Shown here: positions 1 through 64,000 of the stretch, piece after piece | How positions within the stretch are numbered: position 1 is the stretch's first letter | How the letters are laid out: each line of letters opens with the position of its first letter | Source of the DNA: Geodermatophilus sabuli | GTDB lineage: Bacteria > Actinomycetota > Actinomycetes > Mycobacteriales > Geodermatophilaceae | DNA: 64,000 nt | Direction: 5' to 3' | NCBI RefSeq assembly: GCF_900215145.1 | Contig: NZ_OBDO01000001.1 | Span: 434,001-498,000, forward strand | The notes under the pieces: model-generated | Told to the model about the DNA's origin: nothing | Database searches by the model: none | Seen by the model: only the letters and a program-made list of their open reading frames with translations | Program-made: the position numbers and the translations under genes

Positions 1-1
1 C

Positions 2-247
2 GCCTTCGAGGTCAACGAGGCCTTCGCCCCCGTGCCCCTGGCCTGGGCCAAGGAACTCGGCGTCGACATGACGAAACTCAACCCGCGCGGCGGCGCGATC
101 GCCCTCGGCCACCCCCTCGGCGCCTCCGGCACCCGGCTGATGACCACCCTGCTCGGCCACCTGGAAGCGACCGGGGGCCGCTACGGGCTGCAGACGATGT
201 GCGAGGGCGGCGGCATGGCCAATGCCACCGTCATCGAAGTGCTCTGA
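2..247 (+). CDS. Thiolase (acetyl-CoA acyltransferase), C-terminal part
   Basis: This is the last 81 codons of a thiolase whose 5' part lies outside the window. The frame is open from base 2. It shows the C-terminal thiolase signature: NEAFAP, then NPRGGAIALGHPLGASGTR with the catalytic His of GHPLG, then the CEGGGMANA loop that supplies the second active-site Cys. Thiolases cleave 3-ketoacyl-CoA to acetyl-CoA plus a shortened acyl-CoA, the last step of beta-oxidation. It is followed 39 nt later by an SDR and then an enoyl-CoA hydratase, so it most likely heads or sits within a fatty-acid or side-chain degradation operon. Substrate chain length cannot be judged from this fragment. Confidence 0.93.
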   Translation, partial: AFEVNEAFAPVPLAWAKELGVDMTKLNPRGGAIALGHPLGASGTRLMTTLLGHLEATGGRYGLQTMCEGGGMANATVIEVL

Positions 248-286
248 CCGCCTCCGCACCCCAGCCCCAGAGAAAGGCGCACACCC

Positions 287-1048
287 ATGGACATCGCAGG
301 CAAGGTGGCTCTCGTCACCGGCGGGGCTTCCGGGCTCGGCCTCGCCACCGTGCGGCAGCTCTCTTCGGAGGGCGCCAAGGTGGTCATCGTCGACCTCCCC
401 TCCTCCGACGGCAAGGCGGTGGCCGAGGAGCTCGGTGACGCCGCCGTCTTCGTCGGCGCCGACGTCACTGACGAGGCCCAGGTCGCCGAGGCCGTCGCCG
501 CGGCGCAGGGACTCGGCGACCTCGCGGTGGCGGTCAACTGTGCCGGCATCGGCGGTGCCATCAAGACGGTGAGCAAGAAGGGGGCATTTCCGCTCGCCGA
601 CTTCCGCAAGGTGATCGAGGTCAACCTGATCGGCACCTTCAACGTCCTGCGTCTTGCCGCAGCAGCCATGGTGGACCGGGACGTGGACGCCGAGGAGCGC
701 GGCGTGATCGTGAACACCGCTTCGGTCGCCGCATACGACGGCCAGATCGGGCAGGCGGCGTACTCCGCGTCGAAGGGCGGCATCGTCGGCATGACCCTGC
801 CGGTCGCCCGCGACCTCGCGGAGTACCGCATCCGGGTCAACACGATCGCCCCCGGGATGTTCCTCACCCCGCTGCTGGCCACCCTGCCGCAAGAGGTGCG
901 GGACTCGCTCGGCGCACAGGTGCCGCACCCGGCCAGGCTCGGCAATCCTCCGGAGTACGCCGCGCTCGTCAGTCACCTCATCGCCAACCCGATGATCAAC
1001 GGTGAGACCATCCGGCTCGACGGCGCGATCCGGATGGCGCCGCGATGA
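287..1048 (+). CDS. SDR family 3-hydroxyacyl-CoA dehydrogenase (type-2/HSD10-like)
   Basis: A 253-aa classical short-chain dehydrogenase. The NAD-binding TGGASGLG lies at residues 11-18, the NCAG motif at 84-87, and the catalytic Ser146, Tyr159 and Lys163 (YSASK) are all present. The C-terminus, with [10 protein letters not shown] and an ending rich in Asn-Gly-Glu, resembles 17beta-HSD10/type-2 3-hydroxyacyl-CoA dehydrogenases. Those enzymes oxidise 3-hydroxyacyl-CoA to 3-ketoacyl-CoA with NAD, the step just before thiolase. The stop overlaps the ATG of the enoyl-CoA hydratase by 4 nt (ATGA), so the two are translationally coupled. It could instead be a steroid or alcohol dehydrogenase, but the neighbours favour beta-oxidation. 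Confidence 0.88.
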
Positions 1049-1842
1049 CGGCCGGCACGTCGGAGCCGGCCGCGACCCTCGAGCGCCGGGGACGCGTTGG
1101 CCTCATCACGTTCAACCGCCCGCACGCGATGAACGCGGTCAACTCCGACCTCGCGGGCGCGGTGGGCGGGTTCCTCGAGGAGATCGACGGCGATCCGGGT
1201 CTCCGCGTCGCCGTCGTCACCGGCGCCGGCCGCGCGTTCTGCGCCGGCGCAGACCTCAAGGACGTCGCGGCGGGCCGGGACGTCGGTGCACCCGGGCACC
1301 CGGAGTGGGGGTTCGCCGGCCTCGTCGAGCACGAGTTCGCCAAACCGCTGATCGCCGCGGTGAACGGGTACGCCCTCGGCGGGGGCGCCGAGATCGTGCT
1401 GGCTTCCGACCTCGCCGTTCTCAGCGAGACCGCCTCGCTCGGGCTGCCGGAGGTCAAGCGCGGCCTCTTCGCAGCGGCAGCTGGGCTGATCAACCTGCCC
1501 CGCCAGGTGCCAACCAAGATCGCCATGGAGGTGGCGCTGCTGGGCGAGCTCGTCCCGGCCGACGAGGCCCTGCGCTGGGGCCTGGTCAACCGGGTGGTGC
1601 CTGCCGACCAACTGCTCGCCACTGCGCTCGAGCTCGCCGAGAAGGCCGCCTCGAACGCACCCGGGGCGATGCGCACCTCCAAGAGGATCATCCGCGCCGC
1701 CCTCGGCCGCGGGGCCGCATGGGACGGCGACGTCCGCACCCTGCAGGCCGAGGAGACCGTGAGGACGATGGCGAGTGCCGACGCGCTCGAGGGGGCCCGG
1801 GCCTTCGCCGAGAAGCGCCAGCCTCAGTGGGCCGACGCGTGA
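1045..1842 (+). CDS. Enoyl-CoA hydratase/isomerase (crotonase family)
   Basis: A 265-aa crotonase-fold protein of normal length. The oxyanion-hole segment FCAGADLK lies at about 65-72 and [10 protein letters not shown] at 108-117. Both catalytic glutamates of true hydratases are present: Glu116 (GGGAE) and Glu136 (LPEV). It should hydrate trans-2-enoyl-CoA to 3-hydroxyacyl-CoA, feeding the SDR encoded just upstream. It starts inside the SDR stop codon (ATGA overlap). With the thiolase and the acyl-CoA dehydrogenase at 2124 it completes a full beta-oxidation set. Confidence 0.92.
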
Positions 1843-2123
1843 GCCGTGTCCTGGTCCGGTGACTGACGGCAGGGTCGCGACCGCCATCACCCACCACCCC
1901 CTGCCGGTCAGCGCCGTGCCATCGAGAGCGCGAGCGACTGATCGACGTCGACCTGAGCGACGACGCGTCCGCGTCCTCGAGCCGGTTCTCGCAGCCGCCG
2001 GTGGCCTCACCGTTCGCCCCGTTGACCCGTGCCACGAAGAGCCGCCTCGTCGCTGTCCACGCAGAGGTCGCCAGGCTGCCGCGCGCCGTCCCAGCTGATC
2101 GAGCACGTGAGGAGACAAGCCCG

Positions 2124-3344
2124 ATGAGCAGCATGATCGAGACCCCCGTCAAAGCCGGGGGCGAGGCGGAAGCGACCGACCTCGTGCACCGCACGCGGGA
2201 GTTCATCCGGAGTGAGGTCCTGCCGGTGGACGACCGCTTCGACGGTGACGTGACACGTGCCGGTGGCGACGACCTGCGCCGAGAGCTGCAGGAGGGCGCA
2301 CGTCGGCGCGGGCTGCTGGCGCCGCACGCGCCGGTGGAACTGGGCGGTCTGGGCCTGTCCATGACACAGCGTGCCCGGGTCTTCGAGGAGGCCGGGTACT
2401 CGCTGTTCGGGGCGATGGCGATCAACGCCGCAGCCCCGGACGAGGGCAACACGCACCTGCTTGCCCACGTCGCCACCCCGGCGCAGCGGGAGCAGTTCGC
2501 CGCACCGTTGGTGCGCGGGGAGGTGCGGTCGGCGTTCGCGATGACCGAGCCGGCGCCGGGTGCCGGCTCAGATCCCAGCGCACTGGCGACGAGGGCGACC
2601 CGGGTGTCCGGCGGCTGGCGGATCGACGGCGGCAAGATCTTCATCACCGGTGCGGACGGCGCGGGGTTCTTCATCATCATGGCTCGCACGAGTGGCGACG
2701 CCGGAGACCGCGGCGGCGGCACCATGTTCCTCGCTCCGGCCGGGACGTCGGGACTGCGGATCGGCCGGCATGTGCCCACGATGGACCGCTCGATGGTGGG
2801 CGGGCACTGCGAGGTGGCGTTCGACGGGCTCGTGGTGCCCGACGAGGCGGTGCTGGGGGAAGTCGACGAGGGGTTCCGCTACGCCCAGGTGCGGCTGGGA
2901 CCAGCTCGCATGACCCATGTGATGCGCTGGCTGGGAGCCGCGCTGCGGGCCCACGAGGTGGCGGTGGAGTACGCCGTCACCCGCCGGGCCTTCGGTGCCG
3001 CCATCGCCGACTCGGGACTGGCCCAGCAGTTGATCGCGGACAACGAGATCGACCTGGCGGCCGCCCGGTCGCTGCTGGACGTGGCCTGTGCGGCGCTGGA
3101 CGCCGGCTCGTCGGCGGCTCAGGAGACCTCGATCGCGAAGACCTTCGGCGCCGAGGCGATCGGCCGGGTGGTGGACCGGGCCATGCAGCTCTGTGGGGGG
3201 ATGGGGGTGTCCGCCGACCTCCCGATCGCGCGGATCGCCCGGGAGGTCCGCCCCTTCCGGATCTACGACGGACCCTCCGAGGTGCATCGCTTCGCGATCG
3301 CCAAGAGGGCGGCCAAGGCCGCCCGGGCGCGAGTCGGGTCGTGA
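2124..3344 (+). CDS. Acyl-CoA dehydrogenase, ACAD10/11-like
   Basis: A 406-aa FAD-dependent acyl-CoA dehydrogenase. I chose the ATG at 2124 because GAGGAGA lies about 8 nt upstream; the frame stays open back to 2001 but with poor sequence. Visible family blocks are FAMTEPAPGAGSD (FAD/substrate), the WRIDGGKIFITGA region, and the C-terminal IYDGPSEVHR. Where most members have catalytic Glu (YEGT), this one has Asp382 (YDGP), as is usual in the ACAD10/11 branch. Its stop overlaps the GTG of a kinase-fold protein, matching the ACAD-kinase pairing that is fused in animal ACAD10/11. Those systems handle 4-hydroxyacyl-CoA by phosphorylation and elimination, which is a plausible role here. Confidence 0.9.
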   Translation: MSSMIETPVKAGGEAEATDLVHRTREFIRSEVLPVDDRFDGDVTRAGGDDLRRELQEGARRRGLLAPHAPVELGGLGLSMTQRARVFEEAGYSLFGAMAINAAAPDEGNTHLLAHVATPAQREQFAAPLVRGEVRSAFAMTEPAPGAGSDPSALATRATRVSGGWRIDGGKIFITGADGAGFFIIMARTSGDAGDRGGGTMFLAPAGTSGLRIGRHVPTMDRSMVGGHCEVAFDGLVVPDEAVLGEVDEGFRYAQVRLGPARMTHVMRWLGAALRAHEVAVEYAVTRRAFGAAIADSGLAQQLIADNEIDLAAARSLLDVACAALDAGSSAAQETSIAKTFGAEAIGRVVDRAMQLCGGMGVSADLPIARIAREVRPFRIYDGPSEVHRFAIAKRAAKAARARVGS

Positions 3345-4360
3345 CCGGGACGCCGGGTCTGGACCTGGCTGCGCTGCGCGTCCACCTGGTGGACCGGGGC
3401 ATCGCAGTCACCGGGCCGCTGCGCGCCGAGCTGATCGCCGGGGGGCGGTCGAACCTGACCTATGCGGTGGCCGATGACGCCACCCGGTGGGTGGTGCGCC
3501 GCCCGCCGCTGGCCGGTCTCACCGCGTCCGCGCACGACATGGTCCGGGAGTGGCGGGTGACCAGCGCGCTGCAGCCGACGCCGGTGCCGGTCGCCCGGCC
3601 GGTCAGCGTGTGCGAGGACGCCGGGGTGCTGGGGGCTCCGTTCACCGTGGTGGAGTGGGTTGACGGCGTCGTCGTCCGGGACCGGGACGATCTGGCGGTC
3701 CTCAGCGACGACCAGGTGCGCCGGACGACCGCCGCGCTGGTCGAGGTCCTCGTTGCGCTGCACGCAGTCGATGTCGATGCGGTGGGGCTGACGGGCTTCG
3801 GTCGCCCGCAGGGCTTCCTCACCCGCCAAGTGGCTCTGTGGCGCCGGCAGTGGGAACAGGTCAGGACCCGTGACCTGCCCGAGCTCGAGCGACTGCACGC
3901 CCGGCTCACCGAGATGGTGCCGAACTGTTCCGCGGTCACTGTCGTGCACGGGGACTACCGCATCGACAACGCCATCCTCGATCGGGCCGACCAGGGCAGC
4001 GTGCTCGCCGTGGTCGACTGGGAGCTGTCGACGATCGGTGACCCGCTGACCGACGTGGCCCTGATGTGCGTCTACCGCCATCCGGCGCTGGACGTCATCC
4101 TCGGCATCCCGGCTGCGTGGGCCAGTGACCGCCTACCGTCCGCCGATGACCTGGCCGAGGACTACGCCCGGGCCTCCGGACGCGATCTCGGCAACTGGGC
4201 GTTCTACGTGGCGCTGGCTCATCTGAAGTTGGCGGTCATCGCTGAGGGCATCACGCACCGGGCGGGGGCCGGCGCGGATGCCGGTCGGGGCGCGGCGCGG
4301 GCCTCCGAGGCCGTTCCCGAGCTGGTCGCGGCCGGGCTCGACGCACTTCGACCGCGGTGA
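3341..4360 (+). CDS. Phosphotransferase family protein (APH-like, ACAD10/11 kinase-domain type)
   Basis: A 339-aa aminoglycoside-phosphotransferase-fold kinase. It shows an N-terminal nucleotide loop ([10 protein letters not shown]), the catalytic loop [10 protein letters not shown] with Asp and Asn, and the metal-binding [15 protein letters not shown]. It begins at a GTG overlapping the stop of the acyl-CoA dehydrogenase (GTGA). This pairing argues against antibiotic resistance. In animal ACAD10/11 the same kinase domain phosphorylates 4-hydroxyacyl-CoAs so the dehydrogenase domain can convert them to enoyl-CoA for beta-oxidation. Substrate assignment is by analogy only. Confidence 0.88.
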
Positions 4361-4508
4361 GCAGCACTCGACCGCTGTGTGCTGCGGGAGCAGCCAGCGG
4401 AGACCGCGCGCACGGTGGCGCCCGGGGAGGGGCAGCCCGGTGACGCGCTCCGATCCACCCCGCTCGCCAGAGACCACCGCACCACAGCCCGCCTTGGAGG
4501 GGGTCAGC

Positions 4509-6050
4509 ATGATGATCGGAGTTCCCGCGGAGTCGGGGTCACGCGAGACGCGGGTGGCGGCGACGCCTGCCACGGTGACCAAGCTGCTGGCCCTGGGGTA
4601 CGACGTGCTCGTCGAGGCCGGGGCCGGGCAGGCCAGCAGCTTCCTCGACGAGGCGTACGCCGGGGCCGGGGCGCGCATCGGGACGGCGACGGAGGCGTGG
4701 GGAGCAGACGTCGTGCTGCGGGTCGGCGCGCCGTCGGTCCACGAGATGGGCCGGTTGCGGGAGGGCGCGACGCTGATCAGTCAGCTGGCTCCGGCGTTCA
4801 ACCCGGATCGGGTCGACGCGCTGGCGGCCCGCCCGATCACCGCACTGGCGATGGACGCGGTACCGCGGATCTCGCGGGCCCAGTCGCTGGACGTGCTGAG
4901 CTCCATGGCCAACATCGCCGGGTACCGGGCGGTGATCGAGGCGGCGCACGTCTTCGGCCGCTTCTTCACCGGGCAGGTGACCGCGGCGGGCAAGGTGCCC
5001 CCCGCCAAGGTGCTGGTGGCCGGCGCGGGGGTGGCCGGGCTGGCCGCGATCGGCGCGGCGAGCAGCCTGGGCGCGGTCGTGCGGGCCACTGACGTGCGGC
5101 CGGAGGTGGCCGAGCAGGTGCGCTCACTCGGTGGGGAGTACGTGGCCGTGCCGGCCGGCGAGCAGCAGGTCAGCACCGACGGCTACGCGCGGGAGATGGG
5201 CGAGGACTTCAACCGCCGGGCCGCGCAGATGTATGCCGAGCAGGCCACCGACGTCGACATCATCATCACCACCGCGCTCATCCCCGGTCGCCCGGCGCCG
5301 CTGCTGATCACCAAGGAGATGGTGGCCAGCATGAAGTCGGGCAGCGTCATCGTCGACATGGCCGCAGCCCAGGGTGGCAACGTGGCCGGCTCGGTCCCCG
5401 ACGAGATCGTGGTGACCGAGAACGGCGTGTCGATCATCGGCTACACCGACCTGCCCGGCCGGCTGCCGGCCCAGGCCTCCCAGCTCTACGGCACCAACCT
5501 GGTCAGCCTGCTGACGCTGCTCACGCCGGAGGAGGACGGCCGGCTCGTGCTGGACTTCGACGACGTCGTCCAGCGGGCGATGACGGTGGTGCGGGAGGGC
5601 GAGAAGACCTGGCCGCCGCCGCCGGTGCAGGTCTCGGCGGCACCGGTCGCGGTCGCCGCCGAGACGGTGGAGGTCCGCCAGCCCAAGGCGCCACCACCGC
5701 CGTCGCGGAGGTTCGCCGTCGTCGGGATCGCCGCCGCGCTGCTGTTCGGCATCACCGCGTTCTCCCCGAACGAGCTGATCCAGCACTTCACCGTCTTCGC
5801 CCTCGCCGTCGTCGTCGGCTACTACGTGATCGGGCACGTGCACCACGCGCTGCACACGCCGCTGATGTCGGTGACCAACGCGATCTCGGGGATCATCGTG
5901 GTCGGTGCCCTGCTGCAGATCGGTCACGACGACCCGGTGGTGACATCGCTGGCCACGGTCGCGATCCTGCTGGCCAGCATCAACGTGTTCGGTGGCTTCG
6001 CCGTCACCCGCCGCATGCTGGCGATGTTCACGCGGGGACCGGCCCGATGA
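4509..6050 (+). CDS. pntA: NAD(P) transhydrogenase subunit alpha (copy 1)
   Basis: A 513-aa PntA, close to the E. coli length (about 510), with the soluble NAD(H)-binding domain I and the three-helix membrane tail in one chain. The NAD-site Rossmann motif GAGVAG is at 172-177 and the conserved [10 protein letters not shown] at 119-128. Membrane helices start around residue 405 and include [23 protein letters not shown] chose ATG 4509, preceded by GGAGGGGG. The enzyme couples proton entry to hydride transfer from NADH to NADP+. It overlaps pntB by 4 nt. A second full copy lies at 43021. Confidence 0.95.
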
Positions 6051-7495
6051 GCGCCGGCACCGCCGCGTCGGCGGCCTACATCGTCGCCGGCCTGCTGTTC
6101 ATCCTGAGTCTGGCCGGGCTGTCGAAGCACGAGACCGCGAAGGCGGGCAATGTCTTCGGCATCGCCGGCATGGTCATCGCCCTGGTGGCCACGATCGGGC
6201 TCGCGGCGCGCAGCATCTCCGGTGTCGGTGCCGTCCTGCTGGCCGTCGCCGTGGTCGTGGGCGCGGCCATCGGGTTGTGGCGGGCGCGCCGGGTGGAGAT
6301 GACCGGCATGCCCGAGCTGATCGCGGTGCTGCACAGCTTCGTCGGGCTGGCCGCGGTGCTGGTCGGCTGGAACGGCTACCTGTCGGTGGAGGCCGACGCC
6401 GGCGAACAGACCGAGGTGGCCGAGAACCTGCTCGGCATCCACTCCGCCGAGGTGGTGATCGGCGTGTTCATCGGCGCGGTCACCTTCACCGGCTCCATCG
6501 TCGCCTTCCTCAAGCTGTCGGGTCGGATCCGGTCCAACCCGCTGATGCTGCCGGCGCACAACGCGCTGAACCTGGGTGCGCTGGTCGCCTTCGCCGTCCT
6601 CACGGTGCTCTTCGTGATCGACCCCAGCCTGCCGCTGCTCATCGCCGTCACGGTGCTGGCGCTGGGCCTGGGCTGGCACCTGGTCGCCTCGATCGGCGGC
6701 GGGGACATGCCGGTGGTGGTCTCGATGCTCAACAGCTACTCCGGCTGGGCGGCGGCGGCGTCGGGGTTCCTGCTGGGCAACGACCTGCTGATCATCACCG
6801 GCGCACTGGTTGGGTCCTCGGGTGCCTACCTGTCCTACATCATGTGCACCGCGATGAACCGGTCGTTCCTGTCGGTGATCGCCGGCGGCTTCGGCAACGA
6901 GGGCGCCGCCGCCGCCGACCGCGACTACGGCGAGCACACCGAGATCAGCGCCGAGGGCGTCGCCGAACTGCTCACCGACGCCAGGTCGGTGGTCATCACC
7001 CCCGGCTACGGCATGGCCGTGGCCCAGGCGCAGGGTGCGGTCGCCGAACTGACCCGGCACCTCCAGGACCGGGGCGTGGACGTGCGGTTCGGCATCCATC
7101 CGGTCGCCGGACGGCTCCCGGGCCACATGAACGTGCTGCTGGCGGAGGCCAAGGTGCCCTACGACATCGTGCTGGAGATGGACGAGGTCAACGACGACCT
7201 CGCCGGCACCGACGTCGTCCTCGTCATCGGCGCCAACGACACGGTCAACCCGGCCGCCACCGAGGACCCGTCGAGCCCGATCGCCGGCATGCCCGTGCTG
7301 AAGGTGTGGGAAGCCGACCAGGTCGTCGTCTTCAAGCGGTCCATGAACACCGGCTACGCCGGGGTGCAGAACCCGCTGTTCTTCCGGGACAACAGCCGGA
7401 TGCTCTTCGGCGACGCCCGCGACCGCGTCGAGGACATCGTGACAGCGCTCCCGAAGCCGGACCGGAAGACCGCTGAACCCGCTCTCCAGCACTGA
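6047..7495 (+). CDS. pntB: NAD(P) transhydrogenase subunit beta (copy 1)
   Basis: A 482-aa PntB. The N-terminal half is a bundle of hydrophobic helices including [12 protein letters not shown] and [25 protein letters not shown]. The C-terminal third is the NADP(H)-binding domain III ([37 protein letters not shown]). It starts inside the pntA stop (ATGA), so the two are one translational unit. Coming after a beta-oxidation operon, it may convert the NADH made there into NADPH. No convincing terminator is visible downstream. Confidence 0.95.
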
Positions 7496-7838
7496 GGGCG
7501 GGACGCGGGGGAGTCAGCGACCCGCCGGATGCCGGTCGCGGCTGTGGCGGAGCAGGACTGACGACATGCTCACGGCTGCCTGCACCGCGAACTCTGCTGA
7601 GCAATGAGGGCTGGCGCCCCAAGGGTGTTCCGGGGGCCTGCTTTCCGGCCACCGCCTCCGGCAGTCGACGAGTGGCTCGGCAGTGGCGGCGCTGTCCCGC
7701 GGGGGACGTCCTGCCCTGACCGCTGCTGCGCACCCAGGCGACGGCGCTGTCGGCCCGCGCCTCCAAGTCCCCACCCTGTCAAATCTGGACGATCAGTGTC
7801 AGTATGAAGTCTGTCGAACCCACCAGAGGAGCGAAGTC
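7496..7838. other. Intergenic stretch with promoter motif copy 1
   Basis: No credible gene lies here; small open frames on both strands lack family features. Near its 3' end, at 7786-7807, it carries TGGAC-N6-TGTCAGTATGA. The same motif recurs at 8899-8920 before the next SDR. A ribosome-binding AGAGGAG lies just before the gene at 7839. Confidence 0.6.
7786..7807 (+). promoter_or_regulatory. Repeated upstream motif TGGAC-N6-TGTCAGTATGA, copy 1
   Basis: TGGAC at 7786-7790, six variable bases, then TGTCAGTATGA at 7797-7807, ending 31 nt before the start codon of the mycofactocin-type SDR. Copy 2, with identical spacing, is at 8899-8920. The spacing is too short for a sigma-70 -35/-10 pair, so this looks like a regulator site or the core of a specialised promoter. 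No inverted symmetry is evident. The function is unproven. Confidence 0.5.
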
Positions 7839-8672
7839 ATGGGCAAGTTGGAGGGCAAGGTCGCCTTCGTCACGGGCGCAGCGCGGGGCCAGGGCCGCAG
7901 CCACGCGGTCCGGATGGCGCAGGAAGGCGCTGACATCATCGCCGTCGACGTCTGCAAGCCCATCGAGGGAGTTCCCTACGACGGCGCGACGGTGGAGGAC
8001 CTCGAGGAGACCCAGCGCGCGGTCGAGGAACTGGACCGCCGGATCGTGAGCGCCCAGGTCGATGTGCGCGACCTGGACGGACTGACGTCGGTCGTCGACG
8101 ACGCCGTCGCCGAGCTGGGCCGGCTGGACATCCTGTCCGGCAACGCAGGCATCCTGGGTTCGATGGCTGCCGCCGAGGACCTCACCGGCGCGGGGTGGTG
8201 CACCACCATTGACATCAACCTGACCGGCGTCTACAACGCTGCTCGAGCGGCCATCCCGCACATCAAGGCCGGCGGGCGCGGCGGTTCGATCGTGCTCACC
8301 AGTTCCACCGCGGGCCTCAAGCCCTACCTGAACGCCGCCGACTATGTCGCTGCGAAGCACGGGGTGACGGGTCTGACGAAGGCTCTGGCACTCGAACTCG
8401 CCCCTCACTCCATCCGAGTGAACAGCCTGCATCCCACCCAGGTCGACACTCCGATGATCCACCACTCGGTCCTGTACGGCTTGTTCTGTCCCGACATCGC
8501 CAACCCGACCAGGACCGACTTCGAGGCCGCATCCCGCGCCACCAACGCGATGCCTGTTCCCTGGGTCGAGGCGAGCGATGTGTCGAACGCCTTGCTGTTC
8601 CTCGTCTCCGACGACGCCCGGTTCATCACGGGCGCTGCACTGCCGGTGGACGCGGGCTGCAACCTGCTCTGA
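7839..8672 (+). CDS. Mycofactocin-coupled SDR family oxidoreductase
   Basis: A 277-aa short-chain dehydrogenase. The N-terminus VTGAARGQGRSHAVRMAQEG (11-30) is the hallmark of the actinobacterial family whose NAD is not exchanged and which passes electrons to mycofactocin. The sequence between Rossmann strands 2 and 3 is enlarged, as in that family. Catalytic Ser155/156, Tyr169 (YVAAK) and Lys173 are present. I chose ATG 7839 for the AGAGGAG upstream and the canonical MGKLEGK start. It probably oxidises an alcohol, terpene or steroid-like hydroxyl group. No mycofactocin biosynthesis genes are in the window. Confidence 0.9.
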   Translation: MGKLEGKVAFVTGAARGQGRSHAVRMAQEGADIIAVDVCKPIEGVPYDGATVEDLEETQRAVEELDRRIVSAQVDVRDLDGLTSVVDDAVAELGRLDILSGNAGILGSMAAAEDLTGAGWCTTIDINLTGVYNAARAAIPHIKAGGRGGSIVLTSSTAGLKPYLNAADYVAAKHGVTGLTKALALELAPHSIRVNSLHPTQVDTPMIHHSVLYGLFCPDIANPTRTDFEAASRATNAMPVPWVEASDVSNALLFLVSDDARFITGAALPVDAGCNLL

Positions 8673-9118
8673 GCGACTCGCTCGTGCAGCGGGCGGCACC
8701 CCAGCAGCTGGGGGCCGGCTGTCCACGCTCGGGCATCGGAGCCGCGCGCGACACGTCGAGCCCCTTTGCCGCGCGTCGCCGTGGTGCGCTGCCGCCGGGT
8801 TGGCCGAGCCATCACGCGGGGGAGGGCGGCCCTGCCGCGAAGCGAGGGGTCGGCCGACGGAACTCGAGTCGAACGGTCCGCCAACTACTTGCCTAAATTG
8901 GACTCTAAATGTCAGTATGACGGAGGTCACGTCGACCAAGGACCGCTTCCCGGTGGAGGGACGCACGTCCTGGCGGGCCGGGGCGGTCCCGAGAGGGTCT
9001 GTCGACGGACGGTTCGACCGGCGCCCGAGCAGGCCGACGTGGCGCCGCGTCCCCCATGTCGCAGTCGGCGACGTCCCCGATCAGTCCGATGATCCGCGAG
9101 TAGAAGAGGGTGTAGGAG
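8673..9118. other. Intergenic stretch with promoter motif copy 2
   Basis: No supported gene. The motif TGGAC-N6-TGTCAGTATGA sits at 8899-8920. A frame opens at the ATG inside the motif (8917) but runs into the next gene out of frame and has no recognisable content. GTAGGAGA before 9119 is the likely ribosome-binding site of the next SDR. Confidence 0.55.
8899..8920 (+). promoter_or_regulatory. Repeated upstream motif TGGAC-N6-TGTCAGTATGA, copy 2
   Basis: TGGAC at 8899-8903, six bases, TGTCAGTATGA at 8910-8920. It matches copy 1 at 7786-7807 in 16 of 16 fixed positions. It lies 198 nt before the SDR at 9119, so the transcript would carry a long leader if this is a promoter. Confidence 0.5.
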
Positions 9119-10054
9119 ATGGCTGGAGAGAGCGTGCTCGACTTCGAGGGTCGGGTTGCGATCGTGACCGGAGCTGGGCAGGGGATGGGCCGCGAGCACG
9201 CGGTCATGCTGGCGTCTCGTGGTGCGCGGGTGGTGGTCAACGACATCAACGAGGGTCGGGCCAAGGAGACGGTGGAGGCGGTCACCGGAGCCGGCGGGAC
9301 GGCGGTGGTCGACAGCCATGACATCGTCACCGCGTCGGCGGAGCTGGTGCAGACGGCGATCGATGCCTTCGGGCGTCTGGACATCGTGGTCAACAACGCC
9401 GGGATCAACGCCTACGGCCGGTTCTGGGAGATGGATGCCGATCTGTGGTGGCGGGTGTTCAACACCAGCTTCCAGGGGCTCGTGCAGGTCGCGCGCCATG
9501 CCATGCCGCACCTGATCGAGTCCGGGACCGGCCGCATGATCAACGTCTCGTCCAACGCGTTGATGGGGTTGCCGAACGACACCTCGTACGCCGCGGCGAA
9601 GGCGGCGATCTGGGGGCTGGGGAACTCCCTGGCCGGGGAGGGCCGTGAGGTCGGTGTGCAGGTGTCCACGATCCTGCCGGTGGCGTGGACCCCGATGTTG
9701 GAGGATGCGTTCGCCGACCCGGTGATCCAGCAGGTGCTGCGTGAGAACTTCCCGGCCAGCGCGGTCTCGGCGTTCGTGACCTGGCTGGCGCACCAGGACA
9801 CCACGGTGCACGGCCAGGCCTTCGAGATCGGTGGGGTGGCCGCGGCGCGGACGGTGTTCTCCGTGCTGCCCCGGGTGCAGGTGGCCGAGGCGACTCCGGA
9901 GGAGTGGGCGGCCAACGCCTCGACGCTGATGCAGGACGGCGAGCTCACCCCGCTTCCCGCGGCGAGCGACTCGTTCCGTGCCCAGGTGGTCAACCTGGCT
10001 CCGGAGATGGATGCCTACCTGCCCGCAGACGCGGCGAACGTGTCCGGCAACTAG
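9119..10054 (+). CDS. SDR family NAD(P)-dependent oxidoreductase (MFE-2/HSD17B4-like N-terminal type)
   Basis: A 311-aa SDR, longer than the classical 250 aa because of a C-terminal extension after about residue 240. It has TGAGQGMG at 17-24, NNAG at 92-95, Ser144/145, Tyr157 (YAAAK) and Lys161. The GMGREHA segment and extended tail resemble the 3-hydroxyacyl-CoA dehydrogenase domain of multifunctional enzyme 2. It shares an upstream motif with the SDR at 7839, suggesting co-regulation. Its substrate is unknown; a hydroxyacyl-CoA or a cyclic alcohol are both possible. Confidence 0.85.
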   Translation: MAGESVLDFEGRVAIVTGAGQGMGREHAVMLASRGARVVVNDINEGRAKETVEAVTGAGGTAVVDSHDIVTASAELVQTAIDAFGRLDIVVNNAGINAYGRFWEMDADLWWRVFNTSFQGLVQVARHAMPHLIESGTGRMINVSSNALMGLPNDTSYAAAKAAIWGLGNSLAGEGREVGVQVSTILPVAWTPMLEDAFADPVIQQVLRENFPASAVSAFVTWLAHQDTTVHGQAFEIGGVAAARTVFSVLPRVQVAEATPEEWAANASTLMQDGELTPLPAASDSFRAQVVNLAPEMDAYLPADAANVSGN

Positions 10055-10386
10055 GCAGCCGGCAGGACGGGCGTTCCACATCAGGAGGACGCCGGCGGTG
10101 CAGCGGTAGTCGGGCATGGTGGCGTCGAGCGATGCGTGGTGGGCGGGGCAAGCGCCTCATCGCGCACCGGGGCGGTGTTCAGGCGCCGGAGGTCGCCCGT
10201 CTCGTCGCAACCCACGAGCGGGGACGACGAGACATGTTGCCTCCGGCGACTGGACAGCGCAGCCCAGGCACAGAACGGCTGCGAGCGCGACGAGCGGGCG
10301 CGCCCGCCCGGACCGGCCCGACCCCGCGTGGCCGGCGCAGCCTTCGCGGGCTGCCGATGCGCCACCTCTCGAGAAGGAGCAACCAG
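10055..10386. other. Intergenic stretch, nothing recognised
   Basis: A 332-nt gap. Open frames here read as extensions of the next gene or as shadows. GAGAAGGAG just before 10387 serves the following gene. Confidence 0.5.
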
Positions 10387-11148
10387 ATGAAGATCGGCAT
10401 CCTCGGCGTCGGGGCCATCGGCCACACCCTGACCCAGCGACTGAGCGCGGCCGGGCACGAGGTCAAGGTGGCCAACTCGCGCGGCCCCGAGACCATCCCG
10501 GCTGAGGTGCTCGCCTCGGGCGGTCGTGCGGCTCATGCGCGTGACGTCGTCACCGATGTCGACGCGGTGATCGTGTCGATCCCGCTCAGCGCGGTACCGG
10601 GGGTGCGGTCGCTCATCGACGAGGTCCCTGCCGACGCTGTCGTCCTGGACACCTCGAACTACTACCCGGGGCGGGACGGCGCCATCGAGGCCCTCGACAA
10701 CGGGCAGGTCGAGAGCCTGTGGGTCGCCGAACAGCTCGGTCGCCCTGTCGTCAAGGCGTGGAATGCCATCACCTCACAGTCCTTCGAGTTGAAGTGCAGT
10801 CCTGCCGGCAGTCGCGATCGCATCGCCATCCCGGTCGCCGCCGATGCGCAGACCGACCGCGAGCTGGGCATGTCCCTGGTCGAGGACACCGGCTTCGACG
10901 GCTTCGATGCCGGGACCCTGGCGGAGTCGTGGCGCCAGCAGCCCGGCGCGCCTGCCTACTGCACTGATCTCACCCGCGATCAGCTGCCGGCCGCCCTCGC
11001 TGCAGCAGTCGCCGCCCGCTCACCCCGTCGACGCGACCTGGCGTTCGCCGCCGTCATCGAGGTCATGTCAGACCCTGAGGACAGGATGGGCGAGGACTTC
11101 ATCATGCGGCTGAACCGGCTGCTCTTCTCCCCGTCGGGGGTCAGCTGA
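10387..11148 (+). CDS. NADPH-dependent F420 reductase-like NAD(P)-binding protein
   Basis: A 253-aa protein starting MKIGILGVGAIGHTL, with the dinucleotide-binding GxGxxG at residues 7-12 and NADP-friendly NSRGPE (about 32-37). The fold resembles F420:NADP+ oxidoreductases, which move hydride between F420H2 and NADP+. The C-terminal half (SQSFELKCSPAGSRDRIAIPVAAD) is typical of the actinobacterial relatives annotated only as NAD(P)-binding. GAGAAGGAG supports ATG 10387; a longer frame from 9904 has no ribosome site. Actual F420 use cannot be told from sequence. Confidence 0.82.
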   Translation: MKIGILGVGAIGHTLTQRLSAAGHEVKVANSRGPETIPAEVLASGGRAAHARDVVTDVDAVIVSIPLSAVPGVRSLIDEVPADAVVLDTSNYYPGRDGAIEALDNGQVESLWVAEQLGRPVVKAWNAITSQSFELKCSPAGSRDRIAIPVAADAQTDRELGMSLVEDTGFDGFDAGTLAESWRQQPGAPAYCTDLTRDQLPAALAAAVAARSPRRRDLAFAAVIEVMSDPEDRMGEDFIMRLNRLLFSPSGVS

Positions 11149-11193
11149 CCGGCCCAGTGCGCTGGAGCTCCGTCGTCAATCCGCCGTGACGGC

Positions 11194-11715
11194 TCACAGC
11201 CGATCTCCGAGACCGAGACACCGGTGCGCATCGTGGGCGTGCTCGACCGCGGTCGATGCCGCGTAGCGGGACAGCATGTCGTCGCTGCGCCAGCCGGCGA
11301 GCATCATCAGGTCCCGCTCCTGCCCTCTCCGGCGAGCCAGCGGTGGGCGAAGGTGTGCCGGAACCGGTGCGGGTGGACGTCGGCGACGCCGGCCTGCGCC
11401 GCCCGGATGTGCAGCACGTCGCGGGCGCCGTCGGGGGTCATCGGGCCGCGCTGACCGAGCAGCAGCCGCGGCGAGCGCGCGTAGGGGTGCAGCGCCCGCA
11501 CCCGCAGATGGCGGTCGACGGCCTGGGCGGTCTTGGCGCCGAACGGCACCACCCGGGGGCGGGATCCCTTGCCGGTGACGTAGGCCAGTTCCCGGTCCAG
11601 GTCGACGTCGGTCAACGCGAGCCCGCACAGCTCCGACGACCAACAAACGACCAACAAACCCCGTCGGTGGAGGACCACCGCCAGCGGCCGCGCCTCGGTG
11701 CTCGGCACGGTCCAT
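11194..11715 (-). pseudogene. Tyrosine recombinase (phage-type integrase), frameshifted remnant
   Basis: The catalytic half of an integrase on the minus strand. One frame (from about 11700 down to 11307) carries SELCGLALTDVDLDRELAYVTGKG, split here as SELCGLALTD and VDLDRELAYV, then the H-x-x-R box HPHRFRHTFAHRWLAGEG. The end continues in another frame as DLMMLAGWRSDDMLSRYAAS, which holds the nucleophilic Tyr. A one-base indel near 11320-11330 breaks the gene. The first catalytic Arg region is also damaged: the expected LRxSELCGL reads VVCWSSELCGL, next to an 11-bp tandem duplication at 11638-11659. It is non-functional. Confidence 0.85.
11638..11659. repeat. 11-bp tandem duplication inside the integrase remnant
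   Basis: GACCAACAAAC occurs twice head to tail at 11638-11648 and 11649-11659. It falls where the first catalytic Arg of the recombinase should be encoded, and 11 bp is not a multiple of three. It is therefore a probable inactivating slippage event. Confidence 0.8.
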
Positions 11716-12406
11716 CGGGCGCCTGTCCTCTCGGCCTGTCGGCGGGGCTCCCGCCGTTCTGCCAGTGCGGTGCCTTGTCCCTCGACGCAGCGTGTCTCAG
11801 GCTGCCGCGCCTGGTGAGGGTGGCGCAAAGCGGGCGTCCGCCGCTTCGTGGACATGGTCAGAACGAAGCCCAGCCATCGGACAGAACCAGAGGATCCCCT
11901 CCTTCCCCACTTGCCCCGAGCCGCGACTCGTCCCGGTCATCCCTCTCGGAGACGACCTGCTGTGGGGTGTCACGTGGCGCGTCATCGACGCGGCCCTTCC
12001 CCGGCCGGTCGACGGCGGCCTGCCGATCCAGCCACGGGCCCGTCCGGTCGGGGAGGCCGACCTCCTCGGTCCGATCGGCACGACGTGGTGGTGTGGCGTC
12101 TGCTGGGGGGGCCAGTTGCTCGCGGCGCTGAAGCCGAGGTGCGCGGGAGGTTGGACACAGATCCTGGTCTCGTCCCTCACCTTCGAGCCGCCCGAGTTCT
12201 CGGGTGTGACAGCTACCGGAGACTCCCGTAGTGATGGGACCGACGACCTGCAGCGTGGATGTGCCCTTGGTCGAGTCCTGAGCTGATCCGCCGGCCGATC
12301 TGGGGCCGATCAGCTCTACTTGATGCCCGTGAAGCCGCCCTCGAGGCGGTCCCGTCCGATGCGGCAGAAGTCGGCCGGCGAGGACGCTCCGGCCCCGGAT
12401 CGATGG
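11716..12406. other. Non-coding or decayed sequence
   Basis: About 690 nt between the integrase remnant and thrS. Open frames on both strands are shadows with no recognisable domain. At 12213-12231 there is a 19-nt imperfect palindrome (CTACCGGAG-A-CTCCCGTAG, 8 of 9 pairs), possibly a hairpin or an old recombination site. Confidence 0.45.
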
Positions 12407-13708
12407 TCACGGCCACAGCTGTTGTGAGCGGGCCGCGGCGATCTCGGCGGCGTGGGCGGCAAGTCGCTGTGGGGGCATCGGGTCGAGCCCGCGGCCGTCG
12501 CGCAGGCCCACTGCCACCTGCCCGGCTGCGGCCTCCCGTTCGCCCACCACGAGCCGGTAGGGAATCCGAGCCAGCCGGGCCCGGCGGATTCGCGCGCCGA
12601 GCGGCTCGGCCGCGTCGTCGACGTCGATCCGCAGGCCGGCAGCGCGAGCCGCGTCCCCGACCTCGACCACGGCCCGCGCCTGAGCAGGCGAGGACGGGTC
12701 GACCGGCAGTACCACGGCCTGCACCGGCGCCAGCCACACCGGCAGGTTGCCGGCGTGCTGCTCGAGCAGGAACGACAGGCAGCGTTCCATGCTGGAGACC
12801 ACCGTGCGGTGCAGCATCACCGGCCGGCGCGGACCGTCGGGGCCGGCGTAGCGCAGCTCGAACCGCTGTGGGAGGAGGAAGTCCAGCTGCACCGAGGAGA
12901 ACGACTCCTCCCGACCGCCGCGGCCGGGCAGCTGCACGTCGATCTTCGGGCCGTAGAACGCCCCCTCACCGTGCACCGGCTCGTAGTCCACGCCCAGGTC
13001 CTCCAGCGCGCCGGCCAGTACCGTCTCGGCCCGGTTCCACAGCGCCTCGTCGGCGAGGTGCTTGGGCCCGTCCCCGCGCAGCGAGAGCCGGTAGGAGTGG
13101 CCGGCCAGGCCCAGCGCGGCGTAGGCGTCCTCGATCATGCCCACGACCAGCGCGATCTCCTCGGCGACGACGGCGGGATCACAGAAGTGGTGGGCGTCGT
13201 TGAGGACCATCGCCCGCACCCGCGACAGCCCCGCCAGTGACCCGGACGGCTCGTTGCGGAACATCGCGCCGAGCTCGGCGATCCGCAGCGGCAGTTCCCG
13301 CCACGACCTCGGCCGGGACCGGTAGGCGACGATGTGATGCGGGCAGTTCATCGGGCGCAACACGATCGGGCCACTCCCGCCGTCCTCGATCGGCGGGAAC
13401 ATCGCGTCGGCGTAGTGCTCCCAGTGCCCGGAGATCTCGTACATGGATTTCTTGCCCAGCGGCGGGGAGTACACGTGGGCGTAGCCGGCGGCGCGTTCGG
13501 CCTGGAGGATGTAGCGCTCGAGCTCTCCGCGGACGATCGCCCCGGCCGGCAGCCAGATCGGCATGCCGGCGGGCAGCAACGGATCAGAGGCGAACAGGTC
13601 CAGTTCCCGCCCGAGTCGGCGGTGATCGTCGGCCGGTAGCGACTCGACCCGCCCGAGCCCGCGTGCGTCAGCGGATGCGGGCAGGCCGGGGGACGGCTGG
13701 GCATTCAT
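12407..13708 (-). CDS. thrS: Threonyl-tRNA synthetase-like protein lacking TGS and editing domains
   Basis: A 433-aa class II synthetase against about 640 aa for ordinary ThrRS; the N-terminal TGS and editing domains are absent. The catalytic core is intact. Motif 2 is FRNEPSGSLAGLSRVR (150-165). The zinc ligands are Cys122 (RPMNCPHH), His173/174 (DAHHFC) and His300 (MLHRT). Motif 3 is MERCLSFLLEQHAGNLPVWL. A C-terminal anticodon-binding domain runs from about 330. ATG 13708 follows AGGGAG. It should charge tRNA-Thr but cannot clear Ser-tRNA-Thr in cis. It may be a second, inhibitor-tolerant copy, as in borrelidin or obafluorin producers, or the sole ThrRS. The window does not decide. Confidence 0.88.
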   Translation of the reverse strand: MNAQPSPGLPASADARGLGRVESLPADDHRRLGRELDLFASDPLLPAGMPIWLPAGAIVRGELERYILQAERAAGYAHVYSPPLGKKSMYEISGHWEHYADAMFPPIEDGGSGPIVLRPMNCPHHIVAYRSRPRSWRELPLRIAELGAMFRNEPSGSLAGLSRVRAMVLNDAHHFCDPAVVAEEIALVVGMIEDAYAALGLAGHSYRLSLRGDGPKHLADEALWNRAETVLAGALEDLGVDYEPVHGEGAFYGPKIDVQLPGRGGREESFSSVQLDFLLPQRFELRYAGPDGPRRPVMLHRTVVSSMERCLSFLLEQHAGNLPVWLAPVQAVVLPVDPSSPAQARAVVEVGDAARAAGLRIDVDDAAEPLGARIRRARLARIPYRLVVGEREAAAGQVAVGLRDGRGLDPMPPQRLAAHAAEIAAARSQQLWP

Positions 13709-13731
13709 GAGGTGCTCCCTGTGGTGAGCGG

Positions 13732-13794
13732 GGGAGCTTCCGGGCAGCGAACCGGCCACGCGGACGACGCAGGCCCCGGGAAGCTCCCGGGGCC
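13732..13794 (-). promoter_or_regulatory. thrS leader with two mutually exclusive hairpins
   Basis: On the thrS transcript, 13794-13772 folds into a perfect 10-bp stem with a 3-nt loop (GGCCCCGGGA / GCT / TCCCGGGGCC). The core of its 5' half (GGGAGCTTCC, 13788-13779) is also fully complementary to GGAAGCTCCC at 13741-13732, just upstream of the Shine-Dalgarno. The two pairings cannot coexist, which is the logic of an attenuator or riboswitch. No T-box sequence and no U-run were found, so the mechanism is open. Confidence 0.5.
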
Positions 13795-14438
13795 AGATGA
13801 TTGGTAGAGCGGGGCGGCGCGTCAGCGCGCCCGCGGGCTCACGGCGCCGGGATGCTCCGGCGTCGTAGTGCACAACCCGCGCGCTGCCATGCCGTCAGTG
13901 TGCCCGGCGGCGCCGTGGATGCAACGAGGTTTCGGTGACCCGGCAGTGTCTTCCGGCCCGGCGTCCGAACACTCCGACACCGCTTTCCGCTGACAGCGGC
14001 GACAACTGACCACGGCAGGAACGGCATGTTGCCTGCTGGCCGGTCTGCCGGCCGGCCACCTGGACCTCGACTGGCCGGCGCGACGGAATGTCGGTGTCTA
14101 CTGCCGGCGCTCTCTTGAGCTGGAGCCCCTCGCGACCAGGGCTCTCGAGCTGGGCTCGCAGGTGTGATGACCCACGGGTGGTCGTAGATCCACGACTGGG
14201 CTGACGGCGCCGACGCCGACGTCTGCAACTGGCTCGGAGACCGTTCCCGCTGCCTGGTCAGGGTTCGCCGTCCACTGTGCATGCCGCGCGGGCGGACGAG
14301 GGGTGCCGGGCGCGACCGCCCCGCCGGCACGATCGCCTACGGCCCCGCTCGGGCTTGACCTCCTCGACGACCACTGATGTCCCAGGGACCGCCCGGCTGC
14401 GAGATGGTGGGTGCCTGCATCCGGGGGAGGCGTCACAG
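13795..14438. other. Divergent intergenic region between thrS and patatin gene
   Basis: About 640 nt between the thrS leader hairpin and the patatin start. I see no credible gene. The upstream part of the thrS leader and the promoters for both directions must lie here, but no clear -10/-35 pair was identified. Confidence 0.45.
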
Positions 14439-15374
14439 ATGAGAACGGTCGCGATCGCCTGTCAGGGCGGCGGGAGCCACACGGCGTTCACCGGCGGTGC
14501 GCTGCAGCGTCTGCTGGCGGACAGGAGCCACAGGGTCGTGGCGCTGTCGGGTACCTCGGGGGGCGCGGTCTGCGCCCTGCTGGCCTGGTACGGCTTGCTG
14601 ACCGGTGGGGCGGCCGAGGCCGGTCGGCTGCTGGAGCGCTTCTGGGAAGCCAACGCGGCCACCACACTGAGCGGAAAGGTGGCGAACGCCTGGCTCGTGG
14701 GTCTGGCCCGGCTGGAAGGGCGGTTGTCGCTTCCCATGGTGAGCCCCTATGTCTATCCGGACATCGCCGGCGCCGCCTTCACCGACCTGCTGACCCACCA
14801 CGTGGACGTCGATCGGCTGGCCCGGCTGCAGGAGTCCCCGCGGGAGGACCAGCCGCAGCTGCTCGTCGGCGCCGCCGACGTCCTCACCGGCGACTTCCAG
14901 GCCTTCTCCAGCCGGCGCCGGGAGATCACCGTGAACGCCGTACTCGCCTCGGCCGCCGTTCCGCTGCTCTTCCGTGCCGTGGAGGAGAAGGGCCGGTACT
15001 ACTGGGACGGGCTGTTCAGCCAGAACCCGCCGGTGCGTGAGCTGCCCGACGCCGGCCCGGAGGAGATCTGGGTGATTCGGATCAACCCGCGCGGTCGGGC
15101 CACAGAGCCGAAGACGGTGGGCGACATCGCGGACCGGCGCAACGAGCTGGCCGGCAATCTCTCGCTGGAGCAGGAGCTGTACTTCATCCGCAAGGTCAAC
15201 CAGTGGGCGGACCGTCTCGGCCACCCGTACCGGCGCATCGAGATTCGGGAGCTCACCCTCGACCTCGACCTCGACCTGGCCAGCAAGCTGGACCGCAGGC
15301 CTGCGTTCCTCCGCCGGCTGTTCGACGCGGGGCGGACGCAGGCGGAGGGGTTCCTGGCCGGACTGCCCGGCTGA
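14439..15374 (+). CDS. Patatin-like phospholipase
   Basis: A 311-aa patatin-fold acyl hydrolase. It has the Gly-rich oxyanion segment QGGG (9-12), the nucleophile elbow GTSGG with Ser40, and the dyad Asp190 in DGL. DVLTGDFQAFSS lies between them, as in bacterial patatins. It cleaves acyl ester bonds of phospholipids or storage lipids. No signal peptide is visible. I chose ATG 14439, with GGGGGAGG upstream. It stands alone before the dikinase operon, separated by over 560 nt. Confidence 0.9.
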   Translation: MRTVAIACQGGGSHTAFTGGALQRLLADRSHRVVALSGTSGGAVCALLAWYGLLTGGAAEAGRLLERFWEANAATTLSGKVANAWLVGLARLEGRLSLPMVSPYVYPDIAGAAFTDLLTHHVDVDRLARLQESPREDQPQLLVGAADVLTGDFQAFSSRRREITVNAVLASAAVPLLFRAVEEKGRYYWDGLFSQNPPVRELPDAGPEEIWVIRINPRGRATEPKTVGDIADRRNELAGNLSLEQELYFIRKVNQWADRLGHPYRRIEIRELTLDLDLDLASKLDRRPAFLRRLFDAGRTQAEGFLAGLPG

Positions 15375-15942
15375 CGACCACGACCGCGTGGTCACGGAAG
15401 GACGATCTCGACGTTCTCGCCGGCGAGGCTGTGCACACTCCGCTCGCCCTCAGTGTGCTGTGGCCTCGCTTGACGACACCCGCCCTGCCATTCTGCGGTG
15501 AGAAATGGGGAATGCGAGCCTCCACGCGTCCTGGTCAGTGCTCGGGCCAACGAGGCTGAGCAGCTTGCGCCAGAGGTCGGCCGGACAGGCCTGCGGCGGA
15601 CGAGGAGGAGTCCTGCCCCCGCACGCAGGCCAGCAAGACGACGCTGGTCCAGCAGTTGTCGGAGGAAGTCGGGACGTGGTCCGGCTAGCCGTGAACCGCA
15701 CGGGTGAGCGACCCTCAGTGTTCCGGAGGGATTGTGGACGGCGGCCGCCGCTTCCGGCCGAGGATCCTGCGCAACCTACGACGCACGAACGGTTGTCGAA
15801 TTCCGGATGACACCTCGCACACGGGCTGGTGGACCGGCCCGCTCCGCGACGCCATAGTGAGCCGACTCGCGAGCGACACGCCACGAGCACCCCCTCGAGG
15901 GACGTCATCGCGTGCCCTCGCGTGCAGGTCAGGGAGGGCGCC
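15375..15942. other. Intergenic stretch, nothing recognised
   Basis: 568 nt without a supported gene. Frames on both strands are low-complexity shadows. AGGGAGG at about 15931-15937 is the ribosome site for the gene at 15943. Confidence 0.5.
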
Positions 15943-17637
15943 ATGTCGTCCGTCGGCAGCTCCGCAAAGCTCGACTTCGAGGCCCCCGGGAAGGGGCCGT
16001 GGGAGCTCGAGAGCACTCACTTCTCCCGGCCCGTCACCTCCTTCGCCCAGGCTGCGTTCGCGGAGGGGTTCGTCAGGGGCTTCAGGGAAGGGACCGCCCG
16101 CTACGGCCTCCTGCTCGATCACTTCGAGCCGGGCTACGCCGGAGCCTTCCTCTACATCCAGCCGGTGGCGTTCGGAGCGCCGGCAGGAGCCATGGGCCCA
16201 CCTCCCAAGCCGGTGCTCCAGCTGCTGACCCGGCTGCACCCCGCGATGCGGAAGCGGATCGCCAGGTCGGCGGAGGCGATCGAGAGCAAGTTGTGGCGGC
16301 AGGACCTCACGCGGTGGGACGAGGTGGACAAGCCAGCCGCGGTCACCGAGCACCGGGCCATTCAGGCCGTCGACGTGGCGGCGCTGTCCGACGAGGACCT
16401 GGGGCAGCACCTGGTCGTGTGCGCGAGGCACATGACCGCGAGCGTCTACCTGCACCACAAGTACACGGTGCCCGCCGCCTTCCCGGTGGGCGACTTCCTG
16501 GCGGGCGCCACGGCCTGGACCGGCCTGACCAGCGGAGAGCTGCTCGGCCTGCTCCGCGGGCGTTCGGCGATCTCGAGGGGGTTCGCGGCCCTCGAGCTGG
16601 AGGACGCCGGCAAGGCGATCGCCTCCTCGGACCCTGCCCGCGCGATCGTGGCCGGTCCGTCCGCGAGCCGCGAGAAGCTGGCGGCCCTCGCCGCCGATCC
16701 CGTTGCCGGGCCCGCCGTGTCGGTGTACCTGGACGCCGTCCGCTGGCGCAGTGTCGGGTACGACGTCGCGGACAAGACGGCCGGGGAGATGCCCGACATG
16801 CTCGTCGCGGCCCTCGGAGCCGCCGTGGGTGGCCTCAGCAGCTCCCCGGACGAGGACACCGGCCTGGCGACCATCCGCGAACTGGTGGCCGAGGAGCACC
16901 GGGAGGACTTCGACGACCGGCTCGGCGAGGTCCGCCTCATCTATCGCCTGCGTGACGAGCGCGCTGCCTACTCCGACGGCTGGGCGACCGGGCTGGCCCG
17001 TCGGGCCCTGCTGGAGGCCGGCCGCAGGCTCACGGCCTCGGGTCGGCTGCACCATCCAGAGCACGGTGTGCAGTTGACCGCGGATGAGGGGGTCGCCCTG
17101 CTCCGTGCTCAGCCCGGCCCCCGTCCCGAAGAGGTGGTTGAGCGGCATCAGCGATGGGAGTCGCACACCATCGACGACGCACCGCCGTTCCTCCGCGCCA
17201 TGCCTTCCCCGCCCCCGCCGGTGGAGTGGCTGCCGAAGCGGGCGCACCGCAGCGCCCGTGCCATGAACATCTTCGTGGACAACTTGTTCACGGTGCCGGA
17301 CACCGCCAACACCGAGACCGTCCTCAGCGGCCTGGCGGTGAACACCGGCATCTACGAGGGCCCGGCTCGTCTCGTGAGTTCCCCGGCCGACTTCGACCGG
17401 GTCCAGCCGGGCGACGTGCTCGTCACGCGGATGACCTCGCCGTACTTCAACGTCGTGCTGCCCCTGCTGGGCGCGATCGTGACCGACCGGGGTGGGCAGT
17501 TGAGCCATGCGGCGATCGTCGCCCGGGAGTACGGCATTCCCGGGATCGTCGGCACGCGGGAGGCGACCGCGAGGATTCCCGATGGCGCACGGGTACGGGT
17601 GGACGGCACGACGGGCGAAGTCCGGCTCCTGGGGTGA
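15943..17637 (+). CDS. PEP-synthase/rifampin-phosphotransferase-like subunit with phosphohistidine domain
   Basis: A 564-aa protein ending in a PEP-utilising-enzyme mobile domain. The segment around ATVTDRGG-type QLSHAAIVAREYGIPG carries catalytic His522, which would carry the phosphate. About 430 residues precede it with no ATP-grasp domain; they align in position with the substrate-binding region of rifampin phosphotransferase and with the large subunit of phenylphosphate synthase. The missing ATP domain is the next gene, which overlaps by 4 nt (GTGA). Together they should form a split dikinase: ATP + substrate + H2O to AMP + Pi + phospho-substrate. The substrate is unknown. Confidence 0.82.
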   Translation: MSSVGSSAKLDFEAPGKGPWELESTHFSRPVTSFAQAAFAEGFVRGFREGTARYGLLLDHFEPGYAGAFLYIQPVAFGAPAGAMGPPPKPVLQLLTRLHPAMRKRIARSAEAIESKLWRQDLTRWDEVDKPAAVTEHRAIQAVDVAALSDEDLGQHLVVCARHMTASVYLHHKYTVPAAFPVGDFLAGATAWTGLTSGELLGLLRGRSAISRGFAALELEDAGKAIASSDPARAIVAGPSASREKLAALAADPVAGPAVSVYLDAVRWRSVGYDVADKTAGEMPDMLVAALGAAVGGLSSSPDEDTGLATIRELVAEEHREDFDDRLGEVRLIYRLRDERAAYSDGWATGLARRALLEAGRRLTASGRLHHPEHGVQLTADEGVALLRAQPGPRPEEVVERHQRWESHTIDDAPPFLRAMPSPPPPVEWLPKRAHRSARAMNIFVDNLFTVPDTANTETVLSGLAVNTGIYEGPARLVSSPADFDRVQPGDVLVTRMTSPYFNVVLPLLGAIVTDRGGQLSHAAIVAREYGIPGIVGTREATARIPDGARVRVDGTTGEVRLLG

Positions 17638-18464
17638 GCGTCCCCTCCTGCGTGAGCCCGCTCTCGGCGGCCGGCGATGGCGGACGCTTCGGAGGCAAGG
17701 CCGCCCAGCTGGCCGCGGCGCGCGGAGCCGGACTGCCCGTGCCGGACGGGTGGGCCCTGGGGTGGGACGAGGTGGAGGCGCTCGTCCGTCGGGACAGACA
17801 CGGACCGGAGGTGGAGGCTGCGCTTCGCGCGGCGGTCGCCGGCTGCGGCCCTGTCGCGGTGCGCTCGAGCGCGGTCGGCGAGGACTCGCACGACGCCTCC
17901 TTCGCCGGCGCCCACCTCACGGTCCTGGGACTGGTCGGTGGGGACGCGGTCGTCCACGGTGTCCGCGAGGTCCACGCCTCGGCCGTGCATCCGGGCGCTC
18001 TCGCCTACCGGGACAGGCTCGCGGTCGACGGGGCCATCCGCATGGGGGTCGTGGTGCAGGAGATGGTCGACGCCGACGTGGCGGGCGTCCTCTTCACCCG
18101 CAACCCGCTCACCGGAGCCGACGAGCTGGTCATCGAGGCCAGCTGGGGCCTGGGCGAGGCCGTCGTGTCCGGCCTGGTCACTCCCGACCACATCCGAGCG
18201 AGCCCCGACGGGAGGATCCTGGAGAGCGTCATCGGCGAGAAGGACGTCGCGATCCGGCTGACCTGCGACGGCCTCGCGCGGGAGACGGCAGTGCCGCCGG
18301 ACCTCGCGGGGATGCCCTGCCTCCGGGACGAGCAGGTGCAGCAGCTCCACGGGCTCGTGCGCGCCTGCAACGAGGTCTACGCCGACACCGCGCACGACAT
18401 CGAGTTCGCTTTCGTGGGCGACAGCCTGTACCTGCTGCAGCGGCGGCCGATCACGCATGGCTGA
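17634..18464 (+). CDS. PEP/pyruvate-binding (ATP-grasp) subunit of split dikinase
   Basis: A 276-aa stand-alone copy of the N-terminal ATP-grasp domain of PEP synthase and pyruvate phosphate dikinase. It has GGKAAQL (20-26), VRSSAVGEDS (76-85), GVLFTRNP (151-158), EASWGLGEAVVSG (168-180) and the closing DIEFAF...LYLLQRRPIT (255-274). The GTG start overlaps the stop of the His-domain subunit, and its own stop is overlapped by the MFS gene. It should transfer the beta-phosphate of ATP to His522 of its partner. The order (His subunit first) and separate chains recall phenylphosphate synthase rather than single-chain PEP synthase. Confidence 0.85.
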   Translation: MSVPSCVSPLSAAGDGGRFGGKAAQLAAARGAGLPVPDGWALGWDEVEALVRRDRHGPEVEAALRAAVAGCGPVAVRSSAVGEDSHDASFAGAHLTVLGLVGGDAVVHGVREVHASAVHPGALAYRDRLAVDGAIRMGVVVQEMVDADVAGVLFTRNPLTGADELVIEASWGLGEAVVSGLVTPDHIRASPDGRILESVIGEKDVAIRLTCDGLARETAVPPDLAGMPCLRDEQVQQLHGLVRACNEVYADTAHDIEFAFVGDSLYLLQRRPITHG

Positions 18465-19830
18465 CCACCCCGGTCACGGGGTGGCGCGGAGGCTGTTCGC
18501 CGCGCGGCTGACGGCGAGCCTGATGCCGCTGAACTCCACCATGATCGCCGTCGCGGTGCCCGCCGTCGCAGTAGAGTTCGGGTACTCCGTCACCACGGTC
18601 ACGCAGGCCCTCGTGGCGACGTACCTCATCACCGCGATCGCCCTGCAGAGCCCGGGCGGAAAGCTGGCGGACCGGTTCGGCCAGTGGCGGGTCGTCTCCT
18701 TGGGCCAGCTGGCGATCGCGGCCGGAGCCGTGCTGGGCCTGGTGGCGCCCAACCTCGCCGTTCTCACCGTCGCTCGCGTGCTGATGGCCTGCGGCGGGGC
18801 CCTGGTCGTTCCGGCCACGATCGCGCTCATGCGCCTCGAACTGCCGCCCGAGCGCCGTGGTCGGGCGTTCGGCACCTTCGGGGCGATCATGGCCCTCGCA
18901 GCGGCCATCGGCCCGATCCTCGGCGGCGTGCTGGTCGAGGCATTCTCGTGGGAGGCCGTTTTCCTCGCCAACGTGCCCGTCCTCGCCGTGTCGGCCCTCG
19001 TCGCGGCGAACGTGCCCCTCGCCGTCAGACCGTCGCCGGCCACCCACTTCGACTGGTTCGGGTCCGCCCTGCTCACCGTCGGACTCGTCCTCGTGGTCGT
19101 GGGAACACAGGGAGGGCGCGCCTCCTCCCTCCTCGTTCTCGCCCTGGGGGTGGCAGCCCTCATCCCGTTCGGCTGGTGGGAGAGCCGCACCCGGGACCCT
19201 GTCGTCGACTTCCGGCTGTTCCGGTCGGTGCCCTTCGCCGCCGGATCATTGCTGATCGCGCTGCAGAACCTCGTCATGTACGCACTCCTCTTCGAGCTGC
19301 CGCTGGTGCTGCACGACCTCTTCGAGCTGAACGCCCAGGCGATCGGGCAGCTGCTGACCTTCCTCACGGCGGCGATGGTCGCGATGTCCCTGCTCGCCGG
19401 ACGGCTCACCGACCGGCTGGGTCCGCGCCCCGTGGCCCTCGCCGGAGCACTTCTCTGCCTGGGGGGACTGCTGGCCCTGGACCGCTCGGGCCTCTCGACT
19501 CCTGGCGACGTCCGGATCCCCCTCGTACTGCTCGGTGCGGGGCTCGGGCTGTCGTCCCCTGCAGCTCAGAGCGCGTCGCTGTCCGCCGTCGCCCCCGGGC
19601 AGAGCGGGATGGCTGCCGGTGTGGCGTCGACGATGCGCTACCTGGGTGCGGTCATCGGGATCGCCCTGCTGGGGCGGTTGCTCGACCTGGACGGCAGCCG
19701 CGCGCAGGTCCTCGCCGAGCACCGGGCGGTGCTGGCCGTCTTCGCCGTGACGCTGGTCGGGAGCCTCGTCTGCGCCGCCGTCCTCCCGCGACGAGAGGCG
19801 ATGGCGGTCCTGGACGAGAAGAGCGGCTGA
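18457..19830 (+). CDS. MFS transporter, DHA2 (EmrB/QacA)-type drug exporter
   Basis: A 457-aa membrane protein with repeated hydrophobic segments. It has the MFS loop 2-3 motif GGKLADRFGQWRV (about 67-79), the antiporter-type motif AAIGPILGGVLVE in helix 5, and LAGRLTDRLGPRP in the second half. The N-terminal LNSTMIAVAVPAV matches the DHA2 'D1'-like signature with Asn in place of Asp. It overlaps the ATP-grasp subunit by 8 nt, so it belongs to the dikinase operon and probably exports or imports that enzyme's substrate or product. Confidence 0.88.
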   Translation: MADHPGHGVARRLFAARLTASLMPLNSTMIAVAVPAVAVEFGYSVTTVTQALVATYLITAIALQSPGGKLADRFGQWRVVSLGQLAIAAGAVLGLVAPNLAVLTVARVLMACGGALVVPATIALMRLELPPERRGRAFGTFGAIMALAAAIGPILGGVLVEAFSWEAVFLANVPVLAVSALVAANVPLAVRPSPATHFDWFGSALLTVGLVLVVVGTQGGRASSLLVLALGVAALIPFGWWESRTRDPVVDFRLFRSVPFAAGSLLIALQNLVMYALLFELPLVLHDLFELNAQAIGQLLTFLTAAMVAMSLLAGRLTDRLGPRPVALAGALLCLGGLLALDRSGLSTPGDVRIPLVLLGAGLGLSSPAAQSASLSAVAPGQSGMAAGVASTMRYLGAVIGIALLGRLLDLDGSRAQVLAEHRAVLAVFAVTLVGSLVCAAVLPRREAMAVLDEKSG

Positions 19831-20225
19831 AGCGATCGCGGTGTGGTCGCGAACGTGCGATCACCAGCCCGAACCGCCCCTGTAGTAGGCGCCACCGGAA
19901 CCGGTCGCCCACCTGCAGGAACGACCGCAACCGTCATGGCCGATCACGGCGCGGCACGTCCTCCACCTGACTTTTAATCCGCCGGCTGGGGGCACGGCTG
20001 CCACGGCCGAAGTTGGCTGCGCAAGCAGGCCGACCTATGCCTACCCGTACAAATGTCACTGGCAACCTGCTTCTGCGCGGAGGACGCCAGCGCGGCTCTG
20101 CACCCACGCCCTCCATGTGCAGCCCCAGCACGCATAGGCGACGGCCGAGCCATGGCCTCTATGGAAGTGAGTGCTGCAACACGCTCACGTCTGAGTCACT
20201 CCATCACTTGGCTGACTCGTTCCGG
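19831..20225. other. Convergent intergenic region, nothing recognised
   Basis: 395 nt between the convergent MFS and GMC genes. It has no open frame with family features and no strong terminator. Its base composition is visibly less GC-rich than to the left and continues that way through the GMC gene. Confidence 0.45.
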
Positions 20226-22805
20226 TCAGAGTGCTTTGATGCGAATGTGTCGGAAGGCGACTCGACCACTGTGAGACTGCAGTCCGATGAAGGCGGGAGA
20301 TCCGGGCTGGCTCGGCAACCCACGATTGCCGTCGACGTTGTTGACGACCGTGCTTTGCACGCCGTTGAGGGTCACGGTATAGGTCTGTCCTTGGACGTCG
20401 ACCTGTAGATCGTTCCACTGTCCCGGAGGGTTGCAGGTGGCCTGCTGGTAGTTGGGGTTGTTCAACCCATAGACAGCTCCTGTGCGGTGGTTGTCTGCCC
20501 CATCCCAGCGGGCGAGGTCATCGATTTGGACCTCGACTCCGAAGTCGACGGGAACGTACGCGGTGTTCTGGTAGCCCTTGCTGTTGGGGTCGGGGAAGCG
20601 GAGGAAAACCCCCGAGTTGTCGTCGGGACGCGAGAGCCGGAACTGCAGGCGAAGGCTGAAGTCTGCTGGCGTCGGAGTGACGCACCACGACATGCCCAGG
20701 TCGTTGCCGGGCTCACTGACCAATGCCCCGTCGACCAACGGAAACGCGCAGTCGCCGGCGAGGCGCCATTGGCTGTTGTCGATCCCATCAAACAAGACGG
20801 AGTACCCGTCGCCAGCGGCGAACGGCAGGGGGCCCGCTGCCTGGCCACTGGGCTGAGGTGCGGGCTGGGCGGCGATGTGGTCCGCGAGCCGGCGTGCAAG
20901 CGCTGTCCCAGTCAGCATCGGGTTCGGACTGCCGAGCCGAGGGAAGACGGCCGGGCCGAGGGCGTAGAGGTTCGCTGCGGCGTGGAAGCGGCCGTTGAGG
21001 TCTACTGCCGAGTTGTTGGCGTTGGTGCCGAGTCGGAGCGGACCGGCCTCGTGATGCGTGGTCCCCAAGCCATCGCGGCGCGGAGGCCCGAGAGGCAGGA
21101 CATCGACGGCGGGCTTCCCGGCACCGACGGTCTTCCACGTGTTGTTGCGCGGGTTGACCAAGACCTCATAGGGATTGCCGTTGGCGAAGGCCAGTGCGAC
21201 GAGGTCGCTGCAGAGGTCCATCTCCTTCCAGAGCTTGTCGTCTCTGGCGGAGGGTTGAAGCCGGACGGAGGCGCGGGGCACCTGGTACTCATCCGGCTCG
21301 GCGTGCTGGGTGATGGAACTGTTGGGGTTGTCGGGGTCCATCTCGCCGATGCCCCGGATCGTTATCACGATGTGGCTGTCGCTGGCGGTGGTGAACCGGT
21401 GCAGGGTGTCGATGTCGACGACCTTGCGCCACAACTCCGCTTCACTGTTGTTGCCCTGCGGGCCGAGTCCGGCTGCGGTGATCTGCAGATGGAAGAAGCG
21501 GTCCTTGTTGTCGACATTGACCTTGCCCTTGAGGAACAGGGCCGCTTCGGAGAGCTCGGACTGCGGAGGGTTGTTCGGCAGTGAAGTGCGGGGAATGCGG
21601 ATGGTGAGGTTGGAACGCAAATGGGCCATGAGGCCACGGCCAATGGCTTGGGCGCCGGCCTGACCCTGGAAGGCGTTGAGCGCCAGACGGGTGCTTTCAA
21701 TCGTGCTGGCGGCAATCACCACTACGGCGCCGTCCACCACCGCTACGTCACCCTTGTTGGTCTGGACTGTCGTGACATTGCCACCGCTGGTCACCAGACG
21801 GGTGACGTGGCAGTTGGGCACGATCATGAGCCGTCGGCGCAGGTTGTCTTCGCGAGGCCACTCACCCCAGGCGGTCCGTGCGGCCGACACCCACAGTGGG
21901 GTGCCGCTGAACTTGTTGTTGGCGAAGAACCCGGATCGAGCGCGTGTTTGCACGGCAAGAGGGGCCTCGAGCTTTGCCTCATCCAGCAGTTGTGCCGCGG
22001 TGCGGCCTCCTGGTCCTGGAAGGCCGAGGAGTGTGGCAAGCGCCTGAGCGCTGGGGTTGGCACCGAGCGCCGACGCAGCGCGCGTGTTGGGCATTTGATT
22101 GAGAGGAACGGCCGTGCCGAGGTTTCCGGCGACGGCTTCGTCTGCAAGGACTCGGCGCAGGGCAGTCTGGAGTGGTCCGTAGATGAAGTCGTTGGTGGCG
22201 TCAGTCCCTAGCTGCTCGGCGGCGGCGCCGAAGTAGTCGCTACCGGCTGGCGTTAGGTCCGTCACGACCTGCGGTGGCCAGTCCTGCAGCTCGTCCGCCA
22301 AGAGCTCTGGCGACCATCCGCCCCAGTAGAGGGATCTGCCCCCGAGGCAGTAGGCCAGCCCGACAAACGCGATGTCGGAGTGCCACGCCTGACCCCAGAC
22401 CTCGCGCTCGGGGTCAGTGGCAATGCCAGCGGGCGGGCGGCGCGGTGGATCAGGAGCGGGGGGCACTTCCAAGCCGATCATCGGCAGGTTCTGCACGTGC
22501 TCGCCCACGACCATTGGGCCAGCCTCGAGTACCAAGATCCGGTGCCGTCTTCCCTTGTCGGCAGTCATCAGGTGCTGGGCGAAGATGCTGGCGAAGCTGC
22601 CTCCCCCCACGACGATCACGTCGAATGGCCGAGAGTCGGTGCCTGCGACGGCACCGTTGACCTCGGCCATGTCGTTGCACACGTAGCGCCCCAGCACGTC
22701 GAGGCTGAACTTGGTGACATCTGTGACCACGGGATCCCCCTCCGCCGAGCGCATGCCGTATGGGGGCAGCGACACCCTGGCGATGGGCCCATTGCTTACA
22801 GCCAT
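20226..22805 (-). CDS. GMC oxidoreductase fused to DUF1080 (3-keto-disaccharide hydrolase-like) domain
   Basis: An 859-aa two-domain protein. Residues about 58-660 are a GMC-type flavoenzyme: FAD motif VIVVGGGSFAS (63-73), LVLEAGP (91-97), then GGRSLYWGGWSPE, and a C-terminal block ending MLTGTALARRLADHI. Residues about 670-859 are a concanavalin-like DUF1080 domain (YSVLFDGIDNSQW, then LQFRLSRPDDNSGVFLRF, then GQWNDLQVDVQGQ). DUF1080 proteins bind or cleave glycans, including 3-keto-glycosides, while GMC enzymes can make 3-keto sugars. The fusion suggests oxidation and processing of a glycoside in one chain. No signal peptide is evident. Codon usage is less GC-biased than in flanking genes, hinting at transfer. 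Confidence 0.85.
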   Translation of the reverse strand: MAVSNGPIARVSLPPYGMRSAEGDPVVTDVTKFSLDVLGRYVCNDMAEVNGAVAGTDSRPFDVIVVGGGSFASIFAQHLMTADKGRRHRILVLEAGPMVVGEHVQNLPMIGLEVPPAPDPPRRPPAGIATDPEREVWGQAWHSDIAFVGLAYCLGGRSLYWGGWSPELLADELQDWPPQVVTDLTPAGSDYFGAAAEQLGTDATNDFIYGPLQTALRRVLADEAVAGNLGTAVPLNQMPNTRAASALGANPSAQALATLLGLPGPGGRTAAQLLDEAKLEAPLAVQTRARSGFFANNKFSGTPLWVSAARTAWGEWPREDNLRRRLMIVPNCHVTRLVTSGGNVTTVQTNKGDVAVVDGAVVVIAASTIESTRLALNAFQGQAGAQAIGRGLMAHLRSNLTIRIPRTSLPNNPPQSELSEAALFLKGKVNVDNKDRFFHLQITAAGLGPQGNNSEAELWRKVVDIDTLHRFTTASDSHIVITIRGIGEMDPDNPNSSITQHAEPDEYQVPRASVRLQPSARDDKLWKEMDLCSDLVALAFANGNPYEVLVNPRNNTWKTVGAGKPAVDVLPLGPPRRDGLGTTHHEAGPLRLGTNANNSAVDLNGRFHAAANLYALGPAVFPRLGSPNPMLTGTALARRLADHIAAQPAPQPSGQAAGPLPFAAGDGYSVLFDGIDNSQWRLAGDCAFPLVDGALVSEPGNDLGMSWCVTPTPADFSLRLQFRLSRPDDNSGVFLRFPDPNSKGYQNTAYVPVDFGVEVQIDDLARWDGADNHRTGAVYGLNNPNYQQATCNPPGQWNDLQVDVQGQTYTVTLNGVQSTVVNNVDGNRGLPSQPGSPAFIGLQSHSGRVAFRHIRIKAL

Positions 22806-23327
22806 GACCTGTTGATCGGGAGGGACTTACGGCCGGCCGCAACCACCACTCGGCGTGTCCTCGACCGACACGCGCGTCATGACGGCGCCGGCGCCTCGGC
22901 GACTCGGCGCCTTGACCACTGTGCTGACGGTTCGAAGCGATGCAGGCAGGCCGCCCGCCAATGAACACGCTCGCCGCGGGGGGCAGACCCTTAGATGACG
23001 TCCTTCATCTGGGGGTGCGGGTGCGGGTACTCACTCGGAGCCGGCAGCATGAGTCAGGCCCGGCACCTGGGCTTCGCCCGCCGTTGAGATGGCTGGCGTC
23101 GGCGCCCCGATCTCGGCGAGATACTCGGCTCTCGCGTGTGCGGGGAGAATCGTGGCGAGCCGACAGGCGCTCGATCCCGCGACCGGAGGAGTGGATCTGA
23201 GACAGCGGTCCCCGTGGCGACGGGCGCTCGACGCTGGAGAGCAACCTCGTCCTCGATGTGCGTTGCCCGCCGGAGCATCGAACCGGGCAGCAGGCGCTCC
23301 TCCTCGGTGCAGAGCGGGAGCCTAGGT
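22806..23327. other. Divergent intergenic region
   Basis: 522 nt between the divergent GMC and hydrolase genes, without a supported gene. A small inverted repeat AGATGA-N6-TCATCT lies at 22993-23010 and could be an operator. Nothing else was recognised. Confidence 0.45.
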
Positions 23328-24248
23328 ATGGCCGCAGCGACCGACAGCACGTTGTTCGTGCAGCAGCGAGGGCAAGGAAGACCGGTGTTGCTCCTCAACG
23401 GTCTCGGCGCCCATCACATGATGTGGGCGCCGCTGCTGAGGGAGCTGGAGGGCGCCACGATCGTGTTCGACTGGCCCGGCCTGGGAAAGTCGCCGGCACC
23501 TCCTCTGAGGAGTCACACGATCGACGCGTTCGTCCGCATCGTCGAGGAGTTGTTGGAGGAACTCCAGCACGCCGAGGTCGATGTCGTCGGATACTCGTTC
23601 GGCGGGATCGTGGCTCAGCATCTGGCCGCCGCCCGCCCGGACCTGGTCAGGAGACTGGTGCTGGTGGCAACGAGCACCGGGGGCGGTGCCGCCTTCGGAC
23701 GTCCGCTGGCGATGGCTGCGTTGTCGACGCCTCTGCGGTACTACTCGAAGTCGTATCTCGCGGTGACCAGTCGCTTCACGAGCGGGCCCACGGAGCGAGA
23801 GCCGGAGTTCGTTCGGCACAGTGCTCAGCTCAGGCAGGCACACCGCCCGGATGTGCTGGCGTATTACGGTCAGCTGATAGCGGCCAACACGTCATCGAGT
23901 CTTCGGCGCCTTCCCGCGATCACCCAGCCGACTCTGGTCGTGCACGGGAGTGACGACCCGATCATCCCCGCAGCGAACAGCTGTCTTCTCGCAAGTCGCA
24001 TACCCGAGGCACGCCTGCTCGTCACCGAGCGGGAGGGGCATCTGCTGCTCCATCACGAGGCTGGGCGCGCGGTCGTGGCGATCAACGACTTCCTCATGGC
24101 TCGCGAACACCGGACAAGTGAGCCGTGGCGCACCGGACGCGCCGTGACCATGGCAGAGGCCAAGCGGGCCTTGCGGTCCGCCGATCTCAGAGCTGCGCAG
24201 CCCGGAGGTGCGATGCACGTCCTCGTCCGGCGGATCCTGAGCGGGTAG
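23328..24248 (+). CDS. Alpha/beta hydrolase (possibly intracellular PHA depolymerase-like)
   Basis: A 306-aa alpha/beta hydrolase. The oxyanion segment LLLNGLGAHHMMW is near 21-33, the nucleophile elbow GYSFGG has Ser90, the acid lies in HGSDDPIIP, and the catalytic His in EREGHLLLHHE. The elbow GYSFGGIVAQHLAAARPD and the GLGAHHMMWAPLL start resemble medium-chain polyhydroxyalkanoate depolymerases, but generic esterases share these. About 40 residues after the fold form a basic tail. ATG 23328 gives the natural N-terminus. No operon partner is apparent. Confidence 0.82.
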   Translation: MAAATDSTLFVQQRGQGRPVLLLNGLGAHHMMWAPLLRELEGATIVFDWPGLGKSPAPPLRSHTIDAFVRIVEELLEELQHAEVDVVGYSFGGIVAQHLAAARPDLVRRLVLVATSTGGGAAFGRPLAMAALSTPLRYYSKSYLAVTSRFTSGPTEREPEFVRHSAQLRQAHRPDVLAYYGQLIAANTSSSLRRLPAITQPTLVVHGSDDPIIPAANSCLLASRIPEARLLVTEREGHLLLHHEAGRAVVAINDFLMAREHRTSEPWRTGRAVTMAEAKRALRSADLRAAQPGGAMHVLVRRILSG

Positions 24249-24389
24249 ATCGACGCGCAGCCCTGCCGCAGGCCGGCCGAGCGACCGGTACGCCGAACGG
24301 GCGACCGAACAGCGACCTCGCTCGGGTGGCGTCAGGGACGCTCCCGAACCGTCTCCCGGTCGGAGCAGGGTGGGACAGATGAGGCCGTC

Positions 24390-24556
24390 AGCGACGCCGG
24401 ACGAGCGCCTACGACAACTACCTGGCGGAATCGCAGATCGGTCTTCACGAGTCTGAGCTGATGTGGTTCCTGAGCCCTCGGCGCGGGCTCAGCACGTCGA
24501 GCGGGAGACCCTCGACTACGTCGACTGGTCCAACCGTCACCGGCCAACGAGTCGAT
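24390..24556 (+). pseudogene. IS3-family transposase, C-terminal remnant (frameshifted)
   Basis: At 24407 one frame reads AYDNYLAESQIGLHESEL, the DDE-region signature of IS3 transposases (usually YDNALAESQIGLFKTEL). It shifts frame after about 24475 and continues as HVERETLDYVDWSNRHRP up to about 24545, the usual C-terminal block. The rest of the element is gone. It overlaps the 3' end of the LysR gene on the other strand. Confidence 0.75.
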
Positions 24557-25478
24557 CGACGACCTGATCCGGGGGGCTCGGTCGGGGAGCCGCGTCGTCC
24601 AGCGTGAGCAGCTCGTCCAGCACCGCTCTGAGTGCCGGGTTCCGGTCGTCGCGGCGCCACGCCGCTCTCAGGTCCACGTCGGGGGCCGACTCGTCGAGCG
24701 GGACGAAGACGACGTGGGGATTCGTGGCGTTGTCCGCCACCGAGGCCAACGTCAGGTGACAGCCGACCTCCGCGCTGACCAGCGCCAGCGCCGTCTGGGT
24801 GTCCGGTGCCACTTGAACGATCCCGGGTACGAAGCCGTTCTCGTGCGCCAGCCGCCGCAGGCGGTCGGGGAGGACGGCGCCCTCGTGCGGCGGGAGCGAC
24901 ACGAAACCCTCGTCGGCGAGCCGTGCGATCGACAGCCGGCACGCCCTCGCCAGCTCGTGGGTGTCGGGCAGAGCCACGACGAGGGAGTCGCGCATCACCA
25001 CCCGTGCCGACACCTCGGCGGGGATGACGTCCCAGCGCCCCAGGGCGATGTCGGTGTGGCCCTGGACGAGCCTCTTCATCGCCGGCTGAGCGAAGTTCTG
25101 GCTGGACAGCTCCAGCTGGATCCCGGGGCGTTTCGACCGCACCACCCGGGCGAGCCGGGCGACAAGGGGATGGGTGGACAACCCGGCGAACGCGATCCGG
25201 ACGAGGCCGACCTCGCCATCGTCGGCGGACCGCACCGCCGCCTCGGCCCGGCGCAGCGCCTCGAGCACCTCCCTGGCCGGGTCGATGAGCGCCTGCCCGC
25301 TCGAGGTGAGCCGAACCGATCGGGTGTTCCGATCGAACAGGGACGTCCCGAGCTCGCGTTCCAGCTGCTTGATCGTGCGGCTCAACGGTGGTTGAGCGAC
25401 GTGGAGCCGCTGGGCAGCCCGCCCGAAGTGCAGCTCCTCGGCTACAGCCAGGAACGCCCTCAGTTGCCCGATGTCCAT
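24537..25478 (-). CDS. LysR family transcriptional regulator
   Basis: A 313-aa LysR regulator. The winged HTH spans residues 1-60 (LHFGRAAQRLHVAQPPLSRTIK) and the effector-binding domain about 90-295. It is divergent from the acyl-CoA dehydrogenase at 25574, with 95 nt between starts, the classical LysR arrangement. It probably controls the 25574-30091 operon in response to an acyl-CoA or acid intermediate. The C-terminal tail overlaps an IS3 remnant, so the last 15 or so residues may be altered from the ancestral form. Confidence 0.92.
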   Translation of the reverse strand: MDIGQLRAFLAVAEELHFGRAAQRLHVAQPPLSRTIKQLERELGTSLFDRNTRSVRLTSSGQALIDPAREVLEALRRAEAAVRSADDGEVGLVRIAFAGLSTHPLVARLARVVRSKRPGIQLELSSQNFAQPAMKRLVQGHTDIALGRWDVIPAEVSARVVMRDSLVVALPDTHELARACRLSIARLADEGFVSLPPHEGAVLPDRLRRLAHENGFVPGIVQVAPDTQTALALVSAEVGCHLTLASVADNATNPHVVFVPLDESAPDVDLRAAWRRDDRNPALRAVLDELLTLDDAAPRPSPPDQVVDRLVGR

Positions 25479-25573
25479 GCGATCCCACTCGTCGGCACTC
25501 TTGCGCTGGGAGTATCACACGGCGACCGACTGAGTATTGGACTGATCTGAATCGTGCCGCCACAGTGGACGCC
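25479..25573. promoter_or_regulatory. Divergent LysR/acyl-CoA operon promoter region
   Basis: A 95-nt divergent intergenic region. It contains two GAGTAT copies (25509 and about 25531), the second followed by TGGACTGATCTGAAT. AT-rich relative to its surroundings, it is the only place for the LysR binding site and both promoters. Exact sites cannot be fixed by eye. Confidence 0.5.
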
Positions 25574-26752
25574 ATGTACAGCGGTAACCCCGACGTCCCC
25601 GAGGACGTGTTCGCGGACGTCCTCAAGCAGATCAGGGACTTCGTCCGCACCCGTGTCGTGCCCCGCGAGTTCGAGATCATGACCACCGACGCCATCCCCG
25701 ACGACCTGCGGTCCAGCGCGGCCGAGATGGGCCTGTTCGGGTACGCGATCCCGCAGGAGTGGGGTGGACTCGGCCTCGACCTGGTCCAGGACGTCGAGAT
25801 CGCCATGGAGCTCGGCTACACGTCCCTGTCGTTCCGTTCCATGTTCGGGACCAACAACGGGATCGCCGGCCAGGTGCTCGTCGGCTTCGGGACCGAGCAG
25901 CAGAAGGCGCGGTGGCTGCCCGGGCTCGCCGCCGGGGACGTCGTCGCCTCCTTCGCGCTCACCGAGCCCGGCGCCGGCTCCAACCCCGCCGGCCTCCGGA
26001 CCACGGCGACGGCGGACGGCGACGGCTGGATCATCGACGGCAGCAAGCGGTTCATCACCAATGCGACCGACGCGGACCTGTTCGTGGTCTTCGCCCGCCT
26101 CCGGCCCGCCCCCGATGCCGGCAGCGGCATCGCGGTCTTCCTCGTTTCGGCCACGACGCCCGGCGTCGAGGTGGGGGTGAAGGACGCCAAGATGGGCCAG
26201 GAGGGCTCGCGCACCGCTGACGTCACGTTCGCCGGGGTGCGGGTCGGTCCTGAGGCGCTGGTCGGCGGCGACGGCGAGGTCAGGTACCGCGCGGCGATGA
26301 CCTCGCTGGCCCGCGGGCGCATCCACATCGCCGGCCTCGCGGTGGGGTGTGCGCAACGGGCGCTGGACGAGTCGGTCGCCTACGCCGCGTCGGCGACGCA
26401 GGGCGGCACGCCGATCGGTGACTTCCAGCTGGTGCAGGCGATGCTCGCCGACCAGCAGACCGGCGTCCTCGCAGGTCGCGCCCTCGCCCGCGAAGCGGCT
26501 CGGCTCTACGTCACCGGCGAGGACCGGCGGATCGCCCCCTCGGCCGCCAAGCTGTACTGCACCGAGATGGCCGGCAAGGCGGCCGACCTGGCGGTCCAGG
26601 TGCACGGCGGCAACGGCTACATGCGTGAGGTGCCCGTCGAGCGCCTCTACCGGGACGTCCGCCTGCTGCGCCTGTACGAGGGCACGAGCGAGATCCAGCG
26701 CCTCGTCATCGGCGGCGGCCTGGTGCGCGCGGCCCGGAAGCAGGCGGCGTGA
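25574..26752 (+). CDS. Acyl-CoA dehydrogenase
   Basis: A 392-aa acyl-CoA dehydrogenase of standard length. It shows FALTEPGAGSNPAGLRT, WIIDGSKRFITNA and LAVQVHGGNGYMREVPVERLYRD, with the catalytic Glu369 in LYEGTSEIQR. Two-electron oxidation of acyl-CoA to 2-enoyl-CoA passes electrons to ETF. It starts at ATG 25574; a longer frame from 25388 crosses the LysR promoter and is not credible. The gene overlaps the CoA-transferase by 4 nt (GTGA), so the CoA ester is probably made by that transferase and oxidised by this enzyme. Confidence 0.93.
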   Translation: MYSGNPDVPEDVFADVLKQIRDFVRTRVVPREFEIMTTDAIPDDLRSSAAEMGLFGYAIPQEWGGLGLDLVQDVEIAMELGYTSLSFRSMFGTNNGIAGQVLVGFGTEQQKARWLPGLAAGDVVASFALTEPGAGSNPAGLRTTATADGDGWIIDGSKRFITNATDADLFVVFARLRPAPDAGSGIAVFLVSATTPGVEVGVKDAKMGQEGSRTADVTFAGVRVGPEALVGGDGEVRYRAAMTSLARGRIHIAGLAVGCAQRALDESVAYAASATQGGTPIGDFQLVQAMLADQQTGVLAGRALAREAARLYVTGEDRRIAPSAAKLYCTEMAGKAADLAVQVHGGNGYMREVPVERLYRDVRLLRLYEGTSEIQRLVIGGGLVRAARKQAA

Positions 26753-27963
26753 CCCACCCGCTGGACGGCGTCACCGTCGTCGCCCTCGAACAGGCCGTGG
26801 CCGCCCCGCTGGCCACGCGGAACCTCGCCGACCTCGGCGCCCGGGTGATCAAGGTGGAGCGCGTGGACGGCGGCGACTTCGCCCGCGGCTACGACCACGT
26901 CGTCCACGGCACGGGAGCGCACTTCGTCTGGCTCAACCGCGGCAAGGAGTCGATCGCCGTCGACCTCAAGAGCGCCGAGGGGCGCGCGGTCGTCCGGCGC
27001 CTGGTGGAACGTGCCGACGTCTTCGTGCAGAACCTCGCCCCCGGCGCGGCGGAGCGGCTGGGTCTCGGCGCCGGCGAGCTCCGATCGGCCCGGCCCGAGC
27101 TGGTGGTGGTGAACCTCTCCGGGTACGGCACCGGCGGACCGATGGAGCAACGCAAGGCCTACGACATGCTCGTCCAGGCCGAGGCCGGACTCATCTCGAT
27201 CACGGGCACGCCCGAGGCCCCGGTCAAGACCGGCATCCCCACGGCGGACATCGCCTCCGGCATGTACGCCGCCCAGGCGGTCCTCGCCGCGCTGCTGCGC
27301 CGCTGGCGCACGGGGGAGGGGGCCACCGTCGAGGTGTCCATGCTCGAGGCCACGGTCGAGTGGATGGGCCATGCCCTGTACACGCAGATGCACACCGGCA
27401 GCCAGCCTCCGCGGATGGGGCTGAGCCACAGCTCGATCGCGCCGTACGACGCGTTCCCCACGCGGGACGGCCAGGTGCTGATCGGCGTCCAGAACGACAG
27501 CGGCTGGCGCACGCTGGTCACCGAGGTGCTCGGCATCCCCGAGCTCGCCGACGACCCGCGCTTCGCCACCAACGTGCAGCGGGTGCGGCACCGCGCCGAG
27601 TGCGACGCGCTCGTGGCGGCCCGCACGGCCCAGTGGACCACCGCGGACCTGGACGTCCGGCTGGCCGCGGCCGGCATCCCCGCCGCCCAGGTCAAGGAGC
27701 TCGACCAGGTCGTGCAGCACCCACAGCTGCGAGCCCGCGACCGATGGCGGCCGGTCGGCACCGAGCACGCGCCGGTCGAGGCACTCCTGCCCCCCGCGAC
27801 GTTCACCGACGTCGAGGCACGGATGGGCGACGTCCCCGCCCTCGGGCAGCACACCCACGCCCTCCTCGTGGAGTCCGGCATGGACCCCGCCACCGCCGAC
27901 GACGCCATCAGCCGCGGCGTCGCCCTGCAGGCCGAGCACTGCCGAACCGCCCCGGCGCTCTGA
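26749..27963 (+). CDS. CaiB/BaiF (class III) CoA-transferase
   Basis: A 404-aa family III CoA-transferase: N-terminal LDGVTVVALEQAVAAP, ARVIKVER at 31-38, SGYGTGGP at 124-131, and the catalytic Asp167 in GIPTADIASG that forms the aspartyl-CoA thioester. It moves CoA from one acyl-CoA, often succinyl-CoA, to a free carboxylic acid. The GTG start overlaps the dehydrogenase stop. In this operon it probably activates the acid that the two flanking acyl-CoA dehydrogenases oxidise. Confidence 0.92.
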   Translation: MTHPLDGVTVVALEQAVAAPLATRNLADLGARVIKVERVDGGDFARGYDHVVHGTGAHFVWLNRGKESIAVDLKSAEGRAVVRRLVERADVFVQNLAPGAAERLGLGAGELRSARPELVVVNLSGYGTGGPMEQRKAYDMLVQAEAGLISITGTPEAPVKTGIPTADIASGMYAAQAVLAALLRRWRTGEGATVEVSMLEATVEWMGHALYTQMHTGSQPPRMGLSHSSIAPYDAFPTRDGQVLIGVQNDSGWRTLVTEVLGIPELADDPRFATNVQRVRHRAECDALVAARTAQWTTADLDVRLAAAGIPAAQVKELDQVVQHPQLRARDRWRPVGTEHAPVEALLPPATFTDVEARMGDVPALGQHTHALLVESGMDPATADDAISRGVALQAEHCRTAPAL

Positions 27964-27990
27964 CCGCCTACCACCACCGAGAGGACCACC

Positions 27991-28719
27991 ATGCTGACCG
28001 GACGCACCGCTGTGATCACCGGAGCCGCCCAGGGCATCGGGCTGGCGATCGCCCGCACCTTCGCCGCCAACGGGGCCCGGATCGTCATCGGCGACCTCGA
28101 CGAGGCCAGGGCCAAGGAAGCCGCGGCAGCGCTGGACGGCGATGCGATCGGCGTCCGCTGCGACGTCACCGCCTCCGACGACGTGGCGCGGCTCCTCGCC
28201 GCGGCCACGGACTCGTTCGGATCGCTCGACGTCATGGTCAACAACGCCGGCATCACCCGCGACGCCACCATGCGGAAGATGACCGAGGAGCAGTTCGACC
28301 AGGTGATCGACGTGCACCTGCGCGGCTGCTGGAACGGGACGCGGTTGGCCGCCGGGGTCATGCGCGAGTCCGGCGGCGGCTCGATCATCAACCTGTCCTC
28401 GATCTCGGGGAAGGTCGGCTTCGTCGGGCAGACCAACTACTCCGCGGCCAAGGCCGGAATCGTCGGCCTCTCCAAGGCGGCCGCCAAGGAGGTGGCGCAC
28501 CTCGGCGTCCGGGTCAACGTCATCCAGCCCGGGCTCATCCGGACGGCCATGACCGAGGCGATGCCGCAGAAGGCATGGGACCAGAAGATGGCGGAGATCC
28601 CGATGCAGCGGGCCGGTGAGCCCGAGGAGGTCGCCTCGGTCGCCCTCTTCTACGCCTCGGACCTGTCGTCCTACATGACCGGCACGGTCGCCGAGGTGAC
28701 CGGGGGCCGGTACATGTGA
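27991..28719 (+). CDS. SDR family 3-oxoacyl reductase/3-hydroxyacyl-CoA dehydrogenase (FabG-like)
   Basis: A 242-aa classical SDR with ITGAAQGIG (9-17), NNAG (84-87), a Ser near 137, Tyr150 and Lys154 (YSAAK). The end AEVTGGRYM resembles FabG-type proteins. In a degradative operon it probably oxidises 3-hydroxyacyl-CoA. GAGAGGA lies about 10 nt before ATG 27991. No hydratase or thiolase is in this operon, so those steps must come from elsewhere, for example the genes at 1-1842. Confidence 0.88.
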
Positions 28720-28831
28720 GCGCCGCTCGCCGGGTCCGCCGCCCACCGGCGCCTGCCGTCGACGACGGCACCCGTCCACCTGCACCACCCGTCGGCGCTC
28801 GTGCGCCGATCTCCCGAGAGGACGACGACCA

Positions 28832-30091
28832 ATGAGCGCCAGCGACACCATCCCGGCCCACACCCCGGTAGCACTCCGGGAGGGACGCCCGGAAGCCGCG
28901 TCGCTCCCGCCGGCCGCGGCCGGCGATCCGTACGAGCTCGAGGGCGACCTGTCCGACGACGACCGCGCCATTGCCGCGCGGGTGCGCGGGTTCGTCGAGA
29001 CCGAGGTCCTGCCCTGCATCAACGACCACTGGGAGAAGGCCGAGTTCCCCGAGCACGTTCTCGCTCCGCTGGCCCGGACCGGGATCGTCGGCACCTCGGC
29101 GGAGGGATACGGCTGCCCCGGCCTCACGCGGCTGCAGACCGGGCTCGTGGCCTACGAGCTCTCCCGGGGCGACGGCAGCATCAACACCCTCAACGCCGTC
29201 CAGTCGGGGTTGGTCATCGGCACGATCGACCGCCTGGGCGACGAGGAGCAGAAGGAGCGCTGGCTGCCCCGCCTCGCCACGCTCGACGCGTTGGGCGCGT
29301 TCGGCCTCACCGAACCCGACCACGGCTCCGACTCGGTCAAGCTGGAGACCAGGGCCCGCCGCGACGGCGACGACTACGTCCTCGACGGAGCCAAGCGCTG
29401 GATCGGCCTGGGTCACCTCGCCGACGTGGTCATCATCTGGGCGCGCGACGAGGCCGACGGCCACGTCAAGGCGTTCGTCGTCGAGAAGGACGGCGAGGGC
29501 AACCACCCGACCGGCTACACGGCCGAGCCGATCAAGCACAAGATCGGCAAGCGGGCGATCGACCAGGCCCACATCACCCTCGATGCGGTGCGCGTGCCGG
29601 TAGCGAACAGGCTGGCCGCGTCGCGGTCGTTCCGCGACGCCTCGCAGGTCCTCGCCTCCACCCGGACCACCGTGGCCTGGGAGGCGCTCGGGCATGCCGC
29701 GGCGGCGTACGAGGCAGCGGTCGCCTACACCCAGGAGCGACACTCGTTCGGCCGGCCCGTGGCCTCCTACCAGCTGGTGCAGAACAGGCTGGCCACGATG
29801 CTCGCCGACCTCACCGCGATGCGGCTGATCTGCCTGCGCACCGCCGTCCTGCACGACCGCGGCCGGCTGACCGGCGAGCAGGCGTCGCTGGCGAAGATGT
29901 TCTGCGCGGACCGGGGGCGCGCGATCTGCCGCGACTCCCGCGACCTGCTCGGCGGCAACGGACTGCTGCTGGAGCGCCACGTCGCCCGCCACCTGACGGA
30001 CATGGAGGTGGTGCACACCTACGAGGGCACCGACTTCATGCAGTCGCTGATCCTGGGCCGCTCCATCACCGGCATCCCGGCCTTCTCGTGA
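28832..30091 (+). CDS. Acyl-CoA dehydrogenase, glutaryl-CoA dehydrogenase-like
   Basis: A 419-aa acyl-CoA dehydrogenase whose C-terminus (HTYEGTDFMQSLILGRSITGIPAF) has the layout of glutaryl-CoA dehydrogenases, with catalytic Glu398. The mid-part GLTEPDHGSDSVKLET is also of that type. True glutaryl-CoA dehydrogenases oxidise and decarboxylate glutaryl-CoA to crotonyl-CoA. A dicarboxyl-CoA would fit the end product of cyclic-ketone cleavage by the neighbouring BVMO locus, but this link is inference. ATG 28832 gives a roughly 30-residue low-complexity N-terminus. Confidence 0.87.
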   Translation: MSASDTIPAHTPVALREGRPEAASLPPAAAGDPYELEGDLSDDDRAIAARVRGFVETEVLPCINDHWEKAEFPEHVLAPLARTGIVGTSAEGYGCPGLTRLQTGLVAYELSRGDGSINTLNAVQSGLVIGTIDRLGDEEQKERWLPRLATLDALGAFGLTEPDHGSDSVKLETRARRDGDDYVLDGAKRWIGLGHLADVVIIWARDEADGHVKAFVVEKDGEGNHPTGYTAEPIKHKIGKRAIDQAHITLDAVRVPVANRLAASRSFRDASQVLASTRTTVAWEALGHAAAAYEAAVAYTQERHSFGRPVASYQLVQNRLATMLADLTAMRLICLRTAVLHDRGRLTGEQASLAKMFCADRGRAICRDSRDLLGGNGLLLERHVARHLTDMEVVHTYEGTDFMQSLILGRSITGIPAFS

Positions 30092-30098
30092 CCGCCCC

Positions 30099-30139
30099 GT
30101 CACCCCCCTTCCGTCCCGCGAGGACCGACGGGGGGTGAC
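30099..30139. terminator. Bidirectional intrinsic-type hairpin between convergent genes
   Basis: GTCACCCCCC (30099-30108) pairs perfectly with GGGGGGTGAC (30130-30139). The 21-nt loop contains a weaker GTCC/GGAC pairing. It lies between the stops of the convergent dehydrogenase (30091) and regulator (30149), where a shared terminator is expected. There is no U-tract on either side, which is common in high-GC actinobacteria. Confidence 0.7.
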
Positions 30140-30148
30140 GACGAAGGG

Positions 30149-32011
30149 TCAGCCGGCGGTGGGCTGCGCTGCCGCGGGCAGCAGCGCGTCCTCGTCGATG
30201 CCCAGGGCCCGCAGCTTGCGGTACAGGGTGGTGCGACCGATGCCGAGGAGGCCCGCCGCTGCCGACCGGTTGCCGTCGGCCTGACGGAGTGCCGCGACGA
30301 TCTCGGTCCGCTCGGCCGACTCGATCCGCGTCAACGTCCGCCGGTTCGCCGCGTCCCACATGCGCTCGGGAAGGTGGTAGGGGCTGACGGGCCGGCCGGG
30401 GAACTCCCGGGCGAGGTCCTCGAGCAGGCTCCGGAGCTCCGTCACGTTGCCGGGCCAGTCCCACCTCAGCAGGACCTGCATGGTCGCCGCGGACAGGACC
30501 GGGCGGCGCGCGGTGTCCATCCGCTTCAGGAGCGCGTCGACCAGCCCCGGGATCTCCCGCCCCCGGCTCGCCAGCGGGGGGAGTTCGGCGCCGGGGGCGA
30601 CGTGCGAGAGCGCGCCCAGCGTCGCGGCGGAACACCGGCTCATGTCGGCGGTGACCACCAGTCGCGCCTGCGGCCGGCGGTTCGCGGTCGAGGCGCTCGA
30701 GTCGTCGGGAGCGGCGGCACGGGGAACCGCCTCGCTGAGGGCCTTGACGGTATTGACCTGGCTCACGGGCAGGTCCTCGAGCCGCCGGAGCAGGACTGCG
30801 CGGTTCGAGTCCAGGGCCTCCTTCGCCTCGCGTCGCCACGACGGGTGGGTCTCGAGGTCACCCGCGTCCAGCACCAGGGGCTCGGGATGGCCGGTCGAGC
30901 GCAGCCACGCCAGGGCGACGTGCCGCTTGCCCGAACCGCTCGGGCCGGTGACCGACAGCGCGGCCGTGCTCCGGGCGGCTGCGCGCTGCAGTTGGACGAC
31001 GAACGGGTCGTCGCTGAGGGGGAGCGCGGCCAGGCGTGGCCGGGTCACGGTGGGACGCCGGCGGTGCAGGATCTCGACGGCGAAGGCCGTCTCGTCGCCG
31101 AGGTCGTCGAGCCGGTGGGCAAGGACCTGCGCCTGCAACGTCTGGAGGTCCAGATCCAGGACGCACGGCCCTCGGGACCAGTCCTGGGAGACCAGCGAGT
31201 CCCAGAGGCGTGCATGGCTCTCGACGTTGAGGAACGACAGCCCGGTGACGTTGGTCATCACGGTGTCGCTGTTGAGCACGATCACCGGGCCCTTGTCGCG
31301 GTGCCGTCGGTAGCTGCGCCCGAGGGCGACCTCGCGCCGCCCGACGGTCGCGCTCAGGTTGTCCACGATCTGCCGGGCGCCCTCGCGGGCCATCGCCAGC
31401 ATCATCGTCTCCGCTGCATCCGCCGGTGCGGCCAGGGACAGCGAGCCCACGAGGCGACCCGTGACGGGGTGCCGGATGCCTGCACCCGCACAGGCGAGGT
31501 CCTCCAGTGCCTGGTTGTAGTGCTCCGGGCCGCGCACGAAGACCGCGCCCGCCTCCCGGATGGCGGTACCGAGCCCGTTCGTGCCGATGCTCTCCTCGGA
31601 GAAGTCGAAGCCCTCGGCGGCGCACGCGTTGTCGAACCGCACCTGTTCACTGCGGCCGGTGACCCGGCGGCCGACGATCTGGCCCGTCCTGTCGGCCAGG
31701 AAGATCGCGGTACCCATGTCCTGCAGCATCGCCGCCAGGCGGTCGAGCACCGGCCGCGCGGCCCGGCTCACCTCACTGTCGGCGTCGAACTCGTTGACGT
31801 AGTGGAACGAGCCCGGCTCACGGGTCGCTCCGGCGCTGATGGAGCGCCGCCAGCTGCGGTCGATCTCCCCGGGCAGCCAGTCGAGGTGCGGCTCCCCGCT
31901 CAGCACGAGGCCGTGCGAGATCAGCGTCTCCTTCGCGGACCGGACCGCGTCGGCTTCCGCGAGCCTGCGGCGCGGAACGCTCGACGCCGCCTCGGACGGG
32001 TCGCTCGGCAT
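30149..32011 (-). CDS. Fis-type transcriptional activator with GAF and degenerate NtrC-like AAA domain (AcoR/MimR-like)
   Basis: A 620-aa regulator. Residues about 80-235 are a GAF-type sensor (ESIGTNGLGTAI, GIRHPVTGRLVGSLSLA). Residues about 335-535 are an NtrC-like AAA domain with Walker A GPSGSGKR (356-363) and WPGNVTEL (519-526). The sigma-54-contacting GAFTGA loop is missing and Walker B is degenerate (VLLRRLEDL). A Fis HTH closes it (GNRSAAAGLLGIGRTTLYRKL, 580-600). It is divergent from BVMO 1. Related actinobacterial proteins (AcoR/MimR type) control propane, acetone and alcohol oxidation. Loss of GAFTGA implies activation of sigma-70-type promoters, in line with the operators at 32143 and 37266. 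Confidence 0.9.
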   Translation of the reverse strand: MPSDPSEAASSVPRRRLAEADAVRSAKETLISHGLVLSGEPHLDWLPGEIDRSWRRSISAGATREPGSFHYVNEFDADSEVSRAARPVLDRLAAMLQDMGTAIFLADRTGQIVGRRVTGRSEQVRFDNACAAEGFDFSEESIGTNGLGTAIREAGAVFVRGPEHYNQALEDLACAGAGIRHPVTGRLVGSLSLAAPADAAETMMLAMAREGARQIVDNLSATVGRREVALGRSYRRHRDKGPVIVLNSDTVMTNVTGLSFLNVESHARLWDSLVSQDWSRGPCVLDLDLQTLQAQVLAHRLDDLGDETAFAVEILHRRRPTVTRPRLAALPLSDDPFVVQLQRAAARSTAALSVTGPSGSGKRHVALAWLRSTGHPEPLVLDAGDLETHPSWRREAKEALDSNRAVLLRRLEDLPVSQVNTVKALSEAVPRAAAPDDSSASTANRRPQARLVVTADMSRCSAATLGALSHVAPGAELPPLASRGREIPGLVDALLKRMDTARRPVLSAATMQVLLRWDWPGNVTELRSLLEDLAREFPGRPVSPYHLPERMWDAANRRTLTRIESAERTEIVAALRQADGNRSAAAGLLGIGRTTLYRKLRALGIDEDALLPAAAQPTAG

Positions 32012-32054
32012 CTGTCCAGTATGTAACGGCCGTCACGCGACTCATAGATGACAG

Positions 32055-32075
32055 CCGAGACCTAGTCGGTCTCGG
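32055..32075. promoter_or_regulatory. Perfect palindrome CCGAGACC-N5-GGTCTCGG
   Basis: Eight-base arms at 32055-32062 and 32068-32075 around TAGTC. It lies 43 nt upstream of the regulator start (32011) and 68 nt before the TGTTCC palindrome. It differs in sequence from the BVMO operators, so it may be an autoregulation site or the site of a second factor. Confidence 0.5.
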
Positions 32076-32142
32076 ATCGATACCCGCGCCGTATGGATCG
32101 TCGCGCTGGACCCCGCGCCGCTGTCGTCCGCGCTCCAGGCCC

Positions 32143-32159
32143 TGTTCCAAAACGGAACA
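32143..32159. promoter_or_regulatory. Operator TGTTCC-N5-GGAACA, copy 1 (BVMO 1 operon)
   Basis: Perfect 6-bp arms, TGTTCC at 32143-32148 and GGAACA at 32154-32159, with spacer AAAAC. The copy at 37266-37282 shares flanking bases too (CTGTTCCA before, CGGAACAC then TCGG after). A -10-like TAGTGT starts 23 nt after the right arm (32182-32187), which puts the palindrome centre near -43. It probably binds the divergent Fis-type activator. Confidence 0.75.
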
Positions 32160-32181
32160 CGTCGGCTGCCCAGCGCAGACC

Positions 32182-32187
32182 TAGTGT
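32182..32187 (+). promoter_or_regulatory. -10-like element of BVMO 1 operon
   Basis: TAGTGT fits the actinobacterial TANNNT pattern. No good -35 hexamer precedes it; the operator copy 1 occupies that place. The equivalent TACGTT sits at exactly the same distance from operator copy 2. Confidence 0.5.
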
Positions 32188-32333
32188 CGCTCATCACAGC
32201 AGCACGGGAGACGCGGCAGGCCACCGGAGCCGCCGGGACAGCGCTCCAGCCCCGCATCGCCAAGCGGTCCATCGCCTGAGGGCGATCCCCCGATGCCTGA
32301 ACGCCATCCGCCCGACCGATCCCCGGAGGAACC

Positions 32334-33986
32334 ATGACCCCCCTGAGCACCCCCGGCGCCACCATCCCCCGCGGCTCCCACGTGGACTACGACGCCATCG
32401 TCATCGGCGCCGGCTTCGGCGGCATCTACATGCTGCACAAGCTGCGCAACGAGCTCGGCCTCACCGTCCGGGCCTACGACCGCGCGAGCGGCGTCGGCGG
32501 CACGTGGCACTGGAACCGCTACCCCGGGGCCCTCTCGGACACCGAGGGGTTCGTCTACCGCTACTCCTTCGACCGGGAGCTGCTGCAGGACTACGACTGG
32601 TCGACCCGCTACCTCAAGCAGACCGACATCCTGGCCTACCTCGAGCACGTCGTGGACCGCTTCGACCTGGCCCGGGACATCCAGCTCGACACGGGCATCA
32701 CCGCAGCGGTCTTCGACGAGGACACCAACTCCTGGACCGTCACCACCGACCGCGGCGAGACCGTCACCGCGACCTACGTCGTCACCGCGCTCGGCCTGCT
32801 CTCCAAGATCAACATGCCGGACATCCCCGGCATCGACACCTTCGCCGGCGAGATCATCCACACCGGTGCCTGGCCGGAGGAGCACGACCTCCGTGGCAAG
32901 AGGGTCGGGGTGATCGGGAACGGCTCGACCGGCCAGCAGGTCATCTCGGCCATCGCCCCCGAGGCCGAGCACCTGACCGTCTTCATGCGCACCCCGCAGT
33001 ACAGCGTGCCCGCCGGTGACCGGGCGATGAGCCCGGAGGAGGTGTCCGCGATCAAGCGGGACTACGACTCCATCTGGGACCAGGTGCGCAACTCGGTGGT
33101 GGCCTTCGGGTTCGAGGAGAGCACCGTCCCCGCGATGAGCGTCTCCGAGGAGGAGCGGCAGCGCGTGTTCCAGGAGAACTGGGACATCGGCGGGGGGTTC
33201 CGCTTCATGTTCGGCACGTTCTGCGACATCGCCACCGACCCGGCCGCCAACGAGGCCGCCGCCTCCTTCATCCGGTCCAAGATCTCGGAGATCGTCGAGG
33301 ACCCGGAGAAGGCCCGCATCCTGACGCCGACCGACCTCTACGCCCGCCGTCCCCTGTGCGCGAACCACTACTACGAGACGTTCAACCGCGACAACGTCTC
33401 GGTGGCGGACATCAAGGCGCACCCCATCGTCGAGATCACCCCTGACGGACTGCGGACCGCCGACGGCCGGACCCACGAGCTGGACGTGCTCGTCCTGGCC
33501 ACCGGCTTCGACGCCGTGGACGGCAACTACCTCGCCATGGACCTGCGCGGCCGCGGGGGACGGTCGATCAACGAGGCGTGGGCGGAGGGCCCCGCGAGCT
33601 ACCTCGGGACCAGCACCGCCGGCTTCCCGAACCTGTTCATGATCCTGGGTCCCAACGGCCCCTTCACCAACCTGCCGCCGAGCATCGAGACCCAGGTGGA
33701 GTGGATCGGCACGCTCGTCGCGGAGGCACAGGAGCGGGGGACCGCCGTCGAGGCGTCCACCGAGGCCGAGCGGGCGTGGACCGAGACCTGCCGCACCATC
33801 GCCGACATGACCCTCTTCCCGAGGGTCGACTCCTGGATCTTCGGAGCCAACATCCCCGGCAAGACCCAGACGGTCATGTTCTACATGGGCGGGCTCGCCA
33901 ACTACCGCGCCCAGCTCGCCGAGGTCGCGGACGACGGTTTCCGCGGGTTCGAGTTCACCGAGGTGCCCGTCGAGGCAGCGGCCTGA
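32334..33986 (+). CDS. Baeyer-Villiger monooxygenase 1 (cyclohexanone monooxygenase group)
   Basis: A 550-aa flavin monooxygenase. FAD site GAGFGG lies at 25-30, the BVMO fingerprint FAGEIIHTGAWPE at 170-182, and the NADP Rossmann GNGSTG at 195-200. It shares long blocks with cyclohexanone monooxygenases, such as ESTVPAMSVSEEER, GGGFRFMFGTF, ATGFDAVDGNY and NGPFTNLPPSIE. It inserts one oxygen next to a ketone carbonyl using O2 and NADPH, giving an ester or lactone. GGAGGA lies 6 nt before ATG 32334. It is first in an operon with alcohol dehydrogenase, MFS and USP genes, under operator copy 1. BVMO 2 at 38453 is a close paralogue. Confidence 0.95.
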   Translation: MTPLSTPGATIPRGSHVDYDAIVIGAGFGGIYMLHKLRNELGLTVRAYDRASGVGGTWHWNRYPGALSDTEGFVYRYSFDRELLQDYDWSTRYLKQTDILAYLEHVVDRFDLARDIQLDTGITAAVFDEDTNSWTVTTDRGETVTATYVVTALGLLSKINMPDIPGIDTFAGEIIHTGAWPEEHDLRGKRVGVIGNGSTGQQVISAIAPEAEHLTVFMRTPQYSVPAGDRAMSPEEVSAIKRDYDSIWDQVRNSVVAFGFEESTVPAMSVSEEERQRVFQENWDIGGGFRFMFGTFCDIATDPAANEAAASFIRSKISEIVEDPEKARILTPTDLYARRPLCANHYYETFNRDNVSVADIKAHPIVEITPDGLRTADGRTHELDVLVLATGFDAVDGNYLAMDLRGRGGRSINEAWAEGPASYLGTSTAGFPNLFMILGPNGPFTNLPPSIETQVEWIGTLVAEAQERGTAVEASTEAERAWTETCRTIADMTLFPRVDSWIFGANIPGKTQTVMFYMGGLANYRAQLAEVADDGFRGFEFTEVPVEAAA

Positions 33987-34062
33987 CCCGGCCGCGGCGC
34001 AGCCCGCGCCGTACGCCCTCCCCAACACGTCGACCACCGCACCGTCCCGAATGAGGTATCCC

Positions 34063-35124
34063 ATGCGCGCATTCGCAGTCCCCGAGGGCAGCACGGCCCT
34101 GTCCGAGATGGAGTTCCCCACCCCGACACCCCAGGGCACGGAGGTGCTGCTGCGCGTCTCCCGCTCTGGGGTCTGTCACACCGACACCCACCTCCGGGCC
34201 GGCTACTACGACCTCGGACGGCGCGGGAAGCTCCGGCTGACCGACCGGGGTGTGCCCTATCCGCTGACCATGGGCCACGAGGTGGTCGGGGTCGTCGAGG
34301 CGGCAGGTCCGGACGTCGAGGGCGTGGCGCTCGGCAGCACCCGGCTGGTCTACCCCTGGATCGGGTGCGGCGAGTGCGCCGCCTGTCTCGCCGGGCGCGA
34401 GAACGCGTGCCCGGCCGGGCGCAACCTCGGAGTCGCGCGCCCTGGCGGGTACGCCGACCGCATCCTGGTCCCGCACCCCCGGTACCTGCTCGACATCGGG
34501 GACCTCGACCCCGACTGGGCCGCCACAATGGCCTGTTCGGGCCTCACCGCCTACGGCGCCGTCTCGAAGGTCCTGCCGCTCCCGCCCGACTCCCCGGTCG
34601 TGGTCATCGGCGTCGGGGGCGTCGGCCTGACGGCGGTCGCCACGCTGCACGCGCTGGGCCACCGCGCGGTCTGCGCCGTGGACCGCGAGGAGGGCAACCT
34701 GGCGGTGGCCCGGGGGCTGGGCGCCTCGACGTCCGTGGCCGTCACGGGCGACGACCTGGCCGGTGACGTGCGCAAGGCGGTCGGGGCGCCTGTGGTTGCC
34801 GTCATTGACTTCGTCAACAACGAGCAGACGGCCTCAGCCGCCTTCGAGGTGCTCGCCAAGGGCGGGACCATGGTCCAGGTCGGCCTCTTCGGCGGCGAGC
34901 TGACGATCCCGACGGCGCTCCTCGCGCTGAAGATGGTCACGGTCCAGGGCAGCTTCGTCGGCACGCTGTCTGAGCTGCACGAGGTGCTGGAGCTGGCCGA
35001 GCAGGGCCGCATCCCGCGCATCCCGGTCATCGCCGGGGAGCTGGATCTCGAGGGCGTCACCGATTCCCTCGACCGGCTGGCGGCCGGGGGAGTGGCCGGC
35101 CGCATCGTGCTGAGCAGCGCGTGA
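34063..35124 (+). CDS. Zinc-dependent alcohol dehydrogenase
   Basis: A 353-aa medium-chain dehydrogenase. Catalytic zinc ligands are Cys38, His72-Glu73 (GHEVVG) and Cys158. Structural zinc cysteines are at 102, 105, 108 and 116 (CGECAACLAGRENAC). The NAD Rossmann motif is VIGVGGVGL. It oxidises alcohols to ketones or aldehydes, the step before (or after) BVMO action. I chose ATG 34063 because GAGGT lies 6 nt upstream; an in-frame ATG at 34051 would add four residues. It lies 76 nt after BVMO 1 and is probably co-transcribed. Confidence 0.92.
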   Translation: MRAFAVPEGSTALSEMEFPTPTPQGTEVLLRVSRSGVCHTDTHLRAGYYDLGRRGKLRLTDRGVPYPLTMGHEVVGVVEAAGPDVEGVALGSTRLVYPWIGCGECAACLAGRENACPAGRNLGVARPGGYADRILVPHPRYLLDIGDLDPDWAATMACSGLTAYGAVSKVLPLPPDSPVVVIGVGGVGLTAVATLHALGHRAVCAVDREEGNLAVARGLGASTSVAVTGDDLAGDVRKAVGAPVVAVIDFVNNEQTASAAFEVLAKGGTMVQVGLFGGELTIPTALLALKMVTVQGSFVGTLSELHEVLELAEQGRIPRIPVIAGELDLEGVTDSLDRLAAGGVAGRIVLSSA

Positions 35125-35285
35125 GCCCAGCCGCCACCCCCGGCCGCCGGCAGCTGATCGCACCAGCCGGGCTCCACGGCCTCGACGCCACCACGCCGGC
35201 TCCGGCGCAAGCGCCGACTGACTTCCCTGCACCCCCACCGAGCGCCATGCTCTTCGCACGGCGCAGCTCGAAGGAGAAATCCGCG

Positions 35286-36647
35286 ATGACTGCAACCACA
35301 GCCACCGAGCACGACGCACGACGCAGGCGAACGGTGGTGTGGGTCGTCTCCCTCGCCACCGTCGGCCTGATCTTCGACGGCTACGACCTGGTCGTGTACG
35401 GCGTGGTGCTGCCGATCTTCCTGGACGACCCCGATCAGATCGGGCAGGTGACGCCCGCTCTGGGGGGGACCCTGGGCAGCTATGCCCTGCTGGGGATGTT
35501 GGTCGGCGCCCTGATCGCCGGAGCCGTCGGCGACATCGTCGGCCGCCGCAGGGTCATGCTCACCGCCTACGCGTGGTTCTCCATCGGCATGCTGGTCACC
35601 GCGCTGACGAGCAGCACCGCGATGTTCGGCCTGTGGCGATTCCTCACCGGCCTCGGCATCGGCGCGCTGATCGCCACCACCGGCGCCCTGGTCGCCGAGT
35701 TCGCCCCTCCCGGCAAGAAGAACCTCTGCAACGCCATCACCTACTCGGGCGTCCCGCTGGGGAGTCTGCTGGGTGCCTTCATCGCCATCCTCTTGCTGGA
35801 TCTCATCGGCTGGCGCGGGATGTTCATGATCGGCGCGCTGCCGATCCTCACCCTGCTGCCGTTGGCGTTCCTGAAGATGCCCGAGTCCGTGTCGTGGCTG
35901 GTCGCCCGGGGGCGGGTCGAGGAGGCCCGGGAGGTCTCCGAGCGGACCGGCATGCCGATGCCGGTCAGCGTCCCCGCGGCGGCGTCCGCGGAACGGGCCG
36001 GTTTCGCCGGCTTGTTCAGTCGCACGTTCTGGTTCGCGACCGTGCTGACGGGGATCCTCAGCGCTCTCGCGCAGTTCCTCAACTACTACCTCAACACGTG
36101 GTTGCCGGCCCTGATGGAACGGTCGGGGTTCAACGCCAAGGGCTCGCTGGCCTTCCTGCTCGTGTTGAGCGGCGGCGCGATCGTGGGGGCGCTGACCGGG
36201 TCCCGGTTCGCCGACCGGTTCGGGCCGAAGCTCGTCATCGCGGCCTCCTTCCTGATCGGGGCCGTCTCCATCGTCCTGCTGACGTTCGACCTGCCGTTGG
36301 CCGTGCGCCTGGCCTTCGTCGCCGTCGTCGGCCTCGGCACCACCGGGACGTCGATCATGATCTACGGGTTGGTGGCCAACCACTTCCCCACGAAGATGCG
36401 GGGCGCCTCGGTGGCCTGGGCTGCGGGGTTCGGCCGGCTGGGCGGTACCAGCGGCCCCCTGCTGGGCGGTCTGCTCCTGGCCGCCGGTCTCTCGGTGAAC
36501 GGATCGTTCTACGTGCTGGGCGGCCTGGCGCTCCTGGGCGCCGTCCTGACGCTGATGGTCCCGCGCGCCCACCGTGCGGCCGACCTCCACCCCGTCCCCG
36601 TCGAGCCCGCGGTCCCGGTCGCCACCGGAGTCTCGAAGGCCACCTAG
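35286..36647 (+). CDS. MFS transporter, aromatic acid:H+ symporter (AAHS)-like
   Basis: A 453-aa, 12-helix-type MFS protein. It has the AAHS-type helix 1 motif FDGYDLVVYGVVLP, GDIVGRRRVML in loop 2-3, and SRFADRFGPK in loop 8-9. AAHS members import benzoate, 4-hydroxybenzoate, vanillate and related acids. Here it probably imports a cyclic or aromatic-like acid or ketone precursor. GAAGGAG lies 9 nt before ATG 35286; the longer frame from 35121 overlaps the ADH stop but lacks a ribosome site. Confidence 0.88.
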   Translation: MTATTATEHDARRRRTVVWVVSLATVGLIFDGYDLVVYGVVLPIFLDDPDQIGQVTPALGGTLGSYALLGMLVGALIAGAVGDIVGRRRVMLTAYAWFSIGMLVTALTSSTAMFGLWRFLTGLGIGALIATTGALVAEFAPPGKKNLCNAITYSGVPLGSLLGAFIAILLLDLIGWRGMFMIGALPILTLLPLAFLKMPESVSWLVARGRVEEAREVSERTGMPMPVSVPAAASAERAGFAGLFSRTFWFATVLTGILSALAQFLNYYLNTWLPALMERSGFNAKGSLAFLLVLSGGAIVGALTGSRFADRFGPKLVIAASFLIGAVSIVLLTFDLPLAVRLAFVAVVGLGTTGTSIMIYGLVANHFPTKMRGASVAWAAGFGRLGGTSGPLLGGLLLAAGLSVNGSFYVLGGLALLGAVLTLMVPRAHRAADLHPVPVEPAVPVATGVSKAT

Positions 36648-36706
36648 GACCGGTCCCGGGACCGCGACGGCGACGACCCGGGTCGACAACCGTCGAGAGC
36701 GTGGTG

Positions 36707-37144
36707 ATGACCGTGTACGACCGGATACTCGCAGCCATCGATGTGTCGCCGGGCTCGCCCGACGACTTCCTGGACCGGACGAGCCGGTTCGCGAAGATGA
36801 CCGGTGGGACGGTCCACCTCCTCCACGTCGCGCGCGGCCACGTGGTCGTCCAGGACATCACCGCCGGGTCGGGGCTCGGCGTCCTCGAGGGCGATGACGA
36901 CGTGGCCACCGGAGAGCACACGATGGTGCAGGGCGCCGTCGACCGGCTCGCCGCAGCGGGGGTCGCCGTGCACGGGGAGTTCGTCAACGCCACCGAGCAC
37001 GACATCGCGGCCGTCATCCTCCAGCGAGCGGAGGAGCTGGACGCCGATCTGATCGTCCTCGGTCACCCGCACCACCGTGGGTCGACGGTGGCCGAGCAGG
37101 TGATCCGGGGGCATCCGGCCCGCTCCGTCCTGCTGGTGCCCTGA
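36707..37144 (+). CDS. Universal stress protein (UspA family)
   Basis: A 145-aa single-domain USP. The N-terminus YDRILAAIDVSPGS and the C-terminal nucleotide loop LGHPHHRGSTVAEQVIRGHPARSVLLV (G-2x-G-9x-G-S/T type) are present, with Ser at the expected place. It probably binds ATP. It is the last gene before the second operator. Alternative GTG starts at 36701 and 36704 exist. Its presence within a solvent-like substrate pathway may help tolerance to ketones, which is inference. Confidence 0.87.
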   Translation: MTVYDRILAAIDVSPGSPDDFLDRTSRFAKMTGGTVHLLHVARGHVVVQDITAGSGLGVLEGDDDVATGEHTMVQGAVDRLAAAGVAVHGEFVNATEHDIAAVILQRAEELDADLIVLGHPHHRGSTVAEQVIRGHPARSVLLVP

Positions 37145-37265
37145 CCGTGGACGTCTCCGGCGCGGTGGACGACAGCCGTGCCGCAGCGCTCCACATCGTG
37201 TCACCAGGCGCTCCCGGGAGGACCCGGACGGGGAACTGCGGCATCGATGCCGGGGAGTCCCGGAC

Positions 37266-37282
37266 TGTTCCACATCGGAACA
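37266..37282. promoter_or_regulatory. Operator TGTTCC-N5-GGAACA, copy 2 (esterase-BVMO 2-pntAB operon)
   Basis: TGTTCC at 37266-37271, spacer ACATC, GGAACA at 37277-37282. With flanks, it matches copy 1 in 21 of 24 positions. TACGTT at 37305-37310 begins 23 nt after the right arm, as in copy 1. This gives the same predicted activator position near -43 and ties the two operons into one regulon. Confidence 0.75.
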
Positions 37283-37304
37283 CCTCGGCACTCGGACCTC
37301 CTCC

Positions 37305-37310
37305 TACGTT
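37305..37310 (+). promoter_or_regulatory. -10-like element of esterase operon
   Basis: TACGTT (TANNNT pattern) predicts a start of transcription near 37317, giving a leader of about 107 nt before ATG 37424. Confidence 0.5.
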
Positions 37311-37423
37311 GATGACACGTGGCCGCCATCACAGGGAGCGGTCCCCGCAGGGCAGCCGATCGCGGCCGCGCCGCCACCATCCCGGTCCAGAACCGGTCCG
37401 GGACCACACCGAAGGGCGACCCC

Positions 37424-38365
37424 ATGACCACCGACACCTCCGCAGGCGCCACCACTGACCCGACCGGTGCCGAGGGCCAGGACAGGCTCCGCGACCTGTA
37501 CGCCGACTGGTCCCAGATCATCGCGACCACGCCGGACCTGTCCATGCGCCTGTTCCGCGCCATCTTCGATGAGTGGCACCAGCCGACCGTCGAGCCGGAG
37601 GGCGTGACCTACCGCGAGGACACCGTCGGCGGCGTGCCGGGCATCTGGTGCCTGCCGGTGGGTGCGGACGAGTCCCAGGTCCTGCTGTACAGCCACGGCG
37701 GTGGCTTCGCGGTCGGCTCGGCCGCCAGCCACCGCAAGCTGGCCGCCCACGTGGCCAAGACCCTGGGCGCCGTCAGCTTCGTGCTGGACTACCGCCGCGC
37801 CCCCGAGCACCCGCACCCGGCGCAGGTCGAGGACGGCGTGGCCGTGTTCGACGCGCTGGTCGCGTCGGGCATCGAGCCGAGGAACATCACCACGATCGGC
37901 GACTCGGCGGGCGGCAACCTGGCCATCGCCATCCCGCTGGCCCTCCAGCAGCAGGGGAAGCCGACCCCCGGCCAGGTCATCGCCTTCTCCCCGTGGGTCG
38001 ACATGGAGAACAAGGGGGAGACCCTCACCAGCAACAACGACACCGACGCCCTGATCACCCGCGAGCTGCTCGAGGGCATGATCGCCGGGGTGCTCGGTGA
38101 GCGCGTGGCCCCCACGACTCCGCTGGCCAACCCCCTCTACGCCGACTTCACCGGCTTCCCCCGGCTGTACATGAACGCCGGCAGCGCGGAGGCCCTGATG
38201 GACAACGCCCACCGCATTGAAGAGCGCGCCAAGGCCGCCGGTGTGGACGTCACCCTGTCCATCGGCGAGGGCCAGCAGCACGTCTTCCCGTTCCTGGCCG
38301 GCCGGTCGACGGTCGTGGACCAGGAGCTGTCCCGCATCAGCGACTGGTACCGCCAGGGCCGCTGA
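37424..38365 (+). CDS. Alpha/beta hydrolase, HSL-family esterase/lactonase
   Basis: A 313-aa esterase of the hormone-sensitive lipase family. The oxyanion HGGG is at 91-94, LDYRRAPEHPHPAQVED at 121-137, and the nucleophile GDSAGG at 159-164 with Ser161. The C-terminal His sits in GQQHVFPF. It precedes BVMO 2 and should hydrolyse the ester or lactone that BVMOs make, as ChnC does in cyclohexanol degradation and as methyl-acetate hydrolase does in acetone degradation. It is first in the second operator-controlled operon. GAAGGGCGA precedes ATG 37424. Confidence 0.9.
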   Translation: MTTDTSAGATTDPTGAEGQDRLRDLYADWSQIIATTPDLSMRLFRAIFDEWHQPTVEPEGVTYREDTVGGVPGIWCLPVGADESQVLLYSHGGGFAVGSAASHRKLAAHVAKTLGAVSFVLDYRRAPEHPHPAQVEDGVAVFDALVASGIEPRNITTIGDSAGGNLAIAIPLALQQQGKPTPGQVIAFSPWVDMENKGETLTSNNDTDALITRELLEGMIAGVLGERVAPTTPLANPLYADFTGFPRLYMNAGSAEALMDNAHRIEERAKAAGVDVTLSIGEGQQHVFPFLAGRSTVVDQELSRISDWYRQGR

Positions 38366-38452
38366 CCGTCCGGTGCCGCGCGGCGGATCACTCGATCGCG
38401 CGGCCCCGCCTTCTCGACCAGCACGTCGTCCTCCCATGACCAAGGAGTCCAG

Positions 38453-40105
38453 ATGACCGCACCGCTGCACCCCCAGAGCCAGCTCCACCCGCAGACCGTG
38501 GACGCCATCGTGATCGGTGCCGGCTTCGGTGGCATCTACGCCGTCCACAAGTTCGCCAACGAGCTCGGCCTGTCCGTGATCGGCTTCGACAAGGCCGACG
38601 GTCCGGGCGGCACGTGGACCTGGAACCGCTATCCCGGTGCCCTCTCCGACACGGAGAGCCACCTGTACCGGTACTCCTTCGACAGGGACCTGTTGCAGGA
38701 CGGCACCTGGAAGCACACCTACATCACCCAACCCGAGATCCTCGAGTACCTCGAGGGCGTCGTTGACCGCTTCGACCTGCGCCGTCACTTCCGGTTCGGC
38801 GCCAAGAACGAGGTCACCACCGCCGTCTACCTCGACCGGGAGGGCCTGTGGGAGGTGACCACGGAGGCCGGCGACGTGTTCCGTGCCAAGTACGTGGTCA
38901 ACGCGGTGGGCCTGCTCTCGGCCATCAACTTCCCGAAGCTGCCCGGCCTGCACACGTTCGAGGGCGACGTCCTCCACACCGGCGCCTGGCCCGAGGGCAA
39001 GGACATGACCGGCAAGCGCGTGGGCGTCATCGGCACCGGCTCCACCGGTGAGCAGGTCGTCACCGAGCTGGCGCCGAAGGTCGAGCACCTGACGGTCTTC
39101 GTGCGCACCCCGCAGTACTCCGTGCCGGTGGGCAAGCGGCCGGTGACGCAGGAGGAGATCGACGCGATCAAGGCCGACTACGACCAGATCTGGGAGCAGG
39201 TCAAGAACTCCGCCGTGGCCTTCGGCTTCGAGGAGAGCACCGTCCCCGCCATGAGCGTCTCCGAGGAGGAGCGCAACCGCGTCTACGAGGAGGCCTGGCA
39301 GAAGGGCGGCGGCTTCCGGTTCATGTTCGCCACCTTCGGGGACATCGCCACGGACGAGGCGGCCAACGAGACCGCCGCCGCCTTCATCCGCGCCAAGGTC
39401 AGCGAGATCATCAAGGACCCGGAGAAGGCTCGCAAGCTGATGCCGACGGGGCTCTACGCCCGCCGCCCGCTTTGCGACAACGGCTTCTACGAGGCCTTCA
39501 ACCAGCCGAACGTGGACGTCGTCGCCATCAAGGAGAACCCGATCCGGGTGATCACCGAGTCGGGCGTGGTGACCGAGGACGACCAGCTGCACGAGCTGGA
39601 CGCGCTGATCTTCGCCACCGGGTTCGACGCCGTGGACGGCAACTACCGGCGCATGGACATCCGGGGCCGCGACGGTCTGTACCTCAACGACCACTGGGGC
39701 GGCCAGCCGAACAGCTACCTGGGCATGGCCACCGCCAAGTTCCCCAACTGGTTCATGGTGCTGGGCCCCAACGGCCCCTTCACCAACCTGCCGCCGAGCA
39801 TCGAGACCCAGGTGGAGTGGATCAGCGATGCGGTCAAGTACTGCGAGGACAACGGCGTTCAGGCGATCGAGCCCGCCGAGCAGACCGTGTCCGACTGGAC
39901 CGACACCTGCACGGAGATCGCCAACATGACCCTCTTCACCAAGATCGACTCGTGGATCTTCGGCGCGAACATCCCGGGCAAGAAGCCGTCCGTCCTGTTC
40001 TACCTGGGCGGGCTGGGCAACTACCGCACGATCCTCGACGACGTCGCGAAGAGCGGCTATCGCGGCTTCGAGCTGACCACGGCCAAGGAGCCGGTCTCGG
40101 CCTGA
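38453..40105 (+). CDS. Baeyer-Villiger monooxygenase 2 (cyclohexanone monooxygenase group)
   Basis: A 550-aa FAD/NADPH monooxygenase with GAGFGG (22-27), the fingerprint FEGDVLHTGAWPE (169-181) and GTGSTG (194-199). Blocks such as ESTVPAMSVSEEERNRVYEE, GGGFRFMFATFGDIAT, KLMPTGLYARRPLCD and ATGFDAVDGNYRRMDI match my memory of Acinetobacter cyclohexanone monooxygenase, so cyclic ketones are the likeliest substrates. It is a close paralogue of the 32334 gene and shares a 67-nt identical DNA stretch with it (39767-39833 against 33651-33717). AAGGAG precedes ATG 38453. Confidence 0.95.
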   Translation: MTAPLHPQSQLHPQTVDAIVIGAGFGGIYAVHKFANELGLSVIGFDKADGPGGTWTWNRYPGALSDTESHLYRYSFDRDLLQDGTWKHTYITQPEILEYLEGVVDRFDLRRHFRFGAKNEVTTAVYLDREGLWEVTTEAGDVFRAKYVVNAVGLLSAINFPKLPGLHTFEGDVLHTGAWPEGKDMTGKRVGVIGTGSTGEQVVTELAPKVEHLTVFVRTPQYSVPVGKRPVTQEEIDAIKADYDQIWEQVKNSAVAFGFEESTVPAMSVSEEERNRVYEEAWQKGGGFRFMFATFGDIATDEAANETAAAFIRAKVSEIIKDPEKARKLMPTGLYARRPLCDNGFYEAFNQPNVDVVAIKENPIRVITESGVVTEDDQLHELDALIFATGFDAVDGNYRRMDIRGRDGLYLNDHWGGQPNSYLGMATAKFPNWFMVLGPNGPFTNLPPSIETQVEWISDAVKYCEDNGVQAIEPAEQTVSDWTDTCTEIANMTLFTKIDSWIFGANIPGKKPSVLFYLGGLGNYRTILDDVAKSGYRGFELTTAKEPVSA

Positions 40106-40125
40106 CCGCCCGCCGCGCTGTCGCA

Positions 40126-40154
40126 AGGGGCGCCATCAGACCGGTGGCGCCCCT
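40126..40154 (+). terminator. Intra-operon hairpin between BVMO 2 and ALDH
   Basis: AGGGGCGCCA (40126-40135) pairs perfectly with TGGCGCCCCT (40145-40154) over a 9-nt loop. No U-run follows, and the ALDH start is 22 nt downstream. It may be a partial terminator or an RNA-processing/stability element that lowers expression of the downstream genes relative to esterase and BVMO 2. Confidence 0.6.
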
Positions 40155-40176
40155 CATCTCCTGCAGAAGGACGTTC

Positions 40177-41559
40177 ATGGGTCTCTACACCACCACCAAC
40201 CCCGCCACCGGCGAGACGCTCGCGACGTACGAGGAGATCTCGGACGCCGAGCTGCAGGACCTGATCGCCCGCAGCGACGCCGCCTACCGGTCCTGGCGCA
40301 CCACCTCACCGGACGAGCGGCGTGCGGTGCTGAGCCGAGCCGCGGAGATCCACCGGGAGCGCTCCGAGGAGCTCGCCGCCCTGCTGACCCTGGAGATGGG
40401 CAAGCCGGCCGCCCAGGCCCAGGGTGAGGTGGCGCTGGTCGCCTCGATCTACCAGTACTACGCCGACCACGTCGAGGAGTTCCTGGCCGACGAGCCCCTG
40501 GAGATCTCGGGCCCCGGCACGGCCGTGGTCCGCACCGAGCCGATCGGCCCGCTCGTGGGCGTCATGCCGTGGAACTACCCCTACTACCAGGTGGCCCGCT
40601 TCGCCGCCCCCAACATCGCCCTGGGCAACACCGTCATCCTCAAGCACGCCCGCAACTGCCCCCAGTCGGCTCTGGTCGTCGAGCGGGTGCTGACCGAGGC
40701 CGGGCTCCCGGACGGGGTGTATCTCAACGCGTTCATCTCCTCCGCCCAGGTGGCCGACGCCATCGCCGACCCGCGGGTCCAGGGTGTCTCCCTGACCGGC
40801 TCGGAGAAGGCCGGTGCCGCGGTCGCAGAGGTGGCCGGGCGGAACCTGAAGAAGTGCGTGTTGGAGCTCGGCGGATCGGATCCCGTGATCGTGCTGGACG
40901 ACGCCGACATCGACGCCGCCGCGGCGGCCGCCGCCACCGGCCGGCTCGCCAACGGGGGCCAGGCCTGCACCGCGTCGAAGCGCTTCCTGGTCCAGGCCGG
41001 GGTGTACGACGAGTTCGTCCGCCGGCTGGTTGACCAGATGGCCGGCTGGACCCCCGACGATCCGACGAGCACGGACACGAAGATGGGGCCGCTCTCGTCG
41101 GCATCCGCGGCAGGCGAGCTGGACGAGCTGGTGGAGGACGCCGTCTCCCAGGGCGCGGAGCTGCTGCTGGGCGGCGGACGGACGGGCGAGGAGAGTGCCT
41201 TCTACCGGCCCACCCTCCTGGGCGGCGTGACCTCCCGGATGCGCGCCTACAGCGAGGAGCTGTTCGGCCCGGCCGGCGTCGTGTACCGCTTCGACTCCAT
41301 CGAGGACGCGATCGAGCTGGCCAACGACTCGCCCTACGGGCTGTCCTCCAGCGTGTTCACCAGCGACGACGAGAAGGCGCAGCAGATCGCCGAGTCCCTG
41401 GAGACCGGCATGGTGTGGATCAACAGCACCAGCAGGAGTGCCCCGGACCTGCCCTTCGGCGGCGTCAAGCGCTCGGGCTTCGGCCGGGAGCTGGCCCGGT
41501 TCGGCTTCAACGAGTTCGCCAACAAGAAGCTCGTCAGAAACGCTCGGGCGGGGTCATGA
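40177..41559 (+). CDS. NAD(P)-dependent aldehyde dehydrogenase (succinate-semialdehyde type)
   Basis: A 460-aa ALDH. PWNYP is at 131-135, Lys156 (LKHA), the general base Glu230 (LELGG), the nucleophile Cys264 (GGQACTASKRF), and the C-terminal PFGGVKRSGFGRELARFG. The short length and this tail match the succinate-semialdehyde branch, and substrates may include adipate or glutarate semialdehyde. In this operon it should oxidise the aldehyde derived from the hydroxy-acid released by the lactonase. AGAAGGACG precedes ATG 40177. Confidence 0.93.
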   Translation: MGLYTTTNPATGETLATYEEISDAELQDLIARSDAAYRSWRTTSPDERRAVLSRAAEIHRERSEELAALLTLEMGKPAAQAQGEVALVASIYQYYADHVEEFLADEPLEISGPGTAVVRTEPIGPLVGVMPWNYPYYQVARFAAPNIALGNTVILKHARNCPQSALVVERVLTEAGLPDGVYLNAFISSAQVADAIADPRVQGVSLTGSEKAGAAVAEVAGRNLKKCVLELGGSDPVIVLDDADIDAAAAAAATGRLANGGQACTASKRFLVQAGVYDEFVRRLVDQMAGWTPDDPTSTDTKMGPLSSASAAGELDELVEDAVSQGAELLLGGGRTGEESAFYRPTLLGGVTSRMRAYSEELFGPAGVVYRFDSIEDAIELANDSPYGLSSSVFTSDDEKAQQIAESLETGMVWINSTSRSAPDLPFGGVKRSGFGRELARFGFNEFANKKLVRNARAGS

Positions 41560-41638
41560 CTCGCCCTGTGGAGGACGCGATCGCGCCGTCCTCGCCGCCT
41601 GACCGGGATCCGGCCCTCATCGGTGGAAGAAGGACAGC

Positions 41639-42064
41639 ATGACCCAGGACGACGCCCAGAACATCGATCGTTTCCAGCGCGGCATGGACCGCATGATGGA
41701 ACTGGTCTCCACCGAGCAGTCCGGCACCTTCGACCACGCGAAGCTCGTCGAGTCCTACAGGGACCTGGACCCGGAGCTGTCGGACTACATCGTGTCGTTC
41801 GCCTTCGGCGACATCTACTCCCGCACGAGCCTGACCCAGCAGGAACAGACGATGGTGACCATCGCCACCCTGACGGGCCTGGGTATCGAACCGCAGCTGA
41901 AACTGCACATCAACGTCGGTTTCAACGTGGGGCTGACCAGGGAGAAGATCATCGGCACCCTGATCCACTGCATCCCCTACGTCGGCTTCCCCCGTGTCCT
42001 CAACGCCCTGAGTCTCCTCAAGGAGGTCATGGCAGAGAGGAACGCGGACGCCGGCGCGGACTGA
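41639..42064 (+). CDS. Carboxymuconolactone decarboxylase family protein
   Basis: A 141-aa all-helical CMD-fold protein with the block EQTMVTIATLTGLG and then EPQLKLHINVGFNVGLTREKI and the end CIPYVGFPRVLNAL. It lacks the CxxC of AhpD peroxidases, so it is nearer the gamma-carboxymuconolactone decarboxylase type, which acts on lactones. Its place between aldehyde dehydrogenase and a reductase suggests a lactone- or oxo-acid-related side step. The exact reaction is unknown. GAAGGA precedes the ATG. Confidence 0.88.
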   Translation: MTQDDAQNIDRFQRGMDRMMELVSTEQSGTFDHAKLVESYRDLDPELSDYIVSFAFGDIYSRTSLTQQEQTMVTIATLTGLGIEPQLKLHINVGFNVGLTREKIIGTLIHCIPYVGFPRVLNALSLLKEVMAERNADAGAD

Positions 42065-42144
42065 GCCACTGCCTGCCTGCTGCCCGATGGGCACGCGCGG
42101 CCACACCTGCTTCTCGAGCTTCTCGATCCGGGGAGGAACCCCAA

Positions 42145-42936
42145 GTGCATCTGGCAATAGGACTCGGTCCCATCGGCGGGAACATCGGTGCGCACCTCGC
42201 CGAGCTCGGGAGGCGCGTTCATGGCTACGACCTCAACGCGGATCGCGTCCGCGAGTGGTCAGCGGAGACCGACTCGCCGGCCGGCGACGACCTGGCAGCC
42301 GTCGACTGGCCGGCCGTGGAGAGCGTCCACGTCGCCGTGCGGACGGCGGATCAGGTCTCCTCCGCATTCGGGTCGCTCCAGCACCACGCAGCGCAACCAT
42401 TGACCGTCTTCGTCCACACCACGCTGGCACCGGGAGATGCCCGGAGGGTCCTCTCCTCCGCTCCCGACTCCTGGCGCGTGTTCGAGGCGCCGGTGTCCGG
42501 CGGCCCCCAGGGCGCACGTCAGGGGACGATGACCATCTTCCTCGCCGGACCGGCTCCGACGGATACGGAGGAGAGCCTCCTCGCCGACACCTCGGGTCGC
42601 GTGTTCCGCATGCAGTCCTACGGTCAGCCGGCTCTGGTGAAACTCCTCAACAACGCCCTGGCCACATACAACCTGACCGCCACCGCCCGGATGCTCAACC
42701 TGGCGGCGGAGCTCGGAGTGCCTGCCAAGGACTTCTTCGAGGTGATCGGCGTGTCCACCGGACAGAGCTGGATGAGCGACAACTTGATCGACGTCCAGTA
42801 CGACCTGCTGCTCAAGGACGTCGGTCTGCTCCGGGGTGAGATCCCATCGCTGCCCACCGGAGACCTGGACGACGACGTCGAGCAGGCGGTCCTCCGGGCC
42901 CGGGAGCTGCTCGGCACAGGCCCCGACCCGGCCTGA
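42145..42936 (+). CDS. NAD(P)-binding 6-phosphogluconate/3-hydroxyisobutyrate dehydrogenase-like protein
   Basis: A 263-aa beta-hydroxyacid dehydrogenase-type protein. The Rossmann motif GLGPIGGNIG is at the very start, APVSGGPQGARQGTMTIFLAG is the substrate-binding block, and VKLLNNALATYN supplies the catalytic Lys region. The GTG start at 42145 follows GGGGAGGAA. It may reduce or oxidise a hydroxy-acid formed in the pathway. It is somewhat short at the N-terminus (VHLAIGLG) compared with MKIGFIGLG-type homologues, but the Rossmann loop is intact. Confidence 0.82.
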   Translation: MHLAIGLGPIGGNIGAHLAELGRRVHGYDLNADRVREWSAETDSPAGDDLAAVDWPAVESVHVAVRTADQVSSAFGSLQHHAAQPLTVFVHTTLAPGDARRVLSSAPDSWRVFEAPVSGGPQGARQGTMTIFLAGPAPTDTEESLLADTSGRVFRMQSYGQPALVKLLNNALATYNLTATARMLNLAAELGVPAKDFFEVIGVSTGQSWMSDNLIDVQYDLLLKDVGLLRGEIPSLPTGDLDDDVEQAVLRARELLGTGPDPA

Positions 42937-43020
42937 TCCCGCAGGGGCGGTGCCCCCCCGACACCACAGCCGATCGGCGGGTCGACCCATCTCCGGCGTC
43001 GTCCCCGCTCTGGAGGTCCC

Positions 43021-44556
43021 ATGCTCATCGCAGTGCTCAAGGAGGCGCGCCCGGGCGAGACCCGGGTCGCCGCGACGCCTACGACGGTGGCGCAGCTGCT
43101 GAAACTCGGCTACGAGGTCGTCGTCGAGCCCGCGGCCGGTGAGGCGTCGAGCTTCTCGGACGAGGCCTACGTCGCGGCCGGCGCCAAGGTCGCGGACTGG
43201 TCCGACGGGGATGTCGTGTTCGGCGTGAACGCTCCCTCGGCCGAGCAGCTGGACCGGCTCAAGCCGGGGGCGACCCTGGTGAGCCTGCTGGCGCCTGGTC
43301 TGACCCCCGACCTGGTGGCGGACCTGGCGCGGAGGCCGATCACCGCGATGGCGATGGACGCGGTCCCGCGGATCTCGCGGGCCCAGTCGTTGGACGTGCT
43401 GTCCTCGATGGCCAACATCGCCGGGTACCGGGCCGTGGTGGAAGCGGCGCACGTCTTCGGTCGCTTCTTCACCGGTCAGGTGACGGCAGCCGGCAAGGTT
43501 CCCCCGGCCAAGGTGCTGGTCGCAGGGGCGGGGGTCGCCGGCCTGTCCGCCATCGGGGCTGCCGGGAGCCTGGGCGCCGTCGTGCGAGCCACCGATCCCC
43601 GGCCGGAGGTCGCCGACCAGGTGAGGTCCCTGGGCGGTGAGTACCTGTCGATCGAATCGCCCGAGGTCGAGGTCTCGGCGACGGGCTACGCCAAGGAGAT
43701 GGGCGAGGACTACAAGGCCCGCGAGGTGCAGCTGTACGCCGCACAGTGTGCGGACGTCGACATCGTGATCACCACCGCGCTGATCCCCGGGCGCCCCGCA
43801 CCGCGGCTCGTCACCGCCGACATGGTGGCGTCGATGAAGTCGGGCAGCGTGATCGTCGACATGGCCGCGCAGAACGGCGGCAACGTGGAGGGCACCGTCA
43901 AGGACCAGGCGGTGCGCACCGCCAACGGGGTCACGATCATCGGCTACACCGACCTGGCCGGCCGGCTCCCGGCGCAGGCCTCGCAGCTCTACGGCACGAA
44001 CCTCGTGAACCTGATGAAGCTGATGACGCCGGAGAAGGACGGCCGCCTGGTGCTGGACTTCGACGACGTCGTCCAGCGGTCGATGACCGTGGTGCGCAAC
44101 GGCGAGCTGACGTGGCCCCCGCCACCGGTCCAGGTGTCGGCAGCGCCTCCTGCCGCGGCGGCCGCTGCCCCGCCGGTGACGTCGCATGCGAAGCAGCCGG
44201 TGTCGCCCCAGCGCCGGTACGCGGTCGTGGGCGTGGCTGCCGCAGTGCTGTTCGTGCTGGCGGCCCTGTCGCCGCAGGCGCTGCTGGGCCACCTGACGGT
44301 CTTCGTGCTCGCGATCGTCATCGGCTACTACGTCATCGGGCACGTGCACCATGCCCTGCACACGCCACTGATGTCCGTGACGAACGCGATCTCCGGGATC
44401 ATCGTGGTGGGAGCGCTCCTCCAGATCGGTCAGGGCGGGTCCAACAGCGCGCTGATCACCGGTCTGGCCACGGTCGCAGTCCTCGTCGCCAGCATCAACG
44501 TCTTCGGTGGCTTCGCGGTCACCCGTCGCATGCTCGCGATGTTCTCGAGAAGCTGA
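43021..44556 (+). CDS. pntA: NAD(P) transhydrogenase subunit alpha (copy 2)
   Basis: A 511-aa PntA, full length with membrane tail. [20 protein letters not shown], the NAD motif GAGVAG and [22 protein letters not shown] match copy 1 at 4509 almost exactly, while the linker before the membrane part differs. GGAGG precedes ATG 43021. It sits at the end of the ketone-oxidation operon, where its likely job is to recycle NADH from ADH/ALDH into NADPH for the BVMOs, using the proton gradient. Confidence 0.95.
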
Positions 44557-44567
44557 GAGGCCCACTC

Positions 44568-45986
44568 ATGACCGTGGAGCTCGCCGCGCAGGCGGCGTAC
44601 GTCGTTGCCGCCCTGCTCTTCATCCTCGCGCTCGCCGGCCTGTCGAAGCACGAGACCGCCAAGGCCGGCAACACCTTCGGCATCGCGGGCATGGTCCTCG
44701 CACTGGTCGCGACCGTCGCGCTGGCGGTGGACCACGGGATCGACGGCGCTGGGCTGGGGTTCCTGGTCGGCGCGACGGCGGTCGGCGCGGCGATCGGGCT
44801 GTGGCGTGCTCGTGTCGTGGAGATGACCGGCATGCCCGAGCTGATCGCCGTTCTGCACTCCTTCGTGGGGCTGGCCGCGGTGCTGGTGGGTTGGAACGGC
44901 TACCTCCACGTCGAAGCTGATCCCGACGGCGCCGAGGCGTCGCGCCTCCAGGACATCGAGACGCTGGGGATCCACCACGCCGAGGTGGTCATCGGCGTCT
45001 TCATCGGCGCAGTCACCTTCACCGGCTCGATCGTGGCGTTCCTCAAACTCTCGGCGCGGATCAAGTCCAGCCCGCTGATGCTGCCCGGCAAGAACCTGCT
45101 CAATCTCGGCGCACTCGTCGCGTTCGCCGTCCTCACCACGTGGTTCGTGATCGATCCCGCACTGTGGTTGCTGGTCGTGGTCACCGTGATCGCGCTGCTC
45201 CTCGGGTGGCACCTGGTGGCCTCGATCGGTGGCGGCGACATGCCGGTCGTGGTGTCGATGCTGAACAGCTACTCCGGCTGGGCAGCTGCGGCATCTGGGT
45301 TCCTGCTGGAGAACGACCTGCTGATCGTCACCGGCGCACTGGTCGGCTCCTCCGGTGCCTACCTGTCCTACATCATGTGCAAGGCGATGAACCGGTCGTT
45401 CATCTCCGTCATCGCCGGCGGCTTCGGTGTCGAAGCCGGCCCCGCCTCGGACGAGGACTACGGCGAACACCGGGAGATCACCGCCGACGGTGTGGTCGAC
45501 CTCCTGGCCGCCGCCGATTCGGTGATCATCACCCCCGGTTACGGCATGGCCGTCGCGCAGGCGCAGTACGGCGTGGCCGAGCTGACCCGGAAGCTACGGG
45601 AACGAGGCGTCAACGTCCGCTTCGGCATCCACCCGGTGGCGGGCCGCCTCCCCGGACACATGAACGTGCTGCTGGCCGAGGCGAAGGTGCCGTACGACAT
45701 CGTGCTCGAGATGGACGAGATCAACGACGACTTCGACGACACCGCTGTCGTGCTCGTCATCGGCGCCAACGACACCGTCAACCCGGCGGCGACCGAAGAC
45801 CCGAGTTCACCCATCGCCGGCATGCCGGTCCTCACCGTCTGGAACGCCGACAACGTGATCGTGTTCAAACGCTCCATGGCCTCGGGCTATGCCGGCGTGC
45901 AGAACCCGCTCTTCTTCCGCGAGAACGCCGCCATGCTCTTCGGCGACGCCAAGGAACGCGTGGAGGACATCCTCCATGCTCTCTAG
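44568..45986 (+). CDS. pntB: NAD(P) transhydrogenase subunit beta (copy 2)
   Basis: A 472-aa PntB with the same blocks as copy 1 at 6047: [38 protein letters not shown], the NADP domain [14 protein letters not shown] and [20 protein letters not shown]. It starts 11 nt after pntA instead of overlapping it as in copy 1, and the loop after the fourth helix is a little different. It is the last gene of the operon; no clear terminator follows. Confidence 0.95.
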
Positions 45987-46412
45987 CACGTAGGTGTACC
46001 GGTCGAGCACTGGAGCTGGCGTCACTGCCCGCGGGGAGGTCCACCAGGTGCCACGCCCGGGCCGGCAGATCGCGGGCTTGCGTCAGCCGCACGAGCCCTG
46101 CCCCGTCGGCGTGCGGACGAGGTGCTCCGACCGTGGAGGCAGGGCGCGCTCGGCGACGTCGTAGGCCTCCCGCCACATCGCTGAGGAACTCAACGACGAC
46201 TCGCCTCCTCGGACACCGGGACGGCGTCACCCACGGTCTGCGGGCCACCCCGGGGAGAGTCCACGGGGGCCGAGCTGCCGAAGGTGCCGGAGGAGAAGCC
46301 CATGGCCCTCCCTCGCCGGGCGCACGAGGAACACGACGTCTGGCCGACGCCGTGCACGTCCACACGTCGGGATGACAGCAGCGACGGGAAGAACGACCCG
46401 GCCCGCTAGGGG
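45987..46412. other. Intergenic stretch, left edge of island, nothing recognised
   Basis: About 430 nt after pntB with no credible gene. Frames are shadows. An IS3 remnant follows, so part of this may be decayed mobile DNA. Confidence 0.4.
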
Positions 46413-46637
46413 TTGTCCCGGCGTGAGTTCGACAGCACCGCGAAGGCTCGCGCGGTAGTGATCGACTGGTGCTACGGGTTCTTCAAGCACCAGCGCCGAC
46501 ACGGCGCGGCCGGGACCCGTCCCCGACCAACTGTGGAACTGCCCCTCACCCGAGCAGCGGCACAGGGAACCCTCCACGATCTCGGGTGGGATACACCCTC
46601 ACCAGTGGCCGGCCGACGGTCCGCTGAATTTCACTGA
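46413..46637 (+). pseudogene. IS3-family transposase C-terminal remnant
   Basis: A 74-codon frame whose first 40 residues (REFDSTAKARAVVIDWCYGF, then FKHQRRHGAAGTRP) match the C-terminal end of IS3-type transposases (typically F-x-T-x-x-x-A-R-x-A-V-x-x-W...N-x-x-R-R-H). The DDE core is missing, and the tail after about 46540 is unrelated sequence. Confidence 0.7.
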
Positions 46638-46878
46638 GGAGTCGCGAAGCGGTCGCTCCAGATCGAGAGCAAGGGAGCGCCGGATCCCCGTTGATCTGTG
46701 CGGAACGGGGCGACGTCGACTGGGCCGAACACAGAGTTGCGTCGTCTTGACGCACCGGTGACGGCGCCGTGACGGGCGCCGCGGTTGCATGGTCGGACAG
46801 AGAAGTCGAGCACACCGGAAGACGTGAGGGTGCACTCTGCTCACGGTCTGACGGTCCAGCCATTCCCAGGAGACGGAC

Positions 46879-47829
46879 ATGAGCGACCATCAGTCAGTAT
46901 CAGGTCCCGACGACGGCGGCACATCGGGTCAGGCTCCCGGCCCCATGCCCGTCAGCGGGCACGAGTCGGTGTCCGGTGGCGCAGGAGCTGCTGAATCGGC
47001 TGCCGCCATGGTGGCGGACAGCTTCGAGGGTCAGAGTGGGCTGCTGGAACTGGCTTCGGGTTTCAGCAGGGACGTCAGTGCAGAGTCGACACTGTCGGAG
47101 CAGGTACAGATCAGCCCTGCCCTGAGCTCTCTGCCTCCCGCCGAGTCGCTGGCTTTCGAGGAGCCCGAGACGGTATGCGGGAACGATGACCGTGTACGGA
47201 TCTCGCCGTGTACGAGCATCCCCTGGCGCTGGATCTGTGAGCTCCTCGTCACGTATCCGGACGGCGCTGGAGCGAGGGGTACGGGTTGGTTTCTCGGGCC
47301 GCGCACCGTCGGTACTGCCGGGCACGTCGTGTTCAGCAGGGCCAATGGCGGCTGGGCGCGTCAGATCGAGGTGATCCCTGGTATGGACGGCGCAAGTCGC
47401 CCGTTCGGCTCCCAGGTCGGGAACTCCTTCCGCAGCACGAATGGCTGGGTGAACAACACCGATCCGGAATACGATTACGGTGCGATCGTGCTGCCCACTG
47501 CCGACCTGGGGAACACCGTCGGGTTCTTCGGCTTCGCGGCCCTCTCGGACGCCTCGTACCAGAATCTGTTCGTCAACACCTCCGGTTACCCCGGGGACAA
47601 GCCATTCGGTACGCAGTGGTTCAACGCAGGGACCGTGACCCAGGCCACGCAGCGGCGGCTGTCGTACATGATCGACACATTCGGTGGCCAGAGCGGAAGT
47701 GCGGTGTGGCGTTTGCTCAACAACCAGCGGCACGTCGTCGGCATCCACGGTTACGGCGGTTGTCCGAACAAGGCGGTGCGCGTCACCGGCGAGGTCTTCA
47801 ACAACCTGCTGGCGTGGCGGAATGTCTGA
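46879..47829 (+). CDS. V8-like (glutamyl endopeptidase-type) serine protease
   Basis: A 316-aa chymotrypsin-fold protease. The catalytic triad is His149 (VGTAGHVV), Asp199 (EYDYGAIVL) and Ser272 (GGQSGSAVW). The S1-pocket His290 (VVGIHGYGG) is typical of Glu-specific V8/GSE enzymes. Residues 1-100 are a Ser/Gly/Glu-rich propeptide-like region with no signal peptide or membrane helix, so export, if any, is unusual. AGGAGACGGAC precedes ATG 46879. It is followed by a small OB-fold-like gene and lies in a decayed mobile region with a subtilase 4 kb downstream. Base composition is less GC-rich than the chromosome core. Confidence 0.88.
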   Translation: MSDHQSVSGPDDGGTSGQAPGPMPVSGHESVSGGAGAAESAAAMVADSFEGQSGLLELASGFSRDVSAESTLSEQVQISPALSSLPPAESLAFEEPETVCGNDDRVRISPCTSIPWRWICELLVTYPDGAGARGTGWFLGPRTVGTAGHVVFSRANGGWARQIEVIPGMDGASRPFGSQVGNSFRSTNGWVNNTDPEYDYGAIVLPTADLGNTVGFFGFAALSDASYQNLFVNTSGYPGDKPFGTQWFNAGTVTQATQRRLSYMIDTFGGQSGSAVWRLLNNQRHVVGIHGYGGCPNKAVRVTGEVFNNLLAWRNV

Positions 47830-47849
47830 CCCCGGCTGGAGCACATGCG

Positions 47850-48095
47850 GTGGACGGTGGGACGTCGGAGATCGACGGTGCGATCATCGCGATCAGAGAG
47901 ACGTGGCCGCTTCAACTGGTCGTGGAGGCTCCGGGCGGTCGCCATGACGTCGCGCTGTCCGAGGACACGGCACTGACTCGCGCCGGCACTCCGGTGGGGA
48001 GCGGGGCCCTCGAGGTCGGGGCGGTCGTACGCGTCGTCGGTCGCCTGTCGGCGCCACACGCGATGGTGGCCTCGCGCGTCGACATCCTGTCGTGA
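47850..48095 (+). CDS. Small DUF5666/OB-fold-like protein
   Basis: An 81-aa frame, GTG start at 47850 by best guess; the frame is open further upstream, overlapping the protease end. The pattern IDGAIIAIRETWPLQLVVEA then LSEDTALTRAGTPVGSGALE and VGAVVRVVGRL is the small beta-barrel of DUF5666-type proteins (x-G-x-I-x-x-I...D-T-x-x...L-x-x-G-x-x-V-x-V-x-G). It follows the V8 protease by 20 nt and may be its partner. Function unknown. Confidence 0.55.
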   Translation: MDGGTSEIDGAIIAIRETWPLQLVVEAPGGRHDVALSEDTALTRAGTPVGSGALEVGAVVRVVGRLSAPHAMVASRVDILS

Positions 48096-48371
48096 GGCTG
48101 CCGTTGACGTGCCGGGAGGAGCGTCCCTGCCGTCGTGTGACCCCCCGGCGCGACCCCGCCCGCGGCGAGGGAAGCCGTGCTCTGCGACGCACCGGATGAT
48201 GTGGAACCCGTCGGTTGATGCCGCGGGAGCCGGCTGTCGGGGGGCTGCGGTGAGCGCCCCGCCCACCAGTCCGCCGTCGCAGTCGGCTCCCCCCGTCGAG
48301 GGCGCGACGGACGCAGCCCTGGGCCCGTTCCGCCGCGCGCGGGTTCGTCACGGCCTGGTGGGCAGCCGTGC

Positions 48372-48719
48372 CTACGCCCGTGACCAGGAGTTCCTGAACA
48401 CGCCGGTCGTGGCGGTCTTCCAGATGGACATGATCGGGTCCGACAGGGTGGCGCGCAGTTGGCGCAGCTGGAGCACGGTCAGTGCGCGGGGCGCGGTCTT
48501 GGCTCGGCCGTTGACGGCGCCGAGGGCGCGGACCGGGTTCTGGGTGAGCGCGTCATGGCGGGCGGCCCAGCGTGCACATGCCCTCGATGAGTTCGACCCC
48601 ATCACAGCAGGAGTGACGGCGTCATCGAACAGGACCGTCGAGTCCACCAGGGAGCAGAACGTCCTCACCTCTTGGATCGACCTGTCGGACATTGCCAAGG
48701 CGCTCCGGCTGCTGGACAA
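48372..48719 (-). pseudogene. Tyrosine recombinase (integrase) core-binding fragment
   Basis: The minus strand reads SNSSRACARWAARHDALTQN, then PVRALGAVNGRAKTAPRALT and VLQLRQLRATLSDP. This is the junction between the SAM-like DNA-binding domain and the catalytic domain of actinobacterial phage integrases ('NPVR...RALT..EL..LR..L'). Both ends run out of frame, so only a fragment survives. The rest of 48096-48956 shows no other gene. Confidence 0.65.
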
Positions 48720-48956
48720 GGACGCCCGACCTGGCCGTCAAGGTCTGGGACCGCGCCGCCGGTGACGTCGCGAAACGGGGCCGTGACGGCGCCGCATAGC
48801 TCCATGAAGCGGCCATCGCGCTCAACCCCACGCCCGACTCGAGCCGGCGCCCACAACGACTGGGCCAGCGACGAGGGACAACAGCAGGTGAGGACGCACC
48901 ATCGACGCTTCAACTGTGCTCCGGACTCGAACCGTTCGTGCGAAAGGAGGTGTGCA
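48720..48956. other. Short gap before beta-helix gene, nothing recognised
   Basis: No gene seen. A near-perfect Shine-Dalgarno AAAGGAGGTG lies at about 48943-48952 for the next gene. Confidence 0.5.
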
Positions 48957-49904
48957 ATGCCGGGGACAGCCACCTACATCGTCTACAAGGTCGGTAATGC
49001 ATGCCGTGTATGGAACACGGCAACGAACAGCGACCTCGCCGGAGTCGGTACGACGCCCGAGGCCGCGCTGCAGAAGGCGCTCGACCTGGTTGACCCAGCG
49101 GACCCGGCCTCGGGAGGCGTCGGCGACGTATACGTCGCAGCAGGTGACTACCAGCTGACACTCCCCGCCGCTCAGTTCTCGGGTTTCAATCTGCACTCGT
49201 ATACGACACTGAAGCTCAACACGAAGGCGAGAATCATCGTCCGTCAAGGCTACGCCGCAGCAGTCTTCAACCTCTTGAGTGACGACGATGAGTTCCGCTT
49301 CGGCGTCGTCAACTCGATGATCGACGGTGGGCGGATCACGGAGCTGGGAAGGCCGGCAAACCCACAGTGGACAGCGTTCCGCCTCAAGGGGAGTTCGACT
49401 GGTGCCGTCCTGGGTGATCCTTCCTCCACCGCGGGGATGCAGTTCAACAAGATCGCCAACACCGAGGTGCAGTTCGCGAAGATCGGCCTCGAGATTGTTG
49501 TGGACCAGCTCAAGGGCTACGTCAACTCCAACACCTTCGAGTTCCTGCGCATGCTGAACTGTACGACGTTCGTCAGCTTCGAGATGGCGGACCTTCCGTA
49601 CACGACCGGCAATCCGATATTCGCTAATCGTTTCGCCGATCTGCAACTCAACTGCCAGTCGCATGCCCGCACGCAGATGGGCATACGCAACGTGACAGGG
49701 GAGTTGAACGAATTCGACTCGGTCAAGGTGTGGGACATCAATCAGGGGGTCGCGGCGCCAGGGCAGACCGATCCGCTGACGATTCAGGTCTCCGCGAGAG
49801 CCGCAAATACCATTATTGTCGGTGGCCTCCTGGTCGGCGCCAACGTGAAATCCAGGAACTTCAAGATCGAGTCCGGGACCACCAAGGTCCTGCCACCACC
49901 GTGA
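48957..49904 (+). CDS. Right-handed beta-helix (pectate-lyase-like) protein
   Basis: A 315-aa protein. The N-terminal segment (YIVYKVGNACRVWNTATN, PEAALQKALDLV, GDVYVAAGDYQL) reads like the start of pectin-lyase-fold or tail-spike-type proteins: a period of parameter-like strands followed by asparagine-rich coils (FNLHSYTTLKLNTKARIIV, NKIANTEVQFAKIGLEIV, NTFEFLRMLNCTTFV, NRFADLQLNCQSHART). No signal peptide. The AAAGGAGGTG ribosome site is unusually strong for this window, suggesting high expression or foreign origin; codon use is less GC-rich. It may bind or cleave a polysaccharide. I cannot assign a substrate. Confidence 0.72.
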   Translation: MPGTATYIVYKVGNACRVWNTATNSDLAGVGTTPEAALQKALDLVDPADPASGGVGDVYVAAGDYQLTLPAAQFSGFNLHSYTTLKLNTKARIIVRQGYAAAVFNLLSDDDEFRFGVVNSMIDGGRITELGRPANPQWTAFRLKGSSTGAVLGDPSSTAGMQFNKIANTEVQFAKIGLEIVVDQLKGYVNSNTFEFLRMLNCTTFVSFEMADLPYTTGNPIFANRFADLQLNCQSHARTQMGIRNVTGELNEFDSVKVWDINQGVAAPGQTDPLTIQVSARAANTIIVGGLLVGANVKSRNFKIESGTTKVLPPP

Positions 49905-50147
49905 CGTGATTTCTCGGTACGTTGCCGGTCGAGCAGGCGTCGCACGCCGCAGGATCGCGTTCTCGCTGCTCCAGCGACGCGTTGCGCCGGCGCAGCTCCC
50001 GCCGCTCCGCCGACTCGCCCGCCATTCCGCCGCCGCGATCACCGCTGGCCGGCGGGATCGGTCTGTCCCCGTAGTCGGCATCTTCAATCGGCGCTGCAGA
50101 CAGGACTCCGAGATTCCGAAGTCGCGGGTCACCTGGGAAGTCGTTGC
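49905..50147 (-). pseudogene. IS3-family OrfA (transposase helper) remnant
   Basis: The minus strand reads SQVTRDFGISESCLQRRLK, the HTH of IS3 OrfA proteins, and then RRSGGSCAGATRRWSSENAI and LRRATPA, a garbled version of the leucine-zipper 'LRRENAxLExENExLRRAxA'. No matching OrfB follows. It directly abuts the IS5 remnant, so one element probably inserted into the other. Confidence 0.7.
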
Positions 50148-50910
50148 ATTTGTGCGCGGTGAGCCGTCGGGCGCAGATGAGGGTGACGGCTGGTCGGACC
50201 AGCGCGGTGATGGTCGTGGCGGTGCGGCGCGTAGCGCAGGGCGAGGCATTTGCAGGACAGCAGCCAGCTGAGAGCGCGTTCGACGACCCAGCGGTGCTGC
50301 CGAGGTGGGCGCTGGAGTTGCGGCCGATGCAGACGATCCGGCGGTGATCCCACAGCGGCGCAGGTAGCGGCGGACCCCCGGGGTGTCATAGCCCGTGTCC
50401 GTATGCGGCTCGAGCGGCCGGCGCCGGGGATGGCCACGGCCGCCGCGCTTGATCGCCGGCATCGTGTCGAGGATCGGCTCGACGAACAGGCTGTCGTGCC
50501 GGTTCGCGGCCGAGACCAGCACGATCAGCGGTGGTCCGTGCGCGACGACGAGCAGGTGGTGCTGGCTGCCGCGCTTGCCCCGGTCGGTGGGGTGCGGGCC
50601 GGTCAGTGCACCCCTTCGCGCCCGGACGCTGACACTGTCGAGGCTGCCCCGGGACCAGTCGAGCTGTCCCTGTTCGCTCAGCCGGTCGACGACGGCCTGG
50701 CGGAGCCGGTCGAAGACCCCCGACCTGCTGTCATTCGTGCATCCGACGCCAGCAGGTCCAGCCCCACCCGTACCCGAGCTCGATCGGCTACGGGTCCAGC
50801 CGATGCCGGTGGAGGGCACGAAGGCGATGCCCTCGAGGACTCCCCGCAACTGTCCCCGGCGCCGGACCGCCCGATCGCGGCCTGCCGATGACGCGTCGGT
50901 GACGAGCTCG
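50130..50910 (-). pseudogene. IS5-family transposase, frameshifted
   Basis: One minus-strand frame gives LRGVLEGIAFVPSTGIGW, then GVFDRLRQAVVDRLSEQGQL, DWSRGSLDSVSVRARRGALT, GPHPTDRGKRGSQHHLLV and VSAANRHDS: the N-terminal and first two DDE blocks of IS5/IS427 transposases. The last block HRWVVERALSWLLSCKCLAL appears in another frame (50129-50437). A frameshift near 50350 therefore inactivates it. Inverted terminal repeats were not found by eye. Confidence 0.85.
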
Positions 50911-51171
50911 TGACGGTCGTCCGGGCATGGTCCTCGCGTCTCTCCGCGTGGCTCGGAGGGATGTGACTGCTCGGACTTCGAGGAGTCGCTGGCTGGGCTC
51001 CGCTGGAGTCGTGACCGTCGGATGTACGAGGCCGCCAACCCGTGCACGAGTGAGATCGGCGGCTCGCGTCCTGGATGGTGACCGCGCTCTGACGGGGATC
51101 CCGCGGACATCCATGCCAAGGAGCCGAGTCCGGCCGCACGAGTACATGCCGAGCGATGTCGAGGGGGAGCC

Positions 51172-52485
51172 GTGATCGATCAGACACTGCCGATGGGAGC
51201 CGATGGGGCCGGCCAGACGGCGGAGACCACAGGGAAGTACGTCGTCGTGTTCGCCGACGTCGACGCCAATCCCGCTCGGATGCTGGAATCGGTGCTGGGG
51301 GCTTCCAGCGTCGCGAACTCCCGGGACTTCGCGGACCAGGAGGCCGACGCCACCCAGGCGCCCGCCACGGTCTTCGCCGAGCTCGGCGTCGCGGTCGTGG
51401 CGGCGGACCCGGACCAGTTGTCCGCCCTGCAGACCTCCCCCGATGCCCAGGGTGCAATCCTGTCGATCGCGCCCGAGCGCATCTACCACCCTCTGCAGTC
51501 CACCGGCTATCTGGAGGGGTACCGGGACGCCGTCGCCGACCTCGCCGGTCGCCTCGGTGCCGGCTCCAACGGCAGCTCTGCCGCCACGATCGGCGGTCAG
51601 GTGGGCGTCGCCCAGTTCCCGGACACCGCCACCGCCAGCTGGGGTCTGCAGGCCACGCGGGTCCTCTCGTCCCCCCAGTCGGGCAAGGGGATCAAGGTCG
51701 CCATCCTGGACACGGGCTTCGAGACCGCGCATCCGGACTTCGTCGGGCGCAACATCACCTTGGCGTCCTTCATCCCCGGTGAGACCCCGAAGGACGGCCA
51801 CGGCCACGGAACACACTGCACGGGCACCGCGTGCGGACCCAAGAACCCGTCGGGCTCTCGCCGGTACGGGATCGCCTACGAGTCCGACATCTTCATCGGC
51901 AAGGTGTTGAGCAACTCCGGGTCCGGCAGCGACACGAGCGTCCTCGGTGGCATGAACTGGGCCATCGCACAGGGATGTCACGTCGTCTCGATGTCCCTGG
52001 GCGCCAACGTCCAGCCACCGCATCCGCCCTACACCGAGGTCGGGAGGCGCGCCCTCGACAAGGGGACACTCGTTGTCGCTGCAGCCGGCAACAACGCCCG
52101 GCGGCACGAACGGAGCTGGGGCTTCGTGGGCGCACCGGCCAACAGCCCGTACATCATGGCCATCGCCGCGCTGGAACAGGACCTGTCCGTGGCCTACTTC
52201 TCGGCCCGCAGCAGCACCAGCGGTACGGGCGGACAGCGCGGGGGACAGGTCGACAACGCCGGGCCTGGTTGGCAGGTGTACTCGTCGTGGATCCTGCCGC
52301 AGAAGTACCACACGATCAGCGGGACCAGCATGGCGACGCCGCACGCTTCCGGGATCGCCGCCCTGTGGGCACAGAAGACGGGCCTGCGCGGTGCCGCCCT
52401 CTGGTCGGTGTTGGCCCAGGAGAGCGACCGCCTCTACGAACCCGCTGTGGACGTCGGTGGTGGTCTGGTCCTCGCTCCCCAGTAG
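51172..52485 (+). CDS. S8 family (subtilisin-like) serine peptidase with N-terminal propeptide-like domain
   Basis: A 437-aa subtilase. Catalytic Asp180 (VAILDTGF), His212 (GHGTHCTG), oxyanion Asn in AAAGNNA, and Ser386 (SGTSMATPHASG) are all present. Residues about 21-108 (KYVVVFADVDANPARMLESV to ILSIAPERIYHPL) look like an inhibitor-I9-type propeptide, but there is no signal peptide, so it may act inside the cell or leave by a non-classical route. GAGGGGGAG precedes the GTG at 51172. It is followed 22 nt later by a 77-aa protein of propeptide-like pattern. Intact genes flanked by IS debris suggest acquired cargo that is still maintained. Confidence 0.9.
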   Translation: MIDQTLPMGADGAGQTAETTGKYVVVFADVDANPARMLESVLGASSVANSRDFADQEADATQAPATVFAELGVAVVAADPDQLSALQTSPDAQGAILSIAPERIYHPLQSTGYLEGYRDAVADLAGRLGAGSNGSSAATIGGQVGVAQFPDTATASWGLQATRVLSSPQSGKGIKVAILDTGFETAHPDFVGRNITLASFIPGETPKDGHGHGTHCTGTACGPKNPSGSRRYGIAYESDIFIGKVLSNSGSGSDTSVLGGMNWAIAQGCHVVSMSLGANVQPPHPPYTEVGRRALDKGTLVVAAAGNNARRHERSWGFVGAPANSPYIMAIAALEQDLSVAYFSARSSTSGTGGQRGGQVDNAGPGWQVYSSWILPQKYHTISGTSMATPHASGIAALWAQKTGLRGAALWSVLAQESDRLYEPAVDVGGGLVLAPQ

Positions 52486-52507
52486 GCGGCGGCGTTAGAG
52501 TCGGCGC

Positions 52508-52741
52508 ATGGTCAAGGTCACGGTGACCGTCGACGACCAGCACGTGGCCGCCATCGCCGACGTCGCCGAAGCACTCCGAGCCACCGGGATGCAGGTGGAA
52601 CAGGTGCTCGGCGACGTCGGCATGGTCCTCGGCAGCATCGATGACGGCGCCGAACAGTCGGTGCGTGCGGTCGACGGCGTGCAGTCAGTGGACCGCTCCC
52701 TGAACTTCCAACTCCCGCCGCCTGACTCACCGACCCAGTGA
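52508..52741 (+). CDS. Small subtilase-associated protein (propeptide/inhibitor I9-like)
   Basis: A 77-aa protein, MVKVTVTVDDQHVAAIADVA, then EALRATGMQVEQVLGDVGMV, then LGSIDDGAEQSVRAVDGVQ. The beta-alpha-beta-beta-alpha-beta spacing with a conserved 'V-x-x-V-D' end is that of I9 propeptides, which fold and inhibit subtilases. Homologues are sometimes misnamed ketohydroxyglutarate aldolase. Placed 22 nt after the S8 peptidase, it is the natural candidate for a stand-alone inhibitor or chaperone. Confidence 0.65.
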   Translation: MVKVTVTVDDQHVAAIADVAEALRATGMQVEQVLGDVGMVLGSIDDGAEQSVRAVDGVQSVDRSLNFQLPPPDSPTQ

Positions 52742-52834
52742 CCTGGTCCTCGGGTCCGGCACGATCATCCGATCCCGAGGGCAGCGGCACCCAGGTTCGA
52801 CCGGAGGCTCATTCTCCGCGGTTCGCAACATCCT

Positions 52835-52943
52835 CGCGCGGCTGTGCACCTGCTACGAGCACCGCGGCGACATCCACCTCGGCCTACTCCGGCTCGTCTG
52901 CGCCCTGATCCGTCATCGGCACCTGACCGTCGTTCTGAGATGA
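52835..52943 (+). pseudogene. Transposase C-terminal remnant (IS5-type)
   Basis: The plus strand reads CTCYEHRGDIHLGLLRLVCA and then LIRHRHLTVVLR before a TGA at 52941. This is the C-terminal 'RYERRxDIHLAFLxLACALICxRxL' end of IS5-type transposases. Everything upstream of it is missing. Confidence 0.7.
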
Positions 52944-53008
52944 CTTCTCAGGCGGCCAACCAGAACCGCGCCCGGATTCCACCGGCAAAGAGCGAGGGGA
53001 AACGGCTC

Positions 53009-53860
53009 GTGGACGACCACCCGGTCAAGGTGCAGCATGACCAGGTGCCTGGGGCACCAGAGTCGCTGACCACCTTCTATCGTGACTTCGACGAGAGCGG
53101 CCGGCTCACGCACGGCCACGGCCTCGTCGAGTTCCGGCGGACGCAAGCGCTGCTGCGCCGCCACCTGCCACCTCCGCCGGCACGTGTCCTCGACGTCGGC
53201 GGCGGACCCGGTGTGCACGCCACCTGGCTGGCCGACGACGGATACGACGTGCTCCTGCTCGATCCCGTGGAGCAGCATGTCGCGCGGGCGACCGCGCTCG
53301 CCGCCGGTCGATTCACCGCCCGCACCGGCGACGCCCGGTCCCTCGACCGAGCACCCGGCACCGTCGACGCAGTTCTGCTGCTCGGTCCCCTCTACCACCT
53401 TCCCGATCCCGCCGACCGTGCCACGGCGCTGCGCGAGGCCGTTCGGAGCGCGCGCCCCGGAGGTCTGGTCGCTGTTGCCGCGATCAGCCGCGTCGGCGGC
53501 GGTGCCGTGGACGCCGTCCGTCGAGACCTGCTGGCCGAACCGGCCGTCCGGTCCGCCGTGCATGACGTCCTGAACACGGGCTGGACCCGCCTGGCGCCCG
53601 CCTTCTACTTCCACACGCCAGACGAGCTCGGCGCGGAACTACTGGCCGCCGATCTGCTCGATGTCCGGGTGCATGGCCTGGAAGGACCGGCGTGGGCACT
53701 CGTGCCCGACCACGCCGGCTCGAGCGATCCGATCGTCACGACCGTCGCAGACCTTGCCGACCTTGCTGACGCCGACCCGATGACCGTGGGCGCCAGCAGT
53801 CACCTCCTGGCGATCGGCCATACGTCATCGAGCGGATCAGTACAGCTCCAAGCGCAGTGA
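53009..53860 (+). CDS. SAM-dependent methyltransferase (class I)
   Basis: A 283-aa protein from GTG 53009. Motif I is RVLDVGGGPGVHATWLA, the acidic residue after strand 2 is in LLLDPVEQHV, motif II is VDAVLLLGPLYHL, and motif III is ARPGGLVAVAAIS. These define a Rossmann-fold methyltransferase. GAGGGGA lies 10 nt before the GTG; an ATG at 52940 would add 23 residues but lies on the end of a transposase remnant. Substrate unknown. Its position inside IS debris suggests acquisition with the island. Confidence 0.85.
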   Translation: MDDHPVKVQHDQVPGAPESLTTFYRDFDESGRLTHGHGLVEFRRTQALLRRHLPPPPARVLDVGGGPGVHATWLADDGYDVLLLDPVEQHVARATALAAGRFTARTGDARSLDRAPGTVDAVLLLGPLYHLPDPADRATALREAVRSARPGGLVAVAAISRVGGGAVDAVRRDLLAEPAVRSAVHDVLNTGWTRLAPAFYFHTPDELGAELLAADLLDVRVHGLEGPAWALVPDHAGSSDPIVTTVADLADLADADPMTVGASSHLLAIGHTSSSGSVQLQAQ

Positions 53861-53924
53861 TCGGAATGGCCCGAGTGGGCCTGATCCAGTGAACGCTCAC
53901 CTGGGCCGTTGCCCATGTGGGCGC

Positions 53925-54110
53925 TCAGGTGTCCAGCGCTTCGAGCGCGGTGGCAGCGCCGGTGGTGGCGAGTTCGCGGCCGAAGTGGACGTCGGGGGTC
54001 ATGGAGGTGTCGGCGTGGCCGAGTTGGTCGGCGGCGGCGCGGGAGGACAGGTCCGCGTCATCCATCAGCGTCGCCACGGTCTTGCGGAGGGTGTTGGACG
54101 GGCGTCCCAT
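53925..54110 (-). pseudogene. Tyrosine recombinase (integrase), C-terminal remnant
   Basis: A 61-codon minus-strand frame: SNTLRKTVATLMDDADLSSR, then AAADQLGHADTSMTPDVHFG and RELATTGAATALEALDT. It holds the R-K-T-V box, the H-x-D 'QLGH' histidine and the position of the Tyr (here replaced: DVHFGR for D-x-Y-x-G-R). Only the C-terminal quarter remains and the nucleophile Tyr is lost. It lies about 150 nt from a tRNA-Asn 3'-end fragment, the normal att position for such an integrase. Confidence 0.8.
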
Positions 54111-54261
54111 GCCCCACCTCTGCCCGACCTCTGCTCATCAACCAGGGGCGGACGAAGGGGAGGAGGGAGCTACGGCGGTGCCTTCGTGCCCGTGAGACAG
54201 CTGATCACTGGCCAGTTCCAGCCAGCAGCGGGTGACACCAGTCAAGTGCGACCGGCCAACC

Positions 54262-54297
54262 GCAGGGTCACTGGTGCGAGTCCAGTCGGAGGAGCCA
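54262..54297 (+). other. tRNA-Asn 3'-end fragment (probable attachment-site relic)
   Basis: The stretch has a T-stem ACTGG/CCAGT around loop TGCGAGT, followed by the acceptor strand CGGAGGA and GCCA. This matches the 3' half of tRNA-Asn(GTT) as I remember it (CACTGG-TTCGAGT-CCAGTCxGAGGAGCCA) with one T-to-G change in the T-loop. No matching 5' half (TCCTCCG...) precedes it, so it is not a functional tRNA. Integrases of this type often insert at tRNA 3' ends, leaving such a copy at one junction. Confidence 0.65.
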
Positions 54298-54406
54298 CAC
54301 GAGGTCCCTGACCACCGGAGGCGCAGGTCGAGGGCCTTCGTCGTCGGTGCGGGACGTCGTCTCCGTCATCACCAGCCCGCCCGTACGGCGACGGGCGGGC
54401 CACGGT

Positions 54407-56164
54407 TCACCCGCCGGCGCGGTCCCGCCGGACGACCGCCCTGCGCCCCTTGATCGTGGCCTGACGCAGGGCGGCGATCACCTGGTCGGCCGCGGGCGCG
54501 GGGACCTCCACCACGGAGAACCGCTGCGCGATCTCGATCGCCCCGATCTCCCGGCCGCGCAGCCCGGCCTCCCCGGTGATGGCACCCACCAGGTCGCCCG
54601 GCCGGATCCCCGCCTCGCGTCCGAGCCCGACGAACAGCCGGGTGACCGGGCCGCCGGCGCCACCGCGGCCCCGGTCGTCGCCGCGTCCGCGCCGGTCGTC
54701 GCGTCCGCCGCCGGGCCGCCCGGGATCGCGCGGGTCCGGGCGCAGCGCGACGTCGGGGATGTCCTCGTCGTCGTCGGTCCCGCCGCCGGCCTCGTGGGCC
54801 AGCTTGACCGCGGCGAGGGCGACCTCCATGACGTCGAACTCGTCGGTGAGCGTCTCGACGACCACCCGGAAGTGCTCGAGGTCGTCCTCCAGGAGGCTCT
54901 CGCGCAGTGCTGCGCGGGTCAGTTCCAGCCGCCGGGCGCGCAGGTCTGCGACGGTGGGCAGCTTCTCCACCCGGATCGGGGCGCCGGCCGTCCGCTCGAT
55001 GGTCTTGAGCATCCGGTGCCCGCGCGGCTCGACGAGCGTGATCGCCACGCCCTCCCGGCCGGCCCGGCCCACCCGCCCGATGCGGTGGACGTAGGTCTCC
55101 GGTGCCGAGGGGACGTCGTAGTTCACGACGTGCGTGAGCTGGCCGATGTCGAGCCCGCGGGCGGCGACGTCGGTGGCCACGAGGAGGTCGGCGGTCCCCG
55201 CGCGCAACCGGCCCATCACGCGGTCGCGCTGCTCCTGGCTCATCCCGCCGTGCAGCGGCTCGGCCCGGTAGCCGCGGCCGTTGAGGGTCTCGGTGAGCTG
55301 GTCCACCTCGTCCCGGGTCCGGCAGAAGACGATCGCGGCGGTCGGTGCCTCCACGTCGAGGACCCGCCCCAGTGCGGCCGGCTTGCTTGCGCGGGGGACG
55401 ACGTAGGCGGTCTGGCGCACCCGGGGCGCCTGTCCGGAGGCCGGCCGCTCCCGGGCGACCTGGATGCGCATCGGGTCTCGCAGGTACCGGCGGGCGAGGG
55501 CGTCCAGGCGCCGCGGCATGGTGGCGGAGAACAACACGGTCTGCCGGCTCTCCGGCGTCTCGTCCAGGATGGCCTCGAGGTCCTCGGCGAATCCCATGTC
55601 CAGCATCTCGTCGGCCTCGTCCAGGACGACGGTGGCCACCGCACCCAGCCGCAGCGTCGAGCGCTGGACGTGGTCCAGCGCTCGACCCGGCGTGGCGACG
55701 ACCACGTCGACCCCGTCGTCGAGGGCGCGCAGCTGCCGGCCGATCGGCTGGCCGCCGTAGACCGGCACGACGCGGGCGCCGAGTGCCCGGCCGTAGCGGT
55801 ACAGGGCCTCGGAGACCTGGATGGCCAGCTCTCGGGTCGGGACGAGGACCAGCGCGAGGGGCTCGGTGCCCCTGCGGTCCGCCGGCAGCCGCTCCAGCAG
55901 CGGCAGCGCGTAGGCCGCGGTCTTCCCGGTGCCCGTGGCCGCCTGCCCCTGCAGGTCACGGCCCTCGATGAGCGGCGGGATCGCCTCGCGCTGGATCGGG
56001 GTGGGTTCCTCGTAGCCGAGGCCGGTGAGCGCGGCCAGCAGCTCCGGCCGCAGCCGGAGGTCGGCGAAGGTGTTCCCGCCCTCGTCCTGGGCCGCGCCGG
56101 GCGCCGCCTCCGTCGTGGGGGAGCCGGGGGCCTCCGCGCCGCCCTGCCCTGCCTCGCTGCTCAC
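54407..56164 (-). CDS. DEAD-box ATP-dependent RNA helicase with DbpA-type RNA-binding domain
   Basis: A 585-aa helicase. The Q-motif begins at Phe33, Walker A ATGTGKT at 76-82, PTRELA, TPGR, DEAD at 182-185, SAT at 213-215, then the second RecA domain with VATDVAARGLDIG and HRIGRVGRAGR. After a Gly/Arg/Asp-rich linker (DDRRGRGDDRGRGG) comes a C-terminal DbpA-like RNA-binding domain (TRLFVGLGREAGIRPGDLVG, then AITGEAGLRGREIG). It resembles CsdA/DeaD proteins that unwind rRNA or mRNA structure and assist ribosome assembly in the cold. GTG 56164 is the best start. The C-terminus faces the island edge. Confidence 0.93.
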   Translation of the reverse strand: MSSEAGQGGAEAPGSPTTEAAPGAAQDEGGNTFADLRLRPELLAALTGLGYEEPTPIQREAIPPLIEGRDLQGQAATGTGKTAAYALPLLERLPADRRGTEPLALVLVPTRELAIQVSEALYRYGRALGARVVPVYGGQPIGRQLRALDDGVDVVVATPGRALDHVQRSTLRLGAVATVVLDEADEMLDMGFAEDLEAILDETPESRQTVLFSATMPRRLDALARRYLRDPMRIQVARERPASGQAPRVRQTAYVVPRASKPAALGRVLDVEAPTAAIVFCRTRDEVDQLTETLNGRGYRAEPLHGGMSQEQRDRVMGRLRAGTADLLVATDVAARGLDIGQLTHVVNYDVPSAPETYVHRIGRVGRAGREGVAITLVEPRGHRMLKTIERTAGAPIRVEKLPTVADLRARRLELTRAALRESLLEDDLEHFRVVVETLTDEFDVMEVALAAVKLAHEAGGGTDDDEDIPDVALRPDPRDPGRPGGGRDDRRGRGDDRGRGGAGGPVTRLFVGLGREAGIRPGDLVGAITGEAGLRGREIGAIEIAQRFSVVEVPAPAADQVIAALRQATIKGRRAVVRRDRAGG

Positions 56165-56395
56165 CCGCGTCGCTCCTCCGTCCTCCGTGTCCCCGCCACC
56201 GGCCGGCGCGTGGCTCCCGGACCCAGCCCTACCCCTCGGGATCTCGGCCGGAACCGGGCCCCCCCGGTGTCTCGTCGTCGCGGAGCGCGGGATCGGCCTG
56301 GACGTGGTCGCCGGGGGATGTCGAGAACTCGCGCGCGGCTCCGTCCCCGCAGTGCACACGGCCACAATGGGCCGTCCCGCACCGAGGAGAACACG

Positions 56396-56803
56396 ATGGC
56401 CAAGTACCTGCTGCTCAAGCACTACCGGGGCGCGCCCGCAGCGGTCAACTGCGTGCCGATGGACCAGTGGACGCCGGAGGAGGTCTCCGACCACGTGCAG
56501 TACATGCACGACTTCGCCGCTCGGCTCGAGGGCACCGGCGAGTTCGTCGACGCTCAGGGACTCTCCCCGGAGGGCACGTGGGTCCGCTACGACGGCGAGG
56601 GTCGGCCGCCGGTCACCGACGGCCCGTTCGCGGAGACGAAGGACCTGATCGCCGGCTGGATGGTGATCGACGTCGAGACCTACGAGCGGGCGCTGGAACT
56701 GGCCGGCGAGCTGTCCGCCGCTCCGGGTGCCGGCGGGCAGCCGATCCACGAGTGGCTCGAGGTGCGCCCGTTCCTGGGCGCGCCGCCGACCATCACGGAG
56801 TGA
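56396..56803 (+). CDS. YCII/DGPF domain protein
   Basis: A 135-aa protein with the signature VTDGPFAETKDLIAGWMVID (DGPF), a ferredoxin-like YCII fold. GAGGAGAAC precedes ATG 56396. It is 6 nt from the downstream ECF sigma factor. DGPF proteins are the standard partner of ECF42-group sigma factors and are probably their targets or modulators. No enzymatic activity is established. Confidence 0.9.
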   Translation: MAKYLLLKHYRGAPAAVNCVPMDQWTPEEVSDHVQYMHDFAARLEGTGEFVDAQGLSPEGTWVRYDGEGRPPVTDGPFAETKDLIAGWMVIDVETYERALELAGELSAAPGAGGQPIHEWLEVRPFLGAPPTITE

Positions 56804-56809
56804 CGCACG

Positions 56810-57967
56810 GTGGACCGCGTGGTGGACGAGGCCCAGTTGCGGGCGCTCATCCCCACCGTGATCGGGGTCCTGGGCCGCCGCGGAGCCGACTTCGCGGCGG
56901 CCGAGGACGCCGTCCAGGAAGCCCTGGTCGAGGCCGTGCGGGTGTGGCCGGACGAGCCGCCGCGGGACCCCAAGGGGTGGCTGGTGGCGGTGGCGTGGCG
57001 CAGGTTCCTCGACGCCGTCCGCGCCGACACCTCCCGACGGCGGCGCGAGGTGCGCGTCGACGACGAGCCGGCGCCCGGGCCGGGCACCGAGGTGGACGAC
57101 ACGCTGCAGCTGTACTTCCTGTGCGCGCACCCGTCCCTGACCCCGGCCTCGGCGGTCGCGCTCACGCTCCGCGCGGTCGGCGGCCTGACCACCCGCCAGA
57201 TCGCGCAGGCATACCTGGTGCCCGAGGCGACGATGGGCCAGCGGATCAGCCGGGCCAAGCGGACCGTCTCCGGCGTCCGGTTCAACCAGCCCGGCGACGT
57301 CGGCACGGTGCTGCGTGTCCTCTACCTGGTCTTCAACGAGGGCTACTCCGGCGACGTCGACCTCGCCGCCGAGGCGATCCGGCTCACCCGCCAGCTGGCG
57401 GCCCGGACCGAGCACGAGGAGGTCGCGGGCCTGCTCGCGCTCATGCTGCTCCACCACGCGCGGCGCCCCGCTCGGACCCGCCCCGACGGCAGCCTCGTGC
57501 CCCTCGCCGAGCAGGACCGCAGCCGGTGGGACACCCGGCTGATCGCCGAGGGCGTCGACGTGCTCCAGGCCGCCCTGGCCCGCGACCGGCTGGGGGAGTT
57601 CCAGGCCCAGGCCGCCATCGCCGCCCTGCACGCCGACGCCCGCACGGCCGCGGAGACCGACTGGGTGCAGATCGTCGAGTGGTACGACGAGCTGGTGCGG
57701 CTCACCGACAGCCCGGTCGTCCGCCTCAACCGGGCCGTCGCGGTCGGCGAGGCCGACGGTCCGCGCGCCGGCCTGGCCGCCCTGGCGGGGCTCGACCCCG
57801 CCCTGCCCCGGTACGCCGCCGTCGCGGCGTACCTGCACGAGCGGGACGGGGACCCGGCGACCGCGGCCCGGCTCTACGCCGAGGCCGCCCGAGCGGCGGC
57901 CACCCTCCCCGAGCGCGACCACCTCACGCGGCAGGCGGCGCGGCTCAACGCGGGACTGCGCGGTTGA
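56810..57967 (+). CDS. ECF42-type RNA polymerase sigma factor with C-terminal helical extension
   Basis: A 385-aa ECF sigma factor, about twice the usual size. Region sigma2 is at about 10-80 (EDAVQEALVEAVRVWPDEPP, then GWLVAVAWRRFLDAVR), and sigma4 at about 110-155 (LTTRQIAQAYLVPEATMGQR). Some 200 extra residues of TPR-like helices (DUF6596) follow, as in ECF42. There is no anti-sigma gene, which is normal for this group; the extension itself is thought to regulate activity. It starts with GTG 56810 right after the DGPF gene, its usual partner. Confidence 0.93.
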   Translation: MDRVVDEAQLRALIPTVIGVLGRRGADFAAAEDAVQEALVEAVRVWPDEPPRDPKGWLVAVAWRRFLDAVRADTSRRRREVRVDDEPAPGPGTEVDDTLQLYFLCAHPSLTPASAVALTLRAVGGLTTRQIAQAYLVPEATMGQRISRAKRTVSGVRFNQPGDVGTVLRVLYLVFNEGYSGDVDLAAEAIRLTRQLAARTEHEEVAGLLALMLLHHARRPARTRPDGSLVPLAEQDRSRWDTRLIAEGVDVLQAALARDRLGEFQAQAAIAALHADARTAAETDWVQIVEWYDELVRLTDSPVVRLNRAVAVGEADGPRAGLAALAGLDPALPRYAAVAAYLHERDGDPATAARLYAEAARAAATLPERDHLTRQAARLNAGLRG

Positions 57968-58307
57968 GCGGCTCACCGACAACGACGCCGCCGCCACCGC
58001 CCGGGTGGCCGACGCCTTCGTCGCGCACTTCGGCGACCGGGCCGGGCCGCTGCCGCGGCAGTCGGCCAGCGAGGACTTCAGCGACGTCCCCGCCCACCTC
58101 GGCGTCCCGTACACCTACTGGGGCATCGGAGGGGTCGACCCGGACACCTACCGCACCGCCGCCGAGGCCGGCCGGGTCGACCAGGACGTCCCGGTCAACC
58201 ACTCCGCCGCCTTCGCCCCGGTCCTCCAGCCGACGCTGGACACGGGCACCCGGGCACTCGTGGTCGCGGCCCTGGCGTGGCTGGCTCCGGACGAACGGGC
58301 CGGGTGA
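57963..58307 (+). pseudogene. M20 metallopeptidase/amidohydrolase, C-terminal fragment
   Basis: This frame runs from the end of the sigma-factor gene. It contains the M20 C-terminal blocks SEDFSDVPAHLGVPYTYWGI (metal ligand in SEDF) and VPVNHSAAFAPVLQPTLDTG (metal-binding His). The first about 300 residues, including the other zinc ligands and the dimerisation domain, are absent, so it cannot be an active peptidase. It was probably truncated when the sigma/DGPF pair arrived or by deletion. Confidence 0.75.
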
Positions 58308-58329
58308 GCCCGGGGGCCGACGGCGCCGC

Positions 58330-58971
58330 TCAGTCGTCCGGCGGCCGGGGCTCGGCGCTGCCCGGTGGGAAGGGCGCGTTCACGTCGAAGTGGACCCCGA
58401 GCATGCGGATGACGAAGCACAGGACGGCGGCGCCGACCGCGGTGACCGGCCCGGAGGCGTCGAGCAGCCCGGCGACGACGACCGCGGTGGCGCCGATGAG
58501 CGCGGGGATGGCGTAGAGCCCGCCGGTGAGCACCGACGGCACCTGGCGGACCAGCACGTCGCGCAGCGTGCCGCCCCCGACCCCGGTGATCGTGCCGACG
58601 ATGACCGCCTGCGCGGGGCCGAAGCCCAGTGCGACCGCCTTGAGGGCGCCGGTGATGGCGAAGAGGCTCAGCCCAGCGGCGTCCAGGACGTTGATCGTCC
58701 CGTTGATCCGTTCCAGGTGGCGAGCGCCGAAGAAGGCGACCAGCCCACCGACGGCGGCCACGGCCAGGTACCGCCAGTCGAGGAAGGTGGCCGGCGGCAG
58801 GCTGTCCAGGAAGAGGTCGCGGATCGTCCCGCCTCCCAGCGCGGTGATCATGCCGAGGGTGACGACACCGACGATGTCCAGTCGCGTGGCGCGCACCGCG
58901 GTGAGCGCCCCGTTGACGGCGAAGGCGAAGGTGCCCGCGAGGTCGAGGATCAACAGCACCGTGGTGGCCAT
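58330..58971 (-). CDS. TRIC (trimeric intracellular cation) channel family membrane protein
   Basis: A 213-aa membrane protein of the UPF0126/YicG family. It has two inverted repeats of three helices each, with the Gly-rich turns ALGGGTIRDLF and GVGGGTLRDVLV, and the N-terminal FAVNGALTAVR. Structures of relatives form homotrimeric K+ channels. ATG 58971 is preceded by GGAGGAG. The C-terminal tail is Pro-rich and cytosolic. It faces the slipin across a 262-nt divergent region. Confidence 0.9.
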   Translation of the reverse strand: MATTVLLILDLAGTFAFAVNGALTAVRATRLDIVGVVTLGMITALGGGTIRDLFLDSLPPATFLDWRYLAVAAVGGLVAFFGARHLERINGTINVLDAAGLSLFAITGALKAVALGFGPAQAVIVGTITGVGGGTLRDVLVRQVPSVLTGGLYAIPALIGATAVVVAGLLDASGPVTAVGAAVLCFVIRMLGVHFDVNAPFPPGSAEPRPPDD

Positions 58972-59041
58972 GGGGGTGGGTCGCTCCTCCTGCGGGCGAT
59001 GAGACGTCGTCACCTTCGCAGGAGCGGATCGGCCGTGCCCG

Positions 59042-59088
59042 CGCACGATGTCGTGACGCCGGCCCCTCCGGGAGTATCGTGTTACGAC
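59042..59088. promoter_or_regulatory. Inverted-repeat cluster in TRIC-slipin divergent region
   Basis: ATGTCGTGAC at 59046-59055 and its near inverted copy GTTACGACAT at 59079-59088 face each other. Each lies in a smaller palindrome (CACGA-TG-TCGTG at 59042-59053; TCGT-GTT-ACGA at 59075-59085). This is typical of a dimeric regulator operator. The nearby MarR (61492) is a candidate binder, without proof. Confidence 0.45.
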
Positions 59089-59233
59089 ATTGACGTTCCA
59101 CCTCAGCTGCGCACAGGCGCCGGGGCGAGGCCACCGCGAGGAGGTCGATCGTGCTCAGGGATCGCGACCAGGTGTGGCGGGAGTCCGGGTGCTCCCGGGT
59201 GGCGGCGGCCGAGGCCGCCGCGGGCGGTGCGTG

Positions 59234-60100
59234 ATGGCCGGCTACGTGCTCGTGGCCCTCGCCGTGCTGGCCGTGGTGCTGGCCTGCGCCAGCGTCCGGG
59301 TGGTCACGCAGTTCGAGCGGGGCGTCGTCTTCCGGTTCGGCCGGGTGCTCCCCGAGCCGCGCGGTCCCGGTCTCACCCTGCTGGTGCCCGTCGCGGACCG
59401 GCTGCGCACGGTGAACATGCAGATCATCACCATGCCGGTGCCCGCCCAGGAGGGCATCACGCGGGACAACGTGACCGTCCGCGTGGACGCCGTCGTCTAC
59501 TTCCGGGTGTTCGACGCGATGCGGGTGGCCGTCGACGTGCAGAACTACGAGGCGGCGATCGGCCAGGTCGCCCAGGCGTCGCTCCGGTCGATCATCGGCA
59601 AGAGCGAGCTCGACGACCTGCTGTCCAACCGGGAGCGGCTCAACCAGGGCCTGGAGCTCATGCTCGACAGCCCGGCCGTCGACTGGGGCGTGCACATCGA
59701 CCGCGTCGAGATCAAGGACGTCGCGCTGCCGGAGTCGATGAAGCGGTCGATGTCGCGCCAGGCCGAGGCCGAACGCGAACGCAGGTCCCGTGTCATCACG
59801 GCCGAGGGGGAGCTGCAGGCGTCGGAGAAGCTCGCGCAGGCCGCCGAGGTCATGGCCGCCCACCCCGCCGCGCTGCAGTTGCGGCTCCTGCAGACGGTCG
59901 TCGAGGTGGCGGCGGAGAAGAACTCGACGCTCGTCCTGCCCTTCCCGGTCGAACTGCTCCGCTTCCTGGAACGGGCCACCCCGTCCGAGCAGGCCGGCTC
60001 CACCGCGGGCGGCGCCGACGCGGCGACGACCCCGCCCGCAGTGCCGGGCCCGGGGGTGGCACCCGCCCCGGACGGTCGGGCCGCCGCGGTCGGGGCGTGA
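59234..60100 (+). CDS. Slipin (SPFH/band 7 membrane protein)
   Basis: A 288-aa prohibitin-homology protein. One N-terminal helix (VLVALAVLAVVLACASVRVV) is followed by the SPFH core: FERGVVFRFGR, GITRDNVTVRVDAVVYFRVF, and then EIKDVALPESMKRSMSRQAEAERERRSRVI, a run of charged helix. The C-terminal about 40 residues are Ala/Pro/Gly-rich and disordered. ATG 59234 sits directly before the helix. Slipins scaffold membrane microdomains, usually with a NfeD-type protease. No NfeD gene is here; a USP gene follows with a 4-nt overlap. Confidence 0.9.
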   Translation: MAGYVLVALAVLAVVLACASVRVVTQFERGVVFRFGRVLPEPRGPGLTLLVPVADRLRTVNMQIITMPVPAQEGITRDNVTVRVDAVVYFRVFDAMRVAVDVQNYEAAIGQVAQASLRSIIGKSELDDLLSNRERLNQGLELMLDSPAVDWGVHIDRVEIKDVALPESMKRSMSRQAEAERERRSRVITAEGELQASEKLAQAAEVMAAHPAALQLRLLQTVVEVAAEKNSTLVLPFPVELLRFLERATPSEQAGSTAGGADAATTPPAVPGPGVAPAPDGRAAAVGA

Positions 60101-61038
60101 CCGTGGACGCCGCCCGGTCGCCGGTCGTGGTCGGGATCGGGGCCGGCGGACCGGGCGGCGACGCCCTGGACTGGGGTGCGGCCGAGGCCGCCGCCCGGGG
60201 CTCGCCGCTGCGCCTGGTGCACGCGGTCCCCACCCGGCTCGTCGTCGACCCGTGGGGGCTGGCGCCCCCGGGCGACGGTCCCCGGTCGGCCGGCCCGCTG
60301 GTCGAGGCGGCGCTCCGGCGGGCTCGGACCGTCGCGCCGGACGTCGAGGTGTCCGGGCACGTGCTCCTGGGTGGCCCGGCGGCGGTCCTGGCGCAGCAGA
60401 GCCGCGCGGCCGCGCTCCTCGTCCTCGGCGACGGCCGGGAGGCCGGCAGTGGAGGCGGGTGGCCGGCCGGCGTGCTGCGCGCCCGGCTGGCCACCCGGTC
60501 CGCCTGTCCCGTCGTCGTGGTCCGGACGCGCCCGCCAGTGCCCGAGGCACCCACCGCGCCCCGCGTCGTGGTCGGGGTCGACGCCGGCCGGTCCTGTGTC
60601 GCGGCGCTCGGCTTCGCCCTCGGGGCGGCGGCGCAGCGGGGGGTCCCGCTGGTGGTCGTGCACGCCTGGGCCGAGGACGCGCCCGCCGACCTCGAGGGCG
60701 TCTGCGCCGCTCCCGCGGTGGTCGAGGCCGAGGCCCGGAAGACCCTGGACGCGGTCCTCGACCGCTGGTGTCCGCGCTCCCCGGCCGTGCCCGTCCACCG
60801 CCGGACGGTCCACGGCACCCCGGCGGCTGCCCTGCTCGCGGCCTCCCGGGGCGCGGCGCTCGTCGTCGTCGGGTGCCGCGGGCACGGCCCGCTGCGGACC
60901 TGGTTGTCCGGCTCGGTCAGCCGGGCGGTCGCGCGGTCCGCGTCCTGTCCGGTGGCCGTCGTCGGTGCGGACTGCACCGTTCCGCCCGGGAGCTCTACGG
61001 CGCGGCTCCCGGGGCGTCGTGCCACGCCGGGAGGGTGA
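60097..61038 (+). CDS. Tandem-domain universal stress protein
   Basis: A 313-aa protein with two USP domains (about 8-146 and 152-290). The second has the nucleotide motif VVVGCRGHGPLRTWLSGSVSRAV, while the first is degenerate (LVLGDGREAGSGGGWP). Tandem USPs with one weak ATP site are common in actinobacteria. The GTG start overlaps the slipin stop, so the two are co-expressed. Its last 44 nt overlap the 3' end of the convergent marR-type gene. Confidence 0.85.
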   Translation: MTVDAARSPVVVGIGAGGPGGDALDWGAAEAAARGSPLRLVHAVPTRLVVDPWGLAPPGDGPRSAGPLVEAALRRARTVAPDVEVSGHVLLGGPAAVLAQQSRAAALLVLGDGREAGSGGGWPAGVLRARLATRSACPVVVVRTRPPVPEAPTAPRVVVGVDAGRSCVAALGFALGAAAQRGVPLVVVHAWAEDAPADLEGVCAAPAVVEAEARKTLDAVLDRWCPRSPAVPVHRRTVHGTPAAALLAASRGAALVVVGCRGHGPLRTWLSGSVSRAVARSASCPVAVVGADCTVPPGSSTARLPGRRATPGG

Positions 61039-61492
61039 AGGCGGAGTCCATCCGGCGGAGCTCGTCGCGGTGCAGTGCGGCCAGCCGGGCCAGGAGCTCG
61101 TCGCCCTCGTCGGTGAGGGTCACCCGCACGGCGCGCCCGTCGTCCGGGTCGGCGGCGCGCCGGACGAGGTCCTGGCCCTGTGCCCGGGAGACCAGCTCCA
61201 CGACGCTGTGGTGCCGCAACTGCAACCGCTCGGCCAGCTCACGGATGGTGGCCCACTCGCGGCCGGGGAACCCCTTGAGGGCCAGGAGCAGCTGGTACTG
61301 CTGGGGCGTGACGTCGTGACCGCGGACGACCTCCTCGCTGAACCGGAGGTACCGCCGGATGGCGAAGCGGAACCGGGCCAGCGCCTCGAAGTCCGCCTTG
61401 GTCAGAGGCTCCGTGGCGGTGTCGTCCCCCCGGCGCCGGGTGGAGGAGGGAGGCGGTGTCGTCGCGCCGGGGTCGGTGCTCTCCTCGGCCAT
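60995..61492 (-). CDS. MarR family transcriptional regulator
   Basis: A 165-aa MarR protein. The winged HTH is visible as ATIRELAERLQLRHHSVVEL and the wing DPDDGRAVRVTLTDEG, with dimer helices at both ends. The first about 30 residues are Thr/Ser/Pro-rich. ATG 61492 was chosen. Its 3' end overlaps the USP gene by 44 nt in convergent orientation, so the two mRNAs are complementary there. It may control the slipin-USP pair or its own upstream genes. Confidence 0.9.
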   Translation of the reverse strand: MAEESTDPGATTPPPSSTRRRGDDTATEPLTKADFEALARFRFAIRRYLRFSEEVVRGHDVTPQQYQLLLALKGFPGREWATIRELAERLQLRHHSVVELVSRAQGQDLVRRAADPDDGRAVRVTLTDEGDELLARLAALHRDELRRMDSAFTLPAWHDAPGAAP

Positions 61493-61849
61493 GCCGATCG
61501 GCCACCCTCTCCGACGACGACCCGGTGGGCCGGGACCCGCGTTCGACCAACGGACGTGCGCCCGGAGGATACGTCGCTCCGCGCCGGCCCTCGCGACGAG
61601 CGGCCCCGGAGCGGCTCTGCGGTCGCCGGCACCACGTGCCTGCCGGGGGTCGGCGACGACCGCGATCGGACCAGCGGGGCGAGAGGGGACACTCCGCTGC
61701 TCATGGGCCCGCGGTGTCCCCGGGCCCGCTCCCCGGGCTTGCCGGGCGTCGGCAGCCGGTGGTCGGCCGAGTTGACCGGCCGCGACCCTGGGCCGGACGG
61801 CGCTCCGGCCGCATGCTCGGGATGACCCCGAGACGTACGGAGGAACGAC

Positions 61850-62029
61850 GTGACCCTCACCCTCATCCGCGACATCGACCTCGATCTCCCCACCGACGCG
61901 ACCCCGGCGGTCGGCTCGGTCGCGCCGCCCCGGCGGATCGCCGACGTCGGGGAGTTCCTGCCCCTCGACGTCGTCGAGGAGTGGGGGAGGGCCTCGTTCC
62001 CGGCCAGCGACCCGCCGGCCAACTGGTGA
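61850..62029 (+). CDS. Small acidic protein with SFPASDPPANW C-terminus
   Basis: A 59-aa GTG-start gene preceded by a strong GGAGGAA. It reads VTLTLIRDIDLDLPTDATPA, then VGSVAPPRRIADVGEFLPLD, then VVEEWGRASFPASDPPANW. The motif SFPASDPPxxW recurs at the end of short uncharacterised proteins in several phyla. It is too short for automatic gene finders that require 60 codons. Function unknown. Confidence 0.65.
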   Translation: MTLTLIRDIDLDLPTDATPAVGSVAPPRRIADVGEFLPLDVVEEWGRASFPASDPPANW

Positions 62030-62107
62030 TCTCCCCCGCCACCGTGTCCCGGCGGCGCTGACCGGCGCGACCGGACCCGCCGCCTCCTCTCTCGCGAAGG
62101 AGTTCCC

Positions 62108-62293
62108 GTGCCCACCCCGACGACGACCGTCGCCCGCCCCGACCAGGACGAGCATCCGCTGGAGTCCGGAGCCGACGCCGGCTGTGCCGTGTGCCCGCAC
62201 CCGATCGCCGGTCACGACCCCATCGCGCTGCGGTACTGCCGGGCCACCCAGGACACCGCCGCCCAGCGCGGTTGCGTCTGTCGGAACACCTGA
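62108..62293 (+). CDS. RGCVC family peptide
   Basis: A 61-aa protein, GTG start preceded by GAAGGAG. It carries two Cys pairs: CAVCPHPIAGHDPIALRYC and the C-terminal RGCVCR. The pattern C-x2-C...H...C...C-x-C suggests a small metal (zinc) knuckle. RGCVC-family proteins are known mostly from Geodermatophilaceae and relatives and have no assigned function. It lies just upstream of the GntR gene. Confidence 0.75.
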   Translation: MPTPTTTVARPDQDEHPLESGADAGCAVCPHPIAGHDPIALRYCRATQDTAAQRGCVCRNT

Positions 62294-62318
62294 GACACGA
62301 GCTTGCATCTCAGTCGCT

Positions 62319-62324
62319 AGGGTG
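62319..62324 (+). promoter_or_regulatory. -10-like TAGGGT of a probably leaderless gntR transcript
   Basis: TAGGGT fits the actinobacterial -10 consensus and predicts transcription starting at about 62331, on the GTG itself at 62330. TGAGA-N12-TCTCA at 62291-62312 just upstream could be the GntR operator for autoregulation. Confidence 0.5.
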
Positions 62325-62329
62325 CGCCG

Positions 62330-62980
62330 GTGGCCGACACCTCACCGGCAGCCCCGGACCGTCCCGCAGCCGAGCGTGCCTACGCGCTGACCAAGGAGCT
62401 GGTCCTCTCCGGGCAGCTGCCCGGGGGCCACCTGTTCAGCGAGGGCGACATCGCGGCCCGCCTCGGCGTGAGCCGCACCCCGGTGCGGGAGGCGTTCCTC
62501 CGGCTGGAGGCCGAGCAGCTCCTGACGCTCGTCCCCAGGCGCGGGGCGATCGTGGTGCCGGTGCCGCCCGGAGAGGCCGAGGACGTCCTCGACGCCCGGG
62601 AGGCGGTGGAGGGCGCGGCCGTCCGGCGGCTGCTGCGCGAGCCCGCGCGGCTGCCGGCAGCGCTGGGATCCCTGCGCGCGGCCCTGGAGGTGCAGCGGCG
62701 CGCTGCGGACCGGGGTGACCTCGGCGCCTTCGCGCAGGCCGACGAGGGCTTCCACCGGGCGGTCGTGGCGGCCGCGGGCAACGCGCTCCTGACCCGCTTC
62801 TACACCGGGCTGGCCGACCGCCAGCGGCGGATGAGCATGCACGCGCTCGGCCCGGTCCCGGAACAGCTGCCGGTCGTCCTCGGACAGCACGAGGAGCTCC
62901 TCGCCACCATCGAGGCCCGCGACGAGGCGGGGTTCGCCGCCGCGCTGCGGGCCCACCTCGACGGGACCCACCGGCGGTGA
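62330..62980 (+). CDS. GntR family (FadR/FCD subfamily) regulator
   Basis: A 216-aa regulator. The N-terminal winged HTH (FSEGDIAARLGVSRTPVREA, 43-62) is followed by an all-helical FCD effector domain with the metal-binding Asp/His pattern (DARE, FHRAVVAAAGN, QHEELL). It probably responds to a carboxylic acid. Its stop overlaps the GTG of the MFS gene (GTGA), so it is likely to control that transporter in the same mRNA. Confidence 0.92.
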   Translation: MADTSPAAPDRPAAERAYALTKELVLSGQLPGGHLFSEGDIAARLGVSRTPVREAFLRLEAEQLLTLVPRRGAIVVPVPPGEAEDVLDAREAVEGAAVRRLLREPARLPAALGSLRAALEVQRRAADRGDLGAFAQADEGFHRAVVAAAGNALLTRFYTGLADRQRRMSMHALGPVPEQLPVVLGQHEELLATIEARDEAGFAAALRAHLDGTHRR

Positions 62981-64000
62981 GCGCGGGTTCGTGGCGGGCG
63001 GCGGCCGCGGCCGTCTTCGCCTGCGGGTGGGGCGGCAACCAGTTCACGCCCCTGCTGGTCATGTACCGCGAGGCCGGCTGGTCGGCGCTGACGGTGAACG
63101 CGCTGCTGGGTGCCTACGTGGTCGGCCTCGTGCCGGGCCTGCTGGTCGCCGCGACTCTGGCCGAGCGCTGGGGACGGCGGCGGGTGGTGACCGCCGGGGT
63201 GCTGGCGTCGCTGGGAGCCAGCCTGCTGCTGGCGGCCGGCCCGCTGGGCGTCGCGTGGATCGCCGCCGGCCGGTTCGTCACCGGCACCGCCGTGGCGGTG
63301 GCGATGGCCGTCGGGACGACGTGGGTGCTGGAGCTGTCCCGGGCCGCGGGGACCGATCCCGGCACCGGGGCGCGCCGCGGGGCGATGTGGCTGACACTGG
63401 GCTTCGCGGCCGGCCCCGGGGTCGCCGGGCTGCTGGCGCAGTGGGGACCGCTGCCGATGGTCCTGCCGTACCTCGTGCACGCGGTGCTCGCGCTCGCCGT
63501 CCTCCCGTTCCTGCCGGGCGTCCCCGAGACCGGCCGCATCGGGACGCGGGGGAGAGGGGCACGGTTCGCGGGAGTCCGGCACCCGCGCTTCCTGCGGGTC
63601 GTGGTGCCGATGGCGCCGTGGATCTTCGGGTCGGCCGGCGTCGCGTACGCGATCATGCCGCAGCTCGTGGGCGACCGGCTCGGCTCCTGGGGGCTGGCCT
63701 ACTCCACCCTGCTCACCGTCGCCACCCTCGGCGCGGGTGCTCTCGTCCAGCCGGTGGCGAAGCGGCTGGACTCGACCACCAGCGCCCGCGCGGTGGCGGT
63801 GTCGATGGTCGTGATGTCGGCCGGGCTGGCGCTCAGCACGGTCGCGGCCGTCGTCCGCTCGCCCGTGGTGGCCCTCGTCGCCGCCGTCGCGCTGGGGGCG
63901 GCGTACGGCATCGCCGTGGTGTCCGGGTTGCTGGAGCTGCAGCGGCTGGCGCGGCCGGAGGAGCTGGCGGCGCTCACCGGCGTCTACTACGTCCTGGCCT
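62977..64000 (+). CDS. MFS transporter, N-terminal part (runs off window)
   Basis: At least 341 codons of an MFS permease. The first helix holds VFACGWGGNQFTPLLVMYR, the loop 2-3 motif is ATLAERWGRRRVVTAG, then FVTGTAVAVAMAVGTTWVLE and further helices. The GTG overlaps the gntR stop. Compounds carried are unknown. The gene is cut by the window end. Confidence 0.88.
   Translation, partial: MSAGSWRAAAAAVFACGWGGNQFTPLLVMYREAGWSALTVNALLGAYVVGLVPGLLVAATLAERWGRRRVVTAGVLASLGASLLLAAGPLGVAWIAAGRFVTGTAVAVAMAVGTTWVLELSRAAGTDPGTGARRGAMWLTLGFAAGPGVAGLLAQWGPLPMVLPYLVHAVLALAVLPFLPGVPETGRIGTRGRGARFAGVRHPRFLRVVVPMAPWIFGSAGVAYAIMPQLVGDRLGSWGLAYSTLLTVATLGAGALVQPVAKRLDSTTSARAVAVSMVVMSAGLALSTVAAVVRSPVVALVAAVALGAAYGIAVVSGLLELQRLARPEELAALTGVYYVLA

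Follow-up and report, generated by a model that had tools for sequence, protein, structure and literature searches.

Two neighbouring sets of genes predicted to oxidize ketones lie, together with a gene for a Fis-type regulator, in the window, by which we mean the whole 64,000-nucleotide stretch of the Geodermatophilus sabuli genome that was analysed (Table 1). Both Baeyer–Villiger monooxygenases (BVMOs), which are 63% identical to each other, match cyclohexanone monooxygenases (CHMOs) best among solved structures, and BVMO 2 and the esterase have relatives on Rhodococcus plasmids at 77% and 78% respectively. Genes for CHMO, lactone hydrolase, alcohol dehydrogenase (ADH) and aldehyde dehydrogenase (ALDH) occur together, as by homology in a chn cluster, and in synteny with the Rhodococcus plasmids. 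Since the BVMOs resemble CHMOs, the predicted catabolic gene set probably leads from cyclohexanone to adipate. Acyl-CoA dehydrogenase and CoA-transferase genes (24.5–30.1 kb; β-oxidation) adjoin, with a LysR gene of their own.

Table 1. Features of the ketone locus, in positions of the window.
Feature	Position	Strand	Details
LysR-type regulator gene	24537–25478		
GAF / AAA+-remnant / Fis-type HTH regulator; proposed binder	30149–32011	−	620 aa; no GAFTGA; Pfam GAF, AAA_lid_14, HTH_8
Operator 1 (putative)	32143–32159	+	TGTTCC-AAAAC-GGAACA; 0 mismatches to TGTTCC-N5-GGAACA
−10-like box TAGTGT	32182–32187	+	starts 23 nt after right arm of operator 1
BVMO 1, cyclohexanone-monooxygenase type	32334–33986	+	best PDB match T. 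municipale CHMO 5m0z, 884 bits
Zinc ADH; 6-hydroxyhexanoate dehydrogenase-like, role inferred by context	34066–35124	+	Pfam ADH_N, ADH_zinc_N
MFS transporter	35286–36647	+	
Universal stress protein (USP)	36707–37144	+	Pfam Usp
Operator 2 (putative)	37266–37282	+	TGTTCC-ACATC-GGAACA; 0 mismatches to TGTTCC-N5-GGAACA
−10-like box TACGTT	37305–37310	+	starts 23 nt after right arm of operator 2
α/β-hydrolase esterase; caprolactone hydrolase-like by context	37424–38365	+	Pfam Abhydrolase_3
BVMO 2, cyclohexanone-monooxygenase type	38453–40105	+	best PDB match CHMO 6er9, 1004 bits
ALDH; 6-oxohexanoate dehydrogenase-like by context	40174–41559	+	Pfam Aldedh
Carboxymuconolactone decarboxylase-family protein; possibly last gene of operon 2	41639–42064	+	Pfam CMD

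The initial annotation had placed a perfect palindrome before BVMO 1 and another before the esterase–BVMO 2 operon, each followed at the same distance by a TANNNT box, and all of this was borne out. Taken with flanks, the two sites agree at 21 of 24 positions, as it had claimed, in a frame that opens one base before the palindrome, and at 19 of 24 in a frame that opens four bases before it. With the last T of the −10 taken as −7, both palindromes are centred at −43, matching the proposed position. As it had also said, no −35 is visible: a search for TTGACA 16–18 nt from the boxes gave best matches of 2/6 at one promoter and 1/6 at the other, and −35 similarity was 1.5/6, compared with 2.17 in shuffled sequence. 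A promoter and terminator scan yielded nothing useful. A site near −40, over the −35 position and at a fixed distance from the −10, is the arrangement of a class II promoter, and a −10 box without a −35 is consistent with action through the housekeeping sigma factor. The TAGTGTCGCT of the operator 1 box recurs with unchanged spacing upstream of the esterase in G112, G114, G195 and G115 (G numbers denote genomes), and TACGTT at the operator 2 spacing recurs in G975 and on the Rhodococcus plasmids.

The distance to the −10 is kept in relatives. Loci with only 2–3-mismatch sites, the genomes G113 and G195 as near-duplicates, and L053 13167 and L058 248 as upstream tandem copies were excluded from a training set of 21 sites, each of which we oriented according to its downstream gene or its core. 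An nANNNT box started exactly 23 nt on at 18 of these sites, every other offset giving fewer than three, and one of the three sites that missed the spacing was shifted by a single base. Without choosing a direction the count was 18/40, with three at the next best offset. The exact spacing was present at 7/8 held-out esterase sites; G750 has a site without it. When all 18 sites with at most one mismatch in the eight held-out loci were considered, only eight had the exact spacing on either side, eight more had a box one base further and two had neither. Requiring the spacing within 1.5 kb of the regulator, and leaving G115 out of the clade counts, matches were found at 12/15 clade versus 1/20 paralogue loci with up to two mismatches, and at 13/15 versus 5/20 with up to three, so a three-mismatch site carries little weight by itself. 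In the two clade loci still unmatched at three, G095 and G082, the sites lie further from the regulator or are without the spacing.

These counts bear on the direction of control. The palindromes could also be repressor operators near −43: the same regulator, bound there, would block polymerase until ketone released it, and the missing −35 would reflect ordinary actinobacterial promoter weakness. The site does overlap the place of a −35, and actinobacterial promoters often have no clear −35. Caulobacter NtrC, which has no GAFTGA motif, is reported to repress some σ70 promoters as well (PMC10274813). Against this reading stand the −10 spacing, fixed at most training and most held-out esterase sites, the directional core, and a −35 similarity that falls below the shuffled mean. 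Repressor sites usually allow more variation, and we regard repression as unlikely.

Site and regulator occur together. A palindrome with 0–3 mismatches was found near the regulator in 23/23 genomic orthologues examined and near a plasmid-borne one, and at 21 of 22 annotated loci the site stands before a gene for an esterase, a BVMO or a luciferase-like monooxygenase. Among 112 genomes of the family, six contained the regulator at E ≤ 1e-60; the refined motif was present in 6/6 of those as against 1/106 of the others (Fisher p = 3e-9), the motif having been shaped on some of the genomes later used for this count. A held-out sample of the order had the site before the esterase at 7/7 new regulator loci, as did one held-out plasmid locus. 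Clade members G318, G136 and G306 have 2–3-mismatch sites only, and the G670 sites precede aldehyde dehydrogenase or unassigned genes. The site-bearing regulator clade (23/23 members) splits off with 100/100 support. The recognition helix here reads LGIGRTTLYRK, and the signature LGIGR[TN]TL[YW] was present in 16/16 clade members of the first set versus 0/20 homologues outside it, and in 7/7 held-out members plus the plasmid-borne one. The proposal that the adjacent Fis-type regulator is the binder is thus supported, as the site appears to follow its clade and not the paralogues. The refined pattern also occurred in genomes without a regulator match, 10 in the genus set and eight in the class set; the −10 spacing was seen at one (G533) of 19 such places, and these matches were set aside as unrelated.

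A different protein, for example the LysR-type regulator or a global regulator, might instead bind the palindrome, with the Fis-type protein a mere neighbour. A LysR gene is present in the cluster here and at 10 of 15 other loci, and one G670 site adjoins such a gene. However, loci with no strong LysR gene nearby include G318, G136, G021, G043 and G016/G095; regulator, site, esterase and BVMO are found together with no LysR match in the examined stretch of G021, G043 and G095, and the same holds for G975, G750, G821, G955, G898 and G742. Most sites lie in esterase/BVMO or regulator intergenic regions, and they track the Fis-type clade with its recognition-helix signature. We therefore consider another binder improbable.

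The initial annotation had also called the locus a complete ketone regulon. Shared control of ketone-oxidizing operons is supported, the same esterase/BVMO genes following the site in most relatives, and the enzymes point to cyclohexanone specifically. ‘Complete’ is too strong, because the nearby β-oxidation genes have their LysR gene and no perfect palindrome.

To see whether the arrangement extends to actinobacterial Fis-type regulators at large, 6-5-6 palindromes with the same −10 spacing were sought beside 20 paralogues and in the intergenic stretches of eight Rhodococcus plasmid loci. Related sites appeared in two paralogue pairs: the pair G039b and G053a has TGTCCC-N5-GGGACG before GACGAT, the pair G048 and G108 has TGTCC-N7-GGACA before CACAGT, and pNit carries one perfect palindrome. 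Other offsets gave similar counts and only 1/19 half-views of perfect palindromes on Rhodococcus plasmids had the spacing, so the generalization is not supported.

The regulator itself shows little sign of working with σ54. While its AAA_lid_14 and HTH_8 domains were matched, Sigma54_activat gave no match up to E = 1; GAFTGA was absent from all 36 first-set homologues and from the held-out ones; and the σ54 domain PF04552 was not found in the genome at E ≤ 0.001, the same profile matching 4/14 control genomes. A Fis HTH with an AAA+ remnant and no GAFTGA is, in contrast, the make-up of GAFTGA-less NtrC-type regulators. With one −10 spacing, no −35 and no σ54 domain in the genome, the class II placement put forward for the sites is supported. 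An orthologue of 405 aa on the Rhodococcus YL-1 and DN22 plasmids, a single protein sequence on two plasmids, has no AAA+ domain at all and retains the GAF part, HTH, site, TACGTT box and spacing. Its gene could be a recently damaged one; nevertheless, a domain lost in full while these other parts stayed points to simple class II contact, made with the housekeeping polymerase. That the protein works as a classical bacterial enhancer-binding protein is therefore very improbable, although it belongs to that family and Walker A is kept in most members. Arginine replaces the Walker A lysine in G306, G555, G670 and G742, and the site is promoter-proximal.

Perfect copies of TGTTCC-N5-GGAACA number exactly two in the whole genome (5,517,094 bases), 5.1 kb apart and each before one of the two operons. 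A further 39 places have one or two mismatches, giving 41 in all, compared with 18 for a reversed control pattern, which had no perfect match in the 112 genomes of the family. Within the window, two matches with up to two mismatches were found against a shuffle mean of 1.10, and 29/100 shuffles gave at least two; at that tolerance matches in the window are unremarkable, whereas the perfect copies are remarkable. The combination of palindrome, core and spaced −10, with at most three of 18 specified bases wrong, occurs in the genome at these two places only (control, 0). The MFS relative in G112/G113 (70%) has a 1-mismatch palindrome of its own, without the exact −10 spacing. Chance palindromes with no regulatory role are already close to refuted: copies with up to two mismatches abound genome-wide and are to be expected within the window, but several genera share the perfect copies, the spacing and the gene context. 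With site, spacing and adjoining regulator shared by many actinobacteria, the arrangement looks like a real on-switch.

We conclude that the palindromes are quite probably operators of the GAF/Fis-type regulator, through which two ketone operons would be activated in class II fashion. This reading draws on the sites and their spacing, the directional core, the co-occurrence with the regulator clade, the lack of a −35 and of a σ54 domain, and the loss of AAA+ in one lineage. Through its N-terminal GAF region the regulator would most likely sense either a cyclic ketone or a compound formed early from it; a dimer would bind the 6-5-6 palindrome at −43 and turn on two promoters of the housekeeping sigma factor, each with a −10 and no −35. 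Operon 1 would comprise BVMO 1–ADH–MFS–USP and operon 2 esterase–BVMO 2–ALDH. The AAA+ region would be a remnant dispensable for open-complex formation, deleted in one lineage. Binding, the dimer state, activation, the inducer, the substrate and the operon extents are all predictions from sequence. We give about even weight to a broader proposal, in which an actinobacterial clade descended from enhancer-binding proteins came to activate the housekeeping polymerase in ordinary class II fashion, with the operator fixed at −43 and a vestigial AAA+ that was lost completely in Rhodococcus, where operator, spacing and GAF sensor were kept.

The putative operator resembles that of NtrC, TGCACC-N5-GGTGCA. 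Both are 17-bp 6-5-6 palindromes sharing 8 of 12 arm bases, and the recognition helix of E. coli NtrC has a similar GR[TN]TL; two bases per arm differ, and the NtrC operator is remote, whereas ours is promoter-proximal. GAFTGA-less NtrC-type proteins acting on σ70 promoters exist: NtrC of Rhodobacter capsulatus and of Caulobacter are reported as members of this family that lack GAFTGA and act at housekeeping promoters (PMC10274813). Those proteins control nitrogen genes as two-component response regulators, whereas the present regulators are of the GAF type and presumably ligand-sensing; their sites occupy a single fixed class II position, and one lineage is free of AAA+.

The Fis-type regulator of M. 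smegmatis MSMEG_1970–1979, named MimR, has been the subject of genetic work and reportedly has a role in acetone-responsive expression. Together with the prmABCD regulator of Rhodococcus BCP1 and relatives, it is, as here, a Fis-family protein divergent from an actinobacterial monooxygenase operon. At prmA, a conserved palindrome over the putative −35 and a start mapped by primer extension are described (PMC4428276), and a 2022 review gives the prm Fis-family regulators as ‘sequence analysis only’ (PMC8784404). The prm system differs in serving a propane/acetone di-iron monooxygenase. By homology, the enzyme set is that of the Chn cyclohexanone pathway (CHMO, caprolactone hydrolase, 6-hydroxy- and 6-oxohexanoate dehydrogenases), but the regulators adjoining the operons are Fis-type and LysR-type and not of the AraC family, to which ChnR belongs. 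ChnR with PchnB is the chn regulator described, in Acinetobacter (PMC4738008), and roles for caprolactone hydrolase and 6-oxohexanoate dehydrogenase have been described in an actinobacterium (PMC9477822). A search of titles and abstract openings found no description of the operator or of a Fis-type regulator for cyclohexanone genes.

The analysis specifies an operator, where it lies, the regulator clade that goes with it and a naturally occurring form without AAA+, so that binding and mechanism become directly testable in soil bacteria. If the proposal is true, it would provide a ketone-responsive regulator/promoter pair for biosensors and for expression of Baeyer–Villiger enzymes, and would document how an enhancer-binding protein came to lose its motor. 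Under the broader proposal, one could trace how evolution replaced remote remodelling driven by ATP with simple recruitment.

The two palindromes of the window have identical arms, in the 6-5-6 format that is also that of the NtrC operator. Each is followed after 22 nt by a -10-like box, TAGTGT for palindrome 1 and TACGTT for palindrome 2; with the last T of the box set at -7, both palindrome centres lie at -43. In a scan of the whole 5.52-Mb genome, perfect TGTTCC-N5-GGAACA was present at these two places only. A scan for palindrome, core and spaced -10 together (at most 3 mismatches over 18 specified bases) returned the same two places, with 0 in the control. The observation made in the initial annotation, including coordinates, spacing and centres, was confirmed. 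Shuffled windows yielded 1.1 sites per window at up to 2 mismatches, so the window alone would have been insufficient to reveal the pattern.

Features of the window cluster and of the related plasmid regulator
Feature	Position	Sequence or genes	Remark
Palindrome 1	32143-32159	TGTTCC-AAAAC-GGAACA	upstream of BVMO 1 gene set
Palindrome 2	37266-37282	TGTTCC-ACATC-GGAACA	upstream of esterase-BVMO 2 gene set
Operon 1		BVMO 1, ADH, MFS transporter, USP	extent predicted from gene spacing
Operon 2		esterase, BVMO 2, ALDH, CMD protein	extent predicted from gene spacing
Regulator	30149-32011 (-)	GAF, AAA+ lid and Fis-type HTH matched	620 aa
Upstream genes	24537-30091 (24.5-30.1 kb)	LysR gene, two acyl-CoA dehydrogenases, CoA-transferase, SDR	upstream of the operons
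Plasmid regulator	L126 4515-5732 (YL-1 pYLL2)		405 aa; also L127 (DN22 p1)

The best solved-structure matches of both Baeyer-Villiger monooxygenases (BVMOs), which are 63% identical to each other, were cyclohexanone monooxygenases (CHMOs), at 884 bits for BVMO 1 and 1004 bits for BVMO 2. Taken with the hydrolase and the alcohol and aldehyde dehydrogenases, homology and gene context are consistent with a route from cyclohexanone through caprolactone, 6-hydroxyhexanoate and 6-oxohexanoate to adipate. The genes at 24.5-30.1 kb probably serve the later, beta-oxidation stage of the route. Scanning the window at up to 2 mismatches detected no palindrome among them, so that calling the proposed ketone regulon complete exceeds the data; shared control of the ketone-oxidising operons is supported by the recurrence of the site ahead of the same esterase and BVMO genes in most relatives. 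In two genomes (G112 and G113), an extra 1-mismatch site at position 1501 of loci L098 and L099 precedes an MFS transporter gene 70% identical to that of the window; the transporter thus seems to belong to the regulon. An NAD(P) transhydrogenase gene (window 43021-44556), a plausible NADPH source for the monooxygenases, lies directly past the cluster, with an open frame at 43746-45986 beyond; locus L150 likewise has a transhydrogenase annotation close to a Fis-type paralogue.

Homologues of the regulator at E<=1e-60 were found in 6/112 family genomes, 7/215 Nocardioides genomes and 3/394 class-sample genomes, one genome (G000) being counted in both the family and class samples; 21 family genomes were listed at E<=1e-40. 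Orthologues at 67-69% identity were present in Nocardioides and a Nocardioidaceae MAG. Within the family to which the window belongs, the closest relatives reach only 37-39% identity, which suggests that the cluster was probably acquired horizontally. At most of the E<=1e-60 loci the palindrome lay close to the regulator, ahead of esterase or BVMO genes. It preceded a luciferase-like monooxygenase in G082 and G081, and an ALDH gene and unassigned genes in G670; no clade regulator was found in the G081 assembly, which is 73% complete. A site with 0-3 mismatches preceded an esterase, BVMO or luciferase-like monooxygenase in 21 of the 22 annotated clade loci; G113 also carries sites, its neighbours lying outside these 22. 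BVMO homology was in pieces by tblastn in G955 (L142 6974-9364) and G016 (L054 7609-8755), as was the G955 esterase, which may reflect frameshifts or sequencing errors.

Read toward the target gene, the core was mostly ANATC in 21 sites. When A and T four bases apart were tallied at each offset, offset 24, corresponding to an nANNNT box whose first base is 23 nt past the right arm, was occupied in 18/21 sites, and no other offset reached 3. A direction-free count, in which every site with at most 1 mismatch in 11 loci was read both ways, gave 18/40 for offset 24 and 3 for the runner-up. At the -35 position, 28 sites chosen for having the spacing matched TTGACA at a mean of 1.5 of 6 bases, below the shuffled mean of 2.17.

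The refined pattern GTTCCANAWCGGWACR, partly shaped on loci later used for this count, matched 7/112 family genomes, comprising all 6 that bear the regulator and G081 (Fisher p 3e-9). Among Nocardioides it matched 14/215 genomes, 4 of the 7 with the regulator and 10 others; every match in the latter ends in ACG, and the -10 spacing is absent from all 10. The three regulator-bearing Nocardioides genomes that were missed carry 2-3-mismatch sites at exact spacing before an esterase or BVMO. In the class sample 10/394 genomes matched, including the regulator-bearing G000 and G670; G555, the third with a regulator, has a perfect palindrome with core AGATT.

As a held-out test, 397 genomes of the order were queried with the Rhodococcus plasmid protein; 11 gave a match, 7 of them previously unseen. 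All seven had a 0-1-mismatch palindrome just upstream of an esterase-BVMO pair, followed in six by a -10 exactly 23 nt on (G750 being the exception); with the plasmid locus included, the site was present in 8/8 and the exact spacing in 7/8. These eight loci hold 18 sites with up to 1 mismatch. Of these, 8 are exactly spaced on one or both sides, 8 instead have a box one base further, and 2 have neither, one of which is inside the plasmid regulator gene. Off-spacing sites include tandem distal copies and palindromes located between an ADH and an ALDH gene; non-esterase promoters may use a 24-nt spacing, or the scheme may not apply to them. The ADH-ALDH palindromes have 1 mismatch and occur in four related genomes (L141 7121, L142 12707, L143 7002, L144 7225), the nearest nANNNT box lying at 24 nt. 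Tandem palindromes were 24-25 bp apart in four genomes (L141 10460/10485, L142 9459/9484, L143 10618/10642, L144 10547/10572) and 44-46 bp apart in two (L053 13167/13211, L058 248/294), with the -10 spacing on the proximal copy.

The recognition helix LGIGR[TN]TL[YW] was present in 16/16 site-bearing regulators of the first set and 0/20 paralogues, and these 16 formed one side of a branch with support 100/100. It recurred in 7/7 held-out regulators and the plasmid regulator; in a 45-row tree with the held-out proteins added and the plasmid protein left out, the split was 23/23 at 100/100. The two other Fis-type genes of the window genome (E<=1e-40) are 32-33% identical to the regulator, with a different helix and no site with 2 or fewer mismatches within the surrounding 16-19 kb. 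On R. rhodochrous pNit, near a 31-32% paralogue, a perfect palindrome AATACG-N5-CGTATT (L125 9077-9093) precedes an FAD oxidoreductase, with GACACT 23 nt on. TGTCCC-N5-GGGACG or TGTCC-N7-GGACA stands beside paralogues at L048 3342 (G039b), L041 3370 (G053a), L036 1376 (G048) and L040 3340 (G108), each with an nANNNT box again spaced by 23 nt; other offsets were similar in the background, and these palindromes are only a lead.

The regulator gave no match to Sigma54_activat up to E 1, GAFTGA was absent from the homologues examined, and no sigma-54 domain was found in the window genome. GAFTGA-less NtrC proteins that act on sigma-70 promoters have been reported (PMC10274813). The missing sigma-54 features, a promoter-proximal site kept at a single distance from a -10 that has no accompanying -35, and the loss of the AAA+ domain in one lineage together fit a class II mode in which the regulator activates the housekeeping polymerase. 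The proposal of class II activation by the adjacent Fis-type protein is thus supported and sharpened, at the level of sequence, by the single spacing, the missing -35 and the co-occurrence with the clade: the perfect pair is unique in the genome, and sites recur beside clade regulators in the relatives. An analogous layout is described for prmA of Rhodococcus BCP1, where the start is mapped, a palindrome covers the putative -35 and a Fis-type gene is divergent (PMC4428276). Repression from the same palindromes is the main rival to class II activation; the choice between the two is, with the inducer and the function of the AAA+-less protein, the least certain point. In three loci one palindrome has a spaced box on both sides (L139 7739 in G975, L126 6873 on the YL-1 plasmid, L145 10420 in G742), one directed toward the esterase and the other toward the regulator gene or its operon. 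This suggests autoregulation, possibly with divergent class II promoters arranged symmetrically.

A plasmid search with BVMO 2 as query revealed a syntenic cluster on pYLL2 (Rhodococcus sp. YL-1) and p1 (Rhodococcus sp. DN22), both encoding the same 405-aa regulator. It aligns to residues 21-314 (44%) and 559-605 (66%) of the window regulator; the GAF part and HTH are kept and the AAA+ part between them is missing. Compared with the full-length G975 protein (611 aa), its two parts are 82% and 68% identical, and the loss therefore looks lineage-specific. Ahead of the esterase-CHMO-ALDH genes, the plasmids retain the site TGTTTCATAACGGAACA together with a TACGTT box 23 nt on. Arginine replaces the Walker A lysine in four further members of the clade. 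AAA+ activity would be dispensable if the 405-aa regulator proved functional.
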